From: an uncultured Pseudomonadales bacterium
Lineage (GTDB): Bacteria; Pseudomonadota; Gammaproteobacteria; Pseudomonadales; Azotimanducaceae
DNA length: 64,000 nucleotides
NCBI GenBank assembly: GCA_958296025.1
Contig: OY282430.1
Coordinates: forward strand, 1,798,001-1,862,000
Direction: 5' to 3'
In this document: positions 1-64,000 of the stretch, piece by piece
Layout of the letters: every line of letters starts with the position of its first letter
How positions within the stretch are numbered: position 1 is the stretch's first letter
Program-made: the position numbers and the translations under genes
The notes under the pieces: generated by a model
Databases searched by the model: none
What the model was told of the DNA's origin: nothing
What the model saw: only the letters and a program-made list of their open reading frames with translations

Positions 1-568
1 GGTGGTGACCAGCGACGGGGACATTCTGTGCTTGGACGCCAAGGTCAACATTGACGGCAACGCCCTGCACCGGCAGCCGGCCTTGGCCCAGCTGCGCGAC
101 CCAACCCAGGAGGACGCCCGGGAGATCGAGGCCTCCGAATTTGGTCTGAACTATGTGGCTTTGGACGGCGACATCGGCTGCATGGTCAACGGCGCCGGGC
201 TGGCCATGGGCACCATGGACTTGGTCAAGCTGTATGGCGGCAATCCGGCCAATTTTCTGGACGTAGGCGGCAGCGCAGATCGGGAAGCGGTGTCCGAGGC
301 GTTCAAGATCATCCTCTCCGACGCCAACGTTCGGGCGGTGCTCATCAACATCTTCGGCGGCATCGTCAGTTGCGCGGTGATCGCCGAAGGCATCATCGGT
401 GCGGTCAAGGACGTGGGTGTCAAGGTGCCCGTGGTAGTGCGCTTTGAAGGCAACAACGCCGACGCCGGGCGCATCATTCTCGGCCGCAGCAGCCTGAACA
501 TCATAGCCGCCGAATCCTTGGAGGATGCGGCCAAGAAAGCGGTGACCGCAGCAGGAAGGGCGGCATGA
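1..568 (+). CDS. sucC: Succinyl-CoA synthetase, beta subunit (3' part only)
   Basis: C-terminal ~189 residues of the ADP/GDP-forming succinyl-CoA synthetase beta chain, which joins succinate, CoA and nucleotide in the TCA cycle. The true start lies before the window; the frame is open from the first bases, so the GTG at base 2 is not a start. Visible are the beta-chain stretches [20 protein letters not shown]-like (here with NYVALDG), [12 protein letters not shown] and [10 protein letters not shown]. The usual family motif is FGGIVRC, so the arginine is a serine here, a small oddity. The stop overlaps the start of sucD (ATGA), as in most bacteria, so the two subunits are translationally coupled. 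Confidence 0.95.
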
Positions 569-1440
569 GCATTCTGGTGGACAAGGAGACACGGGTGATC
601 TGCCAAGGCTTCACCGGTGCTCAAGGCACCCTGCACAGCGAACAGGCCATCGCCTACGGCACCCGCTTGCTCGGCGGCGTCACCCCTGGCAAGGGCGGTC
701 GGATGCATTTGAATCTGCCCACCTTCAACACGGTGGCGGAGGCCGTTTCGGCCACCGGTGCCGACGCCACGGTGATTTACGTCCCAGCACCCTTTTGCCT
801 GGACTCCATTCTCGAGGCCCTTGAAGCGGGCCTTCGGCTCATTGTCTGCATCACCGAGGGCATTCCCACCCTGGACATGCTGAAGGTCAAGGTGCGCCTC
901 GACATCGGCGGCGCCACCCTGGTCGGCCCCAACTGCCCCGGCGTGATCACGCCGGGGGAATGCAAGATCGGCATCATGCCGGGCGACATTCACCTGCCCG
1001 GCAGGGTGGGCATCGTCTCCCGCTCCGGCACCCTGACCTACGAGGCGGTCAAGCAGACCACGGACCGCGGTTTCGGCCAGAGCACCTGCGTGGGCATCGG
1101 CGGCGACCCCATCCCCGGCAGCCACTTCATCGACATTCTGGCCCGCTTTGAGGAGGACCCGGACACCGAGGCCATCGTCATGGTGGGGGAGATCGGCGGC
1201 ACAGCTGAAGAGGACGCCGCCGCCTACATCAAGCACAACGTCTCTAAGCCGGTGGTGGCCTACATCGCTGGCGTCACCGCCCCGCCGGGCCGGCGCATGG
1301 GGCACGCCGGCGCCATCATCGCCGGCGGCAAGGGCACCGCTTTGGACAAGTTCCAAGCCTTGGAGGACGCCGGCGTCAAAACCGTTCGTAGCCTAGCCGC
1401 CATCGGCGAAGCCTTGGCGGATGTCACCGGCTGGCTTTGA
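565..1440 (+). CDS. sucD: Succinyl-CoA synthetase, alpha subunit
   Basis: Alpha subunit of the TCA-cycle succinyl-CoA synthetase, 291 residues, a normal length. It starts at an ATG that overlaps the sucC stop and has an AGGAAGGG ribosome site. The N-terminal CoA-binding Rossmann half carries the [19 protein letters not shown] region (family GFTGxQGTFHSEQA). The phosphorylated histidine is visible as H247 in [11 protein letters not shown] near the C-terminus. The [20 protein letters not shown] stretch is the classic SucD signature. The alpha chain binds CoA and carries the phosphohistidine; the beta chain upstream binds nucleotide and succinate. Confidence 0.96.
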
Positions 1441-1554
1441 GCGGCCCCGCCCACCGCCGTCGGCGCGGATGAACGAACTTCGCCGCATCCCTTGTTTTCG
1501 TGCGCATTGCCCCAATATTCGCGGCGTTCCCAACGAGCGGTCGGAGTGGTCGCC

Positions 1555-3498
1555 ATGACTGCACAGCCTGAAACCCACGCCTTTGCAACCAAGGCTCGGC
1601 AATTGCTGAGCCTGATGATCCACTCGTTGTACTCCAATAAGGAGATCTTCCTGCGCGAACTCATCTCCAACGCTTCGGACGCCATCGACAGGCTGCGCTT
1701 TAAGTCGATCAGCGAACCGGACCTAGTCGGCGACGACAACGACTACAACATCCGCATCGCCTTCGACAAGCAGGCCAAAACCATCAGGGTTGAGGACAAC
1801 GGCATCGGCATGACCCGGCAGGAGGTGATCGACAACTTGGGCACCATCGCCCAGTCCGGCACCGCCGAGTTCCTGCAGCAGCTCAGCGGCGATGAGCAGA
1901 AGGACGCCAACCTGATCGGGCAGTTCGGCGTCGGTTTCTACAGCGCCTTCATTGTCGCGGAGGAAGTGGAGGTGCTGACCCGCAGCGCCGGCGCCGAGAC
2001 TGGCGTGCGCTGGAAATCCAAGGGCGAGGACGACTTCACCGTGGAGGACGCCGCAGCGCCGCGCGGCACTCAAGTGATCCTGCATCTGCGTGATGACGCG
2101 CTGGAGTTCGCCGACGGCTTTCGCTTGCGCCATGTGGTGCGCAAGTACTCCGATCATATCGGGGTGCCGGTGCGCATGGCGAAGGAGGCCGATGACGCCT
2201 CCCAGGATGGGCAGGACAAGAAGGAAGGCAAAGACGGAGAGGATGCGCCCGCAACGCCGGAGTGGGAGGCCGTCAACGAAGCCAAGGCCCTCTGGAGTCG
2301 CTCCCGCTCGGACATCGGCGAAGACGAATACCGGGCGTTCTACAAGCACGTCTCCCATGACTTCCAAGACCCGCTCGCTTGGAGCCACAACAGGGTGGAG
2401 GGCCGCTTGGAGTACACCAGCCTGCTGTACATCCCCAAACGCGCCCCCTTCGACCTCTGGAACCGCGAGTCTCCTAGGGGCCTTAAGCTCTATGTGCAGC
2501 GCGTCTTCATCATGGACGACGCCGAGCAGTTCCTACCCCTCTACCTGCGCTTCGTCAAGGGCGTGGTCGATTCGAACGACCTGCCGCTCAACGTCTCAAG
2601 GGAAATCCTGCAGGAGGACGAACGGGTGGGCAGCATCCGTTCCGCCTTGACCAAGCGGGTGTTGACCACCTTGGAGAACATGGCGAAGAAGGACGCGGCG
2701 GATTACCGGGCCTTCTGGAAGGAGTTCGGGGAGGTGCTCAAGGAGGGCGCCGGGGAGGACTTGGCCAACCGAGAGCAGTTCTGCAAGCTGCTGCGCTTCG
2801 CCTCCACCACCAGCGAGGGGCCGGACCCCAGCGTCAGCCTTGCGGACTATGCGGAGCGCATGGTCGAAAAGCAGGAGCGCATCTACTACTTGGTGGCGGA
2901 TAGCCACGACAACGCCCGCTCCAACCCCCATCTGGAGGTGTTTCGGCAGCGGGGCATCGAGGTGCTGCTGCTGTTCAACCGCATCGACGAATGGCTGATG
3001 TCCAACCTTTCCGAATTTGACGGCAAGTCCTTCCAGGACATCACCCGGGCCGGCCTCGTGCTGCCGGGTGAGGAGGAAAAGGGGGATGACGGTGAGGACT
3101 CCGCGAATGATGAAGCCAAGGACGACGCCGAGGAGGATCCCTTGGCGGAGCGCATCAAGGGCGCGTTGGGCGACCGGGTGGAGGCTGTGCGCCGCTCCAA
3201 CCGCCTCACGGATTCCCCAGTCTGCCTAGTGCAAGGCGAATTCGCCTTGGGCCGGCAGATGCAGCGGATCATGGAGGCGGCTGGGCAGGCCGTCCCCCCG
3301 ACCAAGCCGATCTTCGAGTACAACGCCGAGCACCCGCTGCTTAAGCTTCTGGATGCCGAGGCAGACGGAGACCGCTTCACGGAATTGGCCGTCGTGCTCT
3401 TTGATCAAGCCGTTTTAGCGGAAGGGGACGCCCTGCCGGACGCCGCCGCCTACGTCAGCCGCGTCAACCGGCTGCTGCTGGAGCTGCTTGAGCGCTAG
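1555..3498 (+). CDS. htpG: Hsp90-family molecular chaperone HtpG
   Basis: Cytosolic ATP-dependent chaperone of the Hsp90 family, 647 residues. The ATG at 1555 is chosen because the sequence from [18 protein letters not shown] onward matches the family N-terminus; the frame extends upstream without homology. GHKL ATP-site motifs are in order: [27 protein letters not shown] and [11 protein letters not shown]. The middle domain has NVSREILQ and the C-terminal dimer domain follows. There are two acidic, charged inserts, one after the N domain ([18 protein letters not shown]) and one near residue 520-540 ([19 protein letters not shown]), longer than in the E. coli protein. It stands alone, 114 bases after sucD; no heat-shock promoter is obvious. 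Confidence 0.96.
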
Positions 3499-3556
3499 GG
3501 GCTTGCGCCGAGGATGGTCCTGAGAGCGGGGCCAAAGGCACACTCGTGGCAAGCCG

Positions 3557-3585
3557 TTGACAGGGGCGACATGCGGCCCTAAGAT
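3557..3585 (+). promoter_or_regulatory. Sigma70-type promoter of tRNA-Ala
   Basis: A perfect -35 box TTGACA (3557-3562) is followed by a 17-base spacer and a -10 box TAAGAT (3580-3585). The predicted start at about 3592 is 14 bases before the tRNA 5' end, normal for a tRNA gene. It is among the closest matches to the consensus found in the window. Confidence 0.8.
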
Positions 3586-3605
3586 GCGCAGCCTCCCGCA
3601 TTAGT

Positions 3606-3681
<76 letters not shown>

Positions 3682-3768
3682 AATCCCTTGCTCGCCTTTT
3701 GCCCGCTGCCCGGTGGCCGTTTCTCGGCTAAGGCGGCGAGGCGCATCGGTCGGCTGGTCCGACAGTTC

Positions 3769-4911
3769 CTAGCGCATCAACCGGAACGCCTTGCGCACCT
3801 CGTTGACGAAGCACTCCGGCTGCTCGAAGGCGGCGAAGTGGCCGCCGCGGCTCAGTTCGTTCCAATAGACGATGTTGGCGTAGCGCTGCTCCGCCCAGGC
3901 GCGGGGCGTGGCCACCACCTCCTTGGGAAAGATGCTGCACCCAGTCGGCAGGGAGACGGTCGCGCCGCTGTTGCGGAAGGTTTTGAAGCTCTCCCAGTAC
4001 AGGCGCGCCGAGGAGGCGCCGGAGGCGGTCAGCCAGTAGAGCATGATGTTGTCCAGCAGTTCGTCTCGGCTGAGGGCGTTTTCCGGGTGTCCGTCGCAGT
4101 CCGTCCAGGACCAGAACTTCTCCAAAATCCACATGGCTTGTCCGACCGGGGAGTCCACTAGGGCGTAGCCAAGGGTTTGCGGTCTGGTGCTTTGCAGCTT
4201 GGCGTAGCCGGAGTCCCACTCTTGGTAGTAGTTGGCGCCCTGCAAGGCCACCTTGTCCCGCGCCTTGGGGTTGGCCAGCGCCTCCGCGGTGGGCTGGGCG
4301 ATGGGCATGTTAACGTGAATGCCGGCGCAATGGCCGAGGTTCTGCTGGCCGATGGCGGTGGTGACCGCCGCCCCCCAATCTCCGCCTTGGGCGAAGTAGC
4401 GATCATAGCCCAGCCGCCGCATCAGCTTGTCCCAGGCGGCAGCGATGCGCTCCACTCCCCAGCCGGTTTGCGTAGGCTTGCCGGAGAAGCCGTAGCCCGG
4501 CAGGGAGGGGCAGATGACGTGAAAGGCGTCCGCCGGGTCGCCGCCAAAGGCCCCCGGATCGGTCAGGGGTCCGATGACTTTGAGGAACTCCACCACCGAG
4601 CCGGGCCAGCCATGGGTGATCAGCAGCGGCCAAGCGCCCGGCGCCGGGCTTTGCCGCTCAATGAAGTGGATGTCGATGCCGTCAATGGGGACCTTGAACT
4701 GCGGGAAGCGGTTCAACTGCGCTTGACGGTCGGACCAGTCGTACTGCTCCGCCCAATAGCGACAGAACTCCTGAGCGTAGGCTAGAGGTACGCCTTGGCC
4801 CCAATCGTTCGGCGTCTCCGGGTCCGGCCAGCGGGTGCGCCGCAGGCGGTCCTTGAGGTCGGCGATTCGGCTTTCCGGCACGTCGATGGCGAAGGCTTGG
4901 ATGTCGGTCAT
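3769..4911 (-). CDS. Epoxide hydrolase, alpha/beta-hydrolase type with EHN domain
   Basis: 380-residue epoxide hydrolase that opens epoxides to vicinal diols through an aspartate-ester intermediate. The ATG at 4911 begins MTDIQAFAIDVPESRIADLK, the start of the epoxide-hydrolase N-terminal (EHN) domain; the frame extends upstream only with unlike sequence. The oxyanion-hole motif HGWPGS is at residues 100-105, the nucleophile is D178 in GGDWGA, and the catalytic histidine is in RGGHFAAFEQPE near the end. Substrate is unknown; relatives include the microsomal and juvenile-hormone type enzymes. It stands alone and reads toward the tRNA. Confidence 0.9.
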   Translation of the reverse strand: MTDIQAFAIDVPESRIADLKDRLRRTRWPDPETPNDWGQGVPLAYAQEFCRYWAEQYDWSDRQAQLNRFPQFKVPIDGIDIHFIERQSPAPGAWPLLITHGWPGSVVEFLKVIGPLTDPGAFGGDPADAFHVICPSLPGYGFSGKPTQTGWGVERIAAAWDKLMRRLGYDRYFAQGGDWGAAVTTAIGQQNLGHCAGIHVNMPIAQPTAEALANPKARDKVALQGANYYQEWDSGYAKLQSTRPQTLGYALVDSPVGQAMWILEKFWSWTDCDGHPENALSRDELLDNIMLYWLTASGASSARLYWESFKTFRNSGATVSLPTGCSIFPKEVVATPRAWAEQRYANIVYWNELSRGGHFAAFEQPECFVNEVRKAFRLMR

Positions 4912-5075
4912 GGCGGGTGCTGCCCTCCGGTTTTGGTGGCCGGCTGGGCAGTTTCGCACAAAGGGGCGATGTCGTACGCAGGTTTCAGAAATGTCGCCTA
5001 GGCATGGCGAAACCGAAAATGATAATGGGGCTTTCGCAGCCGAAGGATCGAGCCTGCATGGATGGAGGACAACTG

Positions 5076-5489
5076 ATGGCCCGGCACCAGCCGGAGCTGC
5101 TGGGGATTCTGCGCGGGGCTTCGCCGGCCCTGCAGGGCAACAAGGCGGTGGCCGCCTTTCTCAGCCGGGTGCTGGACGACGAGGAACGGTTGGACCTCAT
5201 GCCGCCGCGCCGCCCGCCCTTGCCGGGGGAGGAGGCATTTTGGTGGTGCATCGAGCAACTGCTGCTGCTCTGCGACCTCGCCCGTCCGCCGAACGACCCT
5301 TACCTGTTGATGCTGGTGGACGACTTGCGCGCCTTCGCCGATTTGGTGGAGCGGAGGGCGCCCTTGCCGCCGGGTTATCGGCTGGACTGGACGGAGTGCG
5401 AAGAACGGCCGAATTCGCTTAAAATGCCGTCTCTCCCACAGCGCCGGGCCGCAGGCGCGACGCCGACACCACAGCAGAGGAGCAAGGCA
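5076..5489 (+). CDS. Possible small hypothetical protein, in frame with the following GST
   Basis: From an ATG at 5076, preceded at 7 bases by a strong GGAGG site (5064-5068), about 138 codons run without a stop straight into the glutathione transferase frame. The first ~110 residues look genuinely coding: MARHQPELLGILRGASPALQ, then helical Leu-rich sequence (EEAFWWCIEQLLLLCDLARPP). The last ~30 residues (PNSLKMPSLPQRRAAGATPT) read like untranslated DNA, and a -10-like TAAAAT lies at 5420-5425. In the next frame a TAA occurs at 5420-5422, so a one-base indel may have removed the natural stop. I do not recognise the protein family. Confidence 0.4.
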
Positions 5490-6125
5490 ATGAAACTGTA
5501 CGACACCCAATTGGCGCCCAATCCCCGCCGTGTGCGCATCTTCATGGCGGAGAAGGGCATTAGCTGCGAGACCATCCAGGTGAACATCGTCAAGGGGGAG
5601 AATCTAAGTAAGGAATACTTGGCCATCAATCCCCGGGGCGTGGTGCCAACCCTAGTGCTGGATGATGGCACCGCGATAGACGAGTCGGTGGCCATCTTCC
5701 ACTATCTGGAAGAGACCCATCCCGAACCGCCGCTGATGGGAACCGACCCGCTGAGCAAGGCGCGCATTGCATCGCGGGAGCGGCACATGGAGATCGACGG
5801 TATGTGGAGCGCCGCCGAAGTCTTCCGCAACGCCCACCCGGCTTTCGCCAAGCGCGGCATTCCGGGCAACCAGGGTGCGGTTGACGCCATCCCGCCCTTG
5901 GTGGAGCGGGGCAGGGGTGCGGTGCTGCGCTTCTACCGCCGCTTGGATGAGGCGTTGGGCGCCTCTGCATTCGTCGCCGGAGATCAGTTCAGCGCCGCCG
6001 ACATCACCGGCCTTTGCGCCGTGGATTTCGCCGCTCGCTTCGCCCGGGTGCCCGTGCCTGAGGACTGCGGCAATCTGCAGCGCTGGCATCAGGTGGTTTT
6101 GGCCCGTCCCAGCGCTGGGGCCTAG
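5490..6125 (+). CDS. Glutathione S-transferase family protein
   Basis: 211-residue cytosolic glutathione transferase. The ATG at 5490 is preferred because MKLYDTQLAPNPRRVRIFMA is the thioredoxin-fold start of the family and an AGAGGAGC ribosome site lies just before it. The glutathione-binding region NPRGVVPTLVLDDGTAIDES is intact with the ESxAI signature, followed by the all-helical C-terminal domain (FVAGDQFSAADITGLCAVDF). It probably conjugates or reduces electrophiles; the neighbouring epoxide hydrolase would fit a detoxification role, but they are on opposite strands. See the note on the upstream in-frame extension. Confidence 0.88.
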   Translation: MKLYDTQLAPNPRRVRIFMAEKGISCETIQVNIVKGENLSKEYLAINPRGVVPTLVLDDGTAIDESVAIFHYLEETHPEPPLMGTDPLSKARIASRERHMEIDGMWSAAEVFRNAHPAFAKRGIPGNQGAVDAIPPLVERGRGAVLRFYRRLDEALGASAFVAGDQFSAADITGLCAVDFAARFARVPVPEDCGNLQRWHQVVLARPSAGA

Positions 6126-6500
6126 TGTTAACAGGCCCTAGTGTCCCGTCGCGTAAATCAGCGCGATGATCCGCCGCCCTTCCGCTCCCCGGCTGCGCTG
6201 CTCCGCTTGGTGAGGGGCCCCTCGCCCCCACGCCGGGGAACGAAAGTACCGCGCAGTCAAAACCCCCTTGTTTGTGGGGCGGCGCACTAGGATTTACTTG
6301 TTTTTCTCCAAAATGTTTCAATAATTTCTCATTTAGGAAACAATTTTTTCGTGCAAGTCGGGAAATTTCGTTTAGAATGCCGCCGCGCAAAGGTTCGTTT
6401 TGGGGGCCGGGGTTGTGGTGTGCGTTTTTGGCTGTATGCCTCAACATAGCGAGACTAGCGAATAGTGGCGAATTTGGTTGCAACACCGACGGGCATCAGG
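6126..6500. other. Intergenic region with AT-rich leader before the ceramide-type cluster
   Basis: No gene is seen here. The first half (6130-6160) reads TAGTGTCCCGTCGCGTAAATC-like sequence that vaguely recalls insertion-sequence ends; I could not confirm this. The second half (about 6290-6380) drops sharply in GC and contains a -10-like TAGAAT at 6373-6378 with no convincing -35. It probably holds the promoter of the acyl-AMP ligase operon. Confidence 0.45.
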
Positions 6501-8243
6501 ATGCCGCGTCACCGGGAAGCATTAGAGGGGCTGGCCGATGCGCTGGAGTTCGCTGCGCGATGGCCCACAGGCTACAACTTCTACGGCGGTTCCGGAGAGC
6601 TCACCCATGTCCTGCCCTACGCCGTCCTGCGCGAACGGGCGCAGAGCACCGCCCGTCGCCTCAACAGCCTTGGCCTGCCGCGTTGCGCCCGGGTCGCCAT
6701 CATCGCCGACACCACCCCATTGTTCCATTGCTTTTTCTTCGCCTGCCAATACGCCGGGCTGATTCCGGTGCCACTCCCAGCAGCCCTGCAAATGGGCGGC
6801 GGGGACGCCTACGCTGGGCAAATCCGGCGCATGATGCGGAGCTGCGGCGCCTCCGTGGCGATAGCCCCAGAGGGCTTTCTGGATTTGCTCAACCAAGCGG
6901 CTCAGGGCCTACGCCTAGCCTTCGTCGGCGGCGAGGCGGATTTTGCCGCCTTGCCGGAAGCGGATGCGCCGTTGCGCCCGTTGCGCGGGGAGGAGCCCGC
7001 CTACCTGCAGTACACTTCCGGCAGCACCCGCTTTCCCCGGGGCGTGGAGATGTCCCAATCGGCAGTGCTGGCCAATTTGCGCGAAATCGTCGATGTGGGC
7101 GTCAAGATCACTGGACAGGACCGGATGGCGTCTTGGTTGCCTTTCTACCACGACATGGGGTTGGTGGGCTTTGTTCTGGTCCCCTTGATGCCAGCGGTAT
7201 CCGTCGATTACCTCAGTCCGCGCACCTTCGCCATGCGTCCGCGGCTGTGGCTGAAACTGATTTCGGACAATAAGGGCACCGTATCCTCCAGTCCGCCGTC
7301 CGGCTACGGCCTGTGCGCAGCGCGGCTGCGGCTGTCGGATCAGGAGCGCTATGACCTCTCCCATTGGCGGGTGGCCTGCGTCGGGGCGGAGCGCATCAAT
7401 CCCCGGCTGCTGGAGCGGTTCAGCCAGGTGCTGGCGCCGATCGGGTTCAACCCCAAGGCATTCGTCGCCTGCTACGGCATGGCCGAATGCGGTCTCGCCG
7501 TCAGTTTCGCTCCCCTGAACCAAGGCGTGGATGTAGATCCAGTGGACCAGGAACTGGTCAGTACCACTGGCAAGGCGCAGCCGGTCAGTGCGCCGGCGAG
7601 TGCCGATAAGGACGTGCTGAGGTTGGTGGACTGCGGCGCTGTCCTGCCCAGCTACGAATTCCGCATTTGCGACGAAAACGGCCGGGAAATCCCCGAGCGC
7701 TGCTGCGGCCACATCCATGTGCGCGGGCCCAGCGTCATGCGCGGCTACTTCAATGACCCGGAGGCCACCGCCGAGGTGCTCGACGCATCCGGCTGGCTCG
7801 ACACCGGGGACATTGGCTACCGGCGCGGCCGTCGTTTGGTGGTGACCGCTCGCAGCCGGGACGTCATCATTATCAACGGGCGCAACATCTGGCCCCAGGA
7901 TTTGGAGCACTTGGCGGAAACCGCCCCCGGTGTGCGCACCGGAACCACCACTGCCTTTGAAGTGACCCTGCCCGACGGTGAGCCGATGGTGGTTTTGGTG
8001 ATCGAGGCGAAGCGCGCCGGCGAAGACCTGCCGAAGCGCATCGAGTCCCTAGTGCGGGCGCATTTCGGCATATCCTGCCATGTGGACATCGTGCCGCCGC
8101 GCACCTTGCCCCGCACCTCCTCCGGCAAGTTGTCGCGCATCACCGCCTGCAAGGGCTTCTTGGCACGCACGGAATGGGATGAGGAGTGCCGTCCGGCGCC
8201 TCTGTCGGAGCCGTCCCTCGGTGCCCGCCTGTCCATCGCCTAA
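6501..8243 (+). CDS. aasR: Acyl-AMP ligase / acyl-ACP synthetase of the ceramide-type cluster
   Basis: ANL-superfamily adenylating enzyme, ~580 residues, of the fatty-acyl-AMP-ligase type. The A3 motif YTSGSTRFPRG, the A5-like YGMAECG and the A7/A8 core WLDTGDIGYRRGRRLVVTARSRDVIIINGRNIWPQDLE are present, with a C-terminal lysine region SSGKLSR. It would activate a fatty acid as acyl-adenylate and load it onto the small carrier protein encoded two genes downstream. Start is uncertain: ATG 6501 is used, GTG 6465 is also in frame; neither has a good ribosome site. Gene order and partners match the Caulobacter ceramide cluster, where the equivalent is the acyl-ACP synthetase. A polyketide-type loading role cannot be excluded. 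Confidence 0.8.
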   Translation: MPRHREALEGLADALEFAARWPTGYNFYGGSGELTHVLPYAVLRERAQSTARRLNSLGLPRCARVAIIADTTPLFHCFFFACQYAGLIPVPLPAALQMGGGDAYAGQIRRMMRSCGASVAIAPEGFLDLLNQAAQGLRLAFVGGEADFAALPEADAPLRPLRGEEPAYLQYTSGSTRFPRGVEMSQSAVLANLREIVDVGVKITGQDRMASWLPFYHDMGLVGFVLVPLMPAVSVDYLSPRTFAMRPRLWLKLISDNKGTVSSSPPSGYGLCAARLRLSDQERYDLSHWRVACVGAERINPRLLERFSQVLAPIGFNPKAFVACYGMAECGLAVSFAPLNQGVDVDPVDQELVSTTGKAQPVSAPASADKDVLRLVDCGAVLPSYEFRICDENGREIPERCCGHIHVRGPSVMRGYFNDPEATAEVLDASGWLDTGDIGYRRGRRLVVTARSRDVIIINGRNIWPQDLEHLAETAPGVRTGTTTAFEVTLPDGEPMVVLVIEAKRAGEDLPKRIESLVRAHFGISCHVDIVPPRTLPRTSSGKLSRITACKGFLARTEWDEECRPAPLSEPSLGARLSIA

Positions 8244-8258
8244 GCACAGGGCACTAGG

Positions 8259-9182
8259 TTGACGGGCCGGCCTGTCGCCGTCACTGGCCTCACCGGTTTC
8301 ATTGGCCGTCGGCTGGCGCCCCAGCTGGTCCGTGCCGGCTTCAGGGTTCGGGCCATCCTGCGCCGCCCGGCGTTTGCTGCGGACTCCGCCATAGAACCCC
8401 GCATCGTCCCCTTAAACGACCCAGACGGCTTGGCCAAGGTGCTGTGCGGCGTCGAGGCGGTTGTGCATCTGGCCGGTGCGGTGCGTGGACGGACAGCGGC
8501 GGACTTCGCACCGGCCAACGTGGAGGCGGTGGCCAATCTCTGCGCGGCCGCCGGCCGGCAGACGTTGCCTCCGGCTCTGTTGCTGGTGTCCTCCCTGGCG
8601 GCCTCGCGGCCGCAGCTTTCCCCCTATGCCGCCAGCAAGCGGGCGGGGGAGCAGGCCCTGTTGGCCCATCCCCATTTGGACTGGACCATCCTCCGCCCGC
8701 CGGTGGTTTACGGTCCCGGCGACAAGGCGCTCACCTCCTTGTTCAAGTTGATGCGCCGCGGCTTGACGCTGGTGCCGGGCAACGCACGGCAGCGGCTGTC
8801 GTTTCTGCATGTGGACGATTTGGTGGCGGCGATTCTCTGTTGGTTGGATAATCCCGGCCGCTGTCGGCAGGGCCAATTCAGCATCGACGATGGGACGCCG
8901 GATGGCTACGATTGGCCGGCCATTGCCGCGGCCGGCGGCGCCGAGAAGCTGAGGGTGCTGCCGTTGGGCGTCCTGCGGCTGGCCAGCCAATTGAACCTGG
9001 GGCTGTCCCGCCTGTTCGGCTACGCGCCCATGCTGACGCCGGGCAAGGTGCGGGAATTGGCCGAGGACCGTTGGTTGGGCGGCGACGGTGGTTATGGCGC
9101 GGTGACCGGCTGGCGCCCTCGGCATGATTTGGCCAGCGGCTTGGCCCAGACCTTCGCAGGGAGAGAAGATGGATGCCATTGA
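8259..9182 (+). CDS. cerR: NAD-dependent epimerase-family reductase, candidate ceramide reductase
   Basis: 307-residue extended short-chain dehydrogenase. The nucleotide-binding glycine motif is VTGLTGFIGRRL near the N-terminus and the catalytic YxxxK is PYAASKRAGEQALL. It begins at a TTG 15 bases after the preceding stop and its end overlaps the carrier-protein gene by 14 bases, so it is part of the operon. In Caulobacter the protein at this place in the cluster reduces the 3-keto group on the way to ceramide. That role is inferred here from the neighbourhood; by sequence alone only an NAD(P)-dependent epimerase/reductase can be claimed. Confidence 0.78.
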   Translation: MTGRPVAVTGLTGFIGRRLAPQLVRAGFRVRAILRRPAFAADSAIEPRIVPLNDPDGLAKVLCGVEAVVHLAGAVRGRTAADFAPANVEAVANLCAAAGRQTLPPALLLVSSLAASRPQLSPYAASKRAGEQALLAHPHLDWTILRPPVVYGPGDKALTSLFKLMRRGLTLVPGNARQRLSFLHVDDLVAAILCWLDNPGRCRQGQFSIDDGTPDGYDWPAIAAAGGAEKLRVLPLGVLRLASQLNLGLSRLFGYAPMLTPGKVRELAEDRWLGGDGGYGAVTGWRPRHDLASGLAQTFAGREDGCH

Positions 9183-9402
9183 AGCAAAGTTGCGCGACCT
9201 GCTGGCGCGGGTGACGCCGCTCCCGGCGGATTTTTCGGTGCGCACCGATCTGCTCGAGACCTTGGCCTTGGAGTCCGCGCAGATCATGGAGTTCGTCATG
9301 GAAGTGGAGGACCATTTCGAGGTCGTCATCGAACAGGAAAGGCTGGCGAACGTGCGTAACGTCGCCCAACTGGCGGGCATCGTGCGCCAACTGACCGCAT
9401 GA
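9169..9402 (+). CDS. acpR: Acyl carrier protein
   Basis: 77-residue acyl carrier protein starting at ATG 9169 with an AGGGAGAG ribosome site inside the end of the previous gene. The phosphopantetheine attachment serine is S36 in ETLALESAQIMEF, matching the family DSL/ESL motif, followed by the typical acidic helix MEVEDHFEVVIEQ. It is a dedicated carrier, not the housekeeping AcpP (no fab genes nearby). It would receive acyl chains from the upstream ligase and present them to the oxoamine synthase, whose ATG overlaps this stop. Confidence 0.9.
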   Translation: MDAIEAKLRDLLARVTPLPADFSVRTDLLETLALESAQIMEFVMEVEDHFEVVIEQERLANVRNVAQLAGIVRQLTA

Positions 9403-10577
9403 GCCTGCTGAGCAAATTCGCGGCGGTGGCGGAAGTGCGCCGCGGCCTTGGCGAAGTGGATCCGACCAAGGTGGTCATCGACCGCTTGGAATCCCCGACG
9501 CTGGGCATCATCAACGGCGCCGCCACGGTCTTGGCCGGCACCAACAACTATCTGGGTCTGACCTTTGACGGGGACGGGGTGGCGGCGGGCCGTCGCGCCT
9601 TGCAGGAGGCCGGCACCGGCACCACTGGCTCGCGCATGGCCAACGGCACCTACGCCGGCCACATCGCCCTGGAGGCGGAGATCGCCGAATTCTACGGCTA
9701 TCCCCATGCGGTGGTGTTCTCCACGGGCTACGCCGCCAATCTGGGCGCCTTGGCGGCCTTGCTCGGCCCGCAGGACGCGGTGCTCTTGGACCAAGACGCC
9801 CACGCCAGCTTGTACGATGGCTGCCGCCTGTGCCAAGCCCAGGTCTATGTCTTTCGCCACAATGACCCGGCCAGCTTGGACGCCCGCCTTTCCCGCTTGG
9901 GCGAGCGCGCCGCCAATGCCTTGGTGGTGGTGGAGGGCCTGTACAGCGTGCTGGGCGACCAGGCGCCCTTGGCCGAAATCGCCGAAGTGGCCGCCCGACA
10001 CGGCGCCCTTTTGCTGGTGGACGAAGCCCACTCCCTCGGCGTCGTCGGCGCAAAGGGCAGGGGGGTGGTGGAGGCCACCGGCATTCTCGACCAAGTGGAT
10101 TTCGTGGTCGGCACCTTCAGCAAGAGCCTCGGCACCATGGGCGGCTTCTGCACGAGCCGCCATGAGGAGTTGGCCCTGTTCACCTACACCAGCCGGCCCT
10201 ACATGTTCACCGCTTCCCCGTCGCCGGCTACGGTGGAATGCACCCGCTCGGCGCTGCGCGCCCTGCGCAGCCGCCCGCAATTGAAGGAACGGCTTTGGCG
10301 CAACGCCGAGCAGCTGCACCGAGGCCTGAGTCAGCTGGGCCTGCAGGCGGGCGAGGCGCCCAGCCCGGTGATGGCCGTGCGCCTAGCGGACAAGGCGGAG
10401 GCGCTGAAGGCTTGGCGGGCGTTGCTGAACGAGGGGGTTTACGTCAACCTGATGCTGCCCCCCGCTGCCCCCGGCGGCGGCAGCCTGCTGCGTATGAGCG
10501 TCAGCGCCGCCCACAAGCCCCGGGAGATCGAACGAATCGTGGTGGCCATGAGCAAAGTGATGGCGAAAACCCTATGA
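9399..10577 (+). CDS. spt: PLP-dependent alpha-oxoamine synthase, probable serine palmitoyltransferase
   Basis: 392-residue fold-type I PLP enzyme of the family that includes AONS (BioF), KBL, ALAS and SPT. The Schiff-base lysine is K242 in GTFSKSLGTMGGF; the aspartate DEAHSLG and the AHASLYDG histidine are present. The TSRPYMFTASPSPA segment and the GTFSKS context resemble bacterial serine palmitoyltransferases more than BioF. The reaction would condense serine with an acyl thioester, the first step of sphingoid base synthesis. The partner genes (acyl-ACP synthetase, ACP, epimerase-type reductase) and absence of bio genes support SPT over biotin synthesis. Confidence 0.85.
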   Translation: MSLLSKFAAVAEVRRGLGEVDPTKVVIDRLESPTLGIINGAATVLAGTNNYLGLTFDGDGVAAGRRALQEAGTGTTGSRMANGTYAGHIALEAEIAEFYGYPHAVVFSTGYAANLGALAALLGPQDAVLLDQDAHASLYDGCRLCQAQVYVFRHNDPASLDARLSRLGERAANALVVVEGLYSVLGDQAPLAEIAEVAARHGALLLVDEAHSLGVVGAKGRGVVEATGILDQVDFVVGTFSKSLGTMGGFCTSRHEELALFTYTSRPYMFTASPSPATVECTRSALRALRSRPQLKERLWRNAEQLHRGLSQLGLQAGEAPSPVMAVRLADKAEALKAWRALLNEGVYVNLMLPPAAPGGGSLLRMSVSAAHKPREIERIVVAMSKVMAKTL

Positions 10578-10717
10578 ACGCGAAGCGCCGCCTAGGCGAA
10601 GGAGTCAGTTACCGCAGGGTGGCGATCGTTTGGGAAGGGCTTTCCATACACCCGTTGCCGCTTCGGCGACAAGCGTTGCGCCGGTTCGTCATGTGTGCGG
10701 GTGGGGTGAGGCGTTGA
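10574..10717 (+). CDS. Possible 47-residue ORF coupled to its neighbours
   Basis: A 47-codon frame starts with an ATG overlapping the spt stop (ATGA) and ends with a TGA overlapping the ATG of the next gene (TGATG). The product is Arg-rich with no recognised motif and no clear ribosome site. The double overlap is typical of real operon genes but could be chance in GC-rich DNA. Confidence 0.25.
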   Translation: MNAKRRLGEGVSYRRVAIVWEGLSIHPLPLRRQALRRFVMCAGGVRR

Positions 10718-11589
10718 TGGCGGGGGTGCGGACGGCCTTCATCGGCCTGGGCGTCATGGGTTATCCCCTGGCGGGGCACTTGGCACGGGCTGGCTATGCG
10801 ATGCGCATCCACAACCGCAGCCGCGTCAGGGCGGAGCAATGGCTGGACGAGTACAGCGGCGAGTTGTTCGAGTCGCCGGCCGCCGCTGCCGAAGGCGCTG
10901 AACTGGTGTTTCTCTGCGTCGGCAATGATGCCGACGTGCGCAGCGTAACTTTGGCGCAGACGGGTGTGCTGGCGGCCATGGCCGCCGGTAGTGTGCTGGT
11001 GGACCACACCACCGCCTCCGCCGAAGTGGCCAGGGAGCTGGCCGTCGCCGCCGACCGGCGGGCCATTGGCTTTGTCGATGCGCCGGTATCGGGTGGCCAG
11101 GCCGGGGCGGAAAACGGCGCTCTCACCATCATGGCCGGCGGCACTGAGGCGGACTACCGGCGCATCCTGCCGGCCCTGAAGTGCTATGCCCGCTTCACCC
11201 GGCTGATGGGGCCGCCGGGTGCCGGACAACTGACCAAAATGGTTAACCAGATCTGCATCGCCGGGGTGCTGCAAGGCTTAAGCGAAGGCATCGACTTCGC
11301 CCAGCGGGTGGGGCTCGACCCGGATGCCGTGGTGGAGGTCATCGGCAAGGGCGCGGCTCAATCTTGGCAGATGGACAACCGGGCGCACAGCATGGCGCAG
11401 GGGGTGTTCGACTTCGGTTTCGCCGTGCGGTGGATGCGCAAGGACTTGGACATCGCCTTGCGCACCGGCAGAACGGTGGGCGCCAAGCTGCCGCTGACCG
11501 CCTTGATCGATCAATTCTACGCCGACGTTCAGGCCAAGGGCGGCGGCCGCTGGGACACCTCCAGCCTCATCACCCGGCTGAAGGACTGA
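10717..11589 (+). CDS. NAD(P)-dependent beta-hydroxyacid dehydrogenase (3-hydroxyisobutyrate dehydrogenase-like)
   Basis: 290-residue 6-phosphogluconate-dehydrogenase-superfamily enzyme that oxidises beta-hydroxyacids or reduces the semialdehydes. Starting at ATG 10717, the dinucleotide motif is AFIGLGVMGYPLAGHLARAG, the substrate loop DAPVSGGQAGAENGALTIMAGG, and the catalytic lysine lies in GPPGAGQLTKMVNQI. Members include 3-hydroxyisobutyrate, tartronate-semialdehyde and glyoxylate/succinic-semialdehyde reductases; the substrate is not readable. It is close enough to spt to be co-transcribed, but a role in lipid synthesis is not known for the family. Confidence 0.85.
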   Translation: MAGVRTAFIGLGVMGYPLAGHLARAGYAMRIHNRSRVRAEQWLDEYSGELFESPAAAAEGAELVFLCVGNDADVRSVTLAQTGVLAAMAAGSVLVDHTTASAEVARELAVAADRRAIGFVDAPVSGGQAGAENGALTIMAGGTEADYRRILPALKCYARFTRLMGPPGAGQLTKMVNQICIAGVLQGLSEGIDFAQRVGLDPDAVVEVIGKGAAQSWQMDNRAHSMAQGVFDFGFAVRWMRKDLDIALRTGRTVGAKLPLTALIDQFYADVQAKGGGRWDTSSLITRLKD

Positions 11590-11726
11590 GCGGTGCCTGA
11601 TATCTCAACCTTGCGTGGACGCCCATGCGATGGCTGCCAGCGTTGGGCTTCGCGGGGCCGATGCAGCGTGCGCCGAAGGCGAGTGAACGGGCTGGGGGAG
11701 AGGAGGAAACGCTGGCCTCCGCTGTC

Positions 11727-13019
11727 CTACCTTTGCCCAACCGGAACGTAGTCCCTGCGTGCTGGGCCGCGGTAGAGCTGCCGCGGCCGGCCCAGCCGCG
11801 TTTCGCCGCCGATCATCTCGTGCCAGTGGGCGATCCAGCCCGGCGTTCTGCCGATGGCGAAGATCACCGTAAACATCTCCACCGGAATGCCGATGGCCTT
11901 CAGCACGATGCCGGAATAGAAGTCCACGTTGGGGTACAGGCGTTTCTCCACGAAGTAGTTGTCCTCCAGGGCGATTTTCTCCAGCCGTTGCGCCATGCGC
12001 AGGGTGGGGTCATCTTCGATGCCTAGCGCCTCAAGCACCTCGTGACAGCTTTGCTGCATCACCTTGGCGCGCGGGTCGTAGCTCTTGTAAACGCGGTGGC
12101 CGAAGCCCATCAGGCGGAACGGGTCGTCCTTGTCCTTGGCCTTGGCGACGTACTTGTCGATGTTCTTCTCATCGCCGATTTGGGCCAGCATGTTCAGCAC
12201 GGCCTCGTTGGCGCCGCCGTGGGATGGTCCCCACAAGGCCGCAATGCCGGCGGCGATGCAGGAAAAGGGGTTGGCGCCGGTGGAGCCGGCTAGGCGCACC
12301 GTGGAGGTGGAGGCGTTTTGCTCATGGTCCGCGTGCAGCAGGAAGATGCGGTCCATGGCCCGGGCGACCACCGGGTTAACCTGGTACTCCTCGCAAGGGG
12401 TGGCGAACGTCATGTGCAGGAAGTTCTCCGCATAGCCAAGGTCGTTGCGCGGATAGATGAAGGGCTCGCCCCTAGCGTACTTGTAGCTCATCGCCGCTAG
12501 GGTGGGCATCTTGGCGATCAGGCGGTGGGCCGTTTTCAGCCGATGCTCTGCATTGCCGATATCCAAGGAGTAGTGGTAGAAGGCCGATAGCGCCGCCACC
12601 ACGCCGCAGAGTACGGCCATGGGGTGGGCGTCCCGCCGGTAGCCCTGGATCAGCGCCTTCACCTTTTCGTGGACCATGGTGTGGCGGCGGATGTCGTTGA
12701 CGAACTGATCCCGCTGCTCGCCGCCGGGCAGTTCGCCGTTCAGCAGCAGGTAGCAGACCTCCAGAAAGTTGGACTGTTCGGCCAACTGCTCGATGGGATA
12801 GCCCCGGTGCAGCAGCACTCCGGCGTTCCCGTCGATGTAGGTGAGTTCGGAGTCGCAGGAGGCGGTGGAGACGAAGCCGGGATCGTAGGTGAAGTAGCCG
12901 TGCCCGGTCAGGCTGCCGACTTCAATGACGTCCGGGCCGCTGCTGCCGGTGCGCATCGGCAGTTCGATTTCATTGCCGTCAACGATGAGCCGGGCGACCC
13001 TTGAGCTTGCCTGCGCCAT
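11727..13019 (-). CDS. gltA: Citrate synthase (type II)
   Basis: 430-residue hexameric-type citrate synthase, condensing acetyl-CoA and oxaloacetate. The ATG at 13019 has a GGGAGG ribosome site. The catalytic histidine region [29 protein letters not shown] and the catalytic aspartate region [15 protein letters not shown] are present, as is the N-terminal domain typical of the Gram-negative NADH-sensitive type. It is monocistronic, with its own promoter region in the ~200-base gap to ugd. Confidence 0.97.
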
Positions 13020-13067
13020 GTATCCTCCCTTGTTTGCCGCAGGCTGTTTTTTGTGTTGCCGCAGCTA

Positions 13068-13115
13068 ATTATCGATGTTGGCGGTGAGCGTACAAATCGG
13101 CGGCGGCTTTGTCAA
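13068..13115 (-). promoter_or_regulatory. Promoter region of gltA
   Basis: On the minus strand a perfect TTGACA (13110-13115) is followed by a 17-base spacer and TACGCT (13087-13092). A second candidate is GATAAT (13068-13073) with TTTGTA 17 bases upstream (13091-13096). Either would give a 5' leader of about 45-70 bases before the gltA ATG. Assignment is by consensus only. Confidence 0.5.
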
Positions 13116-13209
13116 TTTTCGCCTAGCCGCCGCTGCTCCACATCTTTCGGAGCGACTATTTCATCCGCATTACATTTGTTTAATTTCAATAAGTTAAGAA
13201 GTTTATTTT

Positions 13210-13245
13210 GAAAAAATATAAATTTATCCCGGAGTGGACACCGGG
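13210..13245 (-). terminator. Weak terminator-like structure at the ugd stop
   Basis: Minus strand: a 5-bp stem CCCGG/CCGGG with an 8-base loop spans the ugd stop (13228-13245), followed after about 11 AT-rich bases by a T run (13210-13216). The surrounding 13140-13227 stretch is strikingly AT-rich for this genome. The stem is short, so this is tentative. Confidence 0.3.
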
Positions 13246-14555
13246 CGCCCGATCGAATGGTAGTTGAAGCCCAGTTCGCCTAGGTAGGCCGGGTCATAGA
13301 GGTTGCGGCCGTCAAAGATGGCGGGCTCCGTCATGCTCTGGCGTAGGCGTTGGAAGTCCGGCGTGCGGAATTCGTTCCACTCGGTCAGGATCGCCAGTCC
13401 GTCGGCGCCGGCGGCGGCGGCGTAAGGAGTTTCGCAAAGCTCGACACGGTCCCCGAAGAGGCGCTTCGCCTGCGGGTTGGCCACCGGATCATAAGCTTTG
13501 ATCCTGGCGCCGGCGGCCAGCAGCGCCTCAATGACCACCAGACTCGGCGCCCCCCGCAAGTCGTCTGTGTTGGGCTTGAAGGTCAGGCCCCACAGGGCCA
13601 GGGTCTTGCCGCTTAGTTCCTCCCCGTAGTGATTTTGCATTTTTCGCACCAGCAGGAGTTTTTGCCGTTCGTTGACCGCCTCCACGGCCTGCAGGATGTC
13701 CGTCGCCACGTCGATTTTGCCGGCAACGTGAATCAGCGCCTTCATATCCTTGGGAAAGCAGGCGCCGCCGTAGCCGGCGCCGGCGTACAGAAAGTGGGTG
13801 CCGATGCGCGGGTCTCGACCGAGGCTGAGCCGCACTGCCTCAATGTCCGCCCCTAGCCGGTCGGCCAAGCCGGCGATCTCGTTCATCAGGCTGATGCGGG
13901 TGGCCAGCATGGCATTGGCCGCATACTTAGCCAGTTCGGCGGAGCATGGATCCATGTGGAGAAACTTGCTGTGGTTGCGGATGAAGGGTTGGTAAAGCTG
14001 CTCCAGTTGCGCCCGGCTTTCCGCCCGATCGGTGCCGATGATGATGCGGTCCGGGCGCATGAAGTCGTTGACCGCGTCGCCCTCCTTGAGAAACTCCGGA
14101 TTGGCCACCACGTCGAAGTCGAAGCCGGCACCCCGTTCCGCTAGGGCGGTGGCGACGGTCTCCCGCACCAGATTGGCGGTGCCCACCGGCACCGTGGACT
14201 TGCCGACGACGACCTTGGCCCCCGCCATGTGCCGGCCGATCTGCTTGGCCACCTCCAGCACATGCTGCAAGTCCGCCCGCCCGTCGCCCGCTGATGGGGT
14301 GCCGACGGCGATGAACAGGATGTTCCCGTGCCGCACCCCCTCGCCGGCGTCCGTCGTGAAGCCAAGCCGCCCGGCGGCGGCGTTCTTGGCGACGAGGCGC
14401 TCCAGGCCCGGTTCGAAGATGGGCACCCGGCCGCCTCGCAGCGCCTCGACGCGCTGCGCATCGACATCCACGCAGACCACGGAATTGCCCACGTCCGCAA
14501 AGCAACTGGCGGTGACCAAGCCGACGTAGCCGGCGCCGAAGACGCTGAGGTTCAT
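13224..14555 (-). CDS. ugd: UDP-glucose 6-dehydrogenase
   Basis: 443-residue NAD-dependent enzyme oxidising UDP-glucose to UDP-glucuronate, a precursor for surface polysaccharides. The ATG at 14555 begins MNLSVFGAGYVGLVTASCFA, the family's dinucleotide-binding start; a few codons upstream are in frame but unlike the family. GKSTVPVGT, NPEFLKEGDAVNDF and the catalytic cysteine in YGGACFPKDMKAL are intact, as is the C-terminal GLTFKPNTDDLRGAPS domain. No other sugar-nucleotide genes are next to it. The opposite-strand gor gene lies 312 bases upstream. Confidence 0.95.
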   Translation of the reverse strand: MNLSVFGAGYVGLVTASCFADVGNSVVCVDVDAQRVEALRGGRVPIFEPGLERLVAKNAAAGRLGFTTDAGEGVRHGNILFIAVGTPSAGDGRADLQHVLEVAKQIGRHMAGAKVVVGKSTVPVGTANLVRETVATALAERGAGFDFDVVANPEFLKEGDAVNDFMRPDRIIIGTDRAESRAQLEQLYQPFIRNHSKFLHMDPCSAELAKYAANAMLATRISLMNEIAGLADRLGADIEAVRLSLGRDPRIGTHFLYAGAGYGGACFPKDMKALIHVAGKIDVATDILQAVEAVNERQKLLLVRKMQNHYGEELSGKTLALWGLTFKPNTDDLRGAPSLVVIEALLAAGARIKAYDPVANPQAKRLFGDRVELCETPYAAAAGADGLAILTEWNEFRTPDFQRLRQSMTEPAIFDGRNLYDPAYLGELGFNYHSIGRPVSTPG

Positions 14556-14867
14556 CGGCTGGCCGTCCCCGCCGTACAGCCCAACCACGGCCTGTTTGCC
14601 TTGGCGCCGTGCAGGGGCTGGCTTCCATTGGCCGGAAGCTGCGAAAGCGTGGGAGGGCTGTTGATGTCCGTCTCCGCCCGAGGCAGGGCCGGCAGTATAA
14701 CGGAATCCCCATCGCCCCGCCCCGCATCGGTGGCGACGGCCCGAATCGGACGGCGCCGACTGGCGTGGGCTTCGCTGGTGCGCTAGAGCGGCAGGAAGCG
14801 TGGACGGTCTTCGGGAAATGGCCTAGACTGCGCCGCACTCTCGGAGTCGGACGGGATTATTCCGGCT
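14556..14867. other. Divergent intergenic region between ugd and gor
   Basis: No coding content is convincing here. A minus-strand -10-like TATACT (14694-14699) could serve ugd, leaving a leader of ~130 bases; no -35 matches. Nothing clear was found for gor, whose GTG start at 14868 lacks a strong ribosome site. Confidence 0.4.
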
Positions 14868-16226
14868 GTGCAATACGACTACGACCTCTATGTCATCGGC
14901 GCCGGCTCTGGCGGGGTGCGGGCCAGCCGGGTGGCGGCCGGGCTGGGCGCCCGGGTGGCGGTGGCGGAGTCCACCCACTTGGGCGGCACCTGCGTCAACG
15001 TCGGCTGCGTGCCGAAGAAGTTGTTCGTCTATGGTTCCCACTTTTCCGAGGACTTTGAGGACGCCGCCGCCTACGGCTGGAATGCGCTTCCGCCTAGCTT
15101 CGACTGGACTAGGTTGCGGGACAGCAAGACCGCCGAAATCGAGCGCCTGCAGGGCATCTACCGCACCCTGCTCAGCAACGCCGGGGTGGACATCCACGAG
15201 GGCAGAGCGCGGCTGGCGGATGCGCACACCCTCGAGATCAATGGCGTCGCCCACACCGCCGCGCACATTCTGGTCGCCACCGGCAGCCGGCCTTGGACGC
15301 CGGGCTTTCCGGGCCGGCGGCATGCCATCATCTCCGACGATGCTTTCTACTTGGAGCGGTTCCCGCAGCGGGCGGTTGTGGTGGGCGGCGGTTACATCGC
15401 CGTGGAGTTCGCCGGCATCTTCGCCGGTTTGGGGGCGGATACCCAGCTGCTGTATCGGGGGCCGCTGTTCCTGCGCGGCTTTGATGACGGAGTGCGTCGA
15501 TTCGTCGCCGACGAGTTGGCCAAGAAGGGCGTGGCGCTGCGCTTCAACAGCGTCGTCCAAGAACTCGGTCTTGACGCTGACGAGCGGGTGTTGCGGCTGG
15601 CCGACGGCGAGGAGTTGCGGGCGGATCTAGTGCTGTACGCCACCGGGCGCCGCCCCAATGTGGCCGGCCTTGGCCTTGAAGAGGCGGGGGTCGCCTTGGC
15701 GGACAACGGCGCCGTGCTGGTGGACGATGCCTACCGCAGCAACGTGCCGCACATCCTTGCCATCGGCGACGTCATCGACCGGATGCAGCTGACGCCGGTG
15801 GCCATCGCCGAAGGCATGTGCGTGGCGCACAACCTGTTCGGCAAGGGGCCGCCTCGTCGCCTGGCCTACGGGAACATCCCCACCGCGGTGTTCTGCCAGC
15901 CGAACATTGGCACCGTGGGCCTCACCGAATCAGAGGCGCAGCGGCGCCTTGGCGGCGTTGAGGTTTACGAATCCGCCTTCAAGCCGATGAAGCACACCCT
16001 GACCGGACGCAGCGAACGCACCTTCATGAAGATCATCGTCGAGCAGGCCACAGACCGCGTGGTGGGTCTGCACATGGTGGGGCCGGAAGCTGGTGAAATC
16101 GTGCAGGGCATGGCGGTGGCCATCAACGCCGGCGCCACCAAGCAGCAGTTCGACGCCACCATCGGCATCCACCCGACCGCGGCGGAGGAGTTCGTGACGA
16201 TGCGCGAAGCGAGGAAGGGAACATGA
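14868..16226 (+). CDS. gor: Glutathione-disulfide reductase
   Basis: 452-residue flavoprotein disulfide reductase keeping glutathione reduced with NADPH. The FAD motif [14 protein letters not shown] is at residues 11-24, the redox pair C42/C47 in [13 protein letters not shown], and the C-terminal catalytic histidine-glutamate in [10 protein letters not shown]. The NADPH domain carries [15 protein letters not shown] followed by an arginine-containing loop. It begins at GTG 14868. Its stop overlaps the ATG of the phosphatase gene downstream (ATGA), an unusual pairing. Confidence 0.93.
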
Positions 16227-17881
16227 AGCCCCAGCGGCGCAAGCATCCGCAAGCCCTTGATGCAGCGGGCATTGGCGCTCCAAGCCAAGCGGTTCCATGC
16301 CGGGCTGACCGCAGGCCGGGCCGGGCGGCGCCCAGGGTCGGGAGTTGGCGCATGGCCGCCGGCCTGTTTTCACTTTTCGCTGCCGTTGCGACCGCCCAGG
16401 CGGCAAGCGGCAAGCGCAACGTCATTCTGTTTGTCGGCGACGGCATGGGCGTTTCCACCGTCACCGCCGCCCGCATCTTCGCCGGCCAGCAGGCCGGCGG
16501 GGCGGGAGAGGAACACAGCCTCTCCTTTGAGCGCTTCCCCCACTTGGCCTTGGTGAAGACCTACGCCGTGGATAGGCAGGTGGCGGACAGCGCCAGCACC
16601 ATGACGGCGATCATCACCGGCGAGAAGACCCGGGCCAAGGTGCTGAGCGTCAGCCGCGAGGTTGAACGGGGCGATTGCGCCGCCGTCTTGAAGCAACCTC
16701 AAGCCAATCCGCCCCCCGCCTCCGCGGACGCGCAGACAGCGGACGCCGATGCGCGAGCAAAGGGTTCGCGGATGCCCCGCAGCCAAGCCGGCGGCAACTT
16801 CGCTGATCGCTCATCCCAAGCGCCTAACATCTTGGAGACCTTGCTGGAGCAGGCCGAACGGGCTGGGTTCGCCACCGGCTTCGTCACCACCACCTCGGTC
16901 ACCCACGCCACGCCGGCGGCCACCTACGCCCATTCCGCCGATCGGGATTGGGAGGACGACGCCTTCATGCCGGCGGAGGCCCTGCAGGCGGGGTGCCGGG
17001 ACATCGCCCGGCAGTTGGCCGAGTTCGACATCGGCGACGGCATTGAGATCATGCTTGGCGGTGGGCGGCGGCATTTCTTCGGCATCAGGCAACAGGACCC
17101 GGAATACCCCGACCGGTCCGGTGGGCGGGTCGATGGCCGCGACCTCGTGTCCGAATGGTTGCGTGGCGGGAAAGGACGCGCCTACGTCTGGAACCTGGAA
17201 CAGCTGAAAGCCTTGGACGGCGGCGCCGCACAGGTGCTCGGCCTGTTCGAGCCCGAGCACATGCAGTTTGAGGCGGACCGCTCCGCAGCCGACGAGCCCT
17301 CCTTGGCGGCGATGACCGAGTTCGCCATCAAACGCCTGCAACGGGGCGGGCGCGGTTTCTTCCTATTGGTGGAGGCCGGGCGCATCGACCAAGCCCACCA
17401 TTTCAACAACGCCTACCGGGCGCTGGTGGACGTCACCGCCTTGGACGCGGCGGTGGCGCGGGCGGAGGTCATGACCGATCCGGCGGATACCCTGATCCTG
17501 GTCACCGCTGACCACAGCCATACCCTGACCATCAGCGGCTATCCCCGGCGCGGCAACCCCATTCTGGGCAAGGTGGAGACGGCGCCCGGCCAGCTAGCCA
17601 CCGACCTGCATGGCCGACCCTACACCACCTTAGGCTATGCCAACGGCCCCGGTTGGCGCGAATCGTTGCCGGACTTGACGGAGGTGGACACCGAGGCACC
17701 GAACTACATGCAGCTTGGGACCTACCCCTTGACCCTGGAGACGCACGGCGGCGAGGACGTGGCGGCCTACGCCAAGGGCCTCAATGCCGCGGCCCTGCAC
17801 GGCGTGATCGAGCAAAACCTGCTTTACGACCTGATGTTCCAGGCCCTGTTCGGCCGCCCGTCGCGCGCAACGGCGCCCTGA
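16223..17881 (+). CDS. Alkaline phosphatase, PhoA type, exported
   Basis: Up to 552 residues. Metal ligands and nucleophile of the PhoA superfamily are present in order: D73 in FVGDGMG, the nucleophile S123 in [33 protein letters not shown] and the C-terminal ETHGGED histidine. An export signal [17 protein letters not shown] sits at residues 44-60, so the translation start may be downstream of the ATG 16223 that overlaps the gor stop; ATG 16352 lacks the usual positive residues. A Pro/Ala/Asp-rich insert follows the nucleophile region (residues ~155-190). It should hydrolyse phosphomonoesters in the periplasm. Confidence 0.9.
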
Positions 17882-18052
17882 GCCAAGGCCGAACGGCCTC
17901 TCAGGCCCTCCTTGAGCGGCTTCGCCCCACAGCGGCTCGAATGTCGCCTGGGGGCTTGGTGCGCAGGGCGTCTAGAAAGGGTGCTTGCTTGCCCGCTAGT
18001 TGTAGTATGGTAGGCAGCGGCCAAGGGATAGGTCCCGCACAGGAGGCGCACC

Positions 18053-18616
18053 ATGTCATTGAGGGTGGTTTTCGACATTGACGACGAAGATCTGGACTAC
18101 TTCCGGGCGAGCATGAAGCGCGCTCAAAGCGCGGCGGCGAGCATCAGCGATGAAGAAACCATTCGCCACGCCGCCGCCATGATCGAACAGGTTTCCCAAC
18201 CCAACGCCTCGGCCTTCGTACAGCAGCGGGTGCAGAAGCTGGCCAGCCTAATTCAGATGCTGCAGGACCCGGAGTGGCCGCTGTCCGAAGGGGAGCGCCG
18301 CAACATCCTCTGTGCGCTTTCCTACTTCGCCAATCCGGAGGACATCATTCCCGACCATGTGCCCGTGCTCGGCTACATTGACGACGCCATCATGATCGAG
18401 CTGGTGGTGCGGGACCTTAAGCCGGAGATCGAAGCCTTTGAGGACTTTTGCAATTTCCGCGCGGGCGAGATGGCCCGCCATCGGGAAGAGAGGGTTTCCC
18501 GCCAGGATTACTTGGAGAGCAAGCGACGCGAATTGCAGATGCGCATGAGAAGGCGGCGCCGAGCCGCGCAACACACCACCCAGGGTCGGGCTAGGTCGCG
18601 TCTGTTCCTGTATTAG
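18053..18616 (+). CDS. DUF1232 (YkvA-like) protein
   Basis: 187-residue protein with a strong AGGAGG ribosome site. The central part RRNILCALSYFANPEDIIPDHVPVLGYIDDAIMIELVVRDL is the DUF1232 signature, a short domain of unknown function found in many proteobacteria. The N-terminal ~75 residues are acidic and helical; the C-terminal ~45 are very basic (KRRELQMRMRRRRRAAQ), possibly for nucleic-acid or membrane contact. There is no clear transmembrane helix. It is monocistronic, facing sppA tail to tail. Confidence 0.8.
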   Translation: MSLRVVFDIDDEDLDYFRASMKRAQSAAASISDEETIRHAAAMIEQVSQPNASAFVQQRVQKLASLIQMLQDPEWPLSEGERRNILCALSYFANPEDIIPDHVPVLGYIDDAIMIELVVRDLKPEIEAFEDFCNFRAGEMARHREERVSRQDYLESKRRELQMRMRRRRRAAQHTTQGRARSRLFLY

Positions 18617-18667
18617 TTCTTTTGGTCCCAACCGCGGCGCCGCAGGGCGCACCCGGCACCCTTGGTT

Positions 18668-20485
18668 TTAGAGGCCGCCGCTTAAGCCCAAGCAGGTTTC
18701 GCACAGGGCGTAAACGTCGGCTGGGTCCTGCATGGACTGCAGCAGCGTCCAAGCTTGCCGCAACTGAGTGGCCAACGGCCCTCCAACCGGCCCTGCGCCG
18801 GCCAGCACGGCGGAGTCCAGCACCTCCTGCATCAGCGCCTCAAAGGGGGGCACCGGCGTGGTGAAGGTTTTGACGCCGTAGTCGCCCGCATCCAACTCCG
18901 CCAAGGCGGCCGCGGCGTCCAAGGCGTCCGCCAAGCCACCGAACTCATCCACCAAGCCCAGCTCCTGCGCCTTGCCACCCAGCCACACCCGCCCTTGGGC
19001 GATCTCGTCCATGGCCGCCGGCGCCATGTTGCGGCCCTTGGCGGCCAAGTTGATGAAGCGGTCATAGACGTGCTTCACCTCTGCTTGGATGATCCGTTGG
19101 GCGGGTTCGCTGAGGCCTTGCAGCACGTCGAAGCCGCCGGACAGCGGCAGGCTGCCTACCCCGTCGGCGTTGACGCCGATCTCGGTGGCAGCCTTCTCAA
19201 AGGTGGGAATCAGCCCGAAGACGCCGATGGAGCCGGTGATGGTGGTCGGGCGGGCGATGATTTGGTCCGCCGTGGAAGCGATCCAGTAACCGCCGGAGGC
19301 GGCCACCGGCCCCATGGAGGCGACCACCGGCTTGTTGGCGAGTTGCGTCAGCTCCAGTTCTTGGCGAATCAGTTCTGAGGCGAAGGCGCTGCCGCCGGGG
19401 GAGTCGATGCGCAGCACTAGGGCGGCGACGGTCTCATCACGCCGGGCTTCGCGGATCAGATCGACTAGGTTGTCGGCGGCGGCAGCGGCGCGGTCATCCC
19501 CCATCTCGATGACGCCGCGGGCGAAGACGAGGCCCACGTTGCGCTCGGCGGGCGGGTCCGGCGGCAGAGTCTGCAGGTAGCCTTGGTAGGAGATGCTCGG
19601 ATAGCCGCCGTCTTCCTCTTCTTCCGTGATGCTGGCGATGCGGTCGCGCAGTTGGTCCTCCGTCATCAGTTCATCGACCAAGCCGTGCTCCAAGGCCAGT
19701 CGGGCCATGTCCCCGCCGGCTTCGACCAAGGCTTGGTCATAGGCGACAGCGTAGCGGTCGAAGGTTTCGGGTTCGACTTGCCGATTGGCGATGACGAGTT
19801 CGCGATAAGCCGCCCAAAGCTCGTCCACCAAGACTTGGTTGGCCTCCCGGGAGGCGGGGGACATGGCCTCTTCGATGAAGGGCTCCACGGCGTCCTTGTA
19901 CTGGCCCACCCGGAACACATGGACATTAATGTTCAGTTTGTCCAGCAACCCCTTGATGTAGGGCGGATAAACCCCGTATCCATCAAACCTCATGCCGCCG
20001 AAGGGGTGCAGATAGACGGCGTCGGCGTAGCTGGCGATGGCGTAGTGGCTTTGGTCGTAGAAGCGGCCGTAGGCAAGCACTTCCTTGCCGGCCGCCTGGA
20101 AGCGCTGCAAGGCTTGGCCGAGGTGCAGCGCGTGGGTGGGGGCGGCGCGGCTCAGATCTTCGGGTTTCAGCAGAATCATGCGGATGCGCTCGTCCTCCGC
20201 CGCGCTATCCACTACCCGCACTAAGTCGTTGATGTTGGTCAGGGGCTCTTCAGGGGAGGGTTCGAACAGGTCCGTGAAGGGGTTGGTGCCCCAGGTTTCC
20301 TCCACCAAGCGCCCGGCCGGGTTCAGCTGCAAGGCGGCGTTGTCGGGCACGACGACGCCGCCCAAGGTGCCCAACCCGGCCATGATGAGAAACGCAACCA
20401 AGGCCAGAAACAGGCCGTTCAGGACGAAGTTGCGGATGCGGGTAATCCAGCGCCCCAGGCGCTGCAAGAGGTTTGGCTTGTTCAT
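18668..20485 (-). CDS. sppA: Signal peptide peptidase SppA, 67-kDa type
   Basis: 605-residue inner-membrane serine protease that degrades leftover signal peptides. The ATG at 20485 (MNKPNLLQRLGRW) is preferred over an upstream TTG. One N-terminal membrane helix (FVLNGLFLALVAFLIMAGLG, residues ~20-39) is followed by tandem SppA domains. The general-base lysine is in FRVGQYKDAVEPF in the first half; the nucleophile serine is in GPVAASGGYWIAS in the second half, with LRIDSPGGSAFASELI before it. This split arrangement is that of the E. coli long form. It is divergent from murF. Confidence 0.93.
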   Translation of the reverse strand: MNKPNLLQRLGRWITRIRNFVLNGLFLALVAFLIMAGLGTLGGVVVPDNAALQLNPAGRLVEETWGTNPFTDLFEPSPEEPLTNINDLVRVVDSAAEDERIRMILLKPEDLSRAAPTHALHLGQALQRFQAAGKEVLAYGRFYDQSHYAIASYADAVYLHPFGGMRFDGYGVYPPYIKGLLDKLNINVHVFRVGQYKDAVEPFIEEAMSPASREANQVLVDELWAAYRELVIANRQVEPETFDRYAVAYDQALVEAGGDMARLALEHGLVDELMTEDQLRDRIASITEEEEDGGYPSISYQGYLQTLPPDPPAERNVGLVFARGVIEMGDDRAAAAADNLVDLIREARRDETVAALVLRIDSPGGSAFASELIRQELELTQLANKPVVASMGPVAASGGYWIASTADQIIARPTTITGSIGVFGLIPTFEKAATEIGVNADGVGSLPLSGGFDVLQGLSEPAQRIIQAEVKHVYDRFINLAAKGRNMAPAAMDEIAQGRVWLGGKAQELGLVDEFGGLADALDAAAALAELDAGDYGVKTFTTPVPPFEALMQEVLDSAVLAGAGPVGGPLATQLRQAWTLLQSMQDPADVYALCETCLGLSGGL

Positions 20486-20788
20486 GCGCGGCAAGCATAA
20501 CCCATTTGCGGCGAATGCAGGGCCTATTTATCGGTGTGCGGCAAGGGCGGTCAGCCGACAACAGGCAGCGCGGGGATAAGTAAAAGGAAGAACTGGCGCA
20601 AAGGGTGTTCATGGGTCTGCGCAAAGTCTGCCCGAGTGCCGCCAGAGGCACCATGAACCCCCTGGCGTATTGGCGGCCAATTTGCATGGGTGCCGCCCAT
20701 GCATTGTGGATGCGGCCGGCCCGTTGCCGCATCGGGCGCTTCAGGATAGGGTGGGCGGCGCAACAGGCATTGGCAGGAGCGGTTGGAA
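20486..20788. other. Divergent intergenic region between sppA and murF
   Basis: I see no gene or strong promoter here. A good ribosome site for murF (AGGAG, 20775-20779) lies at the right end. Short open frames on both strands look like chance frames. Confidence 0.4.
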
Positions 20789-22144
20789 ATGGATCCGTTA
20801 TGGCGCTGGCCGGAGCTATGCCGGGCCTTGGCCTTGCCGGAGGTTGAGGGCCCGGACGTGACGGGCATCGGCATCGACTCCCGGCGCATTCGGGCGGGAG
20901 ACCTCTTCGTCGCCTTGGCCGGGGATCCCGGGCCGAGGTTCCACGCCTCCAGCCGCTCTGACCGGGACGGGCACGACTTTGTGGCCGATGCCTTGAGCCG
21001 CGGCGCGGTCGGTGCCTTGGTGCATAGGGATCTCGACGTCGATGCGCCGCAACTGCGGGTGCCGAACAGCTTGGACGGCCTGTGGGGCCTCGCCCGCCAC
21101 CGCCGCCAAGCCCTTGCCGGGCAGGTGGTCGCGGTGACCGGCAGCAGCGGCAAGACCACCGCCAAGAGCCTGCTGGCCGCCGCCCTGCAGGCCTTCGCCA
21201 CCCCCGGCAGCCTGAACAACCACATCGGCGCCCCCCTGTCCCTGGCCAGTGTGCCCAAGGGTGCGGCTGCGGCGGTCTTCGAGATCGGCACCAACCACCC
21301 TGGCGAGATCGAAACGCTCTCCCGGCTGGTTCGGCCCGATCTGGCCGTGGTGCTGAACGTCCACCCGGCGCACATCGAATTCTTCGCCGATCTAGATGCA
21401 ATTAGAAAAGAAAAACTGAGCATTTGTAATGGCTTGGAAGCAAATGGTCAGTTGGTGGTTGATGATTCCATTTACCGTGAGGATTTACCCGCCGACCTGT
21501 CTGTCCACACCTTCGGCGAAGGCGAGGCCAGCCATTGCCGGCTGCTGCGTCTGGACGGCGGCGGGGCGGTTTACCGGCTGGCCGGGCGGGAGTTCCGCGC
21601 CCAAGTGCCCGGCGGCGGACGGCACCGCGCCCTCACCCTAGCGGCGGTGTTCTCTGTGCTGAACGCCCTTGGCCGGGATGTCGAGGCAGCCAGCCGCTTG
21701 CCGGACAGCCTGATTCCCGGCGGGCGCGGCACGCATCGACGGTGCGCCGGGGTCACCCTGATCGACGATAGCTACAACGCCAATCCGGCCAGCATGAGGG
21801 CGGCTTTGACGAGCTTGGCCGGCCGCCCCGGTCGCACCATCGCCGTCTTGGGGGAGATGCTGGAGCTGGGTGCCGACAGCGCCAGCCTGCACGAAGCCTT
21901 AGCCCCGGCCTGCGCCGGCATCGACCGTATCGTCGCCGTGGGCGCCGGTGCTGAGCCCCTGTGGCATAAGCTGCCGGCGGTGCAGCGTTGGCTGTGGCGT
22001 GAACGGGCGGACGATGCGTTGCTGGGCAAACTACTGGCGGAACTGCAAAGCGGCGATGCGGTGCTGATCAAGGGTTCCAACCGGGTGTTTTGGCGAAACG
22101 GCTTCGCCGCCCGTTTGGGAGACGCCCTGTTGGCCAAAGGCTAG
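20789..22144 (+). CDS. murF: UDP-N-acetylmuramoyl-tripeptide--D-Ala-D-Ala ligase
   Basis: 451-residue Mur ligase adding D-Ala-D-Ala to the cell-wall precursor. ATG 20789 has AGGAG 9 bases upstream. The ATP loop VVAVTGSSGKTTAKSLLAAAL, EIGTNHPGEI, the NVHPAHIEFF region, the GRGTHRR loop and DSYNANPASMRAAL are all present. It stands alone, away from the usual dcw/mur cluster. Between about 21390 and 21490 the base composition turns abruptly AT-rich (IRKEKLSICNGLEANGQLVV), unlike the rest of the gene. Confidence 0.93.
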   Translation: MDPLWRWPELCRALALPEVEGPDVTGIGIDSRRIRAGDLFVALAGDPGPRFHASSRSDRDGHDFVADALSRGAVGALVHRDLDVDAPQLRVPNSLDGLWGLARHRRQALAGQVVAVTGSSGKTTAKSLLAAALQAFATPGSLNNHIGAPLSLASVPKGAAAAVFEIGTNHPGEIETLSRLVRPDLAVVLNVHPAHIEFFADLDAIRKEKLSICNGLEANGQLVVDDSIYREDLPADLSVHTFGEGEASHCRLLRLDGGGAVYRLAGREFRAQVPGGGRHRALTLAAVFSVLNALGRDVEAASRLPDSLIPGGRGTHRRCAGVTLIDDSYNANPASMRAALTSLAGRPGRTIAVLGEMLELGADSASLHEALAPACAGIDRIVAVGAGAEPLWHKLPAVQRWLWRERADDALLGKLLAELQSGDAVLIKGSNRVFWRNGFAARLGDALLAKG

Positions 22145-22387
22145 GGCGACGGCCGGCGCTTCCCTCTTGCTCGGTAATGGGGGCATACTAGAGGATTCCG
22201 GGCTAAGGCGGGCGCCCAGCGGCGCACTGGCCTAGCCGACCACGAACAGGACCATGACGCCGAAGCAACCCATGCCACGAGACCGGAGTGCGGCTCAAGC
22301 GGGGCGTTCTGGAGAATCCTTCCAGGACAACTGCGCCTTGCCCTGCGCTGGAAAGCGTCGCACCGCTTTGCACTGGAGAGGCCGCCA

Positions 22388-23353
22388 GTGATCGTCGATG
22401 CCCAAGGGCGACGCTTCCGCAACCTGCGCATCAGCCTCACCGCCGCCTGCAACTACGCCTGCACCTACTGCGTGCCCAACGGCCGCCGGCTGCAAGCGGC
22501 GGTGGCGGAACTCGGCGCCACGGAGATGCGGGACGCGGTGGACCTGCTGATCGAGGCGGCCGGCGTCGAAAAGCTGCGCATCACAGGGGGCGAGCCGCTG
22601 CTGTCGTCGAAGTTCGACGAACTGCTGCCGGCGGTCATGGAACTGCCCTTGGCGGATGTCTCCATCACCACCAACGGCCAACTGCTCGCGCAAAAGGCCG
22701 CTGGCATCATCGGCGCCGGCCTGCGTCGCATCAACATCAGTCTGGACACCCTGGACGCCAGCGCCTTCCGCGCCATCGCCCGCAGCGGAGACTTGGCCAC
22801 CGTCCTGCTTGGGGTGCGGCAAATGCTGGATGCCGGCCTCAAGGTCAAGATCAACATGGTGCCCATGCGCCGCCGCAATGCGGACCAAATCCTGCCCATG
22901 CTGGACTATTGCTTTGAGCGCGGCATCGAACTGCGCTTCATCGAATTGATGCGGATGGGCCACCTGCGCCGCGGCAATCAGTTCATTCAAGAGTTCTTCG
23001 GCATGGACGAGATTCTCGCGGTCATCGGCAACCGTTACGAGTACGCCCGCACCGACGCGCCTTGGGACGCCACCGCCGTGCGCTTCGAGGTGCCGGGCAA
23101 GGGCACCTTTGGCGTCATCGCCAACGAGAGCGAACCCTTCTGCAGCACCTGCACCCGGCTGCGGCTTTCCTCCAACGGCTGGCTGTACGGCTGCCTGTCC
23201 AACGCCCGCCGCCACGACATGCGCCCGGTCCTCCGTCTGCCTAGGCCGCAAGCCCTGGAGCGGTTGCGGCAATTGTTGATGCGCGCCCTCGGCGACAAGC
23301 AAAGCCTGGGCTTTCGCGGCGAAGTGACGGTGATGAAGTTCATCGGCGGCTGA
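22388..23353 (+). CDS. moaA: GTP 3',8-cyclase MoaA (molybdenum cofactor synthesis)
   Basis: 321-residue radical-SAM enzyme performing the first step of molybdopterin synthesis. The N-terminal cluster cysteines are C21, C25 and C28 in AACNYACTYC; the C-terminal cluster is in EPFCSTCTRLRLSSNGWLYGCL. The chain ends in the double glycine (FIGG) that MoaA uses catalytically. It begins at GTG 22388. No other moa/moe gene is within the window. The length is close to E. coli MoaA (329). Confidence 0.92.
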   Translation: MIVDAQGRRFRNLRISLTAACNYACTYCVPNGRRLQAAVAELGATEMRDAVDLLIEAAGVEKLRITGGEPLLSSKFDELLPAVMELPLADVSITTNGQLLAQKAAGIIGAGLRRINISLDTLDASAFRAIARSGDLATVLLGVRQMLDAGLKVKINMVPMRRRNADQILPMLDYCFERGIELRFIELMRMGHLRRGNQFIQEFFGMDEILAVIGNRYEYARTDAPWDATAVRFEVPGKGTFGVIANESEPFCSTCTRLRLSSNGWLYGCLSNARRHDMRPVLRLPRPQALERLRQLLMRALGDKQSLGFRGEVTVMKFIGG

Positions 23354-23512
23354 GTTCCCTGCCGAAGCCTTCGCCCGACAGTACGCCGTCCGCCTTGGAA
23401 AATGCCTTTCACTGCAAAGAAGTGCGGACTGTTTTGCACAAGATCGGGATGCGAACCGTGTCGGATGCGGCCGGCGGCGTAGGCGCAGATGCGTTCCACG
23501 GGGGTTTTGCCT

Positions 23513-24091
23513 ATGGCTGACGCACTTTCCCTGTTTCAGGAATTGCAGGCCCTACAGACGCGGCAGCGGCTGCCGCCGGTGCAGCGGTGGCATCCCAAGC
23601 TGGAGGGGGAAATCGACATCCGCATCGACCGGCAGGGCACTTGGCGGCACGAGGGCGTTCCCATCGGGCGTCAGCCCTTGGTGCGTTTGTTCGCCTCCAT
23701 CCTGCGCAGGGACGGGAACGATTACTATTTGGTGACGCCGGAGGAAAAGCTGAAAATCCAAGTGGAGGACGCACCCCTGCTGGCGGTGGATTGCGAGGTC
23801 GCCGCGGCGCACCAGCCGCAACGGGCGCAAGCGCAGCCGGGGGAGGCGGGCACTCAGGAAATCCTGCTGAGAACCTTCACCGACGACGTGGCGCGCTTGG
23901 ACGCCGACCACGCCATCTGGCTGCAGGACGGCCCGAACGGCCCGCGCCCCTACGCCCACATCCGCAATGGCCTCAACGCCTTGATCACCCGGCCCCTTTA
24001 CTACCGGTTGGTGGATTTGGGGGAGGAGGCGGACGGGCGGCTGTGGCTTTCCTCCGCTGGGGAACGCTTCGATCTCGGGGCCACTGCGTGA
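23513..24091 (+). CDS. DUF1285 protein
   Basis: 192-residue cytosolic protein from ATG 23513. The core GEIDIRIDRQGTWRHEGVPIGRQPLVRLFASILRRDGNDYYLVTPEEKLKIQVEDAPLL is the DUF1285 signature, and NGLNALITRPLYYRLVDLGEE closes the domain. The family is common in proteobacteria; its function is not established as far as I know. It lies between moaA and an AlbA_2 ATPase gene, with no clear operon relation. Confidence 0.82.
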   Translation: MADALSLFQELQALQTRQRLPPVQRWHPKLEGEIDIRIDRQGTWRHEGVPIGRQPLVRLFASILRRDGNDYYLVTPEEKLKIQVEDAPLLAVDCEVAAAHQPQRAQAQPGEAGTQEILLRTFTDDVARLDADHAIWLQDGPNGPRPYAHIRNGLNALITRPLYYRLVDLGEEADGRLWLSSAGERFDLGATA

Positions 24092-24177
24092 CGCCGGACC
24101 AAGCCCCATCTTCGGCCCAAGATGAACGGACAAACCCGGCGGGTCTGACGCCTCAACGGTCGCTTACGCGAATTGCC

Positions 24178-24194
24178 TATACAATCCTGAGAGT
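24178..24194 (+). promoter_or_regulatory. -10 element placed for a near-leaderless mRNA
   Basis: The sequence TATACAAT (24178-24185) ends 9 bases before the ATG at 24195, so transcription would begin about 3 bases before the start codon. No good -35 is visible 16-18 bases upstream. There is no ribosome site before the ATG, consistent with leaderless translation. Confidence 0.45.
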
Positions 24195-25604
24195 ATGCAA
24201 ACGACTGCTCAAGACATCGATGCCTTGCTCCAACTTCGCTCGGAGCATGAGCGCCTAGAGTTCAAGGCTGCGACCAACCGCTATGATTTCGAGGCGCTCG
24301 TGGACTATTGCGTCGCCTTGGCGAACGAAGGGGGAGGGCGCATGGTGCTTGGCATCACGGACCCGGCGCCGCGGCGGGTTGTGGGCACTCAGGCTTTTGC
24401 CGTGCCGGAGCGCACTGTCGCTGGCCTTTTTGACCGGCTGCATCTCAAGGTGTCGTGGGAGGAAATCGCACATCCCCATGGACGTGTGCTGATCTTCCAC
24501 GTCCCCTCCCGGCCCATCGGCCAGCCATTGCAACACCGAGGCCGGTATCTGATGCGCATCGGGGAACAGCTGGCGCCGATGTCACCAGACGTTCTGCGCA
24601 GCATTCTCGCCGAAGGCGAACCGGATTGGGAGCTCCTGCCGGCCAGAGCCGGCTGCGATGGCGAAACGGTGGTGTGCCTGTTGGATGTGCAGAGCTATTT
24701 CGATCTGATGGGGTTGCCGCAGCCGGCCACCCGCAACGCCATGTTGGACAGGCTTCGCCGCGAAGGGCTGCTTGACCAGGATGGTGACGGCTGGCGCATC
24801 ACCAACATGGGCGCCATTTTGTTTGCCAAGAACTTGGAGGACTTCGGCCAGCTAGGGCGCAAAGCGCCGCGGGTGGTCGTTTACGAGGGGCTAGGCAAGT
24901 TTCACGCTCGGCTGGACAGGCACAAGACCCGCGGCTACGCCAGCGGCTTCAATGAATTGGTGGATTTCGTGAACGCCTTGACGCCGGCGGCGGAAGAGTT
25001 CCGCAACGGTCTCCGGCGGGAAGTGCGGGCATATCCGGAAGTCGCCGTGCGTGAGTTGATCGCCAATGCATTGGTCCATCAGGACTTCGGCGACAGAGGC
25101 GCTCTTGTAGCCATTGAACTCTATAGTGACCGGATTGAGATATCCAATGCCGGGCTGCCGTCAATTTCCCCAGACCGGTTCATAGACGAGTACCAAGCGC
25201 GCAACAGCCGCCTATCCAACCTGATGCGTCGTTTGGGGATTTGCGAGGAAAGGGGCAGCGGCATCGACATGGTGGTGGAAGCCGCCGAAGCTTTTGGGTT
25301 GCCGGCACCGGACTTCCGCATCGGCGAGAAACGCACCACCGCCATCTTGTTCACCGCCAAGGCTTTCAGCGTCATGGATCTTCAGGAACGCATCCGCGCC
25401 GCTTACCAGCACTGCTGCCTGCGCTATGTGATGAACCAGAAGATGACGAAGCGCAGCTTGCGGGAGCGCTTCAAGCTGGAAAGCCGGCAGTCTGGAGCGG
25501 TGTCTCGGGTGATTGCCGCTGCGCTTGCAACGGGCGTCATCAAGGCCGATGCGGCAAACGGCGCATCAAGCCCTACGCGCCGCTATTTGCCGGCTTGGGC
25601 GTAG
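24195..25604 (+). CDS. AlbA_2 (Schlafen-like) and GHKL-type ATPase domain protein
   Basis: 469 residues. The N-terminal ~120 residues form an AlbA_2/Schlafen-type domain (EHERLEFKAA, ALANEGGGRMVLGITD, LMRIGEQLAPM). The C-terminal half has the HATPase_c_4 pattern: AVRELIANALVHQDF, DRIEISNAGLPSIS and RNSRLSNLMRRLGICEERGSGID, then a winged-helix-like end (KMTKRSLRERFKLESRQSGAVSRVIAAAL). Such proteins are usually called putative transcriptional regulators or RecG-like helicases, and some relatives are linked to phage defence. Function is unknown. It ends 118 bases from the converging ETF:quinone oxidoreductase gene. Confidence 0.82.
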   Translation: MQTTAQDIDALLQLRSEHERLEFKAATNRYDFEALVDYCVALANEGGGRMVLGITDPAPRRVVGTQAFAVPERTVAGLFDRLHLKVSWEEIAHPHGRVLIFHVPSRPIGQPLQHRGRYLMRIGEQLAPMSPDVLRSILAEGEPDWELLPARAGCDGETVVCLLDVQSYFDLMGLPQPATRNAMLDRLRREGLLDQDGDGWRITNMGAILFAKNLEDFGQLGRKAPRVVVYEGLGKFHARLDRHKTRGYASGFNELVDFVNALTPAAEEFRNGLRREVRAYPEVAVRELIANALVHQDFGDRGALVAIELYSDRIEISNAGLPSISPDRFIDEYQARNSRLSNLMRRLGICEERGSGIDMVVEAAEAFGLPAPDFRIGEKRTTAILFTAKAFSVMDLQERIRAAYQHCCLRYVMNQKMTKRSLRERFKLESRQSGAVSRVIAAALATGVIKADAANGASSPTRRYLPAWA

Positions 25605-25722
25605 TTGTTGCGCTGCTCGTTCCGGCCGATCTTCCCGATCGCTTCGGCTTGTCTCCCGGTCGACGGCTGCACAGGCGCCGTAGCGCCATCGAGCGGCTTC
25701 AAAATCCACCAGGACAGTCCTT

Positions 25723-27369
25723 CTACATGTTGGGATAGTTCGGCCCCCCGGCGCCCTCCGGGGCCACCCAGTTGATGTTCTGCGCCGGGTCCTTGATGTC
25801 GCAGGTTTTGCAGTGGACGCAGTTCTGCGCGTTGATCTGGAAGCGCGGCTTGCCGTTCTCCTGCACCACTTCGTACACCCCGGCTGGGCAATACCGTTGC
25901 GCCGGCTCGTCGTATTCCGGCAGGTTGCGGCGGATGGGGATGTCCGCGTCCGCCAACTGCAGGTGGCAGGGCTGGTCCTCTTCATGGTTGGTGTTGGACA
26001 GGAACACGGAGGACAGCTTGTCGAAGGACAGCACGCCGTCGGGCTTGGGATAGGGGATGTTCCCGGCTCTTCCGGCCGGCAGCAGGGTGGCGTGGTCCGG
26101 CGTTTGATCCCTCAGCGTGTAGGGCAGGGCGCCTTTCAGCCAGCTTCCCGCTACGGCGTGGGCGGAGCCCAACAACATGCCGAACTTGTGCAGCCCCGGC
26201 GCGACGTTGCGGCTGCGGTGCAGCTCCTCATGCAGCCAAGAGGTCCTGAACTTGCGGGAAAACTCGTCCAACTCGCCATCCTGCCCGGCGAACAAGGCTT
26301 GCGCCGCCGCCTCCGCCGCCAACATGCCGGATTTCATCGCCGTGTGGCTGCCCTTGATCTTCAGTGCATTGAGAAAACCCGCATCGTCGCCGATGAGCGC
26401 CCCGCCGGGAAACCACAGCTTGGGCAGGGCCGGCAGGCCGCCCTTGACGATGGCCCGGGCGCCGTAGGCCACCCGCGTTCCGCCGTCGAGGATCTTGGCG
26501 ACGAGGGGATGGTGCTTCCAGCGCTGGAACTCATCGAAGGGGCTTAAGTGGGGGTTGCGGTAGGCCAGATCCACGATCATGCCCAGCGCCACCTGATTGT
26601 TCTCCAAGTGGTAGAGGAACCAGCCGCCGGTGGTGCCGGGCAGGTGGCCCAAGGGCCAGCCGACGCCATGCAGCACTGCGCCAGCGCGGTGGCGCTCCGG
26701 GTCGATGTCCCAAAGCTCCTTCAAGCCGATGGCGTAGTGCTGGGTGGCGGATTCGGCGTCCAGGTCGAACTTGCGGATAAGCTGCTTGCCCAGATGTCCG
26801 CGGCAGCCTTCCGCGAAGAGGGTGTGGCGGGCCAGGAGTTCGTAGCCCGGTTCGAAGGTGCCCTTAGGCTCGCCGGCGGCGCTGACGCCCATGTCTCCGG
26901 TGGCGACCCCCCTGACCCGGCCGCTGTCATCGTAGAGCACTTCCGCGGCGGCGAAGCCGGGAAAGACGTTGACGCCCAGGGCCTCCGCCTGCTCCCCCAG
27001 CCAGCGGCACAGGTTGCCCAAGCTGATGGCGTGGTTGCCGCGGTTGTGGGAGTCCTTGGGCACGAGGAAGCCCGGCACCGGAACGGCGGTCTTGGCGTTG
27101 GCCAGGTAGTACACCTTGTCCGCAGTGACCGGGTTGTTGAGCGGCGCCCCGCGCTCCCGCCAATCCGGGAACAGTTCATTGAGCGCGGTGGGCTCGAAGA
27201 CGGCCCCGGAGAGGATGTGGGCGCCGATTTCGGAGCCTTTCTCCACCAAGCAAACGGCCAGCTCCTTGCCGGCTTCCTCCGCCAGCTGCATCAGCCGGCA
27301 GGCCGCCGCCAGCCCGGCCGGCCCGCCGCCGACGATGACCACGTCAAACTCCATGGACTCACGCGCCAT
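25723..27369 (-). CDS. Electron transfer flavoprotein-ubiquinone oxidoreductase
   Basis: 548-residue membrane-associated flavoprotein with a 4Fe-4S cluster, passing electrons from ETF to ubiquinone. ATG 27369 has an AGGAGAG ribosome site. The FAD motif is VVIVGGGPAGLAAACRL; the C-terminal cluster cysteines include CPAGVYE and NAQNCVHCKTCDIKDPAQN. It joins etfBA (31.8-33.5 kb) and the acyl-CoA dehydrogenase (57 kb) in one electron route into the quinone pool. Confidence 0.95.
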   Translation of the reverse strand: MARESMEFDVVIVGGGPAGLAAACRLMQLAEEAGKELAVCLVEKGSEIGAHILSGAVFEPTALNELFPDWRERGAPLNNPVTADKVYYLANAKTAVPVPGFLVPKDSHNRGNHAISLGNLCRWLGEQAEALGVNVFPGFAAAEVLYDDSGRVRGVATGDMGVSAAGEPKGTFEPGYELLARHTLFAEGCRGHLGKQLIRKFDLDAESATQHYAIGLKELWDIDPERHRAGAVLHGVGWPLGHLPGTTGGWFLYHLENNQVALGMIVDLAYRNPHLSPFDEFQRWKHHPLVAKILDGGTRVAYGARAIVKGGLPALPKLWFPGGALIGDDAGFLNALKIKGSHTAMKSGMLAAEAAAQALFAGQDGELDEFSRKFRTSWLHEELHRSRNVAPGLHKFGMLLGSAHAVAGSWLKGALPYTLRDQTPDHATLLPAGRAGNIPYPKPDGVLSFDKLSSVFLSNTNHEEDQPCHLQLADADIPIRRNLPEYDEPAQRYCPAGVYEVVQENGKPRFQINAQNCVHCKTCDIKDPAQNINWVAPEGAGGPNYPNM

Positions 27370-27399
27370 GCGCCCGCTCTCCTGTCATTGCGAAGCCTG

Positions 27400-27405
27400 A
27401 TTATA
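27400..27405 (-). promoter_or_regulatory. -10 box of the ETF:quinone oxidoreductase gene
   Basis: Minus strand TATAAT (27400-27405), a perfect -10, 30 bases before the ATG at 27369. No -35 match is visible. It forms a divergent pair with the BrnA-type gene's -10. Confidence 0.5.
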
Positions 27406-27443
27406 ACGAAGGCGCCAACCACCTCGCCGTTCCGCAAACCGCC

Positions 27444-27449
27444 TATAAT
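27444..27449 (+). promoter_or_regulatory. -10 box placing transcription start on the BrnA-type ATG
   Basis: A perfect TATAAT (27444-27449) ends exactly 6 bases before the ATG at 27456, so the mRNA should be leaderless. There is no ribosome site between. The -35 region shows no good match. Confidence 0.55.
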
Positions 27450-27455
27450 GCCGTT

Positions 27456-27782
27456 ATGCCGAAACTTAAGCCGGGCACCATCATCCCCACTGCAGAGGAG
27501 GACGCAGCGAACCACGCGGCCATTCAATCCGACCCGGACGCCTTCGAACTTGACGGCGAGTGGTTTGCCCGGTCGCGCCCCGCTGGCGAAATGCATCCAC
27601 AGGTTGTTCGGCGTCACCAGCAAGTGCGTGGCAGCCGCAAGGGGCCTGCCAAGGAGCGCATCACCATTCGCTTAGATGTGGACGTTGCCGCTCATTTCCG
27701 CGCTACAGGCCCAGGATGGCAGGCCCGCTTGAACAACGCGTTGCGGGACGCCATCACCCGCAGAGCGGTGCCGCCCTCCTAA
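27456..27782 (+). CDS. BrnA-type antitoxin, without a visible BrnT toxin
   Basis: 108-residue protein whose C-terminal half PAKERITIRLDVDVAAHFRATGPGWQARLNNALRDAI is the BrnA antitoxin ribbon-helix-helix signature. BrnA normally lies directly after, and overlaps, brnT, which encodes a RelE-fold RNase. Only 86 bases lie upstream before the divergent ETF:quinone oxidoreductase gene, and 223 bases downstream hold no toxin-like frame, so this is an orphan. It may act as an autonomous repressor or neutralise a distant toxin. Its promoter predicts a leaderless mRNA. Confidence 0.8.
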   Translation: MPKLKPGTIIPTAEEDAANHAAIQSDPDAFELDGEWFARSRPAGEMHPQVVRRHQQVRGSRKGPAKERITIRLDVDVAAHFRATGPGWQARLNNALRDAITRRAVPPS

Positions 27783-28005
27783 CCCGAACGGTGCGCCAGC
27801 CGTAGCTCCATAGCCGTTGCGAAGCGGGAACTTCACTGAGCCGCGCCATTGGGGGCTTGGCGTTTCTAGGGCCGGCGGTGCGTTTGCATTGTCGGTGCGT
27901 TTCTGTTGTTATTGGGGGAAGTGCCCAGCGTGGTGTTTTTATCCGAGTTGTTGGGGGGCAAGGCGCTGGGTTTCTGTGAAGAATCACAAACTGGAGGACT
28001 GAGCA

Positions 28006-29244
28006 ATGAAGACCAACTTAGGTTCTGGGCTGATGCGGCTGTTGGGGCTTGGCGTTCTGTTGGCTTGGTGCCCTGCGGCGCTGGCGCAGAGCAATATGGA
28101 CGTTCCGCTGTTCCTGTCGAATTCCGACGGCATGGGCCGCCAAGGATTCGTGCGCATCATCAACCATTCGGACAGCGAAGGCACGGTGACCGTCACGGCC
28201 ACCGACGACGCCGGCATGTCGCCTGACCCGGTCACCCTCGCCTTGGGCGCCAGGGAGACGAAGCATTTCAATTCCGACGACTTGGAGATGAACGACAGGG
28301 ACAGGCTGTCCGGCGGCGTCGGCAATCCCACCCAAGGCTTTTGGCGCTTGCGCATCAGCACCGAAATGGCCGATGTCGAAGCGTTGGCCTATGTGCGCAC
28401 CACGGACGGCTTTCTGACCAGCATGCACGACAGGGTGCCGGCCAGGGACGGCACGATGATGCACCATGTGCGCGTCTTCAACCCAGGCAGCAACACCAAC
28501 CAGCAGAGCAGGCTGCGGCTGGTCAACCCCACGGGGAACGACGCCTCCGTCACCATCACGGGCCTTGACGACGCCGGCAGCCTCGGAGAGGCGGACGTCG
28601 GCCTGACGCTGCCGGCCGGCCAGGCGATGATGCTTAGCGCGGCGGATTTGGAGGAGGAGGCCAGCGGCCGGACCGGCACGCTGGGCGACGGGGCAGGCAA
28701 GTGGCAGTTGTTCGTCTCCGCTGATCAGGCCATTTGGGTGATGAGCCTGATGGGCACGCCCACCGGCCATCTCACCAACCTTTCCACCGCCACGTCCAAC
28801 ACGGCCTACACGCCGCCGGAGAGGTCGGCGCCGCCGGATCCGGAGCCGGAGCCCCCAACTGGCGAGGATGCCTACGCCGCGACATGCGTAGGGCTGACAG
28901 TCGAGCCGGGCAAGCTCTCTTACGGTCCTCTCAACGATGGCCCCGATGGGTTTGGAGCCCTAACCGATTGCGCTACTACGAGTCCTCTCATAGAGCCCAT
29001 CAATGATCTATTGAACCCTATCGATGGGAGCCGGACAACGGTGCATGAAGCCAAGTGGCAGATGCGGGCGGACGCGAACAGCGCTTGGACGGACATTGAG
29101 GGCACCGCAGTGGAGTATGACATCTGCCCCCTTGACCCAGACACAGCGGGCGAGTACCGGCTGGTCATTGACCAAACCGTGACCCCCGATGGTGGCGAGC
29201 CAACTCGGTCCAAGTGCTCCACCAACACCATTACGGTGCCATAG
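28006..29244 (+). CDS. Exported protein with two tandem homologous domains and an Ig-like tail
   Basis: 412 residues with a clear signal peptide (LMRLLGLGVLLAWCPAALAQ, cleavage near residue 28) and a good ribosome site. Residues ~45-145 and ~160-270 are diverged copies of one beta-rich domain: GFVRIINHSDSEGTVTVTATDDAG against SRLRLVNPTGNDASVTITGLDDAG, and GFWRLRISTEMADVEALAYV against GKWQLFVSADQAIWVMSLMG. A Pro/Glu-rich linker leads to a C-terminal domain of ~125 residues with paired cysteines (CVGL, DCATT, ICPLD, KCSTN). I do not recognise a characterised family; a cell-surface or secreted role is inferred. Confidence 0.72.
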   Translation: MKTNLGSGLMRLLGLGVLLAWCPAALAQSNMDVPLFLSNSDGMGRQGFVRIINHSDSEGTVTVTATDDAGMSPDPVTLALGARETKHFNSDDLEMNDRDRLSGGVGNPTQGFWRLRISTEMADVEALAYVRTTDGFLTSMHDRVPARDGTMMHHVRVFNPGSNTNQQSRLRLVNPTGNDASVTITGLDDAGSLGEADVGLTLPAGQAMMLSAADLEEEASGRTGTLGDGAGKWQLFVSADQAIWVMSLMGTPTGHLTNLSTATSNTAYTPPERSAPPDPEPEPPTGEDAYAATCVGLTVEPGKLSYGPLNDGPDGFGALTDCATTSPLIEPINDLLNPIDGSRTTVHEAKWQMRADANSAWTDIEGTAVEYDICPLDPDTAGEYRLVIDQTVTPDGGEPTRSKCSTNTITVP

Positions 29245-29284
29245 CGTCACTGACAGGCGCAGCCGCCGGTAGAGGCGGGCACAG

Positions 29285-29316
29285 CGCGGCTTGACCCGCC
29301 CAAGGGCCAAGCCGCG
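29285..29316. terminator. Perfect-stem hairpin between convergent genes
   Basis: CGCGGCTTG (29285-29293) pairs perfectly with CAAGCCGCG (29308-29316), and an inner GCCC/GGGC stem closes on an AA loop. It lies 40 bases after the secreted-protein stop and before the converging AlbA_2 gene. No T run follows, so it may slow polymerase or protect the mRNA end. Confidence 0.55.
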
Positions 29317-29334
29317 TCACGCGCCACTTTATGT

Positions 29335-29373
29335 GGCCTGCCCCCGGGAGCCTTGGGTTCCCCGGGGCGGGCC
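29335..29373. terminator. Second GC-rich hairpin, bidirectional terminator candidate
   Basis: GGCCTGCCCCCGGG (29335-29348) pairs with CCCCGGGGCGGGCC (29360-29373) with one wobble and one mismatch and an 11-base loop. TGTCTTT follows on the plus strand. With the hairpin just before it, this is the likely end point for both converging transcripts. Confidence 0.55.
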
Positions 29374-29448
29374 TGTCTTTGCGCCGCGCCTAGGGCCGAC
29401 ACAGCCAGTCTTGTTGGCGAAGCCGTCGGGTTTTTCGATGATGCGGCT

Positions 29449-31428
29449 TTAATTCCGCGGCCGTTGGCGTTCACGGAGTTGGGCGAGTTCCGCCGGGAAT
29501 TTCGCTTCATCGGGCAGCAGCCTGATGGCGTTTTCATAAGCGGCCGTCACTTCACCCATTGGGGTGCGCAGCCAATTCAAAGTGCGCGCCAAATCACGCC
29601 ACGCCCAAGCATGACGGGTCGGCGAGGCATCCATCTGAATCACCCGCTCCAAAAGGCCGCGCGCCTCCACCAACAAGCGCCGGTTCACCTCCCGCCAAGC
29701 CCGCTCCCGCTGCGTTCTTGCCTCTTGAGCCAGCCCCATCTTAGTTTGCGCGAACTCGTGCAGGGCGCGGGGGTCCGCCTGAATGGAGTCGCCGGCCTGT
29801 TCGAAGTAGCGATGGGCGATGCGGGGCTGACGCAGGCGGCGCGCCAAAATGGCGGCGTCAATGGCGTCTTGAGCTGATGCCCTAGCAGTAAGCAGGTGGA
29901 GAACGTCCAGCGCATCGTCCGTACAATCGTGATCGAGCAGCGCTTCGATCCATGTGTTCGTCACGTTGGGTATCGCGAACTCTGGCCCGATTTCACAGAA
30001 ACGGGTGAAGACCGCCTTGGCTGAGTCAAGATCATCCCGCTCGGCGTGCAGTCGAATCATTTCGGCGCAGAGCACTGCTGAGGCTTCGTTCGCTCGCCAA
30101 GAATCCTGAACGCGCAGAAAGGCGTCCTCCGAACTGCCGACGGTGCGCAGATAGGCGGCGTCCTGAAGCGCGGACACCGCGGCGTACTCCGGATGGGCCG
30201 GCAAAGTCGCCCTAAACCAGCTAGCGGCAAAATCGAATTGCGGCGGCGGAGAGCCGTTCTCCGCCATGCAGCGGTAGATCTGCGGCAACCCGGTTCTCCA
30301 GCCTTCCGCCAAGCCCAGCTGCTTCAAGAACTCGCCGATGCGCGGGTTGCGGGCAGGTGTGGGGGGGACTGAAGCACTCTCCTGCAGATGCTGTGGCTCA
30401 ATGCCCGCCACCGGCCCGGGATAACTGATGACTTCGATGCGATCTGGATACAAGCAGACTTTGGTTGGTTCCATCACTTCCGGGCGGTAGGCGCGGTGGT
30501 AAACGGCGTTGACCAACGCCTCCCGAAGCGCCTGCAGCGGGTAGTTCACCCAGCCGCGCACCTTGCTGCGGTCCCGTTCCTTCTTCAGGTGCGTCTGCGC
30601 GAATCCATCCAGATGGCGCAGGCAATCCCCTAGCTGCGCAGCGAGTGCGCCGTGGAAAGTGCGTTCGTTTTGCACCTTGCCGGCGCGGTCCGCTGCGAAC
30701 TGCGCCACTATGATTCGAGCGCTCGGAAACCACCGTTCGGGATTGTCGGAAAAGAAGAGCAGGCCAACATTGCGGGGCACTTCGTGCTGGTTAGCCGGGA
30801 CGGTGATCCGCATTCGTCTGTAGATGGTCGGTGCGTCTGGTTCGTCGCGCAGGGCGCTCTTCACGTCATGCAGATGCTCGCGCACCTTAGCTTCGCGCAG
30901 GTCATCAAGCCTTGCGTCATGGGCCGCGCGGTTATCCCAAGGTATGGGCGTTGTTTGTTCGAGCAGCCTGTCCAACTGGTTGCTTGCCGCGGCGTCCACG
31001 GTCTCCGACCCTATGCGGATCCAGTATTTCCAGTTCTTGCCTCCAGGCCCGTCGGGAGCCTGGTGAGGGCGGGCTTCGCTGGCCGGCACCCAGACAACCA
31101 GAACATCGCGGCCGCCCATTTGCTCAGGGGACAGGATAGGGACGTAACTAGGCCGCATTGCCTTGCAGCGCCCGCGTATCCACCTCTGAGCATCGTCGAT
31201 TTCCCTATCCGTCAAGCCGCGCACGGAGCGACCCTCTGATGCGTCCACACCAACAACAATGTAGCCGCCATTGAGATTCTGATAGTCGTTGGCGAATGCG
31301 CAGACCGTCTTCAGAATCTGGAAACCAGTGATGCCGGGGTCCCAACTCGCCTTGAATTCAACACGCACCGACTCGATCAGCCTGCCGATGAGAAGATCTT
31401 CGACATTGATTGGCAGAATGTTGCTCAT
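29449..31428 (-). CDS. AlbA_2 (Schlafen-like) ATPase-type protein with helical-repeat C-terminus
   Basis: 659 residues from ATG 31428. Residues ~15-160 are an AlbA_2/Schlafen-type domain (ESVRVEFKASWDPG, FANDYQNLNGGYIVVGVD, YWIRIGSETVDA). Residues ~250-420 carry the GHKL-like pattern LREALVNAVYHRAY, DRIEVISYPGPVAGI and RNPRIGEFLKQLGLAEGWRTGLP. The remaining ~220 residues are helical and TPR-like (LDSAKAVFTRFCEIGPEFA, RIAHRYFEQAGDSIQ, GEVTAAYENAIRLLPDEAK). An AlbA_2 ATPase with a TPR-like sensor end suggests regulation or defence; no function is demonstrated. It is not closely similar to the other AlbA_2 gene 4 kb away. Confidence 0.78.
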   Translation of the reverse strand: MSNILPINVEDLLIGRLIESVRVEFKASWDPGITGFQILKTVCAFANDYQNLNGGYIVVGVDASEGRSVRGLTDREIDDAQRWIRGRCKAMRPSYVPILSPEQMGGRDVLVVWVPASEARPHQAPDGPGGKNWKYWIRIGSETVDAAASNQLDRLLEQTTPIPWDNRAAHDARLDDLREAKVREHLHDVKSALRDEPDAPTIYRRMRITVPANQHEVPRNVGLLFFSDNPERWFPSARIIVAQFAADRAGKVQNERTFHGALAAQLGDCLRHLDGFAQTHLKKERDRSKVRGWVNYPLQALREALVNAVYHRAYRPEVMEPTKVCLYPDRIEVISYPGPVAGIEPQHLQESASVPPTPARNPRIGEFLKQLGLAEGWRTGLPQIYRCMAENGSPPPQFDFAASWFRATLPAHPEYAAVSALQDAAYLRTVGSSEDAFLRVQDSWRANEASAVLCAEMIRLHAERDDLDSAKAVFTRFCEIGPEFAIPNVTNTWIEALLDHDCTDDALDVLHLLTARASAQDAIDAAILARRLRQPRIAHRYFEQAGDSIQADPRALHEFAQTKMGLAQEARTQRERAWREVNRRLLVEARGLLERVIQMDASPTRHAWAWRDLARTLNWLRTPMGEVTAAYENAIRLLPDEAKFPAELAQLRERQRPRN

Positions 31429-31434
31429 GGGAGG

Positions 31435-31463
31435 ATTGTTCCGCTTGCGCGGTGAACAATCAA
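31435..31463 (-). promoter_or_regulatory. Promoter predicting a leaderless mRNA for the AlbA_2/TPR gene
   Basis: Minus strand: -35 TTGATT (31458-31463), exactly 17 bases, -10 AACAAT (31435-31440), then 6 bases to the ATG at 31428. The intervening CCTCCC is not a ribosome site. The geometry is the same as at the BrnA-type gene. Confidence 0.5.
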
Positions 31464-31840
31464 CACCTTTGCGGTGCCCTGAGGTCGCCGGCCGGCACAA
31501 TCGCCCGCCACTGAGGGGAGCGGCAAGCGAGCTTGGGGACGACAGGGTTTTTCACCGTACAGCGTCGGCCAACGGGCGGAAAATCGCAGTTTCGGGAATG
31601 TGGGACTCAGCGGCTTGACCGGGCGAAAGCTCCCCCCCACAATACGCGCCTTTGAAGGGGCTTGGGGAGTTGCTTGGGGCAGGCCCATTTTGCGCTATGC
31701 GCTAATCAACTTGTTTTCTTGAACGCGGGGTTGTAAATGCGCCCAATTTGGCCGCGCCGCGGCGGTGGGTTGCCTAGTCCAAGGCTTTGCCTTGGAGCTT
31801 TGAACTCACTGGTTTGCAGCATCGCCCGTCGGAGGAGTCC
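31464..31840. other. Intergenic region upstream of etfB
   Basis: About 380 bases with no convincing gene. The right part (31690-31740) is less GC-rich and contains TTGTTT and, 16 bases on, GTAAAT, a weak promoter candidate for etfBA. A strong GGAGGAG ribosome site precedes etfB. Confidence 0.4.
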
Positions 31841-32593
31841 ATGAAGGTACTGGTGCCAGTCAAGCGGGTGGTTGACGCCAACGTGAAGATCCGCGTCAAG
31901 CCGGACGGCGGCGGCGTCGATCTCGCCAACGTCAAGATGGCGGTCAATCCATTCTGTGAAATCGCCATCGAGGAGGCCATTCGGTTGCGGGAGGCCGGCG
32001 CGGCTGCGGAGGTGGTCGCCGTCAGCGTCGGCGCTGTCGTTTGCCAGGAGCAGTTGCGCACCTGCTTGGCGCTCGGCGCGGACCGGGCGGTGCTGATTCA
32101 GACGGACGCCGAGCTGCACCCTCTGGGCGTGGCCAAGGCGCTCAAGGCGCTGCAGGAGCGGGAGCAGGCGGACATCGTGTTGTTCGGCAAGCAGAGCATC
32201 GACGGGGACAACAGCCAGACCGGGCCGATGTTCGCCGCCCTGACCGGCCTGCCCCAAGCCACCTTCGCCTCCGAGTCGAAGGTGGCGGAGGGCGAACTGG
32301 AGGTCACGCGGGAGGTGGACGGTGGCCTGCAGACCATAGCCGTCAAGCTGCCGGCGGTGGTGACCACGGACCTGCGCCTGAACGAACCCCGCTACGCCTC
32401 CCTGCCCAACATCATGAAGGCGAAGAGGAAGCCCATGGATGTGCTGAGCCCCGAGGAGCTTGGCGTTGACCTTGCCTCCAGCGTGGAGGTTCTCGCCGTG
32501 GAGCGGCCGGCGGAGCGCGGCGCCGGGGTCAAGGTGGAGAGCGTCGAGGAGCTGGTCGATAAACTCAGAAACGAAGCAAAGGTGATCGCATGA
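31841..32593 (+). CDS. etfB: Electron transfer flavoprotein, beta subunit
   Basis: 250-residue small subunit of the ETF heterodimer, which collects electrons from acyl-CoA dehydrogenases. ATG 31841 follows GGAGGAG and begins [20 protein letters not shown]; the in-frame extension upstream is not family-like. The signature [17 protein letters not shown] and the AMP-site region [25 protein letters not shown] are present, with [28 protein letters not shown]. Its stop overlaps the etfA ATG. Confidence 0.96.
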
Positions 32594-33519
32594 GCGCATT
32601 GGTCGTCGCCGAGCACGACAATCGGTCCATCAAGCCGGCCACCCGGGTGACCGCCGCTGCCGCCGAAGCTATCGGTAATGGCTTTGACGTCTTGGTGGCG
32701 GGGGAGCACTGCGCCGCCGCCGCCGAGGAAGCTGGCCGCATCGCTGGGGTCGGCAAGGTGCTGCTGGCGGACCAGCCGGCCTACGGCCATCAGTTGGCGG
32801 AGAACGTTGCCCTTTTGGTGGCGGAGCTCGGTGCCGCCTACAGCCACATTCTTGCGGCCCACACCACTACCGGCAAGAACTTCCTGCCCAGGGTGGCGGC
32901 GCTGCTGGATGTGGCGCAGATATCGGACATCGTGGCGGTGCTGGATGAGGCCACCTTCAAGCGCCCCATCTACGCCGGCAACGCCATCGCCACGGTGCGC
33001 TGCAAGGACCGCATCAAGGTGGTGAGCGTACGCGGCACCGCCTACGACCCCGTGGCGGCAGAAGGCGGCAGCGGCGTGGTCGAGGCCGTGGCCGCCGCCC
33101 AGGACGCCGGCGTCTCCCGCTTCCTCCGCGATGAACTGGCCAAGAGCGAGCGTCCCGAGCTGACCGCCGCCGGCATCATCATCTCCGGCGGGCGGGGCAT
33201 GGGCAGCGGCGAGAACTTCCAACTGCTCGAAGGCATCGCCGACAAGCTGGGCGCCGCCATCGGCGCCTCCCGGGCGGCGGTGGACGCCGGCTTCGTGCCG
33301 AACGACATGCAAGTGGGGCAGACCGGCAAGATCGTCGCCCCGGACCTGTACATCGCCGTGGGCATTTCCGGCGCCATCCAGCACTTGGCCGGCATGAAGG
33401 ACAGCAAGGTCATCGCCGCCATCAACAAGGACGAGGACGCCCCCATCTTCCAAGTGGCGGACTACGGCTTGGTGGCGGACCTGTTCAAGGCGCTACCGGA
33501 GCTCGAAGCGCTTCTGTAG
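32590..33519 (+). CDS. etfA: Electron transfer flavoprotein, alpha subunit
   Basis: 309-residue FAD-binding subunit. The start overlaps the etfB stop by 4 bases. The C-terminal FAD domain has [89 protein letters not shown]-type sequence, all hallmarks intact. It forms the soluble shuttle between dehydrogenases such as the one at 57 kb and the ETF:quinone oxidoreductase at 25.7 kb. Confidence 0.96.
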
Positions 33520-33565
33520 AGGAGAAATTGGCGGGGGTGGGGAGGCCGCTGCTCGAGTTGAAGCG

Positions 33566-34582
33566 CTAGGGCGTTCGCTTGGCGGTGTACCAGGTGACGG
33601 GCTGGGCGTGGTCGTGGATTTGCTCGGCCACCTGCAGCACTAGGGCGAACATGGCCATGCGCACCACCACTCCGTTGTCCGTCTGGCGGAAGATGGCGAG
33701 GTTGGGGTTTGCGTCCAAATCCGCATCCAGTTCCTGGGCGGCGCTGCGCGAGTCTCGGGGCAGGGGATGCATGATGACGGTGTTCGGCTGGCAGTGTTGG
33801 GTGTAGATGTCTTGGTTCAACCTAAACAGGCCGCGGTAGCGGTTGGCCTCCGCTTGGGTGGGGAAGCGCTCCTCCTGGGTGCGCGTGACGTAGAGGATAT
33901 CGACGTTGTGAATGCCGGCCTCCAGTTCGTGGTGCAGGGCAACATGGTGGCCGCGGCGGTGCAGGCCGGCGACGATGGCCTCCGGCGCCTCCAAACCGGG
34001 TGGGGAGACCAGGTGGTAGTGGATGTCGTCGTATAGGGCCAGCAACTTGCAAAGGGAGTGGACGGCGCGGCCAAAGCGCAGGTCCCCGACCAAGGCGATG
34101 CGCAGGCCGTCGATGCCTTGGCCGCGCCCGGCCATTTCCTGCTTGATGGTATAAAGATCTAGAAAGGCTTGGCTGGGATGCTCGTTGTCGCCGTCCCCGG
34201 CGTTGATGACCGGCACTCGGCTGGCTTCGGCGAACTCCGCCACCGCGCCGGCCTCGGGGTGGCGCATCACGATCAGGTCGCTGTAGCCGGACAGCACCCG
34301 GGCCGTGTCCTGCAGGGACTCTCCCTTGGCCAGGGAGGAGGCTTTGACCTCGGTGGTCTCCCGCACCTCGCCGCCGAGCAGGTTGAAGGCGCTGCCGAAG
34401 GAGATGCGCGTTCTAGTCGAAGGCTCGAAGAACATGTTGGAGAGGATGGCGCCCTGCAGCACCCGGGTGACCCGAACCCGCTCCGCATAGGGGCGCAGGG
34501 CGTCAGCCACGGCGAATAGCCGGTCGATGTCCGCTCGGTCGAACTGATCGATGCTCAGAATGTGGGCGCCCGTGAAGCGCAA
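33566..34582 (-). CDS. pyrB: Aspartate carbamoyltransferase, catalytic chain
   Basis: 339-residue enzyme of pyrimidine synthesis joining carbamoyl phosphate and aspartate. The carbamoyl-phosphate loop [16 protein letters not shown], the [12 protein letters not shown] stretch, the [12 protein letters not shown] stretch and the [20 protein letters not shown] stretch are present. I chose TTG 34582 because it is preceded by AGGGGG at a proper distance and begins just before [19 protein letters not shown]; a TTG 18 codons upstream is the alternative. No pyrI or pyrC is adjacent. The MPLPRDSR-like regulatory region is of the E. coli-type rather than the pyrR attenuated type, but regulation is not visible. 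Confidence 0.93.
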
Positions 34583-34803
34583 GCGGCATCCCCCTAAGCC
34601 GTGCGGTCGCCGCCAAGCATACGCCCAGCGACCCAATCAAACCAAGGTCCCGCGCAGCCGAAACCCGCTTGGCGTCGCGAGGATGTTTCACCTGCTGCGT
34701 GAAGGATTTGATTTGCGCAACGACGCTCCCGCCCCCATGCTTGCTCGGAAACCATGCGGCGGCCAGCGCTTGACCCGGCCGCCATCGTACTTGAAAACCG
34801 ACG

Positions 34804-35718
34804 ATGTGCAAACCGCGGATCAGTTTCGAGTTCTTTCCGCCGAAAACGGAAATGGGGCGGGCGAACCTGTTGCGCACCGCGCAACGGTTGCAGTGCTTCG
34901 GCCCAGCGTTCTGTTCGGTGACCTATGGTGCCGACGGCTCCACTCGGCAGCGGACGCTGGGCGTTGTGCAGCAGTTGCGCTCGGCAGGGGTGAACGCCGT
35001 ACCCCATCTTTCCTGGAGTGGCGGCGATGAGGGCGTCGTTCTCCGCCTGCTCGGCGCTTACCAAGCGCTTGGCGTTGACCGCATGGTGGCGTTGCGCGGT
35101 GATGCGCTGCCGGCGGGCGGGGAAACGAACCCAGTGCGCTACGCCGAGGATCTGGTGCGCCTGATTCGCGCCCATACGGATGCGTTGCCGGTATTGGATG
35201 TGGCCGCCTATCCCGAGGTGCATCCCGAGGCGCCATCCGCCGCCGCGGACGTCCGCCATCTCAAGCGCAAGCTGGATGCCGGGGCTGACGGCTGCATCAC
35301 CCAATACTTCTACAACGCGGACAGCTACTTTTACTTTCGCGACCGTTGCGCCACCACCGGCATCCACGCGCCCATCGTGCCCGGCGTCATGCCCATCACC
35401 AACTATGCCAATCTGGCCAGGTTTTCGGACAAGGTGGGCGCTGAATTGCCGCGCTGGATGCGCCGCCGTCTGGAGGAGTTGAGCGGCGACAACGACGCGC
35501 TTTGCGCCTTCGGCGCGGAGGTTGTCACGGCGTTGTGCCGGCGGCTGCTGGAACAGAAGGCGCCGGGACTCCACTTCTACACCCTGAACAAGGCGCTGCC
35601 CACGGAGGCTGTCGCCAGCGGCCTAGGGCTCAGCGCCCGGCTGCATCCGCGCACTTCGGCGGTCGATAGGCCCCTTCGGCGACACGAACAGCCGCACCAA
35701 AGTGAAGAACAGGCTTAG
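34804..35718 (+). CDS. metF: 5,10-methylenetetrahydrofolate reductase
   Basis: 304-residue FAD enzyme making 5-methyl-THF for methionine synthesis. Family landmarks: ISFEFFPPKTEMGRANLL at the N-terminus, FCSVTYGADGSTRQRTL, GVDRMVALRGDALPAGG, LDAGADGCITQYFYNADSYFYFRD and the C-terminal GLHFYTLNKA. It is divergent from pyrB with a 221-base gap. No SAM- or SAH-riboswitch core could be recognised in that gap. Confidence 0.94.
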   Translation: MCKPRISFEFFPPKTEMGRANLLRTAQRLQCFGPAFCSVTYGADGSTRQRTLGVVQQLRSAGVNAVPHLSWSGGDEGVVLRLLGAYQALGVDRMVALRGDALPAGGETNPVRYAEDLVRLIRAHTDALPVLDVAAYPEVHPEAPSAAADVRHLKRKLDAGADGCITQYFYNADSYFYFRDRCATTGIHAPIVPGVMPITNYANLARFSDKVGAELPRWMRRRLEELSGDNDALCAFGAEVVTALCRRLLEQKAPGLHFYTLNKALPTEAVASGLGLSARLHPRTSAVDRPLRRHEQPHQSEEQA

Positions 35719-35910
35719 GCTGGCTGCGGTAATAGTGACGATAAGCCAGAACCATTCACCCACTTACAAGGAAAACGCTGCAAGATCTGTGCGACATCCG
35801 CCCGTCAATGGTGAAAATTCGCGTCTCGCCCCTTGCTGTCCTTGCGCACAGGCCGGTCGGCGATTATCGTTCGCGCCTTGTTGCGAGGCATTCTCCGTCA
35901 AGGAAGATCC

Positions 35911-36378
35911 GTGGGTCCTGAAACCGATGTCCTGAGCGTCGCCAGCGGCGGCGAGAACCTCTGGCCGCTGCTGATATACGCCTTTTTCGTGGGGGTGGTG
36001 CTGGTCGGCGCCATCGGCGGCTCTTGGTTGTTGGGGGCGCGCACCAAGCGGCGCAAGGCCACGGACCTGCCCTTCGAGTCCGGCATCATCGCGGTGGGCG
36101 AGGCGGAGCAAACCAAGCTGTCCATCGAGTTCTACCTGATTGCCATGTTCTTCGTCATCTTCGACCTGGAGACCATCTTCATCTTCGGCTGGGCCGTGGC
36201 CTTCTTCGAGCTGGGCTGGCGCGGCTATGCAGGGGCCGCCGTGTTCATCGTCATCCTGCTGGTCGCCTTGGTTTATGAATGGCGCAGCGGCGCCTTGGAT
36301 TGGGGCGTTAAGCAGCGCCTAATGCGCCGGGACTACGCCAGGCGGCCGGCCCCCGCAACTCCCGGCGGAGGCGCCTGA
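35911..36378 (+). CDS. nuoA: NADH-quinone oxidoreductase subunit A
   Basis: 155-residue membrane subunit, first gene of the complex I operon. The GTG at 35911 is chosen since AAGGAAG lies just before it; ATGs further upstream give unlike sequence. Three membrane helices are visible ([41 protein letters not shown] and [17 protein letters not shown]), and the family motifs LPFESGI and [11 protein letters not shown] are intact. The ~190 bases upstream should hold the operon promoter, which I could not fix. Confidence 0.94.
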
Positions 36379-36379
36379 G

Positions 36380-37105
36380 ATGCAGTGGCGGCTGGTCAAG
36401 ACGGCGCCCGATGCGCCCATGCAGTCCCCCGACGAGGTCTATCAGGAGCAGGTGGCCAAGGGCTTCCTGACAGCGAAGCTGGACGACTTGGTGGCTTGGG
36501 GCCGGGCCAACTCCATGTGGCCGTTCAACTTCGGTCTGTCCTGCTGCTATGTGGAGATGGCTACGGCCTTGACGCCCCGCCATGACTTGGCCCGCTTCGG
36601 CGCCGAGGTCATTCGCGCCACCCCCCGGCAGGCGGACCTGATCGTCATCGCCGGCACCGTGTTTCGCAAGATGGCGCCAGTGGTGCAGTTCCTCTACGAT
36701 CAGCTGCTGGAGCCCAAATGGGTCATCTCCATGGGCTCCTGCGCCAATTCCGGCGGCATGTACGACATCTACAGCGTGGTGCAGGGCGTGGACAAGTTCC
36801 TGCCGGTGGATGTCTATGTGCCCGGTTGCCCACCCCGCCCGGAGACCCTCCTGCAAGGGCTGACCCTGCTGCAGGAGGCGGTGAAGGGCCGCCCACGCCC
36901 CTTCAGCTGGCTTTTGCGGGAGGACGGTTCGGTCAGCAAGTACCAGCCCAGCCAGCGGGACAAGCACACGCCGCAGCGAATGCGGGCGACAGTTCTGGAA
37001 ACGCCGGACAATGTCGGCCATGCGCCCCTGTCCAAGGACTTGCTGCGCGAGCAGACACCCTCCCCAGCCGTCAGGTTCGGGCGCAACGGGGCTGACCAAG
37101 GCTGA
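36380..37105 (+). CDS. nuoB: NADH-quinone oxidoreductase subunit B
   Basis: 241-residue peripheral-arm subunit carrying cluster N2 beside the quinone site. The tandem cysteines [22 protein letters not shown] and [11 protein letters not shown] bind the cluster. It starts one base after the nuoA stop. A ~55-residue basic C-terminal tail ([20 protein letters not shown] onward) extends beyond the core. The stop overlaps the start of nuoCD (TGATG). Confidence 0.96.
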
Positions 37106-38919
37106 TGGCGGCCGCAGCGGCAACCGCGGCGGCTGCTTCGGATGCCGAGGGGGGCGGCCCTCCGACGGCTCTTAACCGGGAAGCTCCAGGGGGCGGTCCC
37201 GCGCATGGGCGCCATTGGCGGCAGCGGTTCGGCGAAGACGTCCAAGTGCAGGAAAGCGCCGACGGCATTCCCAACCTTTGGGTGCCTAGGCAGCGCTTGC
37301 TGGAGGTGATGCGTGGGCTGAAGGGCGACTACCCCATGCTGTTCGACCTCTCCGCCGTGGACGAGCGCAGCCGCAGCCACCGCGATGGCCTGCCGGAATC
37401 CGATTTCACGGTCTTCTACCATCTGCTGTCCCTAAACGGCCACGGGGACCTGCGCGTCAAGGTGGCCTTGGCGGAGGACAGCTGCGAACTGCCCAGCCTC
37501 ACCCCAGTCTGGCCGGCGGCGAATTGGTATGAGCGGGAGGCGTACGACATGTTCGGCGTCCGCTTCGACGGCCATCCCAACCTCTATCGCATCCTCACCC
37601 CGGCCCTTTGGGAGGGGCACCCGTTGCGCAAGGACCATCCGGCCCGCGCCACGGAGATGGACCCCTACTGCATGACCGACGAGGTCCTGGAGGCCCAACA
37701 AAGCAGCCTGCTGTTCAAGCCGGAGGAATGGGGCATGTCCCGGCAGGCTAAGCATACGGACTTCATGTTCCTGAACTTGGGGCCGAACCATCCCAGCGTT
37801 CACGGCGTGTTCCGCATCGCCCTGCAGTTGGATGGCGAAGTGGTGGTCGATGCGGTGCCGGACATCGGCTACCACCACCGGGGCGCGGAAAAGATGGGGG
37901 AGCGGCAGTCCTGGCACACCTACATCCCCTATACGGACCGGGTGGACTACCTAGGCGGGGTGATGAACAACCTGCCCTACGTCATGGCGGTGGAGCGCAT
38001 GGCCGGCATTCAGGTGCCGGAGCGGGCGCAGGTGATCCGGGTGATGATGGCGGAATTTTTCCGCATCGCCAGCCACCTGCTGTTCTTCGGCACCTTCGCT
38101 CAGGACGTGGGGCAGATGTCCCCGGTGTTCTACATGTTCGCGGACCGGGAGCGGCTGTTCAGCATCGTCGAGGCCATCACCGGCGGGCGCATGCATCCGG
38201 CTTGGTTCCGCATCGGCGGCGTGACGCAAGACTTGCCGGACGGTTGGGATGTCATGGTGCGGGATTTTGTCGATTACATGCCGGCGCGCATGGACCACTA
38301 CGACAAGATGGCCACCCATAACGGCATCCTCAAGCAGCGCACCGTCGGCATCGGCCAGTACGACACCGCCGAGGCCATCGACTGGGGCGTCACCGGGCCG
38401 GGCCTGCGCGCCACCGGGCTGGAGTGGGACCTGCGCAAGCAGCGCCCTTACAGCGGCTACGAGCAATTCGACTTCGAGGTGCCGACCGCCGCCAACGGCG
38501 ACTGCTACGACCGCTGCGTGGTGCGGGTGGAGGAGATCCGCCAAAGCCTGCGCATCATCCGCCAATGCTTGGACAACATGCCCGCCGGCCCCTACAAGGC
38601 GGACCACCCCCAAGCGACGCCGCCGCCCAAGGAGCGGACGATGCAGGACATCGAGACCCTCATCCAGCACTTCCTGAACGTCAGTTGGGGGCCGGTGCTG
38701 CCGCCGTCCGAATGCAGCGTCATGGTGGAGGCCACCAAGGGCCTGAACGCCTACTACCTGACCTCGGACGGCGGCACCATGTCCTACCGCACCCGCATCC
38801 GCACCCCTTCCTTCCCGCACCTGCAGATGATCCCGATGATCTCTCGGGGCTTCATGATCGCGGACCTGATCGCCATCATCGCCAGCATCGACTTCGTCAT
38901 GGCGGACGTGGACCGCTAG
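37105..38919 (+). CDS. nuoCD: NADH-quinone oxidoreductase, fused subunits C and D
   Basis: 604 residues with the 30-kDa (NuoC) domain in residues ~40-200 ([24 protein letters not shown]) fused to the 49-kDa (NuoD) domain from ~215 on ([31 protein letters not shown], and the C-terminal [13 protein letters not shown]). The C-D fusion is found in E. coli and many gammaproteobacteria. It has an Ala/Gly-rich N-terminal stretch of ~35 residues. It contributes to the quinone-binding cavity with NuoB. Confidence 0.97.
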
Positions 38920-38931
38920 GGGAGGGCGATC

Positions 38932-39420
38932 ATGGCCGAACCCGCATTGGTGCAGATGCTCTCCGACGCGGAAGTGCGCGAAATCGAGGCGGAATGCGCC
39001 CACCTGCCGGACCGCCAGTCCGCCGCCATCGACGCCATGATGATCGTGCAGCGGCACCGCGGCTGGGTGTCCGACGAGAGCTTGGCCGCCATCGCCCAGC
39101 TGCTGGGCATGTCCACCGCCGCCCTGGACAGCATCGCCACCTTCTACAACCTGATCTACCGCAAGCCGGTGGGCCGCCATGTGGTGATGGTTTGCGACAG
39201 CGTCTCCTGCTACGTCATGGGGGCCGACGGCCTGCGCAAGCAGGTGGAGAACCATCTAGGCGTCCAGCTGGGCCAGACCACGGCGGACGGGCGGTTCACG
39301 TTGTTGCCCATCGTCTGCCTAGGCGCCTGCGACAAGGCGCCGACGATGATGATCGATGATGACTTGATTGAGAACGTGACGGCGGAGCGTCTGGGGGAGA
39401 TCTTTGGGGGGTATGCGTGA
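38932..39420 (+). CDS. nuoE: NADH-quinone oxidoreductase subunit E
   Basis: 162-residue 24-kDa subunit with one 2Fe-2S cluster. Cysteines are in VMVCDSVSCYVMG and IVCLGACDKAPTMMID. It begins 13 bases after nuoCD, with GGAG upstream. The 84-base gap to nuoF is longer than the other spacers in this operon. Confidence 0.95.
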   Translation: MAEPALVQMLSDAEVREIEAECAHLPDRQSAAIDAMMIVQRHRGWVSDESLAAIAQLLGMSTAALDSIATFYNLIYRKPVGRHVVMVCDSVSCYVMGADGLRKQVENHLGVQLGQTTADGRFTLLPIVCLGACDKAPTMMIDDDLIENVTAERLGEIFGGYA

Positions 39421-39504
39421 GGTGGCGACACGAAGGATTCTGATGACCGTGCAGGATGCGGGCTGCCGGGCGAAACTAAGTATCCGACCGGGGTATTTGA
39501 TCAA

Positions 39505-40809
39505 ATGACCATTAGTGAAAGGCCGCTTATCGGCGTGGTTGATGACGTAGGCGGTCCGGTGGGCATGTCCGCCTACGAATCCCACGGCGGCTACGCCGGT
39601 GCCCGCCAGGCGTTGGCGTCCATGACGCCCGGCGAGGTGATTGCGCTGGTCAAGGACGCCAACCTGCGCGGCAGGGGCGGGGCCGGCTTTCCCACCGGCC
39701 TGAAGTGGAGCTTCGTGCCGCAGGGGGAGAAGGCCGATGGCGGCGTGAAGTACTTGGTCTGCAACGGCGATGAAATGGAGCCGGGCACCTTCAAGGACCG
39801 CTACCTGCTGGAGTACAACCCGCACCTGCTGGTGGAGGGCATGATCATCGGCGCTTGGGCCATCGGCGCCGAGCAGGGCTACGTCTTCCTGCGCGGCGAG
39901 TACCATCTGCCATATCGCCGCTTGCAGGCCGCCATTGACGAAGCCTACGCCAAGGGCTATCTAGGTGAAAACCTGTTTGGCGGCGGCTTTAAGTTTGACC
40001 TGCGCATCCACCGCAGCGCCGGGCGCTACATCTGCGGCGAGGAAACCGCCCTGCTGAACGCTTTGGAGGGCAAGCGCGGCCAGCCCCGCACCAAGCCGCC
40101 GTTTCCCCCGGCCAGCGGCGCCTGGGGGCGGCCCACCATCGTCAACAACGTGGAGACGTTCTGCAACGTCCCCGCCATCCTGCGCAACGGTGCCGAGTGG
40201 TATCAAGAGCTCGGCCGGGGCGAGGACGCCGGCACCAAGCTCTACGGCGTTTCGGGCAGGGTCAACAAACCTGGCCTGTGGGAGTTGCCCATCGGCACCT
40301 CCATCCGCGAGATCATCGACCAGCACGCCGGCGGCATGCAGGAAGGCTACCAGCTGCGCGGCCTGCTGCCCGGCGGCGCCTCCACGGACTTCCTGGTGGA
40401 GCAGCACTTCGACCTCGCCATGGACTACGGCACCATTCAGGCAGCCGGCAGCCGCATGGGCACCGGCACCATGATCCTCATGGACGACTCCATCTGCCCA
40501 GTCGATATGTGCCGCAACCTGGAGCACTTCTTCGCCCAGGAATCCTGCGGCTTCTGCACCCCCTGCCGGGAGGGCCTCCCTTGGGTGGAGCAACTGCTGA
40601 CGGACATTGAGGAAGGCCGCGGCCGGGAGGGGGACCTGGAAATGCTGGACCGCAACGCCGCCTTCATCGGCGGCGTGACGAACACTTTTTGCCTACATGC
40701 GCCAGGAGCCATGGAACCACTATCGAGCGCCTTGAAGTATTTCCGGGAGGATTTCGAGGAGCATGTGCGGACGGGGGAGTGCCAGTATAACGCTAGGGTA
40801 AACAACTAA
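39505..40809 (+). CDS. nuoF: NADH-quinone oxidoreductase subunit F
   Basis: 434-residue NADH-binding, FMN-containing subunit. The NADH/FMN glycine region RGRGGAGFPTGLKWSF, CNGDEMEPGTFKDR, GRYICGEETALLNALEGKRGQPR and the 4Fe-4S cysteines ESCGFCTPCREGLPW with a later FCLHAPGA are present. In nearly all genomes nuoG follows directly; here about 6 kb of unrelated DNA intervenes. Confidence 0.96.
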   Translation: MTISERPLIGVVDDVGGPVGMSAYESHGGYAGARQALASMTPGEVIALVKDANLRGRGGAGFPTGLKWSFVPQGEKADGGVKYLVCNGDEMEPGTFKDRYLLEYNPHLLVEGMIIGAWAIGAEQGYVFLRGEYHLPYRRLQAAIDEAYAKGYLGENLFGGGFKFDLRIHRSAGRYICGEETALLNALEGKRGQPRTKPPFPPASGAWGRPTIVNNVETFCNVPAILRNGAEWYQELGRGEDAGTKLYGVSGRVNKPGLWELPIGTSIREIIDQHAGGMQEGYQLRGLLPGGASTDFLVEQHFDLAMDYGTIQAAGSRMGTGTMILMDDSICPVDMCRNLEHFFAQESCGFCTPCREGLPWVEQLLTDIEEGRGREGDLEMLDRNAAFIGGVTNTFCLHAPGAMEPLSSALKYFREDFEEHVRTGECQYNARVNN

Positions 40810-40908
40810 CCCACCCAAAAGAACGATAAATTCATGGGACAGAAACGGGAAAAATTGGGCTTGATCAGGTTGCCAAAAGTGGCTGGCTCAGCTTGAGCTG
40901 CAAACGCG

Positions 40909-40914
40909 TATAAT
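40909..40914 (+). promoter_or_regulatory. -10 box before the AT-rich secreted-protein gene
   Basis: A perfect TATAAT (40909-40914), 36 bases before the ATG, with an AAAGGAAAA ribosome site between. No good -35 is visible. This is the first element after nuoF and suggests the insert has its own transcription. Confidence 0.45.
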
Positions 40915-40950
40915 TTCGATAACACACGAATATAGTAAAGGAAAAATTCC

Positions 40951-41667
40951 ATGAAAATCACACTTGGGATACTGGCTGCAGCTATGTTGGTCGCAACCGT
41001 CAAATCGGCATTCCCTGACGAAGGGCAGTGGCGTTATATTTCTATCGTTGATGCCATGACGGATGAAGAGAATTTTTATGCCATCTCGCCGCCGGGAACC
41101 GCTGATTTTCCAATGGCTGGCAACGTGTTCATGACAGCTAGATGTGACAAAATGGAGGAGAAGCCTTTGCGCATTTACTTTGGCATTCATACGGACTACT
41201 TGAATCTCGTCGGTGGTAGCGACAAGGACGCACTCTTCGGGCAGACACCAAATGGCCAGCTATGGCACCGCCTTGAAACGAGAATCGACAAAAGAAAATC
41301 CTTTATGGTATCTGCGTACGAATCTACAGCGGGCGGCACACTTTGGATAACCGGATTGCAGGCCGGAGTGATCTTAACTAATTTCGCTCAGATGAAACTA
41401 AAGCGCTTTCTGGTACGATTAAACTATTATCAGCGAGGAAGAGTGCTGTTCACATTTCCTCTGGTTGGTATGGATAGAGCCTTGGCTAAGTTAGAAGCCA
41501 AATGTAAATACGAATATGACGAAGATTTTGGCATCAGATCAAATATTACCGAAGACGAAGCCTTTTCTTATGCGGAAATCCACTGCTCTATATTCAGTAG
41601 GATCCCGGAATTTCGGGGAAGAAATCAAAGTAAAAATCCGCGTTTTCGTTGCATCGAGAAGAAATGA
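40951..41667 (+). CDS. Exported protein of unknown function inside the nuo operon insert
   Basis: 238 residues with a signal peptide (MKITLGILAAAMLVATVKSA) and an AAAGGA ribosome site. The mature part is basic, with scattered aromatic residues and several cysteines (TARCDKMEE, EAKCKYEYDED, EIHCSIF, FRCIEKK). GC content and codon use (many AT-ending codons) are far below the neighbouring nuo genes, a sign of recent acquisition. I recognise no domain. It could be a periplasmic or secreted protein. Confidence 0.6.
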   Translation: MKITLGILAAAMLVATVKSAFPDEGQWRYISIVDAMTDEENFYAISPPGTADFPMAGNVFMTARCDKMEEKPLRIYFGIHTDYLNLVGGSDKDALFGQTPNGQLWHRLETRIDKRKSFMVSAYESTAGGTLWITGLQAGVILTNFAQMKLKRFLVRLNYYQRGRVLFTFPLVGMDRALAKLEAKCKYEYDEDFGIRSNITEDEAFSYAEIHCSIFSRIPEFRGRNQSKNPRFRCIEKK

Positions 41668-41795
41668 AGCCTTGAGGAAAATACATGTGGCGTATCCGAC
41701 CACAGCCACTGCTGTTCCACAAACTTTCAAACTTTGTGAGCTTGGATCACCGTATTTTGAACCATCCGAGTTATCGAAACTCATATGTACAAAGG

Positions 41796-42495
41796 ATGTA
41801 CAATATCATCGTGCATCATAGCACAATCGCCACGCAGTTGCTCAAGCTGTTGTCGAGATGTGAATTCGAGGTGCTTGCCAGGCACCACGTTGTCGCCAAC
41901 CTAGCGGCGCAGCCTGGGCGGCTTCACCATCTGGGCATCGGGCGTGTGGCGAGGCCGTCGCTGGCACGGGTCAACGCGGAGCAGGAGTTGTGCGAGGATC
42001 TGTTCAGCCGGCCGCTGTGGTGCTGCCGAGGCAAGGCCACCGAGCACGGTTTCGGATTGAGGCACAGGCTATTTTTACTGGACTGCACGACGGCCGACCT
42101 GTACCTTTCGATGTTTCCCCGGGCGAGGTCCAGGCGACGAAAGGCCAGTGAGGCTGCACGTCGGCCTGGACCACGACAGTTTTTTCCCTGCGTTCGCGCG
42201 GGTCATCAACGGAAGGACGTCGGACATTGAGGCGGTGCGGACGGCGCCACGCCTGAAATGGAGGCGTTCATCGGCGCGTTCCGCAACGACGTACTGACGC
42301 AGTTTTGAATCGCCATGCGCGTCCACCTCCTTCTTCTTCGTTATGTTTGCCAACCGCGTCTCTTGAAGCCTCTATGAAGTCCTGCGCATCCTTCAGTTGA
42401 ACCTGTTCGACCGACGGCCTCTCATGGGCCTGCTCAAGCCTAATCCGCCGGACCCATCGGCACACCACCCCCAACTCGCCTTGAAACTCTCCTGA
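41796..42495 (+). pseudogene. Wrecked IS4-family transposase (DUF4372 type)
   Basis: Recognisable pieces in order: the N-terminal NIIVHHSTIATQLLKLLSRCEFEVLA, then HHLGIGRVARPSLARVN and LLDCTTADLYLSMFPRA (the first DDE aspartate), then after a frameshift near 42145 VRLHVGLDHDSFFPAFARVINGRT in another frame, then FRNDVLTQF, a stop, IAMRVHLLLLRY, another stop, and finally LQLNLFDRRPLMGLLKP near 42395-42495. Large internal parts, including later catalytic residues, are missing. The element is dead; its terminal repeats were not found. It dates the insert as old enough to have decayed. Confidence 0.75.
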
Positions 42496-42820
42496 AGTTT
42501 GGGGGGCGGCAACGGACCACAACAGTATTTGTCTTTAAAGAATTGCAGCTCCTTTTGAATTCCGTCGTGAACCAACGTCGCTTCGCGATCTCACCCCCCC
42601 CCTCGGCTGTAGAGCACATCCTAATGTACTATCTCAAAAGTGGGACTACCTCTACCGCTGGAGAGATGATGACCGGCCGGCTGTTGCTGACTGTGAACTC
42701 CCGCGTCACAGGTGCGGCATAGTAAATTCCTGCACGGGCTACTCTGCATTGACAGCTAGGTCCCTAGTATGGGCCGTCCAGAACTCTGTTTTCAAGTTGT
42801 CGTTGCAGCCACTTACACGG
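42496..42820. other. Non-coding decayed stretch inside the nuo insert
   Basis: About 325 bases of mixed composition with no gene, RNA or clean repeat that I can support. It includes a C run near 42593-42601 and lies between the dead transposase and the pRiA4b-like gene; probably decayed mobile DNA. Confidence 0.45.
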
Positions 42821-43465
42821 TTATGAGGTGTAGTGCCCTATCTCCCCTCGCTCCCTATATAGGGCGCAGATCATGCCAATAAGCAAATTTGCTTGAGCGG
42901 TATTGAATGCATATGGATCACGTGATCCATGGAAGCCTAGTAAATTGCTATGTTCTTCATGTTCCGGGTCTCCAAGAGCTTTTAGTAGATTCGCGTATCC
43001 ATAGGGCCCTCCGCAATCTTCCGGTGGACAAGCGCCTTGTCCGTCTATGCATATCGGCCACCCAAAAAGCTTCACGCGGGACGGTAGAGACACCATGTCC
43101 TCCACCTCGATAAGATGTCTCCATCCGTCGCCAAAATCATATAGGTAATAGAATTCTTCTATTCGTTGAATCACATGCTCTAATAGCTGATCTCTCTCAT
43201 CCAAATCGTCGTCTAGTACCTGTTCATCTGGAAAATCTTTGTCAGGAACTAAATATCTTTTCCCTTCTATGAAGAATGCGTGTAGATGGCGATCCTCCCA
43301 TCCCATTGCTCCTTGTATAACGGCGTGTAACTCAAGTAGGGTTATGTTCTTTGGCGCAACGATACGTCGCCATATGTCGCAGAGATATTCTGTGTCGGGC
43401 CCTGTTAGTGATACTTTGAATTGCAGAAAGTCACTTATTTCTCGATGTGATGCGAGCGTAGACAT
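42821..43465 (-). CDS. Plasmid pRiA4b ORF-3-like protein
   Basis: 214 residues from ATG 43465, which has GGAGGG 10 bases upstream; ATG 43483 is the in-frame alternative. The family landmarks are LQFKVSLTGPDTEYLCDIWRRIVAP, LHAVIQGAMGWEDRHLHAF, FYYLYDFGDGWRHLIEVE and the cysteines ACPPEDCGGPYGYANLL. The family is often near mobile elements, and its function is unknown. It appears intact, though the AT-rich composition sets it apart from nuo genes. Confidence 0.8.
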   Translation of the reverse strand: MSTLASHREISDFLQFKVSLTGPDTEYLCDIWRRIVAPKNITLLELHAVIQGAMGWEDRHLHAFFIEGKRYLVPDKDFPDEQVLDDDLDERDQLLEHVIQRIEEFYYLYDFGDGWRHLIEVEDMVSLPSRVKLFGWPICIDGQGACPPEDCGGPYGYANLLKALGDPEHEEHSNLLGFHGSRDPYAFNTAQANLLIGMICALYRERGEIGHYTS

Positions 43466-43538
43466 TTGAAAAGTTCCCTCCATTAGAGTTGAGTTTAGGA
43501 GCAGCTCCCCTATAGGCCGCTGCCGTTTTTGTTTCGAA

Positions 43539-43708
43539 TCAAGAACCAGATAGTAATGCGACCAACAGGGCGCGTTCGTACCTAAAGCCTCGCGCCAGTC
43601 CCTGCTCCAACCCTTCTCTCAAGCCCTGCTCGCGGCCTTTCCCCAACCACTGTTGAGGCCACTGCTTGACCCGTTCCTCCAACGTCATCGCTAGATCCTC
43701 TAAACTCG
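43539..43708 (-). pseudogene. Fragment of an Rpn-family nuclease gene, second copy
   Basis: Minus strand frame SLEDLAMTLEERVKQWPQQW...GKGREQGL, REGLEQGLARGF, ending at a stop after ERALL. It is almost identical to the C-terminal part of the Rpn gene at 45.9-46.1 kb, but truncated at both ends and with a 12-base insertion that adds one more Gln/Gly/Leu repeat unit. It is a remnant of duplication or gene conversion. Confidence 0.7.
43563..43707. repeat. Direct repeat A1 (copy of 45922-46054)
   Basis: About 145 bases aligning with 45922-46054 at high identity except for a 12-base insertion near the middle (CTCTCAAGCC region). Same orientation. The two copies bracket the pair of Xre and ImmA-like genes, so recombination between them could delete or amplify that segment. 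Confidence 0.8.
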
Positions 43709-43818
43709 GATATACGCCAGCTTCTGGCCGGCTAGCAAAGCCTCGTGCGGCGAATTTCCATTCAGTCCGTAAATGGTGGCTTCAGATTGTCTTGGTAGGA
43801 TGTCGCGCATTACGGAGT

Positions 43819-44205
43819 CTAGTCTAATGGACTCGGGTTTTCCACAGGGGCTACATCTTCCACTGTGACTTGCAATGCATCGGCAATGCGGCGAAGGGTC
43901 TCCGGGGTGCAGGAGGCGTTGCCGGACTCAATGGCGGCAAGCTGATGGTCGGAGATGCCCACCGCCGCTGCTAAGGCAGCCGGGGAAACGCCTCGGTATT
44001 CGCGCCACATAATTACGGGATTTTCGCCAGTGCAGAGCCGGTCCACCAAAATGGCGGGAATGGTCTCCTGGTCGGTGGCGGCACGGCTGAGGCGTAGCGC
44101 TTCGGCATCCGCAGCATCCTCCAAGGCGTCGTGCAGGGCGTCGTAGTCCTTGAGCGGCACGATGGCGCACTCGGCATCTTCAATCGTGACCGTTTGCAGT
44201 TTCAT
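43819..44205 (-). CDS. Xre-family helix-turn-helix regulator, antitoxin-like
   Basis: 128 residues, GGAGGGG ribosome site 10 bases before the ATG. The N-terminal ~55 residues (MKLQTVTIEDAECAIVPLKD) resemble the Phd/YefM-like lead seen in HTH antitoxins; residues ~65-120 form a Cro/C1-type HTH (YRGVSPAALAAAVGISDHQLAAIESGNASCTPETLRRIADALQV). It lies 117 bases downstream of the ImmA-like gene on the same strand. No RelE-type toxin frame is adjacent. A regulator or antitoxin role is inferred from the family. Confidence 0.78.
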   Translation of the reverse strand: MKLQTVTIEDAECAIVPLKDYDALHDALEDAADAEALRLSRAATDQETIPAILVDRLCTGENPVIMWREYRGVSPAALAAAVGISDHQLAAIESGNASCTPETLRRIADALQVTVEDVAPVENPSPLD

Positions 44206-44322
44206 GGCTGGTATGCCCCTCCGCGTTTTCTTATGGCTTTCACCGTCATGGTTTGGGTTTCGTCATCGAGGCGTGTCCGACCCGTTAAGCAACTTGAGCA
44301 GGAAGGCGGGCAACAGAATAAA

Positions 44323-45642
44323 TCATGTGTTTGATTGAATTTCCGCAATACGATGATTAACAATCTGGTGTTCTATCACACGGGTGGAAACTCCGAAGTG
44401 TGAAGCCAGTTCATCGAGATCGTCGCCATCCACCACGGAGCCGGATACTTGCTCCCGTAGGGCAGAGGAGGGCGCAAGAAACTCCGCTGCAAACGCTCGA
44501 TTGCGCTGTTGCCGATCAGAGTGCGCCCGGGTGAGCAACTTATCGATGTGCGGTGACGCCAATGTTTCGGCTAAAGCGCGGCAGAAATGGAACCTGCGGT
44601 TGTCTTCCCGAAGGGGGCGCAACGCGAAGGCGGGGGCTTCATCGTCATCTTGGGTGACCACGCCATCCACCAACCGTGCCCCAGTAAAGTTCACTGGCCG
44701 TGTTGCTCGGTCGAGCAACTCGGATGATTCGCCAAGCGCATCCCCCAAGGTCTCCATCGTGTTTAGAGGGTCGGTGCCGAGGTCTAAGCACTGCCGTACT
44801 TGTCGGGCCGAGCTGTATCCGATGTCCCATGAAGAGCGGGCCGGCGAAGGTTCCCGCTCCTGAACGGATTGGCGTATGGACTCAATACGTTGAAAGCATA
44901 GGCCGTTGGATTTGGCCACTTGCATCGCATTGGCGATGCTTTTTCCGCCTGCGTTAATGGCTTGCGGATCAAGAGCAGCCATCGCTTCCTCGAATAACGG
45001 GCCATCTAACTCGTTAGCCAAGCACAGCAAACTTATGCGTTCCGACTCGCCCATGCTATAGGGGTCTAGGCCCAGACCCGCCGCGGCCGCGCAAAATTGC
45101 GATTCATCCGCATCCGCGGACTGAATTGCGGTCCATTCTTCCTGCAACAGAGTGTCGCTAACGTGGAGCGCGGTGAGCCGCCGAATCACGCAGTCGATCA
45201 AGTCGGCGCAGCGCTCTCGAAATTCTTTAACATCCAGCCAAACAGTACCTTGATTCAAAAATTCCACCCTGGACCGGGAAGGCTGACCTCTTGACCAAGC
45301 AAGCTGCATCCTTGTGCCTGAGGATATAGCCTCTAAGTTGGGGAAAGCGTAGCCTTCCCGATTGGGACCCAACGCATGTCGGTGACGGAAGGCTGGATCT
45401 GCCGCCTTGACTGGATTTTCGAATTCATGCGTTAGAAACCACCAATGGGTCGCTAGCCATTCGGCAAGTGGATAGACCGGAACGAACACAAAATCCCGGA
45501 CCGTCTGCGCCCGCATGTCATGGACCTGGGTGACGACCGAGCCGCCCGCGTGAATGCGCAAGGCAGCCCATGTGGCGGCCAATTCCGCGCCTTTGACGCC
45601 CTCTGCATCCAGCCAATCGATCTGAAAGCTAAGATTTGACAT
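44323..45642 (-). CDS. ImmA/IrrE-like protein lacking the zinc motif
   Basis: 439 residues. The C-terminal 90 residues look like the end of an ImmA/IrrE protein: RRFHFCRALAETLAS, then DRQQRNRAFAAEFLAPSSALREQVSG and DELASHFGVSTRVIEHQIVNH (family: FxxxHExGH, EANxFAAELLMP, LAxxFxVSxxAV). At the place of HExxH it reads CRALAE, so no metalloprotease activity is expected. The N-terminal ~330 residues are unknown to me. It precedes the Xre gene on the same strand, like the Xre-ImmA pairs of mobile elements. Confidence 0.62.
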   Translation of the reverse strand: MSNLSFQIDWLDAEGVKGAELAATWAALRIHAGGSVVTQVHDMRAQTVRDFVFVPVYPLAEWLATHWWFLTHEFENPVKAADPAFRHRHALGPNREGYAFPNLEAISSGTRMQLAWSRGQPSRSRVEFLNQGTVWLDVKEFRERCADLIDCVIRRLTALHVSDTLLQEEWTAIQSADADESQFCAAAAGLGLDPYSMGESERISLLCLANELDGPLFEEAMAALDPQAINAGGKSIANAMQVAKSNGLCFQRIESIRQSVQEREPSPARSSWDIGYSSARQVRQCLDLGTDPLNTMETLGDALGESSELLDRATRPVNFTGARLVDGVVTQDDDEAPAFALRPLREDNRRFHFCRALAETLASPHIDKLLTRAHSDRQQRNRAFAAEFLAPSSALREQVSGSVVDGDDLDELASHFGVSTRVIEHQIVNHRIAEIQSNT

Positions 45643-45762
45643 AGATGTTCTCTATGCAATTAGGCCAATCTTCCCTCTGCAATGGGTAGCCCTTGTAGCT
45701 CATCTTCTCATGGGTGGCACGGCAGGCTAACATAGCTTCGATTTTTTGCAGCCTGTGACGCC

Positions 45763-46560
45763 CTATACGGCATCCAAGCGCCGAAGCAACTCCGATCCCG
45801 TTTCGCAGCGCACGATGGCTTCGCCCACTTCCGCGAGGCGCTCTGGGTCTGACACCCCCTCCAACGCCGCCGCTAGCTGGCCAGCCGTCTCCGCATCGAA
45901 CTTCGAACTAGCTTGTCGATGCAGCAGGGCGCGTTCGTGACTAAAGCCTTGCGCCAGTCCCTGCTCCAACCCTTGCTCGCGGCCTTTCCGCAACCACTGT
46001 TGAGGCCACTGCTTGACCCGTTCCTCCAACGTCATCGCCAGATCCTCCAAACTCAAGTTCGCCATCGGTTCTTCGCCGACCGGCTGCAGCCCGCTCGACA
46101 AAACCCTTATCCAATCTGCGAACGCCCGCTTTAGCCCGCCTTCATTGGACGTGGCGAGGCGCTTCAGCAGGGCGTCCACCACCAGCTTGAAGTCCGCCTC
46201 CGAACGGCTCTGCTCCAAGCGGACCACGGCCCTTGTCAATTCGCCCAAGTGTGGACTATCCGCCGCCGTGTGGCGCTCGTCCAGCACCAAGAAGCGCTGC
46301 GATGGCTGCAAGGCCGCCAGCGCCGGCCCGGTCGGCGCAATCAACTCGCGGATGTTCGTTGCCGCCACCCAAGGCGGCTCGCCGCTGTACACCACCACCG
46401 GCAGCGTCGGCGGAAGCAAACCGCCAAGCTCCAGGGTCTTGTTGCGCCGCAGTTCCCGGTACAGCAGGGTAGTGTACTCCAGGATGCGCAGCGCCATCTC
46501 CGGGTCGCTGCGGGACTGAAACTCCAGCAAAACCAGGAATTGCTCTTGCCCCTTACAGCC
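45763..46560 (-). pseudogene. Rpn-family recombination-promoting nuclease, N-terminally truncated
   Basis: Minus strand frame of 265 codons beginning inside the nuclease core (GQEQFLVLLEFQSRSDPEMALRILEYTTLLY) after an in-frame stop at 46561. The PD-(D/E)XK part is only partly present: the first ~60-80 residues of the family (YKxLF region) are missing. The rest is intact, including PVVVYSGEPPW and the C-terminal coil with GREQGLEQGLAQGF repeats. The family moves horizontally and is linked to RecA-independent recombination. Part of the C-terminus is duplicated at 43.6 kb. Confidence 0.75.
45922..46054. repeat. Direct repeat A2 (copy of 43563-43707)
   Basis: 133-base copy lying within the longer Rpn pseudogene. 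See repeat A1; the difference is the 12-base insertion in A1 and a few substitutions. Confidence 0.8.
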
Positions 46561-46824
46561 TCAATCTGTATTGTGGCGCGGTTTTCGCTCGTGCGTCCTT
46601 AGAGGTGCCGGCCCTAAGGAGTGCGGGCCGGGGTTTAGGGTTGCGGCACGGGCTTCAAAGGGGCTAGGCGCGGAACGGCACGGCACAAGTTGCACCGCCG
46701 TCTTCCCATCGTTTGCCCTGTTTAGGTGTCTGCCCCTCTGAAGGGGTGCAAATGCTCGCGGTGAGCCATCGGCCCCAAGAACAAGCGCAAAGGGCGGCAA
46801 CCGGATCGTGGAGGAATGACGCAG
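46561..46824. other. Right edge of the insert, upstream of nuoG
   Basis: 264 bases with no gene. GC rises again. It must either contain a promoter for nuoG-N or allow read-through from nuoF; I found no good consensus promoter. A GGAGG (46810-46814) serves nuoG. Confidence 0.4.
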
Positions 46825-49695
46825 ATGGCCCGCGTCAACATAGACGGCAAGGACTACGAACTTGAGGAAGGCCAGAACCTTCTGCACGCCGTCCTCTCCG
46901 AACATCTTGATCTACCGTATTTCTGTTGGCATCCGGCCATGGGCTCCGTGGGCTCCTGCCGCCTGTGCGCGGTCATTCAGTACGCCAACGAGGAGGACGA
47001 GCGCGGGCGCCTGCAGATGGCCTGCATGATGGCCGTGCGGGATGGCATGCGGGTGGGCATCGGGGCGCCGGGGCGGGAAGGGCCGGGCGCCTTCGCGGCG
47101 GATTTCCGCAAGCAGGTGATCGAGTGGCTGATGGAGAACCATCCCCATGACTGCCCCGTCTGCGAGGAGGGCGGCGAGTGCCACCTGCAGGACATGACGG
47201 TGATGGCCGGCCACGTCAGCCGTCGCTACCGAGGTGCCAAGCGCACCTTCCGCAACCAGTATCTCGGCCCCTTCATCGGCCACGAGATGAATCGTTGCAT
47301 CACCTGCTATCGCTGTGTGCGCTACTACCGGGACTACGCCGGCGGCCAGGACCTGGACGCCTTCGGCGCCCGCGCCCGCATGTTCTTCGGGCGCCAGGAA
47401 GACGGGGTGCTCGAAAGCGAGTTCGCCGGCAACTTGGTGGAGGTTTGCCCCACCGGGGTGTTCACGGACAAGCCGTTCAGCGCCACCTACACCCGCAAGT
47501 GGGACTTGCAGTCCGCGCCATCCATCTGCCCGGGCTGCGCCGTGGGCTGCAACACGCTGCCGGGGGAGCGCTACGGTTCGCTCAAGCGCGTCCACAACCG
47601 CTACCACCCGGACATCAACGGCTACTTCCTCTGCGACCGAGGGCGTTTTGGCAGCCACTTCGTCAACGGCCCCACCCGCCTGCGCCAAGCCGGGGCCAGG
47701 GCCGCAGACGGGGTGTTTGAAGCCTTGGACAGCGAAGCCGCCAGCAAGCGGCTGGCGGAGATTCTTGGGCGCGGCCCGGTCATCGGCATCGGCTCCCCCC
47801 GGGCTTCGATGGAGAGCAACTTCACCCTCAAGCGCTTGGTGGGGGACGGCAACTTCAGCAACGGCCTCAGCGCCGCCGAGAATGAACTGAACCAGCTCGC
47901 CCTCGCCATCATCAAGGCCGGCGGCGCACGGTTGCCCACGGTGGCGGAGGTGGAGTCCGCCGATGCGGTGCTGCTCCTCGGCGAGGACATTCCCAACACC
48001 GCGCCGCGCATCGCCTTGGCCCTGCGCCAAAGCGTCCGCAATCTGTCCTTGGAGATGGCGGCGGAGGCGGGCATACCTCTGTGGCAGGAGGCCGGGGTGC
48101 GCGGCCATGCGCAACAGGCGCACAACCCCTTCTTCACCGCTACGCCGGCGCCAACCCGCTTGGATGATTTGGCCACCAGCAGTTTGCACGTCAACCCGGA
48201 AACCATTGCCGGCGTCGGTTTCGACATAGCCCACGGCATTGAGAGCTCGTTTGCGCCAGGTGGCCGCAACGCTGCAAACGCTGCTTTGCCGAGGGCGCCA
48301 ACCGATCAGGTTGCGACGGACGATGGCGGGGATGGGTCCGGCGCACAAGAGAATCAGCGTCGGGCGGACGCATTCATCGCCGGCGCGATTCAGGCCTTGG
48401 CGCAAGCCGAGAGGCCCTTGGTGGTGACCGGCACCGCCGGGGGCAGCGCGGATGTGCTCAGGGCCGCCGCCAATGTCGCTTGGGCGTTGGCCAAGCAGGG
48501 CAAGGATGCAGCGCTCCTGATCGCCGGGCGGGAGGCCAACAGCATGGGCGTCGCCCTGTTGGGGGCGGAGTTAGCCCTGGAGGACGCCCTGGAGCGCCTT
48601 GCTGAAGGCTCGGCCGGCGCCGCCATCGTGTTGGAGAACGATCTCCATCGCCGCCTGCCCTCGGCACAGGTGCAGGCGGCCTTGTCCGCCGCCAAGGATC
48701 TCGTGGTGCTGGACGTGTTGGAGACGGCCACGGCGGAAGCGGCCACCTTGGTGCTGCCGGCGGCCAGTTTCGCGGAGAGCACTGGCGCCTTCGTCAACTA
48801 TGAAGGCCGTGCCCAACGGTTCTACCAAGTGTTTGAACCCCAAGGCGATATCCGCCCCGCTTGGCGCTGGCTGGCCGCCGCCGCCCAAGCCGCCGGCCGC
48901 AATGACCTCCGCTTCGATCATATCGACAAAGTGGCCGAAGCCTGCGCAGCGTCCGATGCGGTCTTGGCCGGCCTGTCTGCGGCGGCGCCCAAGGCCGGCT
49001 ACCGCACCAGCGCCCAGCAGCGCATTCCGCGCATGACCCATCGGGCCAGCGGGCGCACCGCCGAGCATGCGGACCTGAGCGTGCATGAGCCGAAAGCTCC
49101 GGTGGATGCGCAAACGCCCTTCGCCTACTCCATGGAAGGGCTCAACGGCGCCCAGCCCGGTACCCTGCTCCCCTACGTCTGGTCGCCGGGCTGGAACTCC
49201 AATCAGTCGGTGTTCAAGTTTCAGCAGGAAGTCGGCGGGCCGCTGCAAGGCGGCGATGGTGGCGTGCGGCTGCTTCGACCCAATGGCAAGGCCACCGCTG
49301 AAGACCTCGCCGGCCGATTCAGTGATCCGCCCAAACTAGCCGCCAAGTCGAACGACGGCTTGCGCCTGACGCCCCTGCATCCCATATTCGGTTCCGAAGA
49401 GCTTTCCGCCCATTCGCCGCCGGTCGCCGAGCGCAGTGGCGGCGCCGAGGTTTTGCTGCACCCGGATGACGCCGCTGCCCTGGGTTTGCAAGCGGGGCAG
49501 GGTGCCCGGGTGGAGGGCGCAGGTTCCTTGGCGGTGCGCCTTGAGCCGGCCATGGCCGGCGGCTGCGCTGGAGTGACCTTGGGCCTGCTGGACGGCCCAA
49601 AAGTCCTATTGGGCGCCTTGGTCGCCATCGAACCGGATCCGGGCTTCAAACCCCGTCCTGTGCCGCCGGCACTGATCGCCCGGAGCTCGTCTTAA
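46825..49695 (+). CDS. nuoG: NADH-quinone oxidoreductase subunit G
   Basis: 956-residue large Fe-S subunit. Two ATGs are possible; 46825 (MARVNIDGKDYELEEGQ) is 10 bases from GGAGG, while 46816 abuts it. Cluster motifs: CWHPAMGSVGSCRLCAV (2Fe-2S), HPHDCPVCEEGGECHLQDM (His-ligated 4Fe-4S), CITCYRCVRYYRDYAGG, and CPGCAVGCN. The molybdopterin-oxidoreductase-like domain fills the rest. It is the first gene after the insert and restores the normal nuo order. Confidence 0.96.
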   Translation: MARVNIDGKDYELEEGQNLLHAVLSEHLDLPYFCWHPAMGSVGSCRLCAVIQYANEEDERGRLQMACMMAVRDGMRVGIGAPGREGPGAFAADFRKQVIEWLMENHPHDCPVCEEGGECHLQDMTVMAGHVSRRYRGAKRTFRNQYLGPFIGHEMNRCITCYRCVRYYRDYAGGQDLDAFGARARMFFGRQEDGVLESEFAGNLVEVCPTGVFTDKPFSATYTRKWDLQSAPSICPGCAVGCNTLPGERYGSLKRVHNRYHPDINGYFLCDRGRFGSHFVNGPTRLRQAGARAADGVFEALDSEAASKRLAEILGRGPVIGIGSPRASMESNFTLKRLVGDGNFSNGLSAAENELNQLALAIIKAGGARLPTVAEVESADAVLLLGEDIPNTAPRIALALRQSVRNLSLEMAAEAGIPLWQEAGVRGHAQQAHNPFFTATPAPTRLDDLATSSLHVNPETIAGVGFDIAHGIESSFAPGGRNAANAALPRAPTDQVATDDGGDGSGAQENQRRADAFIAGAIQALAQAERPLVVTGTAGGSADVLRAAANVAWALAKQGKDAALLIAGREANSMGVALLGAELALEDALERLAEGSAGAAIVLENDLHRRLPSAQVQAALSAAKDLVVLDVLETATAEAATLVLPAASFAESTGAFVNYEGRAQRFYQVFEPQGDIRPAWRWLAAAAQAAGRNDLRFDHIDKVAEACAASDAVLAGLSAAAPKAGYRTSAQQRIPRMTHRASGRTAEHADLSVHEPKAPVDAQTPFAYSMEGLNGAQPGTLLPYVWSPGWNSNQSVFKFQQEVGGPLQGGDGGVRLLRPNGKATAEDLAGRFSDPPKLAAKSNDGLRLTPLHPIFGSEELSAHSPPVAERSGGAEVLLHPDDAAALGLQAGQGARVEGAGSLAVRLEPAMAGGCAGVTLGLLDGPKVLLGALVAIEPDPGFKPRPVPPALIARSSS

Positions 49696-49824
49696 TGGCG
49701 GAAATGTGCACTCACCATGCCCTGTGCCGTTTGCGGCTTGCGTGGTGGAGAAGCGCCGGCGCCGCCCATTTTCTTCGGCATCGGTCCTGCATCGCGCCAT
49801 GACGGATTCGACGGGGGCATAGCG

Positions 49825-50784
49825 ATGGAACTCGATCTCGCCTTCATCATGATCGCACCAGTGCTCGGCGGTGCCCTGGCCAGCGCGGCCCTGTTGATCT
49901 GGTGGGAGCGGCGCCTGCTCGGTTTCTGGCAAGACCGCTTGGGGCCGAACCGGGTGGGTCCCTTCGGCCTGCTGCAAATCGTCGCGGACGTGGTGAAACT
50001 GCTCACCAAGCACGATTGGGTGCCGCCGTTCTCGGACCGGGTGGTGTTCACCCTGGCGCCCTGCGCCATCGCCGGCGGCATGCTGATGGCCTTCGCCGTA
50101 GTGCCCTTCGGCCCCGGCTTGGTGGTCGGCGACCTGAACATCGGCGTGTTGTTCTTCCTGGCCATGACCTCCGTTGCCGTCTATGGGGTGCTGCTCGGCG
50201 GGTTGGCCAGCAACAACAAATACGCGCTCATCGGTGGCCTGCGCAGCGGGGCGCAGATGGTCACTTACGAGGTGTTCATGGGCCTTTCCCTGATGGGCGT
50301 GGTGCTGCTGTCCGGCTCCTTCAACCTCAGCGACATCGTCCGCGCTCAAGAGGATGTGTGGTTCGTGTTTCCCCAAGCGCTGGGCTTCATCGTTTTCCTC
50401 ATCGCCGGCTTGGCGGAGACCCACCGCCTGCCCTTTGACCTGCCGGAGGCGGAGCATGAGCTGGCGGCCGGCTTCCACACCGAATACTCCTCCATGAAGT
50501 TCGGCCTCATCATGGTGGGGGAGTACCTGGGCGTCATTCTCACCTCGGCCATGGTCGTCATCCTGTTTTTCGGCGGTTGGCTGGGGCCGGGCTTCCTGCC
50601 GCCCATCGTCTGGTTTTCGTTGAAGACCGCTTTCTTCGTGTGCGGCTTCATCCTGCTGCGGGCGGCCATCCCCAGGCCGCGTTACGATCAACTGATGTCC
50701 TTGGGCTGGAAGATTCTGCTGCCGATCACCTTGGTCAACCTGCTGGCCACCGGCGCCATCGCCCTGCTGCGGACGGGTGCCTAA
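49825..50784 (+). CDS. nuoH: NADH-quinone oxidoreductase subunit H
   Basis: 319-residue membrane subunit at the arm junction. The ATG 49825 (MELDLAFIMIAPVLGG) fits the family start; the upstream frame is not membrane-like. About eight helices and the motifs WWERRLLGFWQDRLGPNRVGPFGLLQ and AGLAETHRLPFDLPEAEHELAAGFHTEYSSMKFG are intact. Confidence 0.96.
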   Translation: MELDLAFIMIAPVLGGALASAALLIWWERRLLGFWQDRLGPNRVGPFGLLQIVADVVKLLTKHDWVPPFSDRVVFTLAPCAIAGGMLMAFAVVPFGPGLVVGDLNIGVLFFLAMTSVAVYGVLLGGLASNNKYALIGGLRSGAQMVTYEVFMGLSLMGVVLLSGSFNLSDIVRAQEDVWFVFPQALGFIVFLIAGLAETHRLPFDLPEAEHELAAGFHTEYSSMKFGLIMVGEYLGVILTSAMVVILFFGGWLGPGFLPPIVWFSLKTAFFVCGFILLRAAIPRPRYDQLMSLGWKILLPITLVNLLATGAIALLRTGA

Positions 50785-50787
50785 GCC

Positions 50788-51303
50788 ATGTGGAGCCATT
50801 TGCGAACCCTGTGGACGGTGTTGCAGCACACCTTCTCGCGCAACGAGACGGTGCAGTACCCGGAGGAGATGCCATACCTAGCCCCCCGCTACCGGGGCCG
50901 CATCGTGCTGACCCGGGACCCGGACGGGGAGGAGCGCTGCGTGGCCTGCAACCTCTGTGCGGTGGCCTGCCCGGTGGACTGCATCGCCCTGCAGAAGACT
51001 CAGGGGGAGGACGGGCGCTGGTATCCCGAATTCTTCCGCATCAACTTCTCCCGCTGCATCATGTGCGGCATGTGCGAGGAGGCCTGCCCCACCTACGCCA
51101 TCCAGCTGACGCCGGACTTCGAGCTCTGCGAGTTCAACCGCGACAACATGGTCTATGAGAAGGAGCACCTGTTGATCGACGGCGTGGGCAAGTACCCGGA
51201 CTATTCCTTCTGGCAGGTGGCTGGCAAGACCATCGCCGGCAAGGACAAGGGAGAGGCGCAGAACGAGCGTCCGCCCCTTGATGTGCGGGATCTGCTGCCG
51301 TGA
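50788..51303 (+). CDS. nuoI: NADH-quinone oxidoreductase subunit I
   Basis: 171-residue ferredoxin-like subunit with two 4Fe-4S clusters: [18 protein letters not shown] and [18 protein letters not shown]. It starts 3 bases after nuoH and its stop overlaps the GTG of nuoJ. Confidence 0.96.
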
Positions 51304-51821
51304 GCCTGGAGATCGTCCTGTTCTATCTGGCGGCGCTGGTGGCGCTGGCGGCCACGGGCCTGGCCGTCACCCGCACCAACGCCTCCCATGCGCTGATCTA
51401 TCTGATCATTTCCCTGTTGGCGGTGGCGGTTGTCTTCTACCTGCTCGGCGCCGCCTTCGCCGCCGCCCTGGAGGTGGTGATCTACGCTGGCGCCATCGTG
51501 GTGTTCTTCCTGTTCGTGGTGATGATGCTGAACTTGGGCCGCAGCGCCGAAGAGCAGGAGCGTCGTTGGCTGCCGCCCAAAATGTGGATCGGTCCCGGCG
51601 TTTTGAGCGCAGTGCTGCTGCTGGAGATGATCGCCCTCATCGCCGGCTCCGACGCCGCCACTTCTGGAACGCCAGTGCCGCCCAAGGCGGTGGGCATCGA
51701 GCTGTTCGGCCCCTATCTTTTGGCGGTGGAGCTGGCCTCCCTGCTGCTGCTGGCCGGTCTGGTCGGTGCTTTTCATCTCGGCCGCCGCTACATGCGGGCG
51801 CGGCGGGAGGAGATCGAGTGA
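51300..51821 (+). CDS. nuoJ: NADH-quinone oxidoreductase subunit J
   Basis: 173-residue membrane subunit, GTG start overlapping the nuoI stop. Five helices; [49 protein letters not shown] is the conserved core with the pi-bulge helix. Confidence 0.94.
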
Positions 51822-52132
51822 CCGCCGTCAACGTGCCCATTGAGCATGTGCTCATCCTGGCCGGCGCCCTGTTCGCCATCGGCCTCGCCGGGGTGCTGGT
51901 GCGGCGCAACATCATCTTTCTGCTGATGTCCCTGGAGATCATGATGAACGCCTGCGGTCTCGCCTTCGTCGCCGCCGGCGCCCGCTGGGCCGAGGCCGAC
52001 GGGCAGATCATGTTCATGCTGGTGCTGTCGCTGGCCGCCGCCGAGGTGGCGGTGGGCCTGGGGCTGGTGCTGCAGCTGGCGCGTCGCTTCGACCACCTGG
52101 ACATCGACGCCGCCAGCGAGCTTTCGGGATAG
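51818..52132 (+). CDS. nuoK: NADH-quinone oxidoreductase subunit K
   Basis: 104-residue three-helix subunit, GTG start overlapping the nuoJ stop. The helix-2 and -3 acidic residues used in proton transfer are present in [22 protein letters not shown] and [27 protein letters not shown]. Confidence 0.95.
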
Positions 52133-52138
52133 CCGGCG

Positions 52139-53989
52139 ATGGAGTGGCTTTGGCTGGTTCCGGCCCTGCCGTTGGCGGGCTTTTTGCTGCTGTTCGTCAG
52201 CGAAGGACGGTTACCGGACCGGCTGGTGGCTTGTATCGGCGCCGGCTCCGTGGGCCTGTCGGCCTTGGCGGCAGCGGCGGCGGGGCGGGATTTCCTGAAT
52301 GGCGGCGGCGTTCCCGAAAGCCTGCATCTATGGACTTGGATCGGCGCTGGCGGCCTTGAAGTAGCCTTTCGCCTGTATCTGGACGGCCTTTCCTTGGTGA
52401 TGGTGGGCGTCATCACCGGCGTCGGCTTTCTGATCCATGTTTACGCCACGGGCTACATGGCCGGGGAGGAGGGCTACAGCCGCTTCTTCGCCTACATGAA
52501 CCTGTTCGTATTCGCCATGCTCATGCTGGTGCTTGGCGACAACCTGCTCACCCTGTTCCTCGGTTGGGAGGGGGTGGGGCTGTGCAGCTACCTCCTGATC
52601 GGCTTCCACCACAAGGACCCGGAGAACGGCTACGCCGCCCGCAAGGCGTTCGTGGTCACTCGGGTGGGCGACACCTTCATGGCCATCGGCCTGTTCCTGC
52701 TGTTTCGGGAGTTCGGCACCTTGGAAATTCAGGGGGCGATGGAAGCCGCCAAGGCGGTTTGGCCGGATGGCGCCGCCCTCTGCACGATCATCGCCTTGCT
52801 GCTGCTAGGCGGCGCGGTGGGCAAATCCGCCCAGACGCCGCTGCAAACCTGGCTGCCGGACGCCATGGCCGGCCCCACGCCGGTGAGCGCCCTCATCCAC
52901 GCCGCCACCATGGTGACGGCCGGGGTTTACCTCATCGCCCGCACTCATGAGCTGTTCCTGCTGTCCCCGGATGCCCAGCTGGCTGTGGCTGTGGTGGGCC
53001 TCGCCACCCTGTTCATCGCCTCCTTCACGGCGCTGAACCAAAGGGACATCAAGCGCATCCTGGCCTATTCCACCATGAGCCAGATCGGCTACATGTTTTT
53101 CGCCTTGGGCGTCGGCGCCTGGTCGGCGGCCATCTTCCACCTGATGACCCACGCCTTCTTCAAGGCCCTGCTGTTCCTCTCCGCCGGATCGGTGATCCTG
53201 GCCCTGCACCATGAGCAGGACATCTTCAAGATGGGCGGCCTGTGGCGGCGGCTGCCGGTGCCGTTCTGGTGCATGGTGGTCGGCTCGGCGGCGCTGGCGG
53301 CCCTGCCGCTGACCTCCGGCTACTACAGCAAGGACATCATCCTGCTGGCCAGCTACGACTACGGCGCCCTCGGCCCTTGGTTTTGGGCCTGCGCGTCCTT
53401 GGCGGCCTTCATGACCTCCCTCTACACGGCGCGGATGATCTTCATCGCCTTCTTCGGCAAGCTGAACACGGAACCCCACGAGCGCAAGGGCGTCAACCTG
53501 TGGCTGCCCTTGGCGGTCTTGGCGGCGCTGTCCGTCGGCGGCGGCTGGTTCGGTTTGGCGCCCGTCGCCTCAGTGCTGCCGGACGGCGGCGTGGACGCCG
53601 CCCACCACGAAGGGGCCTTGGTATGGGTGACCATGCTGGTTCCCGTCCTGGGTTTGCTGGCCGGCTACCTGATCTTCGGCGGCAAGCAGCTATCCTTTGA
53701 CGGCTTGGTCAACTCCGGATTCGGGCAGGGCATGGCTCGCTTCTGGGCCGGCGGCTGGGGCTTTGACACCTTCTACGACCGCCTGTTCGTGCGTCCTTTC
53801 CTGTTCGTGGCGCGGGTCAACAAGAGCGACTTGGTGGACCTGATTTACCGGCTGATCGTGGAGGTCGCCCGCCGCCTGAACGCCGTGGCGGTGCATAGCC
53901 AGACTGGGGCGCTGCGCTGGTACGCTGCCAGCATGGCCTTGGGGTTGGCCTTGGCCTTGCTGATCGTCCTGCTGGCGCCGTCGCTGTGA
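52139..53989 (+). CDS. nuoL: NADH-quinone oxidoreductase subunit L
   Basis: 616-residue antiporter-like proton-pumping subunit. Core motifs: [55 protein letters not shown], and [28 protein letters not shown]. The C-terminal lateral helix region follows residue ~500. Confidence 0.96.
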
Positions 53990-55437
53990 TGTTGCTCGGG
54001 CTCATCGGCGTTTTGCTGGGCGGCGGGCTGCTGGCCGCGTTTTCCCAGCGCCTGCATCCGAACGCGCCACGCTGGGCGTCCTTGGCTGTGCTTGCCGTCG
54101 CCGGGCTTTATCTGCTCGCCATTCCCGTCGGCACATCGGAAACTCTGCCTTGGATACCGAGATTCGGCATCAACGTCCTGCTGGTCATGGACGGCCTCAG
54201 CTTCGCCTTGGTGGCCCTGACCCTGTTCCTCGGCTTGGTGGCGGTGGTGTCGTCCTGGTCGGAAATCGAAAAGAGTCCGGGCTTCTTCCAGTGCAACCTG
54301 CTGTGGACCCTGGCCGGGGTGGTGGGGGTGTTCACCGCCTTGGACCTGTTCCTGTTCTTCGTGTTCTGGGAAGTGATGCTGGTGCCCATGTACTTCCTCA
54401 TCGCCATCTGGGGCCATGAGGACCGGGCCTATGCGGCGATGAAGTTCTTCCTGTTCACCCAGATCAGCGGCTTGCTGCTGCTGTTCGCCATCCTCACCTT
54501 GGTGTATCTGCACTACGCCAGCAGCGGCGACATCACGTTCGCCTACGCTGACCTGTTGGGTGCGGACTTGGACCCATCCATCGCCTTCTACCTGATGCTG
54601 GGCTTCTTCGTCGCCTTCGTGGTCAAGCTGCCTGGGGTTCCCTTCCACACTTGGCTGCCCGACGCCCACACCCAAGCGCCCACCGCCGGCAGCGTCATTC
54701 TGGCCGGCATCCTGCTGAAGACGGGCGCCTACGGCCTGCTGCGCTTCGTGGTGCCTCTGTTCCCCGAAGCGGCCTTGGACTTCCGCTGGCCGGCCATGCT
54801 GCTCGGTGCCGTCAGCGTCATCTACGGCGGCTACTTGGCTTACAGCCAAAGCGACTTCAAGCGCTTGGTGGCCTACAGCAGCATCAGCCACATGGGTTTT
54901 GTGCTACTCGGCGCCTTCGCCTGGAACAGCGTGGCGGTGCAGGGGGCCATCGTGCAGATGGTGGCGCACGGCTTCTCCACGGCAGCCCTGTTCATGATGG
55001 CCGGCGCCCTGCAGCAGCGGCTGCACACCCGGGAAATGGGGCGCATGGGCGGCCTTTGGCAGCGGGCGCCGCGCATGGGGGCGGTGGCGCTGTTCTTCGT
55101 CGTCGCGTCCCTTGGGATGCCGGGATTGGGCAACTTCGTCGGCGAATTCATGGTGTTGCTGGGCGCTTTCCAGGTGGATGCGGTTTTGGCCATCGCCGCT
55201 GCCGTCGGCATCATCGTTGCGGCGGTTTACGCCCTTTCGCTGATGCAGCGCTCCTTCCAAGGGGCGCTGCCGGAAGGCGCGGAGGGCCAAGCCGCCGCAC
55301 GGATGGCGGACTTCGGCTTCCGCGAGCTGAGCGTCATGGTGCTGATGATGGTGGCGCTGGTCTGGCTGGGAGTCTATCCGAACACCCTGCTCGACTTGTG
55401 CGCCCCGGTGGTGGCCGGATTGGGTGTCGCCCCATGA
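53989..55437 (+). CDS. nuoM: NADH-quinone oxidoreductase subunit M
   Basis: 482-residue antiporter-like subunit. The ATG 53989 shares a base with the nuoL stop; GTG 53986 is an alternative. FVFWEVMLVPMYFLI (the key glutamate), KLPGVPFHTWLPDAHTQAPTAGSVILAGILLKTGAYGLLR and VAYSSISHMGFVLLG are intact. Confidence 0.96.
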   Translation: MLLGLIGVLLGGGLLAAFSQRLHPNAPRWASLAVLAVAGLYLLAIPVGTSETLPWIPRFGINVLLVMDGLSFALVALTLFLGLVAVVSSWSEIEKSPGFFQCNLLWTLAGVVGVFTALDLFLFFVFWEVMLVPMYFLIAIWGHEDRAYAAMKFFLFTQISGLLLLFAILTLVYLHYASSGDITFAYADLLGADLDPSIAFYLMLGFFVAFVVKLPGVPFHTWLPDAHTQAPTAGSVILAGILLKTGAYGLLRFVVPLFPEAALDFRWPAMLLGAVSVIYGGYLAYSQSDFKRLVAYSSISHMGFVLLGAFAWNSVAVQGAIVQMVAHGFSTAALFMMAGALQQRLHTREMGRMGGLWQRAPRMGAVALFFVVASLGMPGLGNFVGEFMVLLGAFQVDAVLAIAAAVGIIVAAVYALSLMQRSFQGALPEGAEGQAAARMADFGFRELSVMVLMMVALVWLGVYPNTLLDLCAPVVAGLGVAP

Positions 55438-56888
55438 CGGCCTTGGACTTCCAAGCCCTGGCGCCGCACCTGACCCTGACTGGGGCGCTGCTGGTGATTC
55501 TGCTGGTGGTCTCCTTCCGCCGCGATCATCGGCTGACCGCCGTGCTGACCCTGCTGTCCTTGGTGGCGGCCTTGGCCGCTCTGCCCTGGGGACTGTCGGC
55601 CGGTGCCAGGGCGGTGACGCCACTGCTGCTGCTCGATTCCTACGCGGCCTTCTTCAACGGCCTGTTCCTCATCGTGGGTGCGGTGACGGCCATGCTGGCG
55701 CCCCGCTACCTGCAAGGGCGGGCCGGCCCCCCGGAGGAGTTTTACATCCTGCTGCTGCTGGCCACCCTTGGGGCCATGACCTTGGCCAGCGCCCAGCATT
55801 TCGCCTCTTTGCTGTTGGGCTTGGAAATTCTGTCCATTTCGCTATACGTCTTGATCGCCTACCCGGAAGAAGGCCATCCGCCTTTGGAGGGAGCCTTGAA
55901 GTATCTGGTGCTCTCTGGGGTCGGTGCCACCACCATGCTGTTCGGCATGGCGCTCATCTACCACGCCACCGGCGGCTTGGGATTCGCCGAGATCGGCGCC
56001 TACGCGGCCAGCGGCGACCGCCCCGACGTTTGGTTGGCGGCCGGGTTGGTCATGTTCCTGGCAGGGATGGCCTTCAAGCTGTCCTTGATTCCTTTCCATA
56101 TGTGGACCCCGGACGTCTATCAGGGCGCACCGGCACCGGTGACGGGCTATTTGGCCACGGTGGGCAAGGCGGCGGTGTTCGCCGTGCTGCTGCGCTTCGC
56201 CCTGCAGGCGGATCTGCTGTCCAGCGGCGTGGCCTTCACCTTCATCGCCGTCATGGCGGTGCTGTCGATGGTGGTCGGCAACGTGCTTGCGCTGCTGCAG
56301 GAAAGCATCAAGCGGCTGCTGGCCTACTCATCCATCGCCCACATGGGCTACCTGCTGATCGCCCTGCTGGTGCTGCCCATGCTGCGCGACCAAGCCATGG
56401 CCGTGGAGACCGCCTTAGTGTTCGTGGCCGGCTATTTGGCCATGACCTTGACCGCCTTCGCCGTGGTCAGCGAGACCAGTTCCGCCGCCGGGGAGCGGGA
56501 TGACATTCAGGAGTACGCCGGGCTGTATTGGCGCCGCCCGCTGTTGGCGGCGGCGCTGACGGTGGCGCTGCTTTCCTTGGCCGGCATTCCCTTGACCGCC
56601 GGCTTCATCGCCAAGTTCTACCTGTTCGCCGCCGGTGTGCAGGGCACCCTTTGGAGCCTGGTCTGGGCGCTGATCCTGGGCAGCGCCATCGCCATCTACT
56701 ACTATCTGAAGATCGTGTTCGCCATGACCTTGCGTCAAGAGGAGGGCGAAGCGCCTCCCGCCACGGGCCTTGGCGCGGCGGTTCTGACGGTGCTGCTCGT
56801 GACTGTTCTGGCGCTTGGCGTCTATCCGGCGCCCTTGATCGATCTGGCTGGCCAGATCGCGGCTGGTTTGCTTCAGCCGCCGGGTTAG
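55434..56888 (+). CDS. nuoN: NADH-quinone oxidoreductase subunit N
   Basis: 484-residue third antiporter-like subunit and last gene of the operon; its ATG overlaps the nuoM stop. LLGLEILSISLYVLIAY, FKLSLIPFHMWTPDVYQGAPAPVTGYLATVGKAAVFAVLLR and LLAYSSIAHMGYLLIAL are present. Confidence 0.95.
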   Translation: MTALDFQALAPHLTLTGALLVILLVVSFRRDHRLTAVLTLLSLVAALAALPWGLSAGARAVTPLLLLDSYAAFFNGLFLIVGAVTAMLAPRYLQGRAGPPEEFYILLLLATLGAMTLASAQHFASLLLGLEILSISLYVLIAYPEEGHPPLEGALKYLVLSGVGATTMLFGMALIYHATGGLGFAEIGAYAASGDRPDVWLAAGLVMFLAGMAFKLSLIPFHMWTPDVYQGAPAPVTGYLATVGKAAVFAVLLRFALQADLLSSGVAFTFIAVMAVLSMVVGNVLALLQESIKRLLAYSSIAHMGYLLIALLVLPMLRDQAMAVETALVFVAGYLAMTLTAFAVVSETSSAAGERDDIQEYAGLYWRRPLLAAALTVALLSLAGIPLTAGFIAKFYLFAAGVQGTLWSLVWALILGSAIAIYYYLKIVFAMTLRQEEGEAPPATGLGAAVLTVLLVTVLALGVYPAPLIDLAGQIAAGLLQPPG

Positions 56889-56898
56889 CGCACCAATG

Positions 56899-56948
56899 AC
56901 CAAGCGTGTGCCCGCGCTAGGGTGCGGCAGCCAAGGGCAACGCTTGGT
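56899..56948. repeat. Inverted repeat after nuoN
   Basis: ACCAAGCGT (56899-56907) and ACGCTTGGT (56940-56948) are perfect complements, 9 bp with a 32-base loop, starting 10 bases after the nuoN stop. No T run. It could end or stabilise the nuo transcript. Confidence 0.4.
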
Positions 56949-57016
56949 CGATCAGCGAGGCCCTAGCCGCCGCCGGCTGACCGCGCACCGACGTCATTGC
57001 AACTGGTAGGGATCGA

Positions 57017-58288
57017 ATGGACTTTGAAATTCCGGCGGAGTTGGCCAGCTACCTCAAGGCGCTTGACGACTTCATCGAACTGGAGATCAAGCCCTTGGAG
57101 CGGCAGGACGACAACATCCGCTTCTTCGACCATCGGCGCGAGGACGCCCGCACCGACTGGGAGCGAGGCGGCCTGCCCAACGAAACATGGGAAGCCCTGA
57201 TGATGGAGGCGCGTCGTCGGGCCGATGCCGCCGGACATTACCGCTACGCCTCCCCCAAGGAATACGGCGGGCGGGACGGCAGCAACCTGGGCATGGCCAT
57301 CATCCGCGAGCATCTGGCCGTCAAAGGCTTGGGCCTGCACAACGACCTGCAAACCGAGCACTCCATCGTCGGCAACAACGTGGGTCTCTTGCTGATGATC
57401 CAATACGGCACCGAGCAGCAGAAGGCCGAGTGGATCGACGACTTGGCCGAGGGGCGGCGCGGCTTCGCCTTCGGCATCACCGAACCGGAGCACGGCTCCG
57501 ACGCCACCCACATGGAGACCAACGCCCATCGGGATGGCGACGAATGGGTCATCAACGGCGCCAAGACCTGGAACACCGGCATCCACCGGGCCAAGTACGA
57601 CATGATCATGGCCCGCACCAGCGGCAAGGCCGGGGACGGGGAGGGCATCACCGCCTTTCTGACCCCTACGGACTCCGAGGGCTTCAAGATCGAGGAGATG
57701 CTCTGGACCTTCAACATGCCCACGGATCATGGCCGCATCTCCCTGACCAACGTGCGGGTGCCGCACGGCGCCATCTTCGGCGGCGCAGGGCGCGGCCTGC
57801 AGATCGTGCAGCACTTCTTCAACGAGAACCGCATCCGCCAGGCCGCCTCCAGCCTAGGGGCGGCGCAGTTCTGCATCAACGAGTCGGTCCGCTACGCCAA
57901 GGAGCGCAAGCCCTTCGGCAAGGCGCTGGCCACCAACCAAGGCATTCAGTTCCCCTTGGTGGAGCTGCAAACCCAGTGCGAGATGCTGCGGGCGCTGATC
58001 CACAAGACCGCTTGGTTGATGGACAGGCAGGGCGCCTTCTCGCAGTCCGACAAGGTGTCCATGTGCAACTACTGGTCCAACCGGCTGTGCTGCGAAGCCG
58101 CGGACCGGGCCATGCAGGTGCATGGCGGCCTCGGCTACTCCCGGCACAAGCCCTTCGAGCACATCTACCGCCACCACCGCCGCTACCGCATCACCGAAGG
58201 CGCGGAGGAAATCCAAATGCGCCGTGTGGCCGGCTACATGTTTGGCTACATGAAGCAGCGGGCGCCCAAGGGTGTGCGTGAGGGGTAG
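57017..58288 (+). CDS. Acyl-CoA dehydrogenase
   Basis: 423-residue FAD-dependent acyl-CoA dehydrogenase. The FAD/substrate region FGITEPEHGSDATHMET, the VINGAKTWNTGI stretch and the C-terminal MQVHGGLGYSRHKPFEHIYRHHRRYRITEGAEEIQMRRVAGYM are intact; the late glutamate pair is where the family's catalytic base often lies. Electrons go to ETF. It is followed 169 bases later by an APH-fold protein, a pairing seen in many proteobacteria and fused in animal ACAD10/11. Confidence 0.92.
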   Translation: MDFEIPAELASYLKALDDFIELEIKPLERQDDNIRFFDHRREDARTDWERGGLPNETWEALMMEARRRADAAGHYRYASPKEYGGRDGSNLGMAIIREHLAVKGLGLHNDLQTEHSIVGNNVGLLLMIQYGTEQQKAEWIDDLAEGRRGFAFGITEPEHGSDATHMETNAHRDGDEWVINGAKTWNTGIHRAKYDMIMARTSGKAGDGEGITAFLTPTDSEGFKIEEMLWTFNMPTDHGRISLTNVRVPHGAIFGGAGRGLQIVQHFFNENRIRQAASSLGAAQFCINESVRYAKERKPFGKALATNQGIQFPLVELQTQCEMLRALIHKTAWLMDRQGAFSQSDKVSMCNYWSNRLCCEAADRAMQVHGGLGYSRHKPFEHIYRHHRRYRITEGAEEIQMRRVAGYMFGYMKQRAPKGVREG

Positions 58289-58457
58289 TCCGGCGCATGG
58301 TTTGACGCCCACCCATTTATGAGAAACCAAGATCGGTTCAAACGCTTCGTCCCGTTATGGATTCTTGGTGGGGGTAGCACTGAAACCGGGTTCCGGGCGG
58401 GGCAGGCTTCAGCAGCAAGGCGCCGCCTAGGGGTTTCAATCCGCTAGGCGCAAGGTC

Positions 58458-59873
58458 ATGTTGGATGCCGACTTCAAAGCCAAGCTGAATGCAGTCCTTG
58501 CTGCTCGGCTGCCCGGCTGTGACGGACTTGCCTCTGTGGAGCGCCTATCTGGCGGCGCCAGCCAAGAGACCTATCGTATCTACGCTCGGATGGGCGACGA
58601 AAAGCGGCCCTTGGCGTTGCGCCGCTCCGCCGGCGGGCTGAAGCGGAACGACACCGCCGTCAACGCCCCTGGTCTGCCGGCGGAGGCGCAGTTGATGCGG
58701 GCGGCCCTAGCCGCCGGGGTGCCGGAGCCGGAGGTCTTCCATGTGCTGGAGGATGCGGACGGCTTGGGCGAGGGCTTCCTGATGGAGTGGCTGGACGGCG
58801 AAACCCTGGGCGCCCGCATCGTCCGGCTGCCGGAACTGGCCGCGGCGCGGCCCAAGCTCGCCTTCGAATGCGGGAGGATTCTCGCCCGCATCCACAGCAT
58901 CGACGTGCGGACGGCGGGGCTGGACCGGGTCCTTGAAACCACCACGCCAGCGGAGTTCATTGGGCATACTTGGGAACGCTACCGGCAGTTTCCCACGCCG
59001 CAGCCGATGATCGACTACGCTGGGCGCTGGCTCTTGGACCACTTGCCCGACGCTCCTGACCTGAAGCTGGTGCATAACGACTTCCGCAACGGCAACCTCA
59101 TGGTCAACGCCGATGGCGTCATCGCCGTGCTCGACTGGGAGGGCGCCCACATCGGCGACCCCATGCGCGACCTCGGCTGGATCTGCACCAACTCCTGGCG
59201 GTTCGGCAGAACCGACCTGCCGGTGGGCGGCTTCGGCCACTACGAGGATTTGTTCGCCGGCTACGAAGCGGAGTGCGGCGTCAAAGTGGACCCGGAGCAG
59301 GTGAAGTTCTGGGAGGCGTTCGGCTCCTTCTGGTGGGCCATCGGCTGCCTCAGCATGGCGGAGCACTACCGCAGCGGCCCGGATGCCAGCGTGGAGCGCC
59401 CGGCCATCGGCCGGCGCACCTCCGAATGCCAAGTGGATTTGGTGAACCTGCTGATTCCCGGCCCGGTCAAACTGGTTGAGGGCGCAGACCTCAGTGGCTC
59501 CGCAGACATGCCGCGCTTGGATGAACTCCTAATCAGTGTGCGCGACTATCTGCGCGGCGAAGTCATGAACGAGACCCAAGGCCGCACCAGCTTCCTGGCC
59601 CGAGTGGCCGGCAACTCCCTCGACATCGTGCTGCGCGACCTAGCCAGCGGCCCGGCCCACCGCACGGCCGAGCACCAACGCCTGCAGGCGTTGTTGGGCG
59701 GGAATGCAGACCTTGATGGGCTGCGCTGGCGCTTGACCCAAGGCCTGCGCAACGGGTCAATTCCCCTAAACCATCCCGGCCTACCCGAACACCTGCGCAA
59801 CACCGTCGTCAATCAAGTGGCCATCGACCAACCCAAGTACTCTGGGTTCAAAACGGCTATGGGGACAGCCTAA
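58458..59873 (+). CDS. APH-fold phosphotransferase with C-terminal DUF6285-like domain
   Basis: 471 residues. The first ~340 form a kinase-like aminoglycoside-phosphotransferase fold: GGASQETYRIYA, the catalytic LVHNDFRNGNLMVNADGVIAVLDWEGAHIGDPMRDLGW. The last ~115 residues (PRLDELLISVRDYLRGEVMNETQGRTSFLARVAGNSLDIVLRDLA) match the small DUF6285-type domain often encoded beside such kinases. By analogy to ACAD10/11 it may phosphorylate a hydroxyacyl-CoA so that the neighbouring dehydrogenase can eliminate it; this is inference. Confidence 0.85.
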   Translation: MLDADFKAKLNAVLAARLPGCDGLASVERLSGGASQETYRIYARMGDEKRPLALRRSAGGLKRNDTAVNAPGLPAEAQLMRAALAAGVPEPEVFHVLEDADGLGEGFLMEWLDGETLGARIVRLPELAAARPKLAFECGRILARIHSIDVRTAGLDRVLETTTPAEFIGHTWERYRQFPTPQPMIDYAGRWLLDHLPDAPDLKLVHNDFRNGNLMVNADGVIAVLDWEGAHIGDPMRDLGWICTNSWRFGRTDLPVGGFGHYEDLFAGYEAECGVKVDPEQVKFWEAFGSFWWAIGCLSMAEHYRSGPDASVERPAIGRRTSECQVDLVNLLIPGPVKLVEGADLSGSADMPRLDELLISVRDYLRGEVMNETQGRTSFLARVAGNSLDIVLRDLASGPAHRTAEHQRLQALLGGNADLDGLRWRLTQGLRNGSIPLNHPGLPEHLRNTVVNQVAIDQPKYSGFKTAMGTA

Positions 59874-59937
59874 TTGCTGGTAGCCGGCTGCCTTCTCTTC
59901 GGTCTGGGCACGAGCGAGACGGCATCAGTTGACAGGA

Positions 59938-61053
59938 CTAGGATTCGTCGCCCTCTAGGATGCCTATTAGCAACTTCTTCCAAGCAATTCTGCCGGATAG
60001 CCGTGCATGGGCGTCCAGTTGCACACCAACTTCTTCAACAAAGCTAACCCGGCCTTGCTCCCCGCAGAGGCTCATGGTCACTCGCAGAAGATCCATGATC
60101 GAGAGGCGGTGGAGGTTGACGCCTCGGCGCCACATCAACCGGATGTGCTGATCAATCTGCTCGATATCCGACGGACTTACGCCGGGAGCGTTGATAAGCG
60201 CTTCCCTCAACTCACTGCGGTTAAGTTTGTCCTCGAACGAGCGCACATCCGCGAGAGTGATCTTTTGCTCCTTGACCTCCACGGCGTAAACGAGCCTGCC
60301 ATCTTGCTGGCACTCCAGGTCGCCGACCATTCCCGTGGCTCGGTCGGAGGCGGTTGACTCTGCTCGAAGGACTTCGGCCCACAGCCCAAACTGGCGGCCA
60401 ACCACCGTAAACAAAGCGGCAGCCAGGGACATCGCATGCTCTCCTTCACGGGACTTAGACAGGATGCCATCAGCAAGATAAAGTGCCTGCTCAACACTTA
60501 CCCTAGGGAGCGCGGGATAGCCGAACTTCTGGTTCTGCAGTTTTCTAGAAACGGCAAGCAGCACGGTGCGGAATACCGCAAGCGTGTAGTCTGAATCATT
60601 GCGCACCTGAACTTCGTTGAGAACTCTATGCAGCGACCTCCACTGGGGCAGTGTGTTTGGCCTGACGCCTGGGGGACTTGGCAGTACGCGTGGCTGCCTC
60701 AACGGATTGCTGACGTACGGGTCGGAACTGCGGCCCAATACGTCGTCGTTGTCTCGAACCCAAGGGACGATAACACTGCTGGCGAACCCCCTGGGATCCC
60801 ATTTGGCGTCGTCGCCGTTTTCGCCTCGCTGCAGGCACAGAGCATCAAGTCTAGAGTCAGTCAGCTTGCCGAGCAACTGCGTCGGCAGGCTGTAGGTGAA
60901 CGTGACGGCTTCAGAGGACATCAACTCCCAAATGCAGCGGCGGATGCCGTCATCTACAGCGGCAACCAATTCTTGCGCGGCTTCACCAGCAACAACCTCG
61001 CCCCAGTGGCGCTCCAATAGCTGCTTCGCCCGCTCTCGATCAGGTATTGGCAT
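59938..61053 (-). CDS. Type II restriction endonuclease, SacI-family-like
   Basis: 371 residues from ATG 61053, which lies inside the end of the methyltransferase gene (14-base overlap). The PD-(D/E)XK-type active site is visible as D245 in GDLECQQDGR, then E259 and K261 in VYAVEVKEQKITLADVRSFEDK. The N-terminal RERAKQLLERHWGEVVAG and the middle RVSVEQALYLADGILSKSREGEHAMSLAAALF remind me of the SacI restriction-endonuclease family (GAGCTC). Family assignment is from memory; specificity is not proven. Confidence 0.62.
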   Translation of the reverse strand: MPIPDRERAKQLLERHWGEVVAGEAAQELVAAVDDGIRRCIWELMSSEAVTFTYSLPTQLLGKLTDSRLDALCLQRGENGDDAKWDPRGFASSVIVPWVRDNDDVLGRSSDPYVSNPLRQPRVLPSPPGVRPNTLPQWRSLHRVLNEVQVRNDSDYTLAVFRTVLLAVSRKLQNQKFGYPALPRVSVEQALYLADGILSKSREGEHAMSLAAALFTVVGRQFGLWAEVLRAESTASDRATGMVGDLECQQDGRLVYAVEVKEQKITLADVRSFEDKLNRSELREALINAPGVSPSDIEQIDQHIRLMWRRGVNLHRLSIMDLLRVTMSLCGEQGRVSFVEEVGVQLDAHARLSGRIAWKKLLIGILEGDES

Positions 61054-61957
61054 TGCCAACGCCCTTGGACGGCGCAAAGTTCATCCACAGCGACTCCTGT
61101 CTTTTGCCCTTTGAGGAGTTGCACAGTTTCTCGTCGGCGTCAACACGGTGCCAATCGGCGAACAGGTGATCGTACAGGGGTGAGCGATAACCGGAAAGCA
61201 CGGCGCGCCCTTCGATGCGGTGCAGCAGCGAGGCCAATTCGCAGTGATCCTTGTCCGTCATTTCATGCCCGTAGGCGGCAGCGTCCCCCCGGCTGCTATG
61301 GACATAGGGAGGGTCGAGATAGAACAGGGTTTGGGCCTTGTCGTAACGCTTGATGACCTCCAGCGCCGGCGCATTCTCAATCTGCACGCGCTGTAGGCGT
61401 TGCGCGATTTCAGGCAGCCCTTCGACCGCGCCCAGCCAGCGGGACACGGCACCAGCCATGCCCGCCCGGGATGTCAGGACGCAGTGCGCCCAGCGTCCTT
61501 CGCTGCTGCTTTGCGCCAACCCCGTACGAGTCTGGCGAGCGCGAATGTAGAACCTTCTTGCTCGTTCCAAGGGCGACAGATCGGGTTCTGGTTGGCAGGC
61601 CCTGACCAGTTCCTCCCGCGAAAACGGCGTTAACCCAATCTGGCGGACGAGATCGTCTTGTTGGCTGCGCAGCACCGAAAAGAAGTTGACCAACTCGGAA
61701 TCCAGATCGTTGTAGGTCTCCACTTTTGCTGGCGGGCGGTTAATGAGAACCGCCGCGGAGCCGCCATAGACATCGCAGAAGTGTTCAGCGTCGCTGGGCA
61801 GGTGGGGCAAGATGAAGCCTAAGTGGATGTACTTGCCGCCGTACCACCCGAAGGCAATCATCTTGCGGCGACGGCGGCTGGCGTTGCCAACCAAGCGGCG
61901 GACTCCACCGGCCTTGGCCTCTTCCCCCGGAATTGGCGCCAAAAGGCTGTCGGACAT
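61040..61957 (-). CDS. D12-class adenine-specific DNA methyltransferase
   Basis: 305 residues; ATG 61957 has GGAGG 8 bases upstream. The SAM motif I region is FGWYGGKYIHLGFILPHLP at residues 36-54, CDVYGGSAAVLINRPP follows, and the catalytic motif DPPY is at 215-218 (TLFYLDPPYVHSS). This is the Dam-like D12 fold, which makes N6-methyladenine. It is translated first and overlaps the nuclease gene, so the two form a compact restriction-modification unit. Confidence 0.88.
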   Translation of the reverse strand: MSDSLLAPIPGEEAKAGGVRRLVGNASRRRRKMIAFGWYGGKYIHLGFILPHLPSDAEHFCDVYGGSAAVLINRPPAKVETYNDLDSELVNFFSVLRSQQDDLVRQIGLTPFSREELVRACQPEPDLSPLERARRFYIRARQTRTGLAQSSSEGRWAHCVLTSRAGMAGAVSRWLGAVEGLPEIAQRLQRVQIENAPALEVIKRYDKAQTLFYLDPPYVHSSRGDAAAYGHEMTDKDHCELASLLHRIEGRAVLSGYRSPLYDHLFADWHRVDADEKLCNSSKGKRQESLWMNFAPSKGVGNANT

Positions 61958-62139
61958 CGCAAAGCCTCCGAATGCGTCAGTTCTTTGACGGGTTTAACGC
62001 CCGCCCCTGATGTGAAAAATACTGGCTTTGAATACAGTTATCAACAGTTTTTTTGCGAGTGTCATTGTAGCTGCTTGCGCTGCCCTCGCAGTGCAGCCGC
62101 ATCAAACTTGCGCCGGCTGGACGCAGCTACGCCCAGCAC

Positions 62140-62355
62140 TCATGCGAGAGCCTCCACCTCCACCGGGAGGCCGGTCATATGCGCTTGGTTGCTTAGCGGC
62201 TCGAAGCTGCTGGGGCCTCTGGGCAGGAGCGCGTTGACGTTCACGCCCGGATAGCCGCTCGCCGCCAGACGTTTGTCGAGGTCGGCTCGGCGGTGGCCGC
62301 GGGATTCACGTCTGTAATCGCGCTTGAACCGATGTGTCCGCTCAATCGTCCGCAT
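62140..62355 (-). pseudogene. YafQ-type toxin gene, only the N-terminus conserved
   Basis: The first ~30 residues MRTIERTHRFKRDYRRESRG are the YafQ/RelE-type mRNA interferase start, and the ATG overlaps the end of the dinJ-type gene by 14 bases as in intact pairs. After residue ~30 (ADLDKRLAASGYPGVNV) the sequence no longer matches, and the usual catalytic C-terminal region (RDHALSG, CHIRPDLLLIY, LxRxGSHSELF) is absent in all three frames. The toxin is almost certainly inactive. Confidence 0.65.
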
Positions 62356-62605
62356 GCAGGTCGTCGAACAGGCCTTGGACGTCCTCGAACTGCGGGAGAT
62401 TGCCGGTTCGTGCCTCCTTCATGGCCGCGATGGTGGCGGCGTTGGGAACGAGCGGAGCGAAGGGTAGCGCCTTTTCATGCGCAACCCGGGTGAGCAGGAG
62501 GCGAACCGCGTCGGAGACGGTCAGGCCCATTGCGGCCAGGACCACTGCGGCCTCCTCCTTGACCTCCCTGTTGACGTGCGCCTGGACGAGCTGGCTGTGT
62601 GGCAT
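62342..62605 (-). CDS. dinJ: RelB/DinJ-family antitoxin
   Basis: 87 residues from ATG 62605. The ribbon-helix-helix start VQAHVNREVKEEAAVVLAAMGLTVSDAVRLLLTRVAHEKALPF is the RelB/DinJ signature; the acidic C-terminus (EDVQGLFDDLHADD) is the toxin-binding part. It precedes and overlaps the broken YafQ-type gene. It may persist as a repressor or by neutralising a toxin elsewhere. Confidence 0.85.
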   Translation of the reverse strand: MPHSQLVQAHVNREVKEEAAVVLAAMGLTVSDAVRLLLTRVAHEKALPFAPLVPNAATIAAMKEARTGNLPQFEDVQGLFDDLHADD

Positions 62606-62742
62606 GGCGGTCGCCCTGCTGGAATGAAGCTGCATGGCATTGTCGTGCAAGAGCAGCCGCTCTGCAAGGCTCTTGCCCCAACCGATGCTCGGCGCCTGCT
62701 TTGGTGGGTTATCATGCCCCTTTCAGGGTTAGCGGCAAGGCT

Positions 62743-63414
62743 ATGAACCTCACTGGCAAAATCGCCTTGGTGACCGGCGCCGCCGGGGCCTTGGGCAGCG
62801 CTGTTGCGAAGAAATGCGCGGAGCAGGGCGCAAGAACCATCTTGCTTGACGTAGTGGCGGGCTTCGCCGAGGGTCCGGGCGAACGCCTGCGGGTGGACCT
62901 CACCGATGCGGCTGCGGTGGAGCAAGCCGTGGCGTCCATTGGCGACTTCGATGTGGTCTGCAACATCGCCGGCGGCTTCGACATGGGGCCGAAGGTGCAT
63001 GAGATCACGGACGGCCATTGGGACGCCATGTTCGACATCAACGTCACCACGCTGCGCAACATGCTGCGGGCCACGCTGCCGCCCTTGGTGGCGCGGGGGC
63101 GGGGCAGCGTCGTCAACGTCGGCGCTCTAGGGGCCTTGCAGGGCTTGCCAGCCATGGGTGCCTACACGGCCGCCAAGGCCGTGGTGATGCGCTTGACGGA
63201 GGCGGCGGCGGCGGAAGTGCGGCGTCAGGGCGTGAACGTCAACGCCGTGCTGCCCAGCCTGATCGACACGCCGCGCAATCGGGCGGACATGCCGAAGGCG
63301 GACCACAGCACTTGGGTGCGCCCGGACAGCATCGCCAACCTGGTGTGCTTTCTGGCCTCCGATGCGGCGGTGGACATCCACGGCGCACTGATCCCCGTGC
63401 AGGGCCGGGTGTAA
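62743..63414 (+). CDS. Short-chain dehydrogenase/reductase family protein with altered catalytic serine
   Basis: 223 residues from ATG 62743 with AAGG before it. The cofactor motif is [13 protein letters not shown], the NAG motif is present as CNIAGG, and the YxxxK is [12 protein letters not shown]. The serine that normally sits 13 residues before the tyrosine is an alanine ([17 protein letters not shown]), so the classic Ser-Tyr-Lys triad is incomplete. It may still bind NAD(P). The substrate is unknown; it lies just before a hydratase gene. Confidence 0.85.
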
Positions 63415-63439
63415 CCCCGCCGCCGTCAAGCTGACGCCT

Positions 63440-64000
63440 ATGGCCGTGTTGAGCCAACCAGAAATAGAGCAAGCCGCCCAGGACCTGCACGAGGCGGAGC
63501 GTCAACGTCGGCAGATCCGCCCGCTGACCATCCGCCATCCAGACATGGACTTGGCGGACGCCTACGCCGTTCAAGACGCCTGGATGGCCATCAAACTGGC
63601 GGAGGGGCGCAGCGCCAAGGGGCGCAAAATCGGCCTGACCTCCCGCGCCATGCAGCAAGCCATGCAGATAGACGAGCCGGATACTGGGCTGCTGCTCGAC
63701 GACATGTTCTTTGACAGCGGCGCTGCCATTGAAGCGAGTCAGTTCACGGACCCTCGCTTGGAGGTTGAACTGGCCTTCGTTCTCGGCCAACCCCTCAGCG
63801 GGCCGGAGGTGACCCTAATCGATGTGCTGAACGCCACCAGCCATGTTATGCCGGCGGTGGAGATCATCGCCGCCCGCAGCTTCCGCATCGACCCGGAGAC
63901 CGGCAAGCCGCGCACCGTGCGCGACACCATCGCCGACAACGCCGCCAACGCCGGGCTGGTGCTGGGCGGCAGACCCATGCGCCCCATGGACCTGGACCTA
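63440..64000 (+). CDS. 2-oxo-hept-4-ene-1,7-dioate / 2-keto-4-pentenoate hydratase-type protein (5' part only)
   Basis: Starts at ATG 63440 and is open to the window end (187 residues seen). The fumarylacetoacetate-hydrolase-like hydratase pattern is clear: [47 protein letters not shown], the metal glutamates in [16 protein letters not shown], and [13 protein letters not shown]. HpaH and MhpD are the best-known members, hydrating dienoate products of aromatic ring cleavage. It is probably the first genes of a meta-cleavage or related pathway with the SDR gene upstream. Confidence 0.88.

What the first reader, a model, noticed from the sequence alone, without database searches (positions are those of the whole stretch)
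40810..46824. Complex I operon split by a ~6 kb accessory insert between nuoF and nuoG
nuoA, B, CD, E, F are in order, then about 6 kb of unrelated, partly AT-rich DNA, then nuoG to nuoN in perfect order. In almost all genomes with this operon nuoF and nuoG are adjacent. The insert carries an exported protein, an IS4-type transposase relic, a pRiA4b-like gene, an Xre/ImmA-like pair and Rpn relics. Complex I needs stoichiometric subunits, so either nuoG-N have a new promoter or the insert is transcribed through. It also suggests a hot spot that tolerates insertion in an essential-looking operon.
Basis: partly seen in the sequence, partly recalled or inferred. Interest (0 to 1): 0.75.

Follow-up and report, generated by a model that had tools for sequence, protein, structure and literature searches.

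The report
Horizontally spread split complex I operon
In this bacterium the genes for the first respiratory enzyme are cut in two by unrelated DNA, and comparison with relatives suggests that the cut, with what looks like a second start signal for the rear half, came in from another genus together with the neighbouring genes.

Summary
In detail: nuoA-F ends at 40809 and nuoG-N starts at 46816-46825, with 6.0 kb of mostly lower-GC accessory DNA between. It is hardly a misassembly and not a private insertion. In 7 of the 9 genomes of the window's genus nuoF and nuoG are apart. In those 7, nuoE, nuoF and the first ~100-134 codons of nuoG belong phylogenetically to another genus ("g58"), while nuoB-CD and nuoG codon 134 onward are native (AU tests, p 2e-74 or less). 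The 2 genus mates with native-type nuoF are intact. In g58 the F|G split is the rule (11 of 13), with in-situ inserts of 2.0-6.9 kb in 8. In genus g7 exactly the 2 of 9 genomes with g58-type nuoF are split. The split therefore co-travels with the tract, most simply by homologous recombination through nuo genes. A promoter-like element (TTGCCC-N17-TATTGT, 46546-46574) precedes nuoG and is shared with g58; the same type precedes nuoA. All 30 motif hits in 524 kb of loci from the three genera lie at nuoA or nuoG. The two half-operons probably have matching promoters, leaving the joint as a slot for accessory genes. Promoter function is inferred; no RNA data.

The parts
35842..35870 (+). nuoA-side promoter-like element TTGCGC-N17-TATCGT
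   Evidence: same type as the element before nuoG; nuoA probably starts downstream of it (the listed ORF from TTG 35833 is probably over-extended)
35833..36378 (+). nuoA ORF as listed
36380..37105 (+). nuoB (native)
37105..38919 (+). nuoCD (native)
38830..47216 (+). largest extent of the foreign (g58-type) tract: nuoE, nuoF, joint, 5' nuoG; smallest extent about 38980-47115; origin of the insert inside it is open
   Evidence: informative sites and gene trees; AU tests
38932..39420 (+). nuoE (foreign)
39505..40809 (+). nuoF (foreign)
40810..46815 (.). accessory insert in the nuoF|nuoG joint
40951..41667 (+). orphan ORF with signal-like N terminus
   Evidence: no Pfam family; signal peptide judged by eye
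41685..42230 (+). transposase remnant with DUF4372 N-terminal piece
   Evidence: below Pfam cut-off; IS4 kinship is recalled
42821..43483 (-). pRiA4b ORF-3-like gene
43563..43707 (-). second Rpn fragment
43819..44205 (-). HTH (Xre-type) gene
44323..45642 (-). IrrE/ImmA-domain gene
45763..46530 (-). Rpn-like (Transposase_31) gene, profile matched from position 75 only; relic shared with G005
46546..46574 (+). nuoG-side promoter-like element TTGCCC-N17-TATTGT with TG before the -10
46816..49695 (+). nuoG; codons 1 to ~100-134 foreign, rest native
49717..56888 (+). nuoH to nuoN (nuoH, I, K, M tested together: native)

Best explanation
The nuo operon here is a two-part operon, nuoA-F and nuoG-N, and that layout was inherited and imported. 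Shown by sequence: (1) nuoE, nuoF and the 5' end of nuoG in the window's sub-lineage come from relatives of GTDB genus g58, while the flanking nuo genes are native. (2) In g58 the same F|G joint is open in 11 of 13 genomes, and in g7 only the two genomes with g58-type nuoF are split. (3) A promoter-like element shared with g58 sits before nuoG, and the same element type sits before nuoA. Inferred: a g58-type segment (nuoE-nuoF-[spacer with promoter]-nuoG') entered by double homologous recombination using the nuo genes as arms. nuoG-N is then transcribed from its own promoter, matched to that of nuoA, so the halves stay balanced without read-through. Freed from co-transcription, the joint gains and loses accessory cargo: Rpn, toxin-antitoxin-like and transposon debris in the window; a CoA ligase in the sister sub-lineage; a Na:Ala symporter, a PLP enzyme or other genes in g58.
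For: Layout. Phylogenetic conflict. AU tests on 22 of 38 taxa: the tract rejects the native grouping (delta lnL 196, p 1e-86); the rest rejects the foreign grouping (delta lnL 775, p 2e-74). Co-segregation of split and g58-type nuoF: g1 7 of 7 against 0 of 2, g7 2 of 2 against 0 of 6 (one more cut by a contig end), g58 11 of 13. Promoter element: TTGCNC-N16..18-TANNNT before nuoG in 12 of 12 genomes with a broken operon (0-2% of shuffles each; the looser form 1-14%), in all 8 g58 in-situ gaps, and in 0 of 32 loci with a closed F|G joint (looser form 4 of 32). A blastn match of 44 bp at 86% (E 6e-8) between window and the g58 genome G171 covers this element. Strict pattern once in 64 kb of window (expected 0.05-0.1); relaxed pattern 30 hits in 524 kb of 25 loci from the three genera, 15 before nuoG and 15 before nuoA, and 5 hits in 540 kb of 29 intact-nuo loci, 3 at nuoA (two of them the same genome) and none at nuoG. 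Specific to nuo: the atp and ribosomal clusters are not broken up in the 15 genomes, contig ends apart. The mechanism has precedent in print (PMC5635113, passages seen).
Against: No RNA evidence. The motif was found post hoc, matches the E. coli consensus in 8 of 12 positions, and the generic scanner did not list it. The 0 hits in 425 kb of atp and ribosomal loci only show that those operons do not use it: chance alone would give less than one. The nuoA and nuoG elements need not share a regulator. G182/G061 carries g58-type nuoE-F with an intact joint and no element at nuoG. In the g7 recipients G058/G059 the element before nuoG is weaker (TAATCT) and neither nuoA nor nuoG has the relaxed pattern. 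Apart from the motif block, spacer homology between lineages is weak (best 6, 17 and 20 of 400 shuffles among 12 between-lineage pairs). Cargo is not shared between recipients and g58, so the insert itself may postdate the transfer. The ribosomal tree places G004 with the other clade (0.95, on part of the genes because its contig is cut). In the g7 recipients nuoE and nuoB are mixed (4F:3n and 13F:9n) and nuoG is foreign as far as tested (24F:2n), so their tract differs in extent.
Confidence: 0.78

Rival explanations
1. The tract was imported intact (F and G adjacent, as in G182) and the joint was opened later, independently, in the window's sub-lineage by ordinary insertions.
For: Cargo differs from g58; spacer homology outside the motif is weak; G182 shows g58-type nuoE-F with an intact joint.
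Against: The element before nuoG with its flank (TATTGTGGCGCGG) is shared by window, G005 and six g58 genomes and occurs nowhere else in the sequence held; 11 of 13 g58 genomes and both g7 recipients are split; in the tract trees the recipients fall beside G058-G060, all with a broken operon (the wider grouping is not rejected).
Confidence: 0.15
2. nuoG-N is served by read-through from nuoA-F and the element before nuoG is not a promoter.
For: No terminator-like site right after nuoF on the + strand (the two + strand hits lie at 44.9 and 45.1 kb); in the sister sub-lineage the CoA ligase in the gap is co-directional.
Against: Four of the window's insert genes point against the operon; in G058, G059, G060 and G071 the parts lie far apart on one-contig chromosomes (for G071 at least 14 kb); the element is conserved and, in the loci held, tied to nuo.
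Confidence: 0.1
3. Simple mobile-element insertion: an IS or island hopped into the joint of this genome.
For: Transposase remnant and Rpn genes in the insert; 17 Rpn family matches in this genome.
Against: No repeat pair of 14 nt or more bounds the insert (shorter target duplications were not tested); the transposase is a remnant; nuoF and nuoG are apart in all 7 members of the sub-lineage and in most of g58.
Confidence: 0.05
4. Misassembly or strain mixture.
For: Metagenome-derived genomes in general.
Against: Several one-contig chromosomes (G000, G005, G058, G059, G060, G071) and draft genomes show related breaks with conserved edges.
Confidence: 0.01

Closest known systems
[quoted passage not shown] 2017, PMC5635113; passages seen)
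   Same: Variable accessory content between conserved genes; phylogenetic conflict in those flanking genes; little sign of an integrase.
   Different: Here the slot lies inside an operon for one enzyme complex, the exchange is between genera, and the joint carries a second operon promoter-like element.
Mosaic operons by gene displacement in situ (term and 2003 work recalled; one search showed only papers that use the phrase)
   Same: Foreign genes replace native ones at the same position in a conserved operon.
   Different: The imported piece seems to carry an open joint and a promoter-like element, so the operon's architecture moves with the genes.
nuoA-N operon of Pseudomonas putida (PMC6072106, passages seen)
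   Same: The nuoA-N gene set; putative sigma70-type promoters PN-I and PN-II upstream of nuoA.
   Different: Here there is a second, matching element before nuoG and 6 kb between nuoF and nuoG.
Core defence hotspots of Pseudomonas aeruginosa (PMC10250203, search listing and abstract start only)
   Same: A fixed core location with changing accessory or defence cargo.
   Different: Those are not described, in the little that I saw, as splitting a respiratory operon.

Membership tests
HGT hotspot with recombination at flanking core genes | Different cargo at the same joint in related genomes | tested here: met
HGT hotspot with recombination at flanking core genes | Flanking core genes conflict with the rest of the genome | tested here: met
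   conflict with the other nuo genes and the atp genes: (ribosomal tree partly discordant for G004)
HGT hotspot with recombination at flanking core genes | No integrase or recognisable mobile element | tested here: inconclusive
   Only a transposase remnant among the window insert ORFs scanned; not every ORF of every insert was scanned
HGT hotspot with recombination at flanking core genes | Statistically excessive gene turnover versus other spots of the genome | not tested
   Would need the whole pan-genome
Mosaic operon / in situ displacement | Foreign genes at the native position with order kept | tested here: met
Standard nuoA-N operon | All 13 genes (fused nuoCD) in order and open | tested here: met
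Standard nuoA-N operon | nuoF directly followed by nuoG | tested here: not met
   6.0-kb gap
Standard nuoA-N operon | Transcription of the whole set from promoters before nuoA only | tested here: inconclusive
   conserved promoter-like element before nuoG; no RNA data
Transposon or IS insertion | Intact transposase with terminal repeats at the insert edges | tested here: not met
   (no repeat pair of 14 nt or more at 40810/46815)

The most novel reading that the evidence does not exclude
A split complex I operon with a matched pair of nuo-specific promoters is a selected and transmissible architecture: g58-type nuoE-F-promoter-nuoG' is repeatedly exported between genera because it lets the cell set nuoA-F and nuoG-N separately, and CHAT-like peptidase genes of family DUF6642 that settle right behind nuoE or nuoF control turnover of the NADH module.
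Probability: 0.12. Interest if true: 0.85.

Novelty: new variant of a known kind. Interest (0 to 1): 0.62.

Why it matters
Complex I operons are normally kept whole; nuoF-nuoG adjacency held in 70 of 80 loci here. This case suggests how such an operon can be cut without evident loss of the enzyme genes: a matching promoter-like element appears at the cut, the cut is passed between genera by recombination through its own conserved genes, and the gap becomes a landing place for accessory DNA. It makes operon break-up testable: intact, in-situ split and fully separated states coexist in three related genera, with the donor-like genus identified.

Tried and rejected
Generic sigma70/terminator scan of the joints: found no more than shuffles and did not list the conserved element, which scores 8 of 12. 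Remnants of a displaced native nuoE/F/G in the inserts: none at E 0.1. General operon decay: rejected, as the atp and ribosomal clusters are kept together; several of those regions are cut by contig ends, and the reference ORF set for the ribosomal control contains antisense ORFs, so that control is crude. Shared cargo between g58 and recipient gaps: none by tblastn of the window's five insert proteins (the transposase remnant was not used), the CoA ligase and DUF6642 proteins against the F|G gaps, apart from a 29% CoA-ligase match upstream of nuoF in G060. Homology of spacers outside the motif: weak. A defence-island reading of the window insert: PADLOC hits to the window proteins are partial HTH, RmrA, capP and ZorA matches (best 5e-9), so rejected. 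DUF6642 genes lie directly behind nuoE or nuoF in 4 of 17 matches in 15 genomes, but the 12 of 13 others that I looked at sit elsewhere and the nuo-side copies are only 26-37% identical to each other, so I treat this as a lead only. Literature: the lists shown (15 of 31 papers; 10 of 14; 8 of 4,035; 7 of 7; 3 of 3; 8 of 41; 1 of 1; 0), open PMC library only, named nothing that I recognised as a split nuo operon in these bacteria, and no paper holds the word DUF6642; PMC8941161 (passages) has no word beginning with nuo. The AU script (up to 38 taxa) timed out; searches used 22 of those 38 taxa and the -fast setting. The trees left out L043, L044, L045 and L051 as separate rows because they are the same contigs as G-handle genomes. 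nuoCD informative sites in g1 start at codon 489 because G004's nuoCD is cut. Equating G073/G058, G112/G059, G110/G060, G182/G061, G159/G062, G165/G063 and G095/L066 rests on equal contig lengths and coordinates.
Full report
WHAT IS THERE. The window is bases 1798001-1862000 of a one-contig genome of 3.9 Mb. nuoA, B, CD, E, F lie at 35.8-40.8 kb and nuoG to nuoN at 46.8-56.9 kb, all open and in order. Between nuoF (stop 40809) and nuoG lie 6.0 kb of mostly lower-GC DNA with an orphan ORF carrying a signal-like start, a transposase remnant, a pRiA4b-like gene, an HTH gene, an ImmA-domain gene, an Rpn-like gene and a second Rpn fragment. The pRiA4b, HTH, ImmA and Rpn genes run against the operon. 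No repeat pair of 14 nt or more bounds the insert.

HOW COMMON IS IT. Of the 80 public loci kept for the window's NuoF, 70 have nuoF and nuoG within 348 bp; 4 have a measured split (1.8, 2.3, 7.3, 8.2 kb), 3 have no nuoG within the roughly 10 kb held downstream, and 3 end within 0.7-3.4 kb of nuoF. These 10 are 6 from the window's genus (g1 in the tool's numbering), 2 from g7 and 2 from g58; their record titles are uncultured Pseudomonadales or Gammaproteobacteria MAGs and 'Candidatus Azophilus lithoversatilis'. That many of these are marine sponge symbionts is recalled, not tested.

LAYOUT IN THE THREE GENERA. g1, 9 genomes: 7 separated (window 6.0 kb, G005 2.3, G006 7.3, G008 1.8, G003 8.2; in G001 and G007 nuoF ends near a contig edge and nuoG, with 0.9-2.4 kb of other DNA before it, is on another contig) and 2 adjacent (G002, G004). 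g7, 9 genomes: 2 separated (G073/G058 about 205 kb, G112/G059 about 829 kb, both one contig), 6 adjacent, 1 cut inside nuoF. g58, 16 genomes searched, 13 with nuoF: 8 have in-situ inserts of 2.0, 2.0, 2.6, 2.6, 5.0, 5.1, 6.4 and 6.9 kb; G071 (one contig) has no nuoG in 14 kb; G062/G159 and G063/G165 have nuoG on another contig; G182/G061 (5 bp) and G110/G060 (160 bp, but nuoE 560 kb away) are joined at F|G. In the genomes of these three genera mapped gene by gene, breaks over 500 bp fall at CD|E, E|F and F|G only. The atp cluster and the S10-spc-alpha region stay together in the 15 genomes checked, apart from contig ends.

THE TRACT IS FOREIGN. Gene by gene, the 7 split g1 genomes group with G002/G004 for nuoB and nuoCD (G002 only, G004 being cut), whole nuoG and nuoH+I+K+M, but with g58 (and the two g7 exceptions) for nuoE and nuoF. 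Window scans put the borders between nuoCD codon 575 and nuoE codon 17-22, and between nuoG codons 100 and 134: informative sites are nuoE 9 foreign to 0 native, nuoF 16 to 4, nuoG 1-100 10 to 0, nuoG from 134 on 4 to 25, nuoCD 2 to 12, nuoH 0 to 31, with a smaller donor set, gives the same borders. With all genomes, the nuoCD C-terminal part gives g1, g7 and g58 each monophyletic (0.87, 0.62, 0.95), whereas nuoE, nuoF and nuoG 1-100 unite g58 + 7 g1 + 2 g7 (0.94, 0.996, 0.997), and nuoG 134-480 returns g1 to monophyly (0.99) but not g7 or g58, as expected if the g7 recipients' nuoG is foreign further in. AU tests on 22 of 38 taxa: the tract rejects g1 monophyly (delta lnL 196, p 1e-86); the rest rejects union with the other clade (delta lnL 775, p 2e-74). 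For the g7 recipients the rest of the operon rejects union with G060-G063 (p 0.014) and the tract rejects union with the g7 member L066 (p 2e-4). The atp tree separates the window's genus from the other clade (1.0 and 0.52 printed on the two sides of its root); the ribosomal tree keeps G002 with the window's group (1.0) but places G004, for which part of the genes is missing, with the other clade (0.95).

THE SPLIT TRAVELS WITH THE TRACT. Genomes with native-type nuoF in g1 and g7 are adjacent wherever visible (8 of 8; 1 more cut by a contig end); those with g58-type nuoF are separated (9 of 9), as are 11 of 13 in g58. The insert of the window lies inside the foreign tract. Cargo is not shared between recipients and g58: the window and G005 share Rpn debris, the five other g1 genomes a CoA ligase (in G007 only part of it is on the contig), and g58 gaps hold a Na:Ala symporter, a PLP enzyme or other genes.

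A PROMOTER-LIKE ELEMENT BEFORE nuoG, MATCHED TO nuoA. Upstream of nuoG 12 of 12 genomes with a broken operon have a TTGCNC-N16..18-TANNNT element; G061, with its closed joint, has none. Dinucleotide shuffles of each segment have it in 0-2%, and the looser TTGNNN form in 1-14%. Of 32 loci with a closed F|G joint none has it and 4 have the looser form. In the window it reads TTGCCC-N17-TATTGT with TG before the -10, at 46546-46574. The same element stands in all 8 in-situ gaps of g58, with the flank GGCGCGG shared by six of them; TATTGTGGCGCGG occurs nowhere else in the sequence held, and blastn by itself finds a 44-bp, 86% match of this block between window and G171 (E 6e-8). The same element type precedes nuoA in 5 g1 and 10 g58 loci, in the window at 35842-35870; the g7 recipients lack the relaxed pattern at both places. 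TTGC[CT]C-N16..18-TAT[TGC]GT occurs once in the window (expected 0.05-0.1). The relaxed form (TTGCNC) has 30 hits in 524 kb of 25 loci from the three genera, 15 before nuoG and 15 before nuoA. In 540 kb of 29 intact-nuo loci there are 5 hits, 3 before nuoA (two of them one genome) and none before nuoG. In 425 kb of atp and ribosomal loci there are none, but chance would give less than one there. The motif was defined on these sequences, so its absence elsewhere, not its presence, is the test.

MECHANISM. Best reading: in the g58 lineage nuoG-N gained its own nuo-type promoter and the joint opened; a segment nuoE-nuoF-[promoter]-nuoG' then entered the ancestors of the window's sub-lineage and of two g7 genomes by homologous recombination through the nuo genes themselves, the route proposed for hotspots without mobile elements in PMC5635113 (passages seen). 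With two matched promoters the halves no longer need one transcript, and the gap collects and loses cargo. Shown: foreign tract, co-segregation, conserved elements. Inferred: that the elements are promoters, that recombination moved joint and tract in one piece, and that balance is kept.

LIMITS. There are no RNA or protein data; several relatives are draft genomes; the exact donor is not sampled; G182 has g58-type nuoE-F with an intact joint, so the tract does not force the split; spacer homology outside the motif is weak; and in the g7 recipients the extent of the tract differs.

Noticed in passing
L035/L116 (G001), L044 (G005), L193 (G060): Small genes of Pfam DUF6642 (CHAT/caspase-like by eye) begin within about 20 bp after nuoE or nuoF; 4 of only 17 matches in 15 genomes. 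In 150 family genomes the family occurs in 12, all in g1, g7, g58 and g14.
   Followed up: partly
L288 5254-6589 (G151, nuoE|nuoF gap): A 203-aa protein (no Pfam hit) with HG and SACG motifs resembling CHAT peptidases by eye, behind a 106-aa ORF that looks like DUF2442 from memory; part of the region is shared with G171.
   Followed up: no
L044 6902-8663 (G005, nuoE|nuoF gap): An AAA ATPase resembling the HEC-01A defence model (4e-52) followed by a DUF4276 protein.
   Followed up: no
L037 from 11440 (G058 after nuoF) and L193 from 14471 (G060 after nuoE): The same two-gene pair, apparently a cytosine methylase and a GHKL-type ATPase (names by eye), 84% identical over 3 kb, sits behind different broken ends of the nuo operon, but not in the 10 kb after nuoF of the close relative G059.
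   Followed up: no
G000:C1:1062535-1066695 (L002): A second NuoE/F/G-like cluster (41% NuoF, 28% NuoG) elsewhere in the genome, with counterparts in relatives; probably another NAD-linked enzyme.
   Followed up: no
L067: A record titled Klebsiella pneumoniae MAG carries a nuo operon of this Pseudomonadales type (NuoF 71%); the title is probably wrong.
   Followed up: no
L082-L111, Pontibacter loci: In Pontibacter the joints A|B, B|CD, CD|E and H|I are often 100-970 bp wide while F|G stays tight.
   Followed up: no
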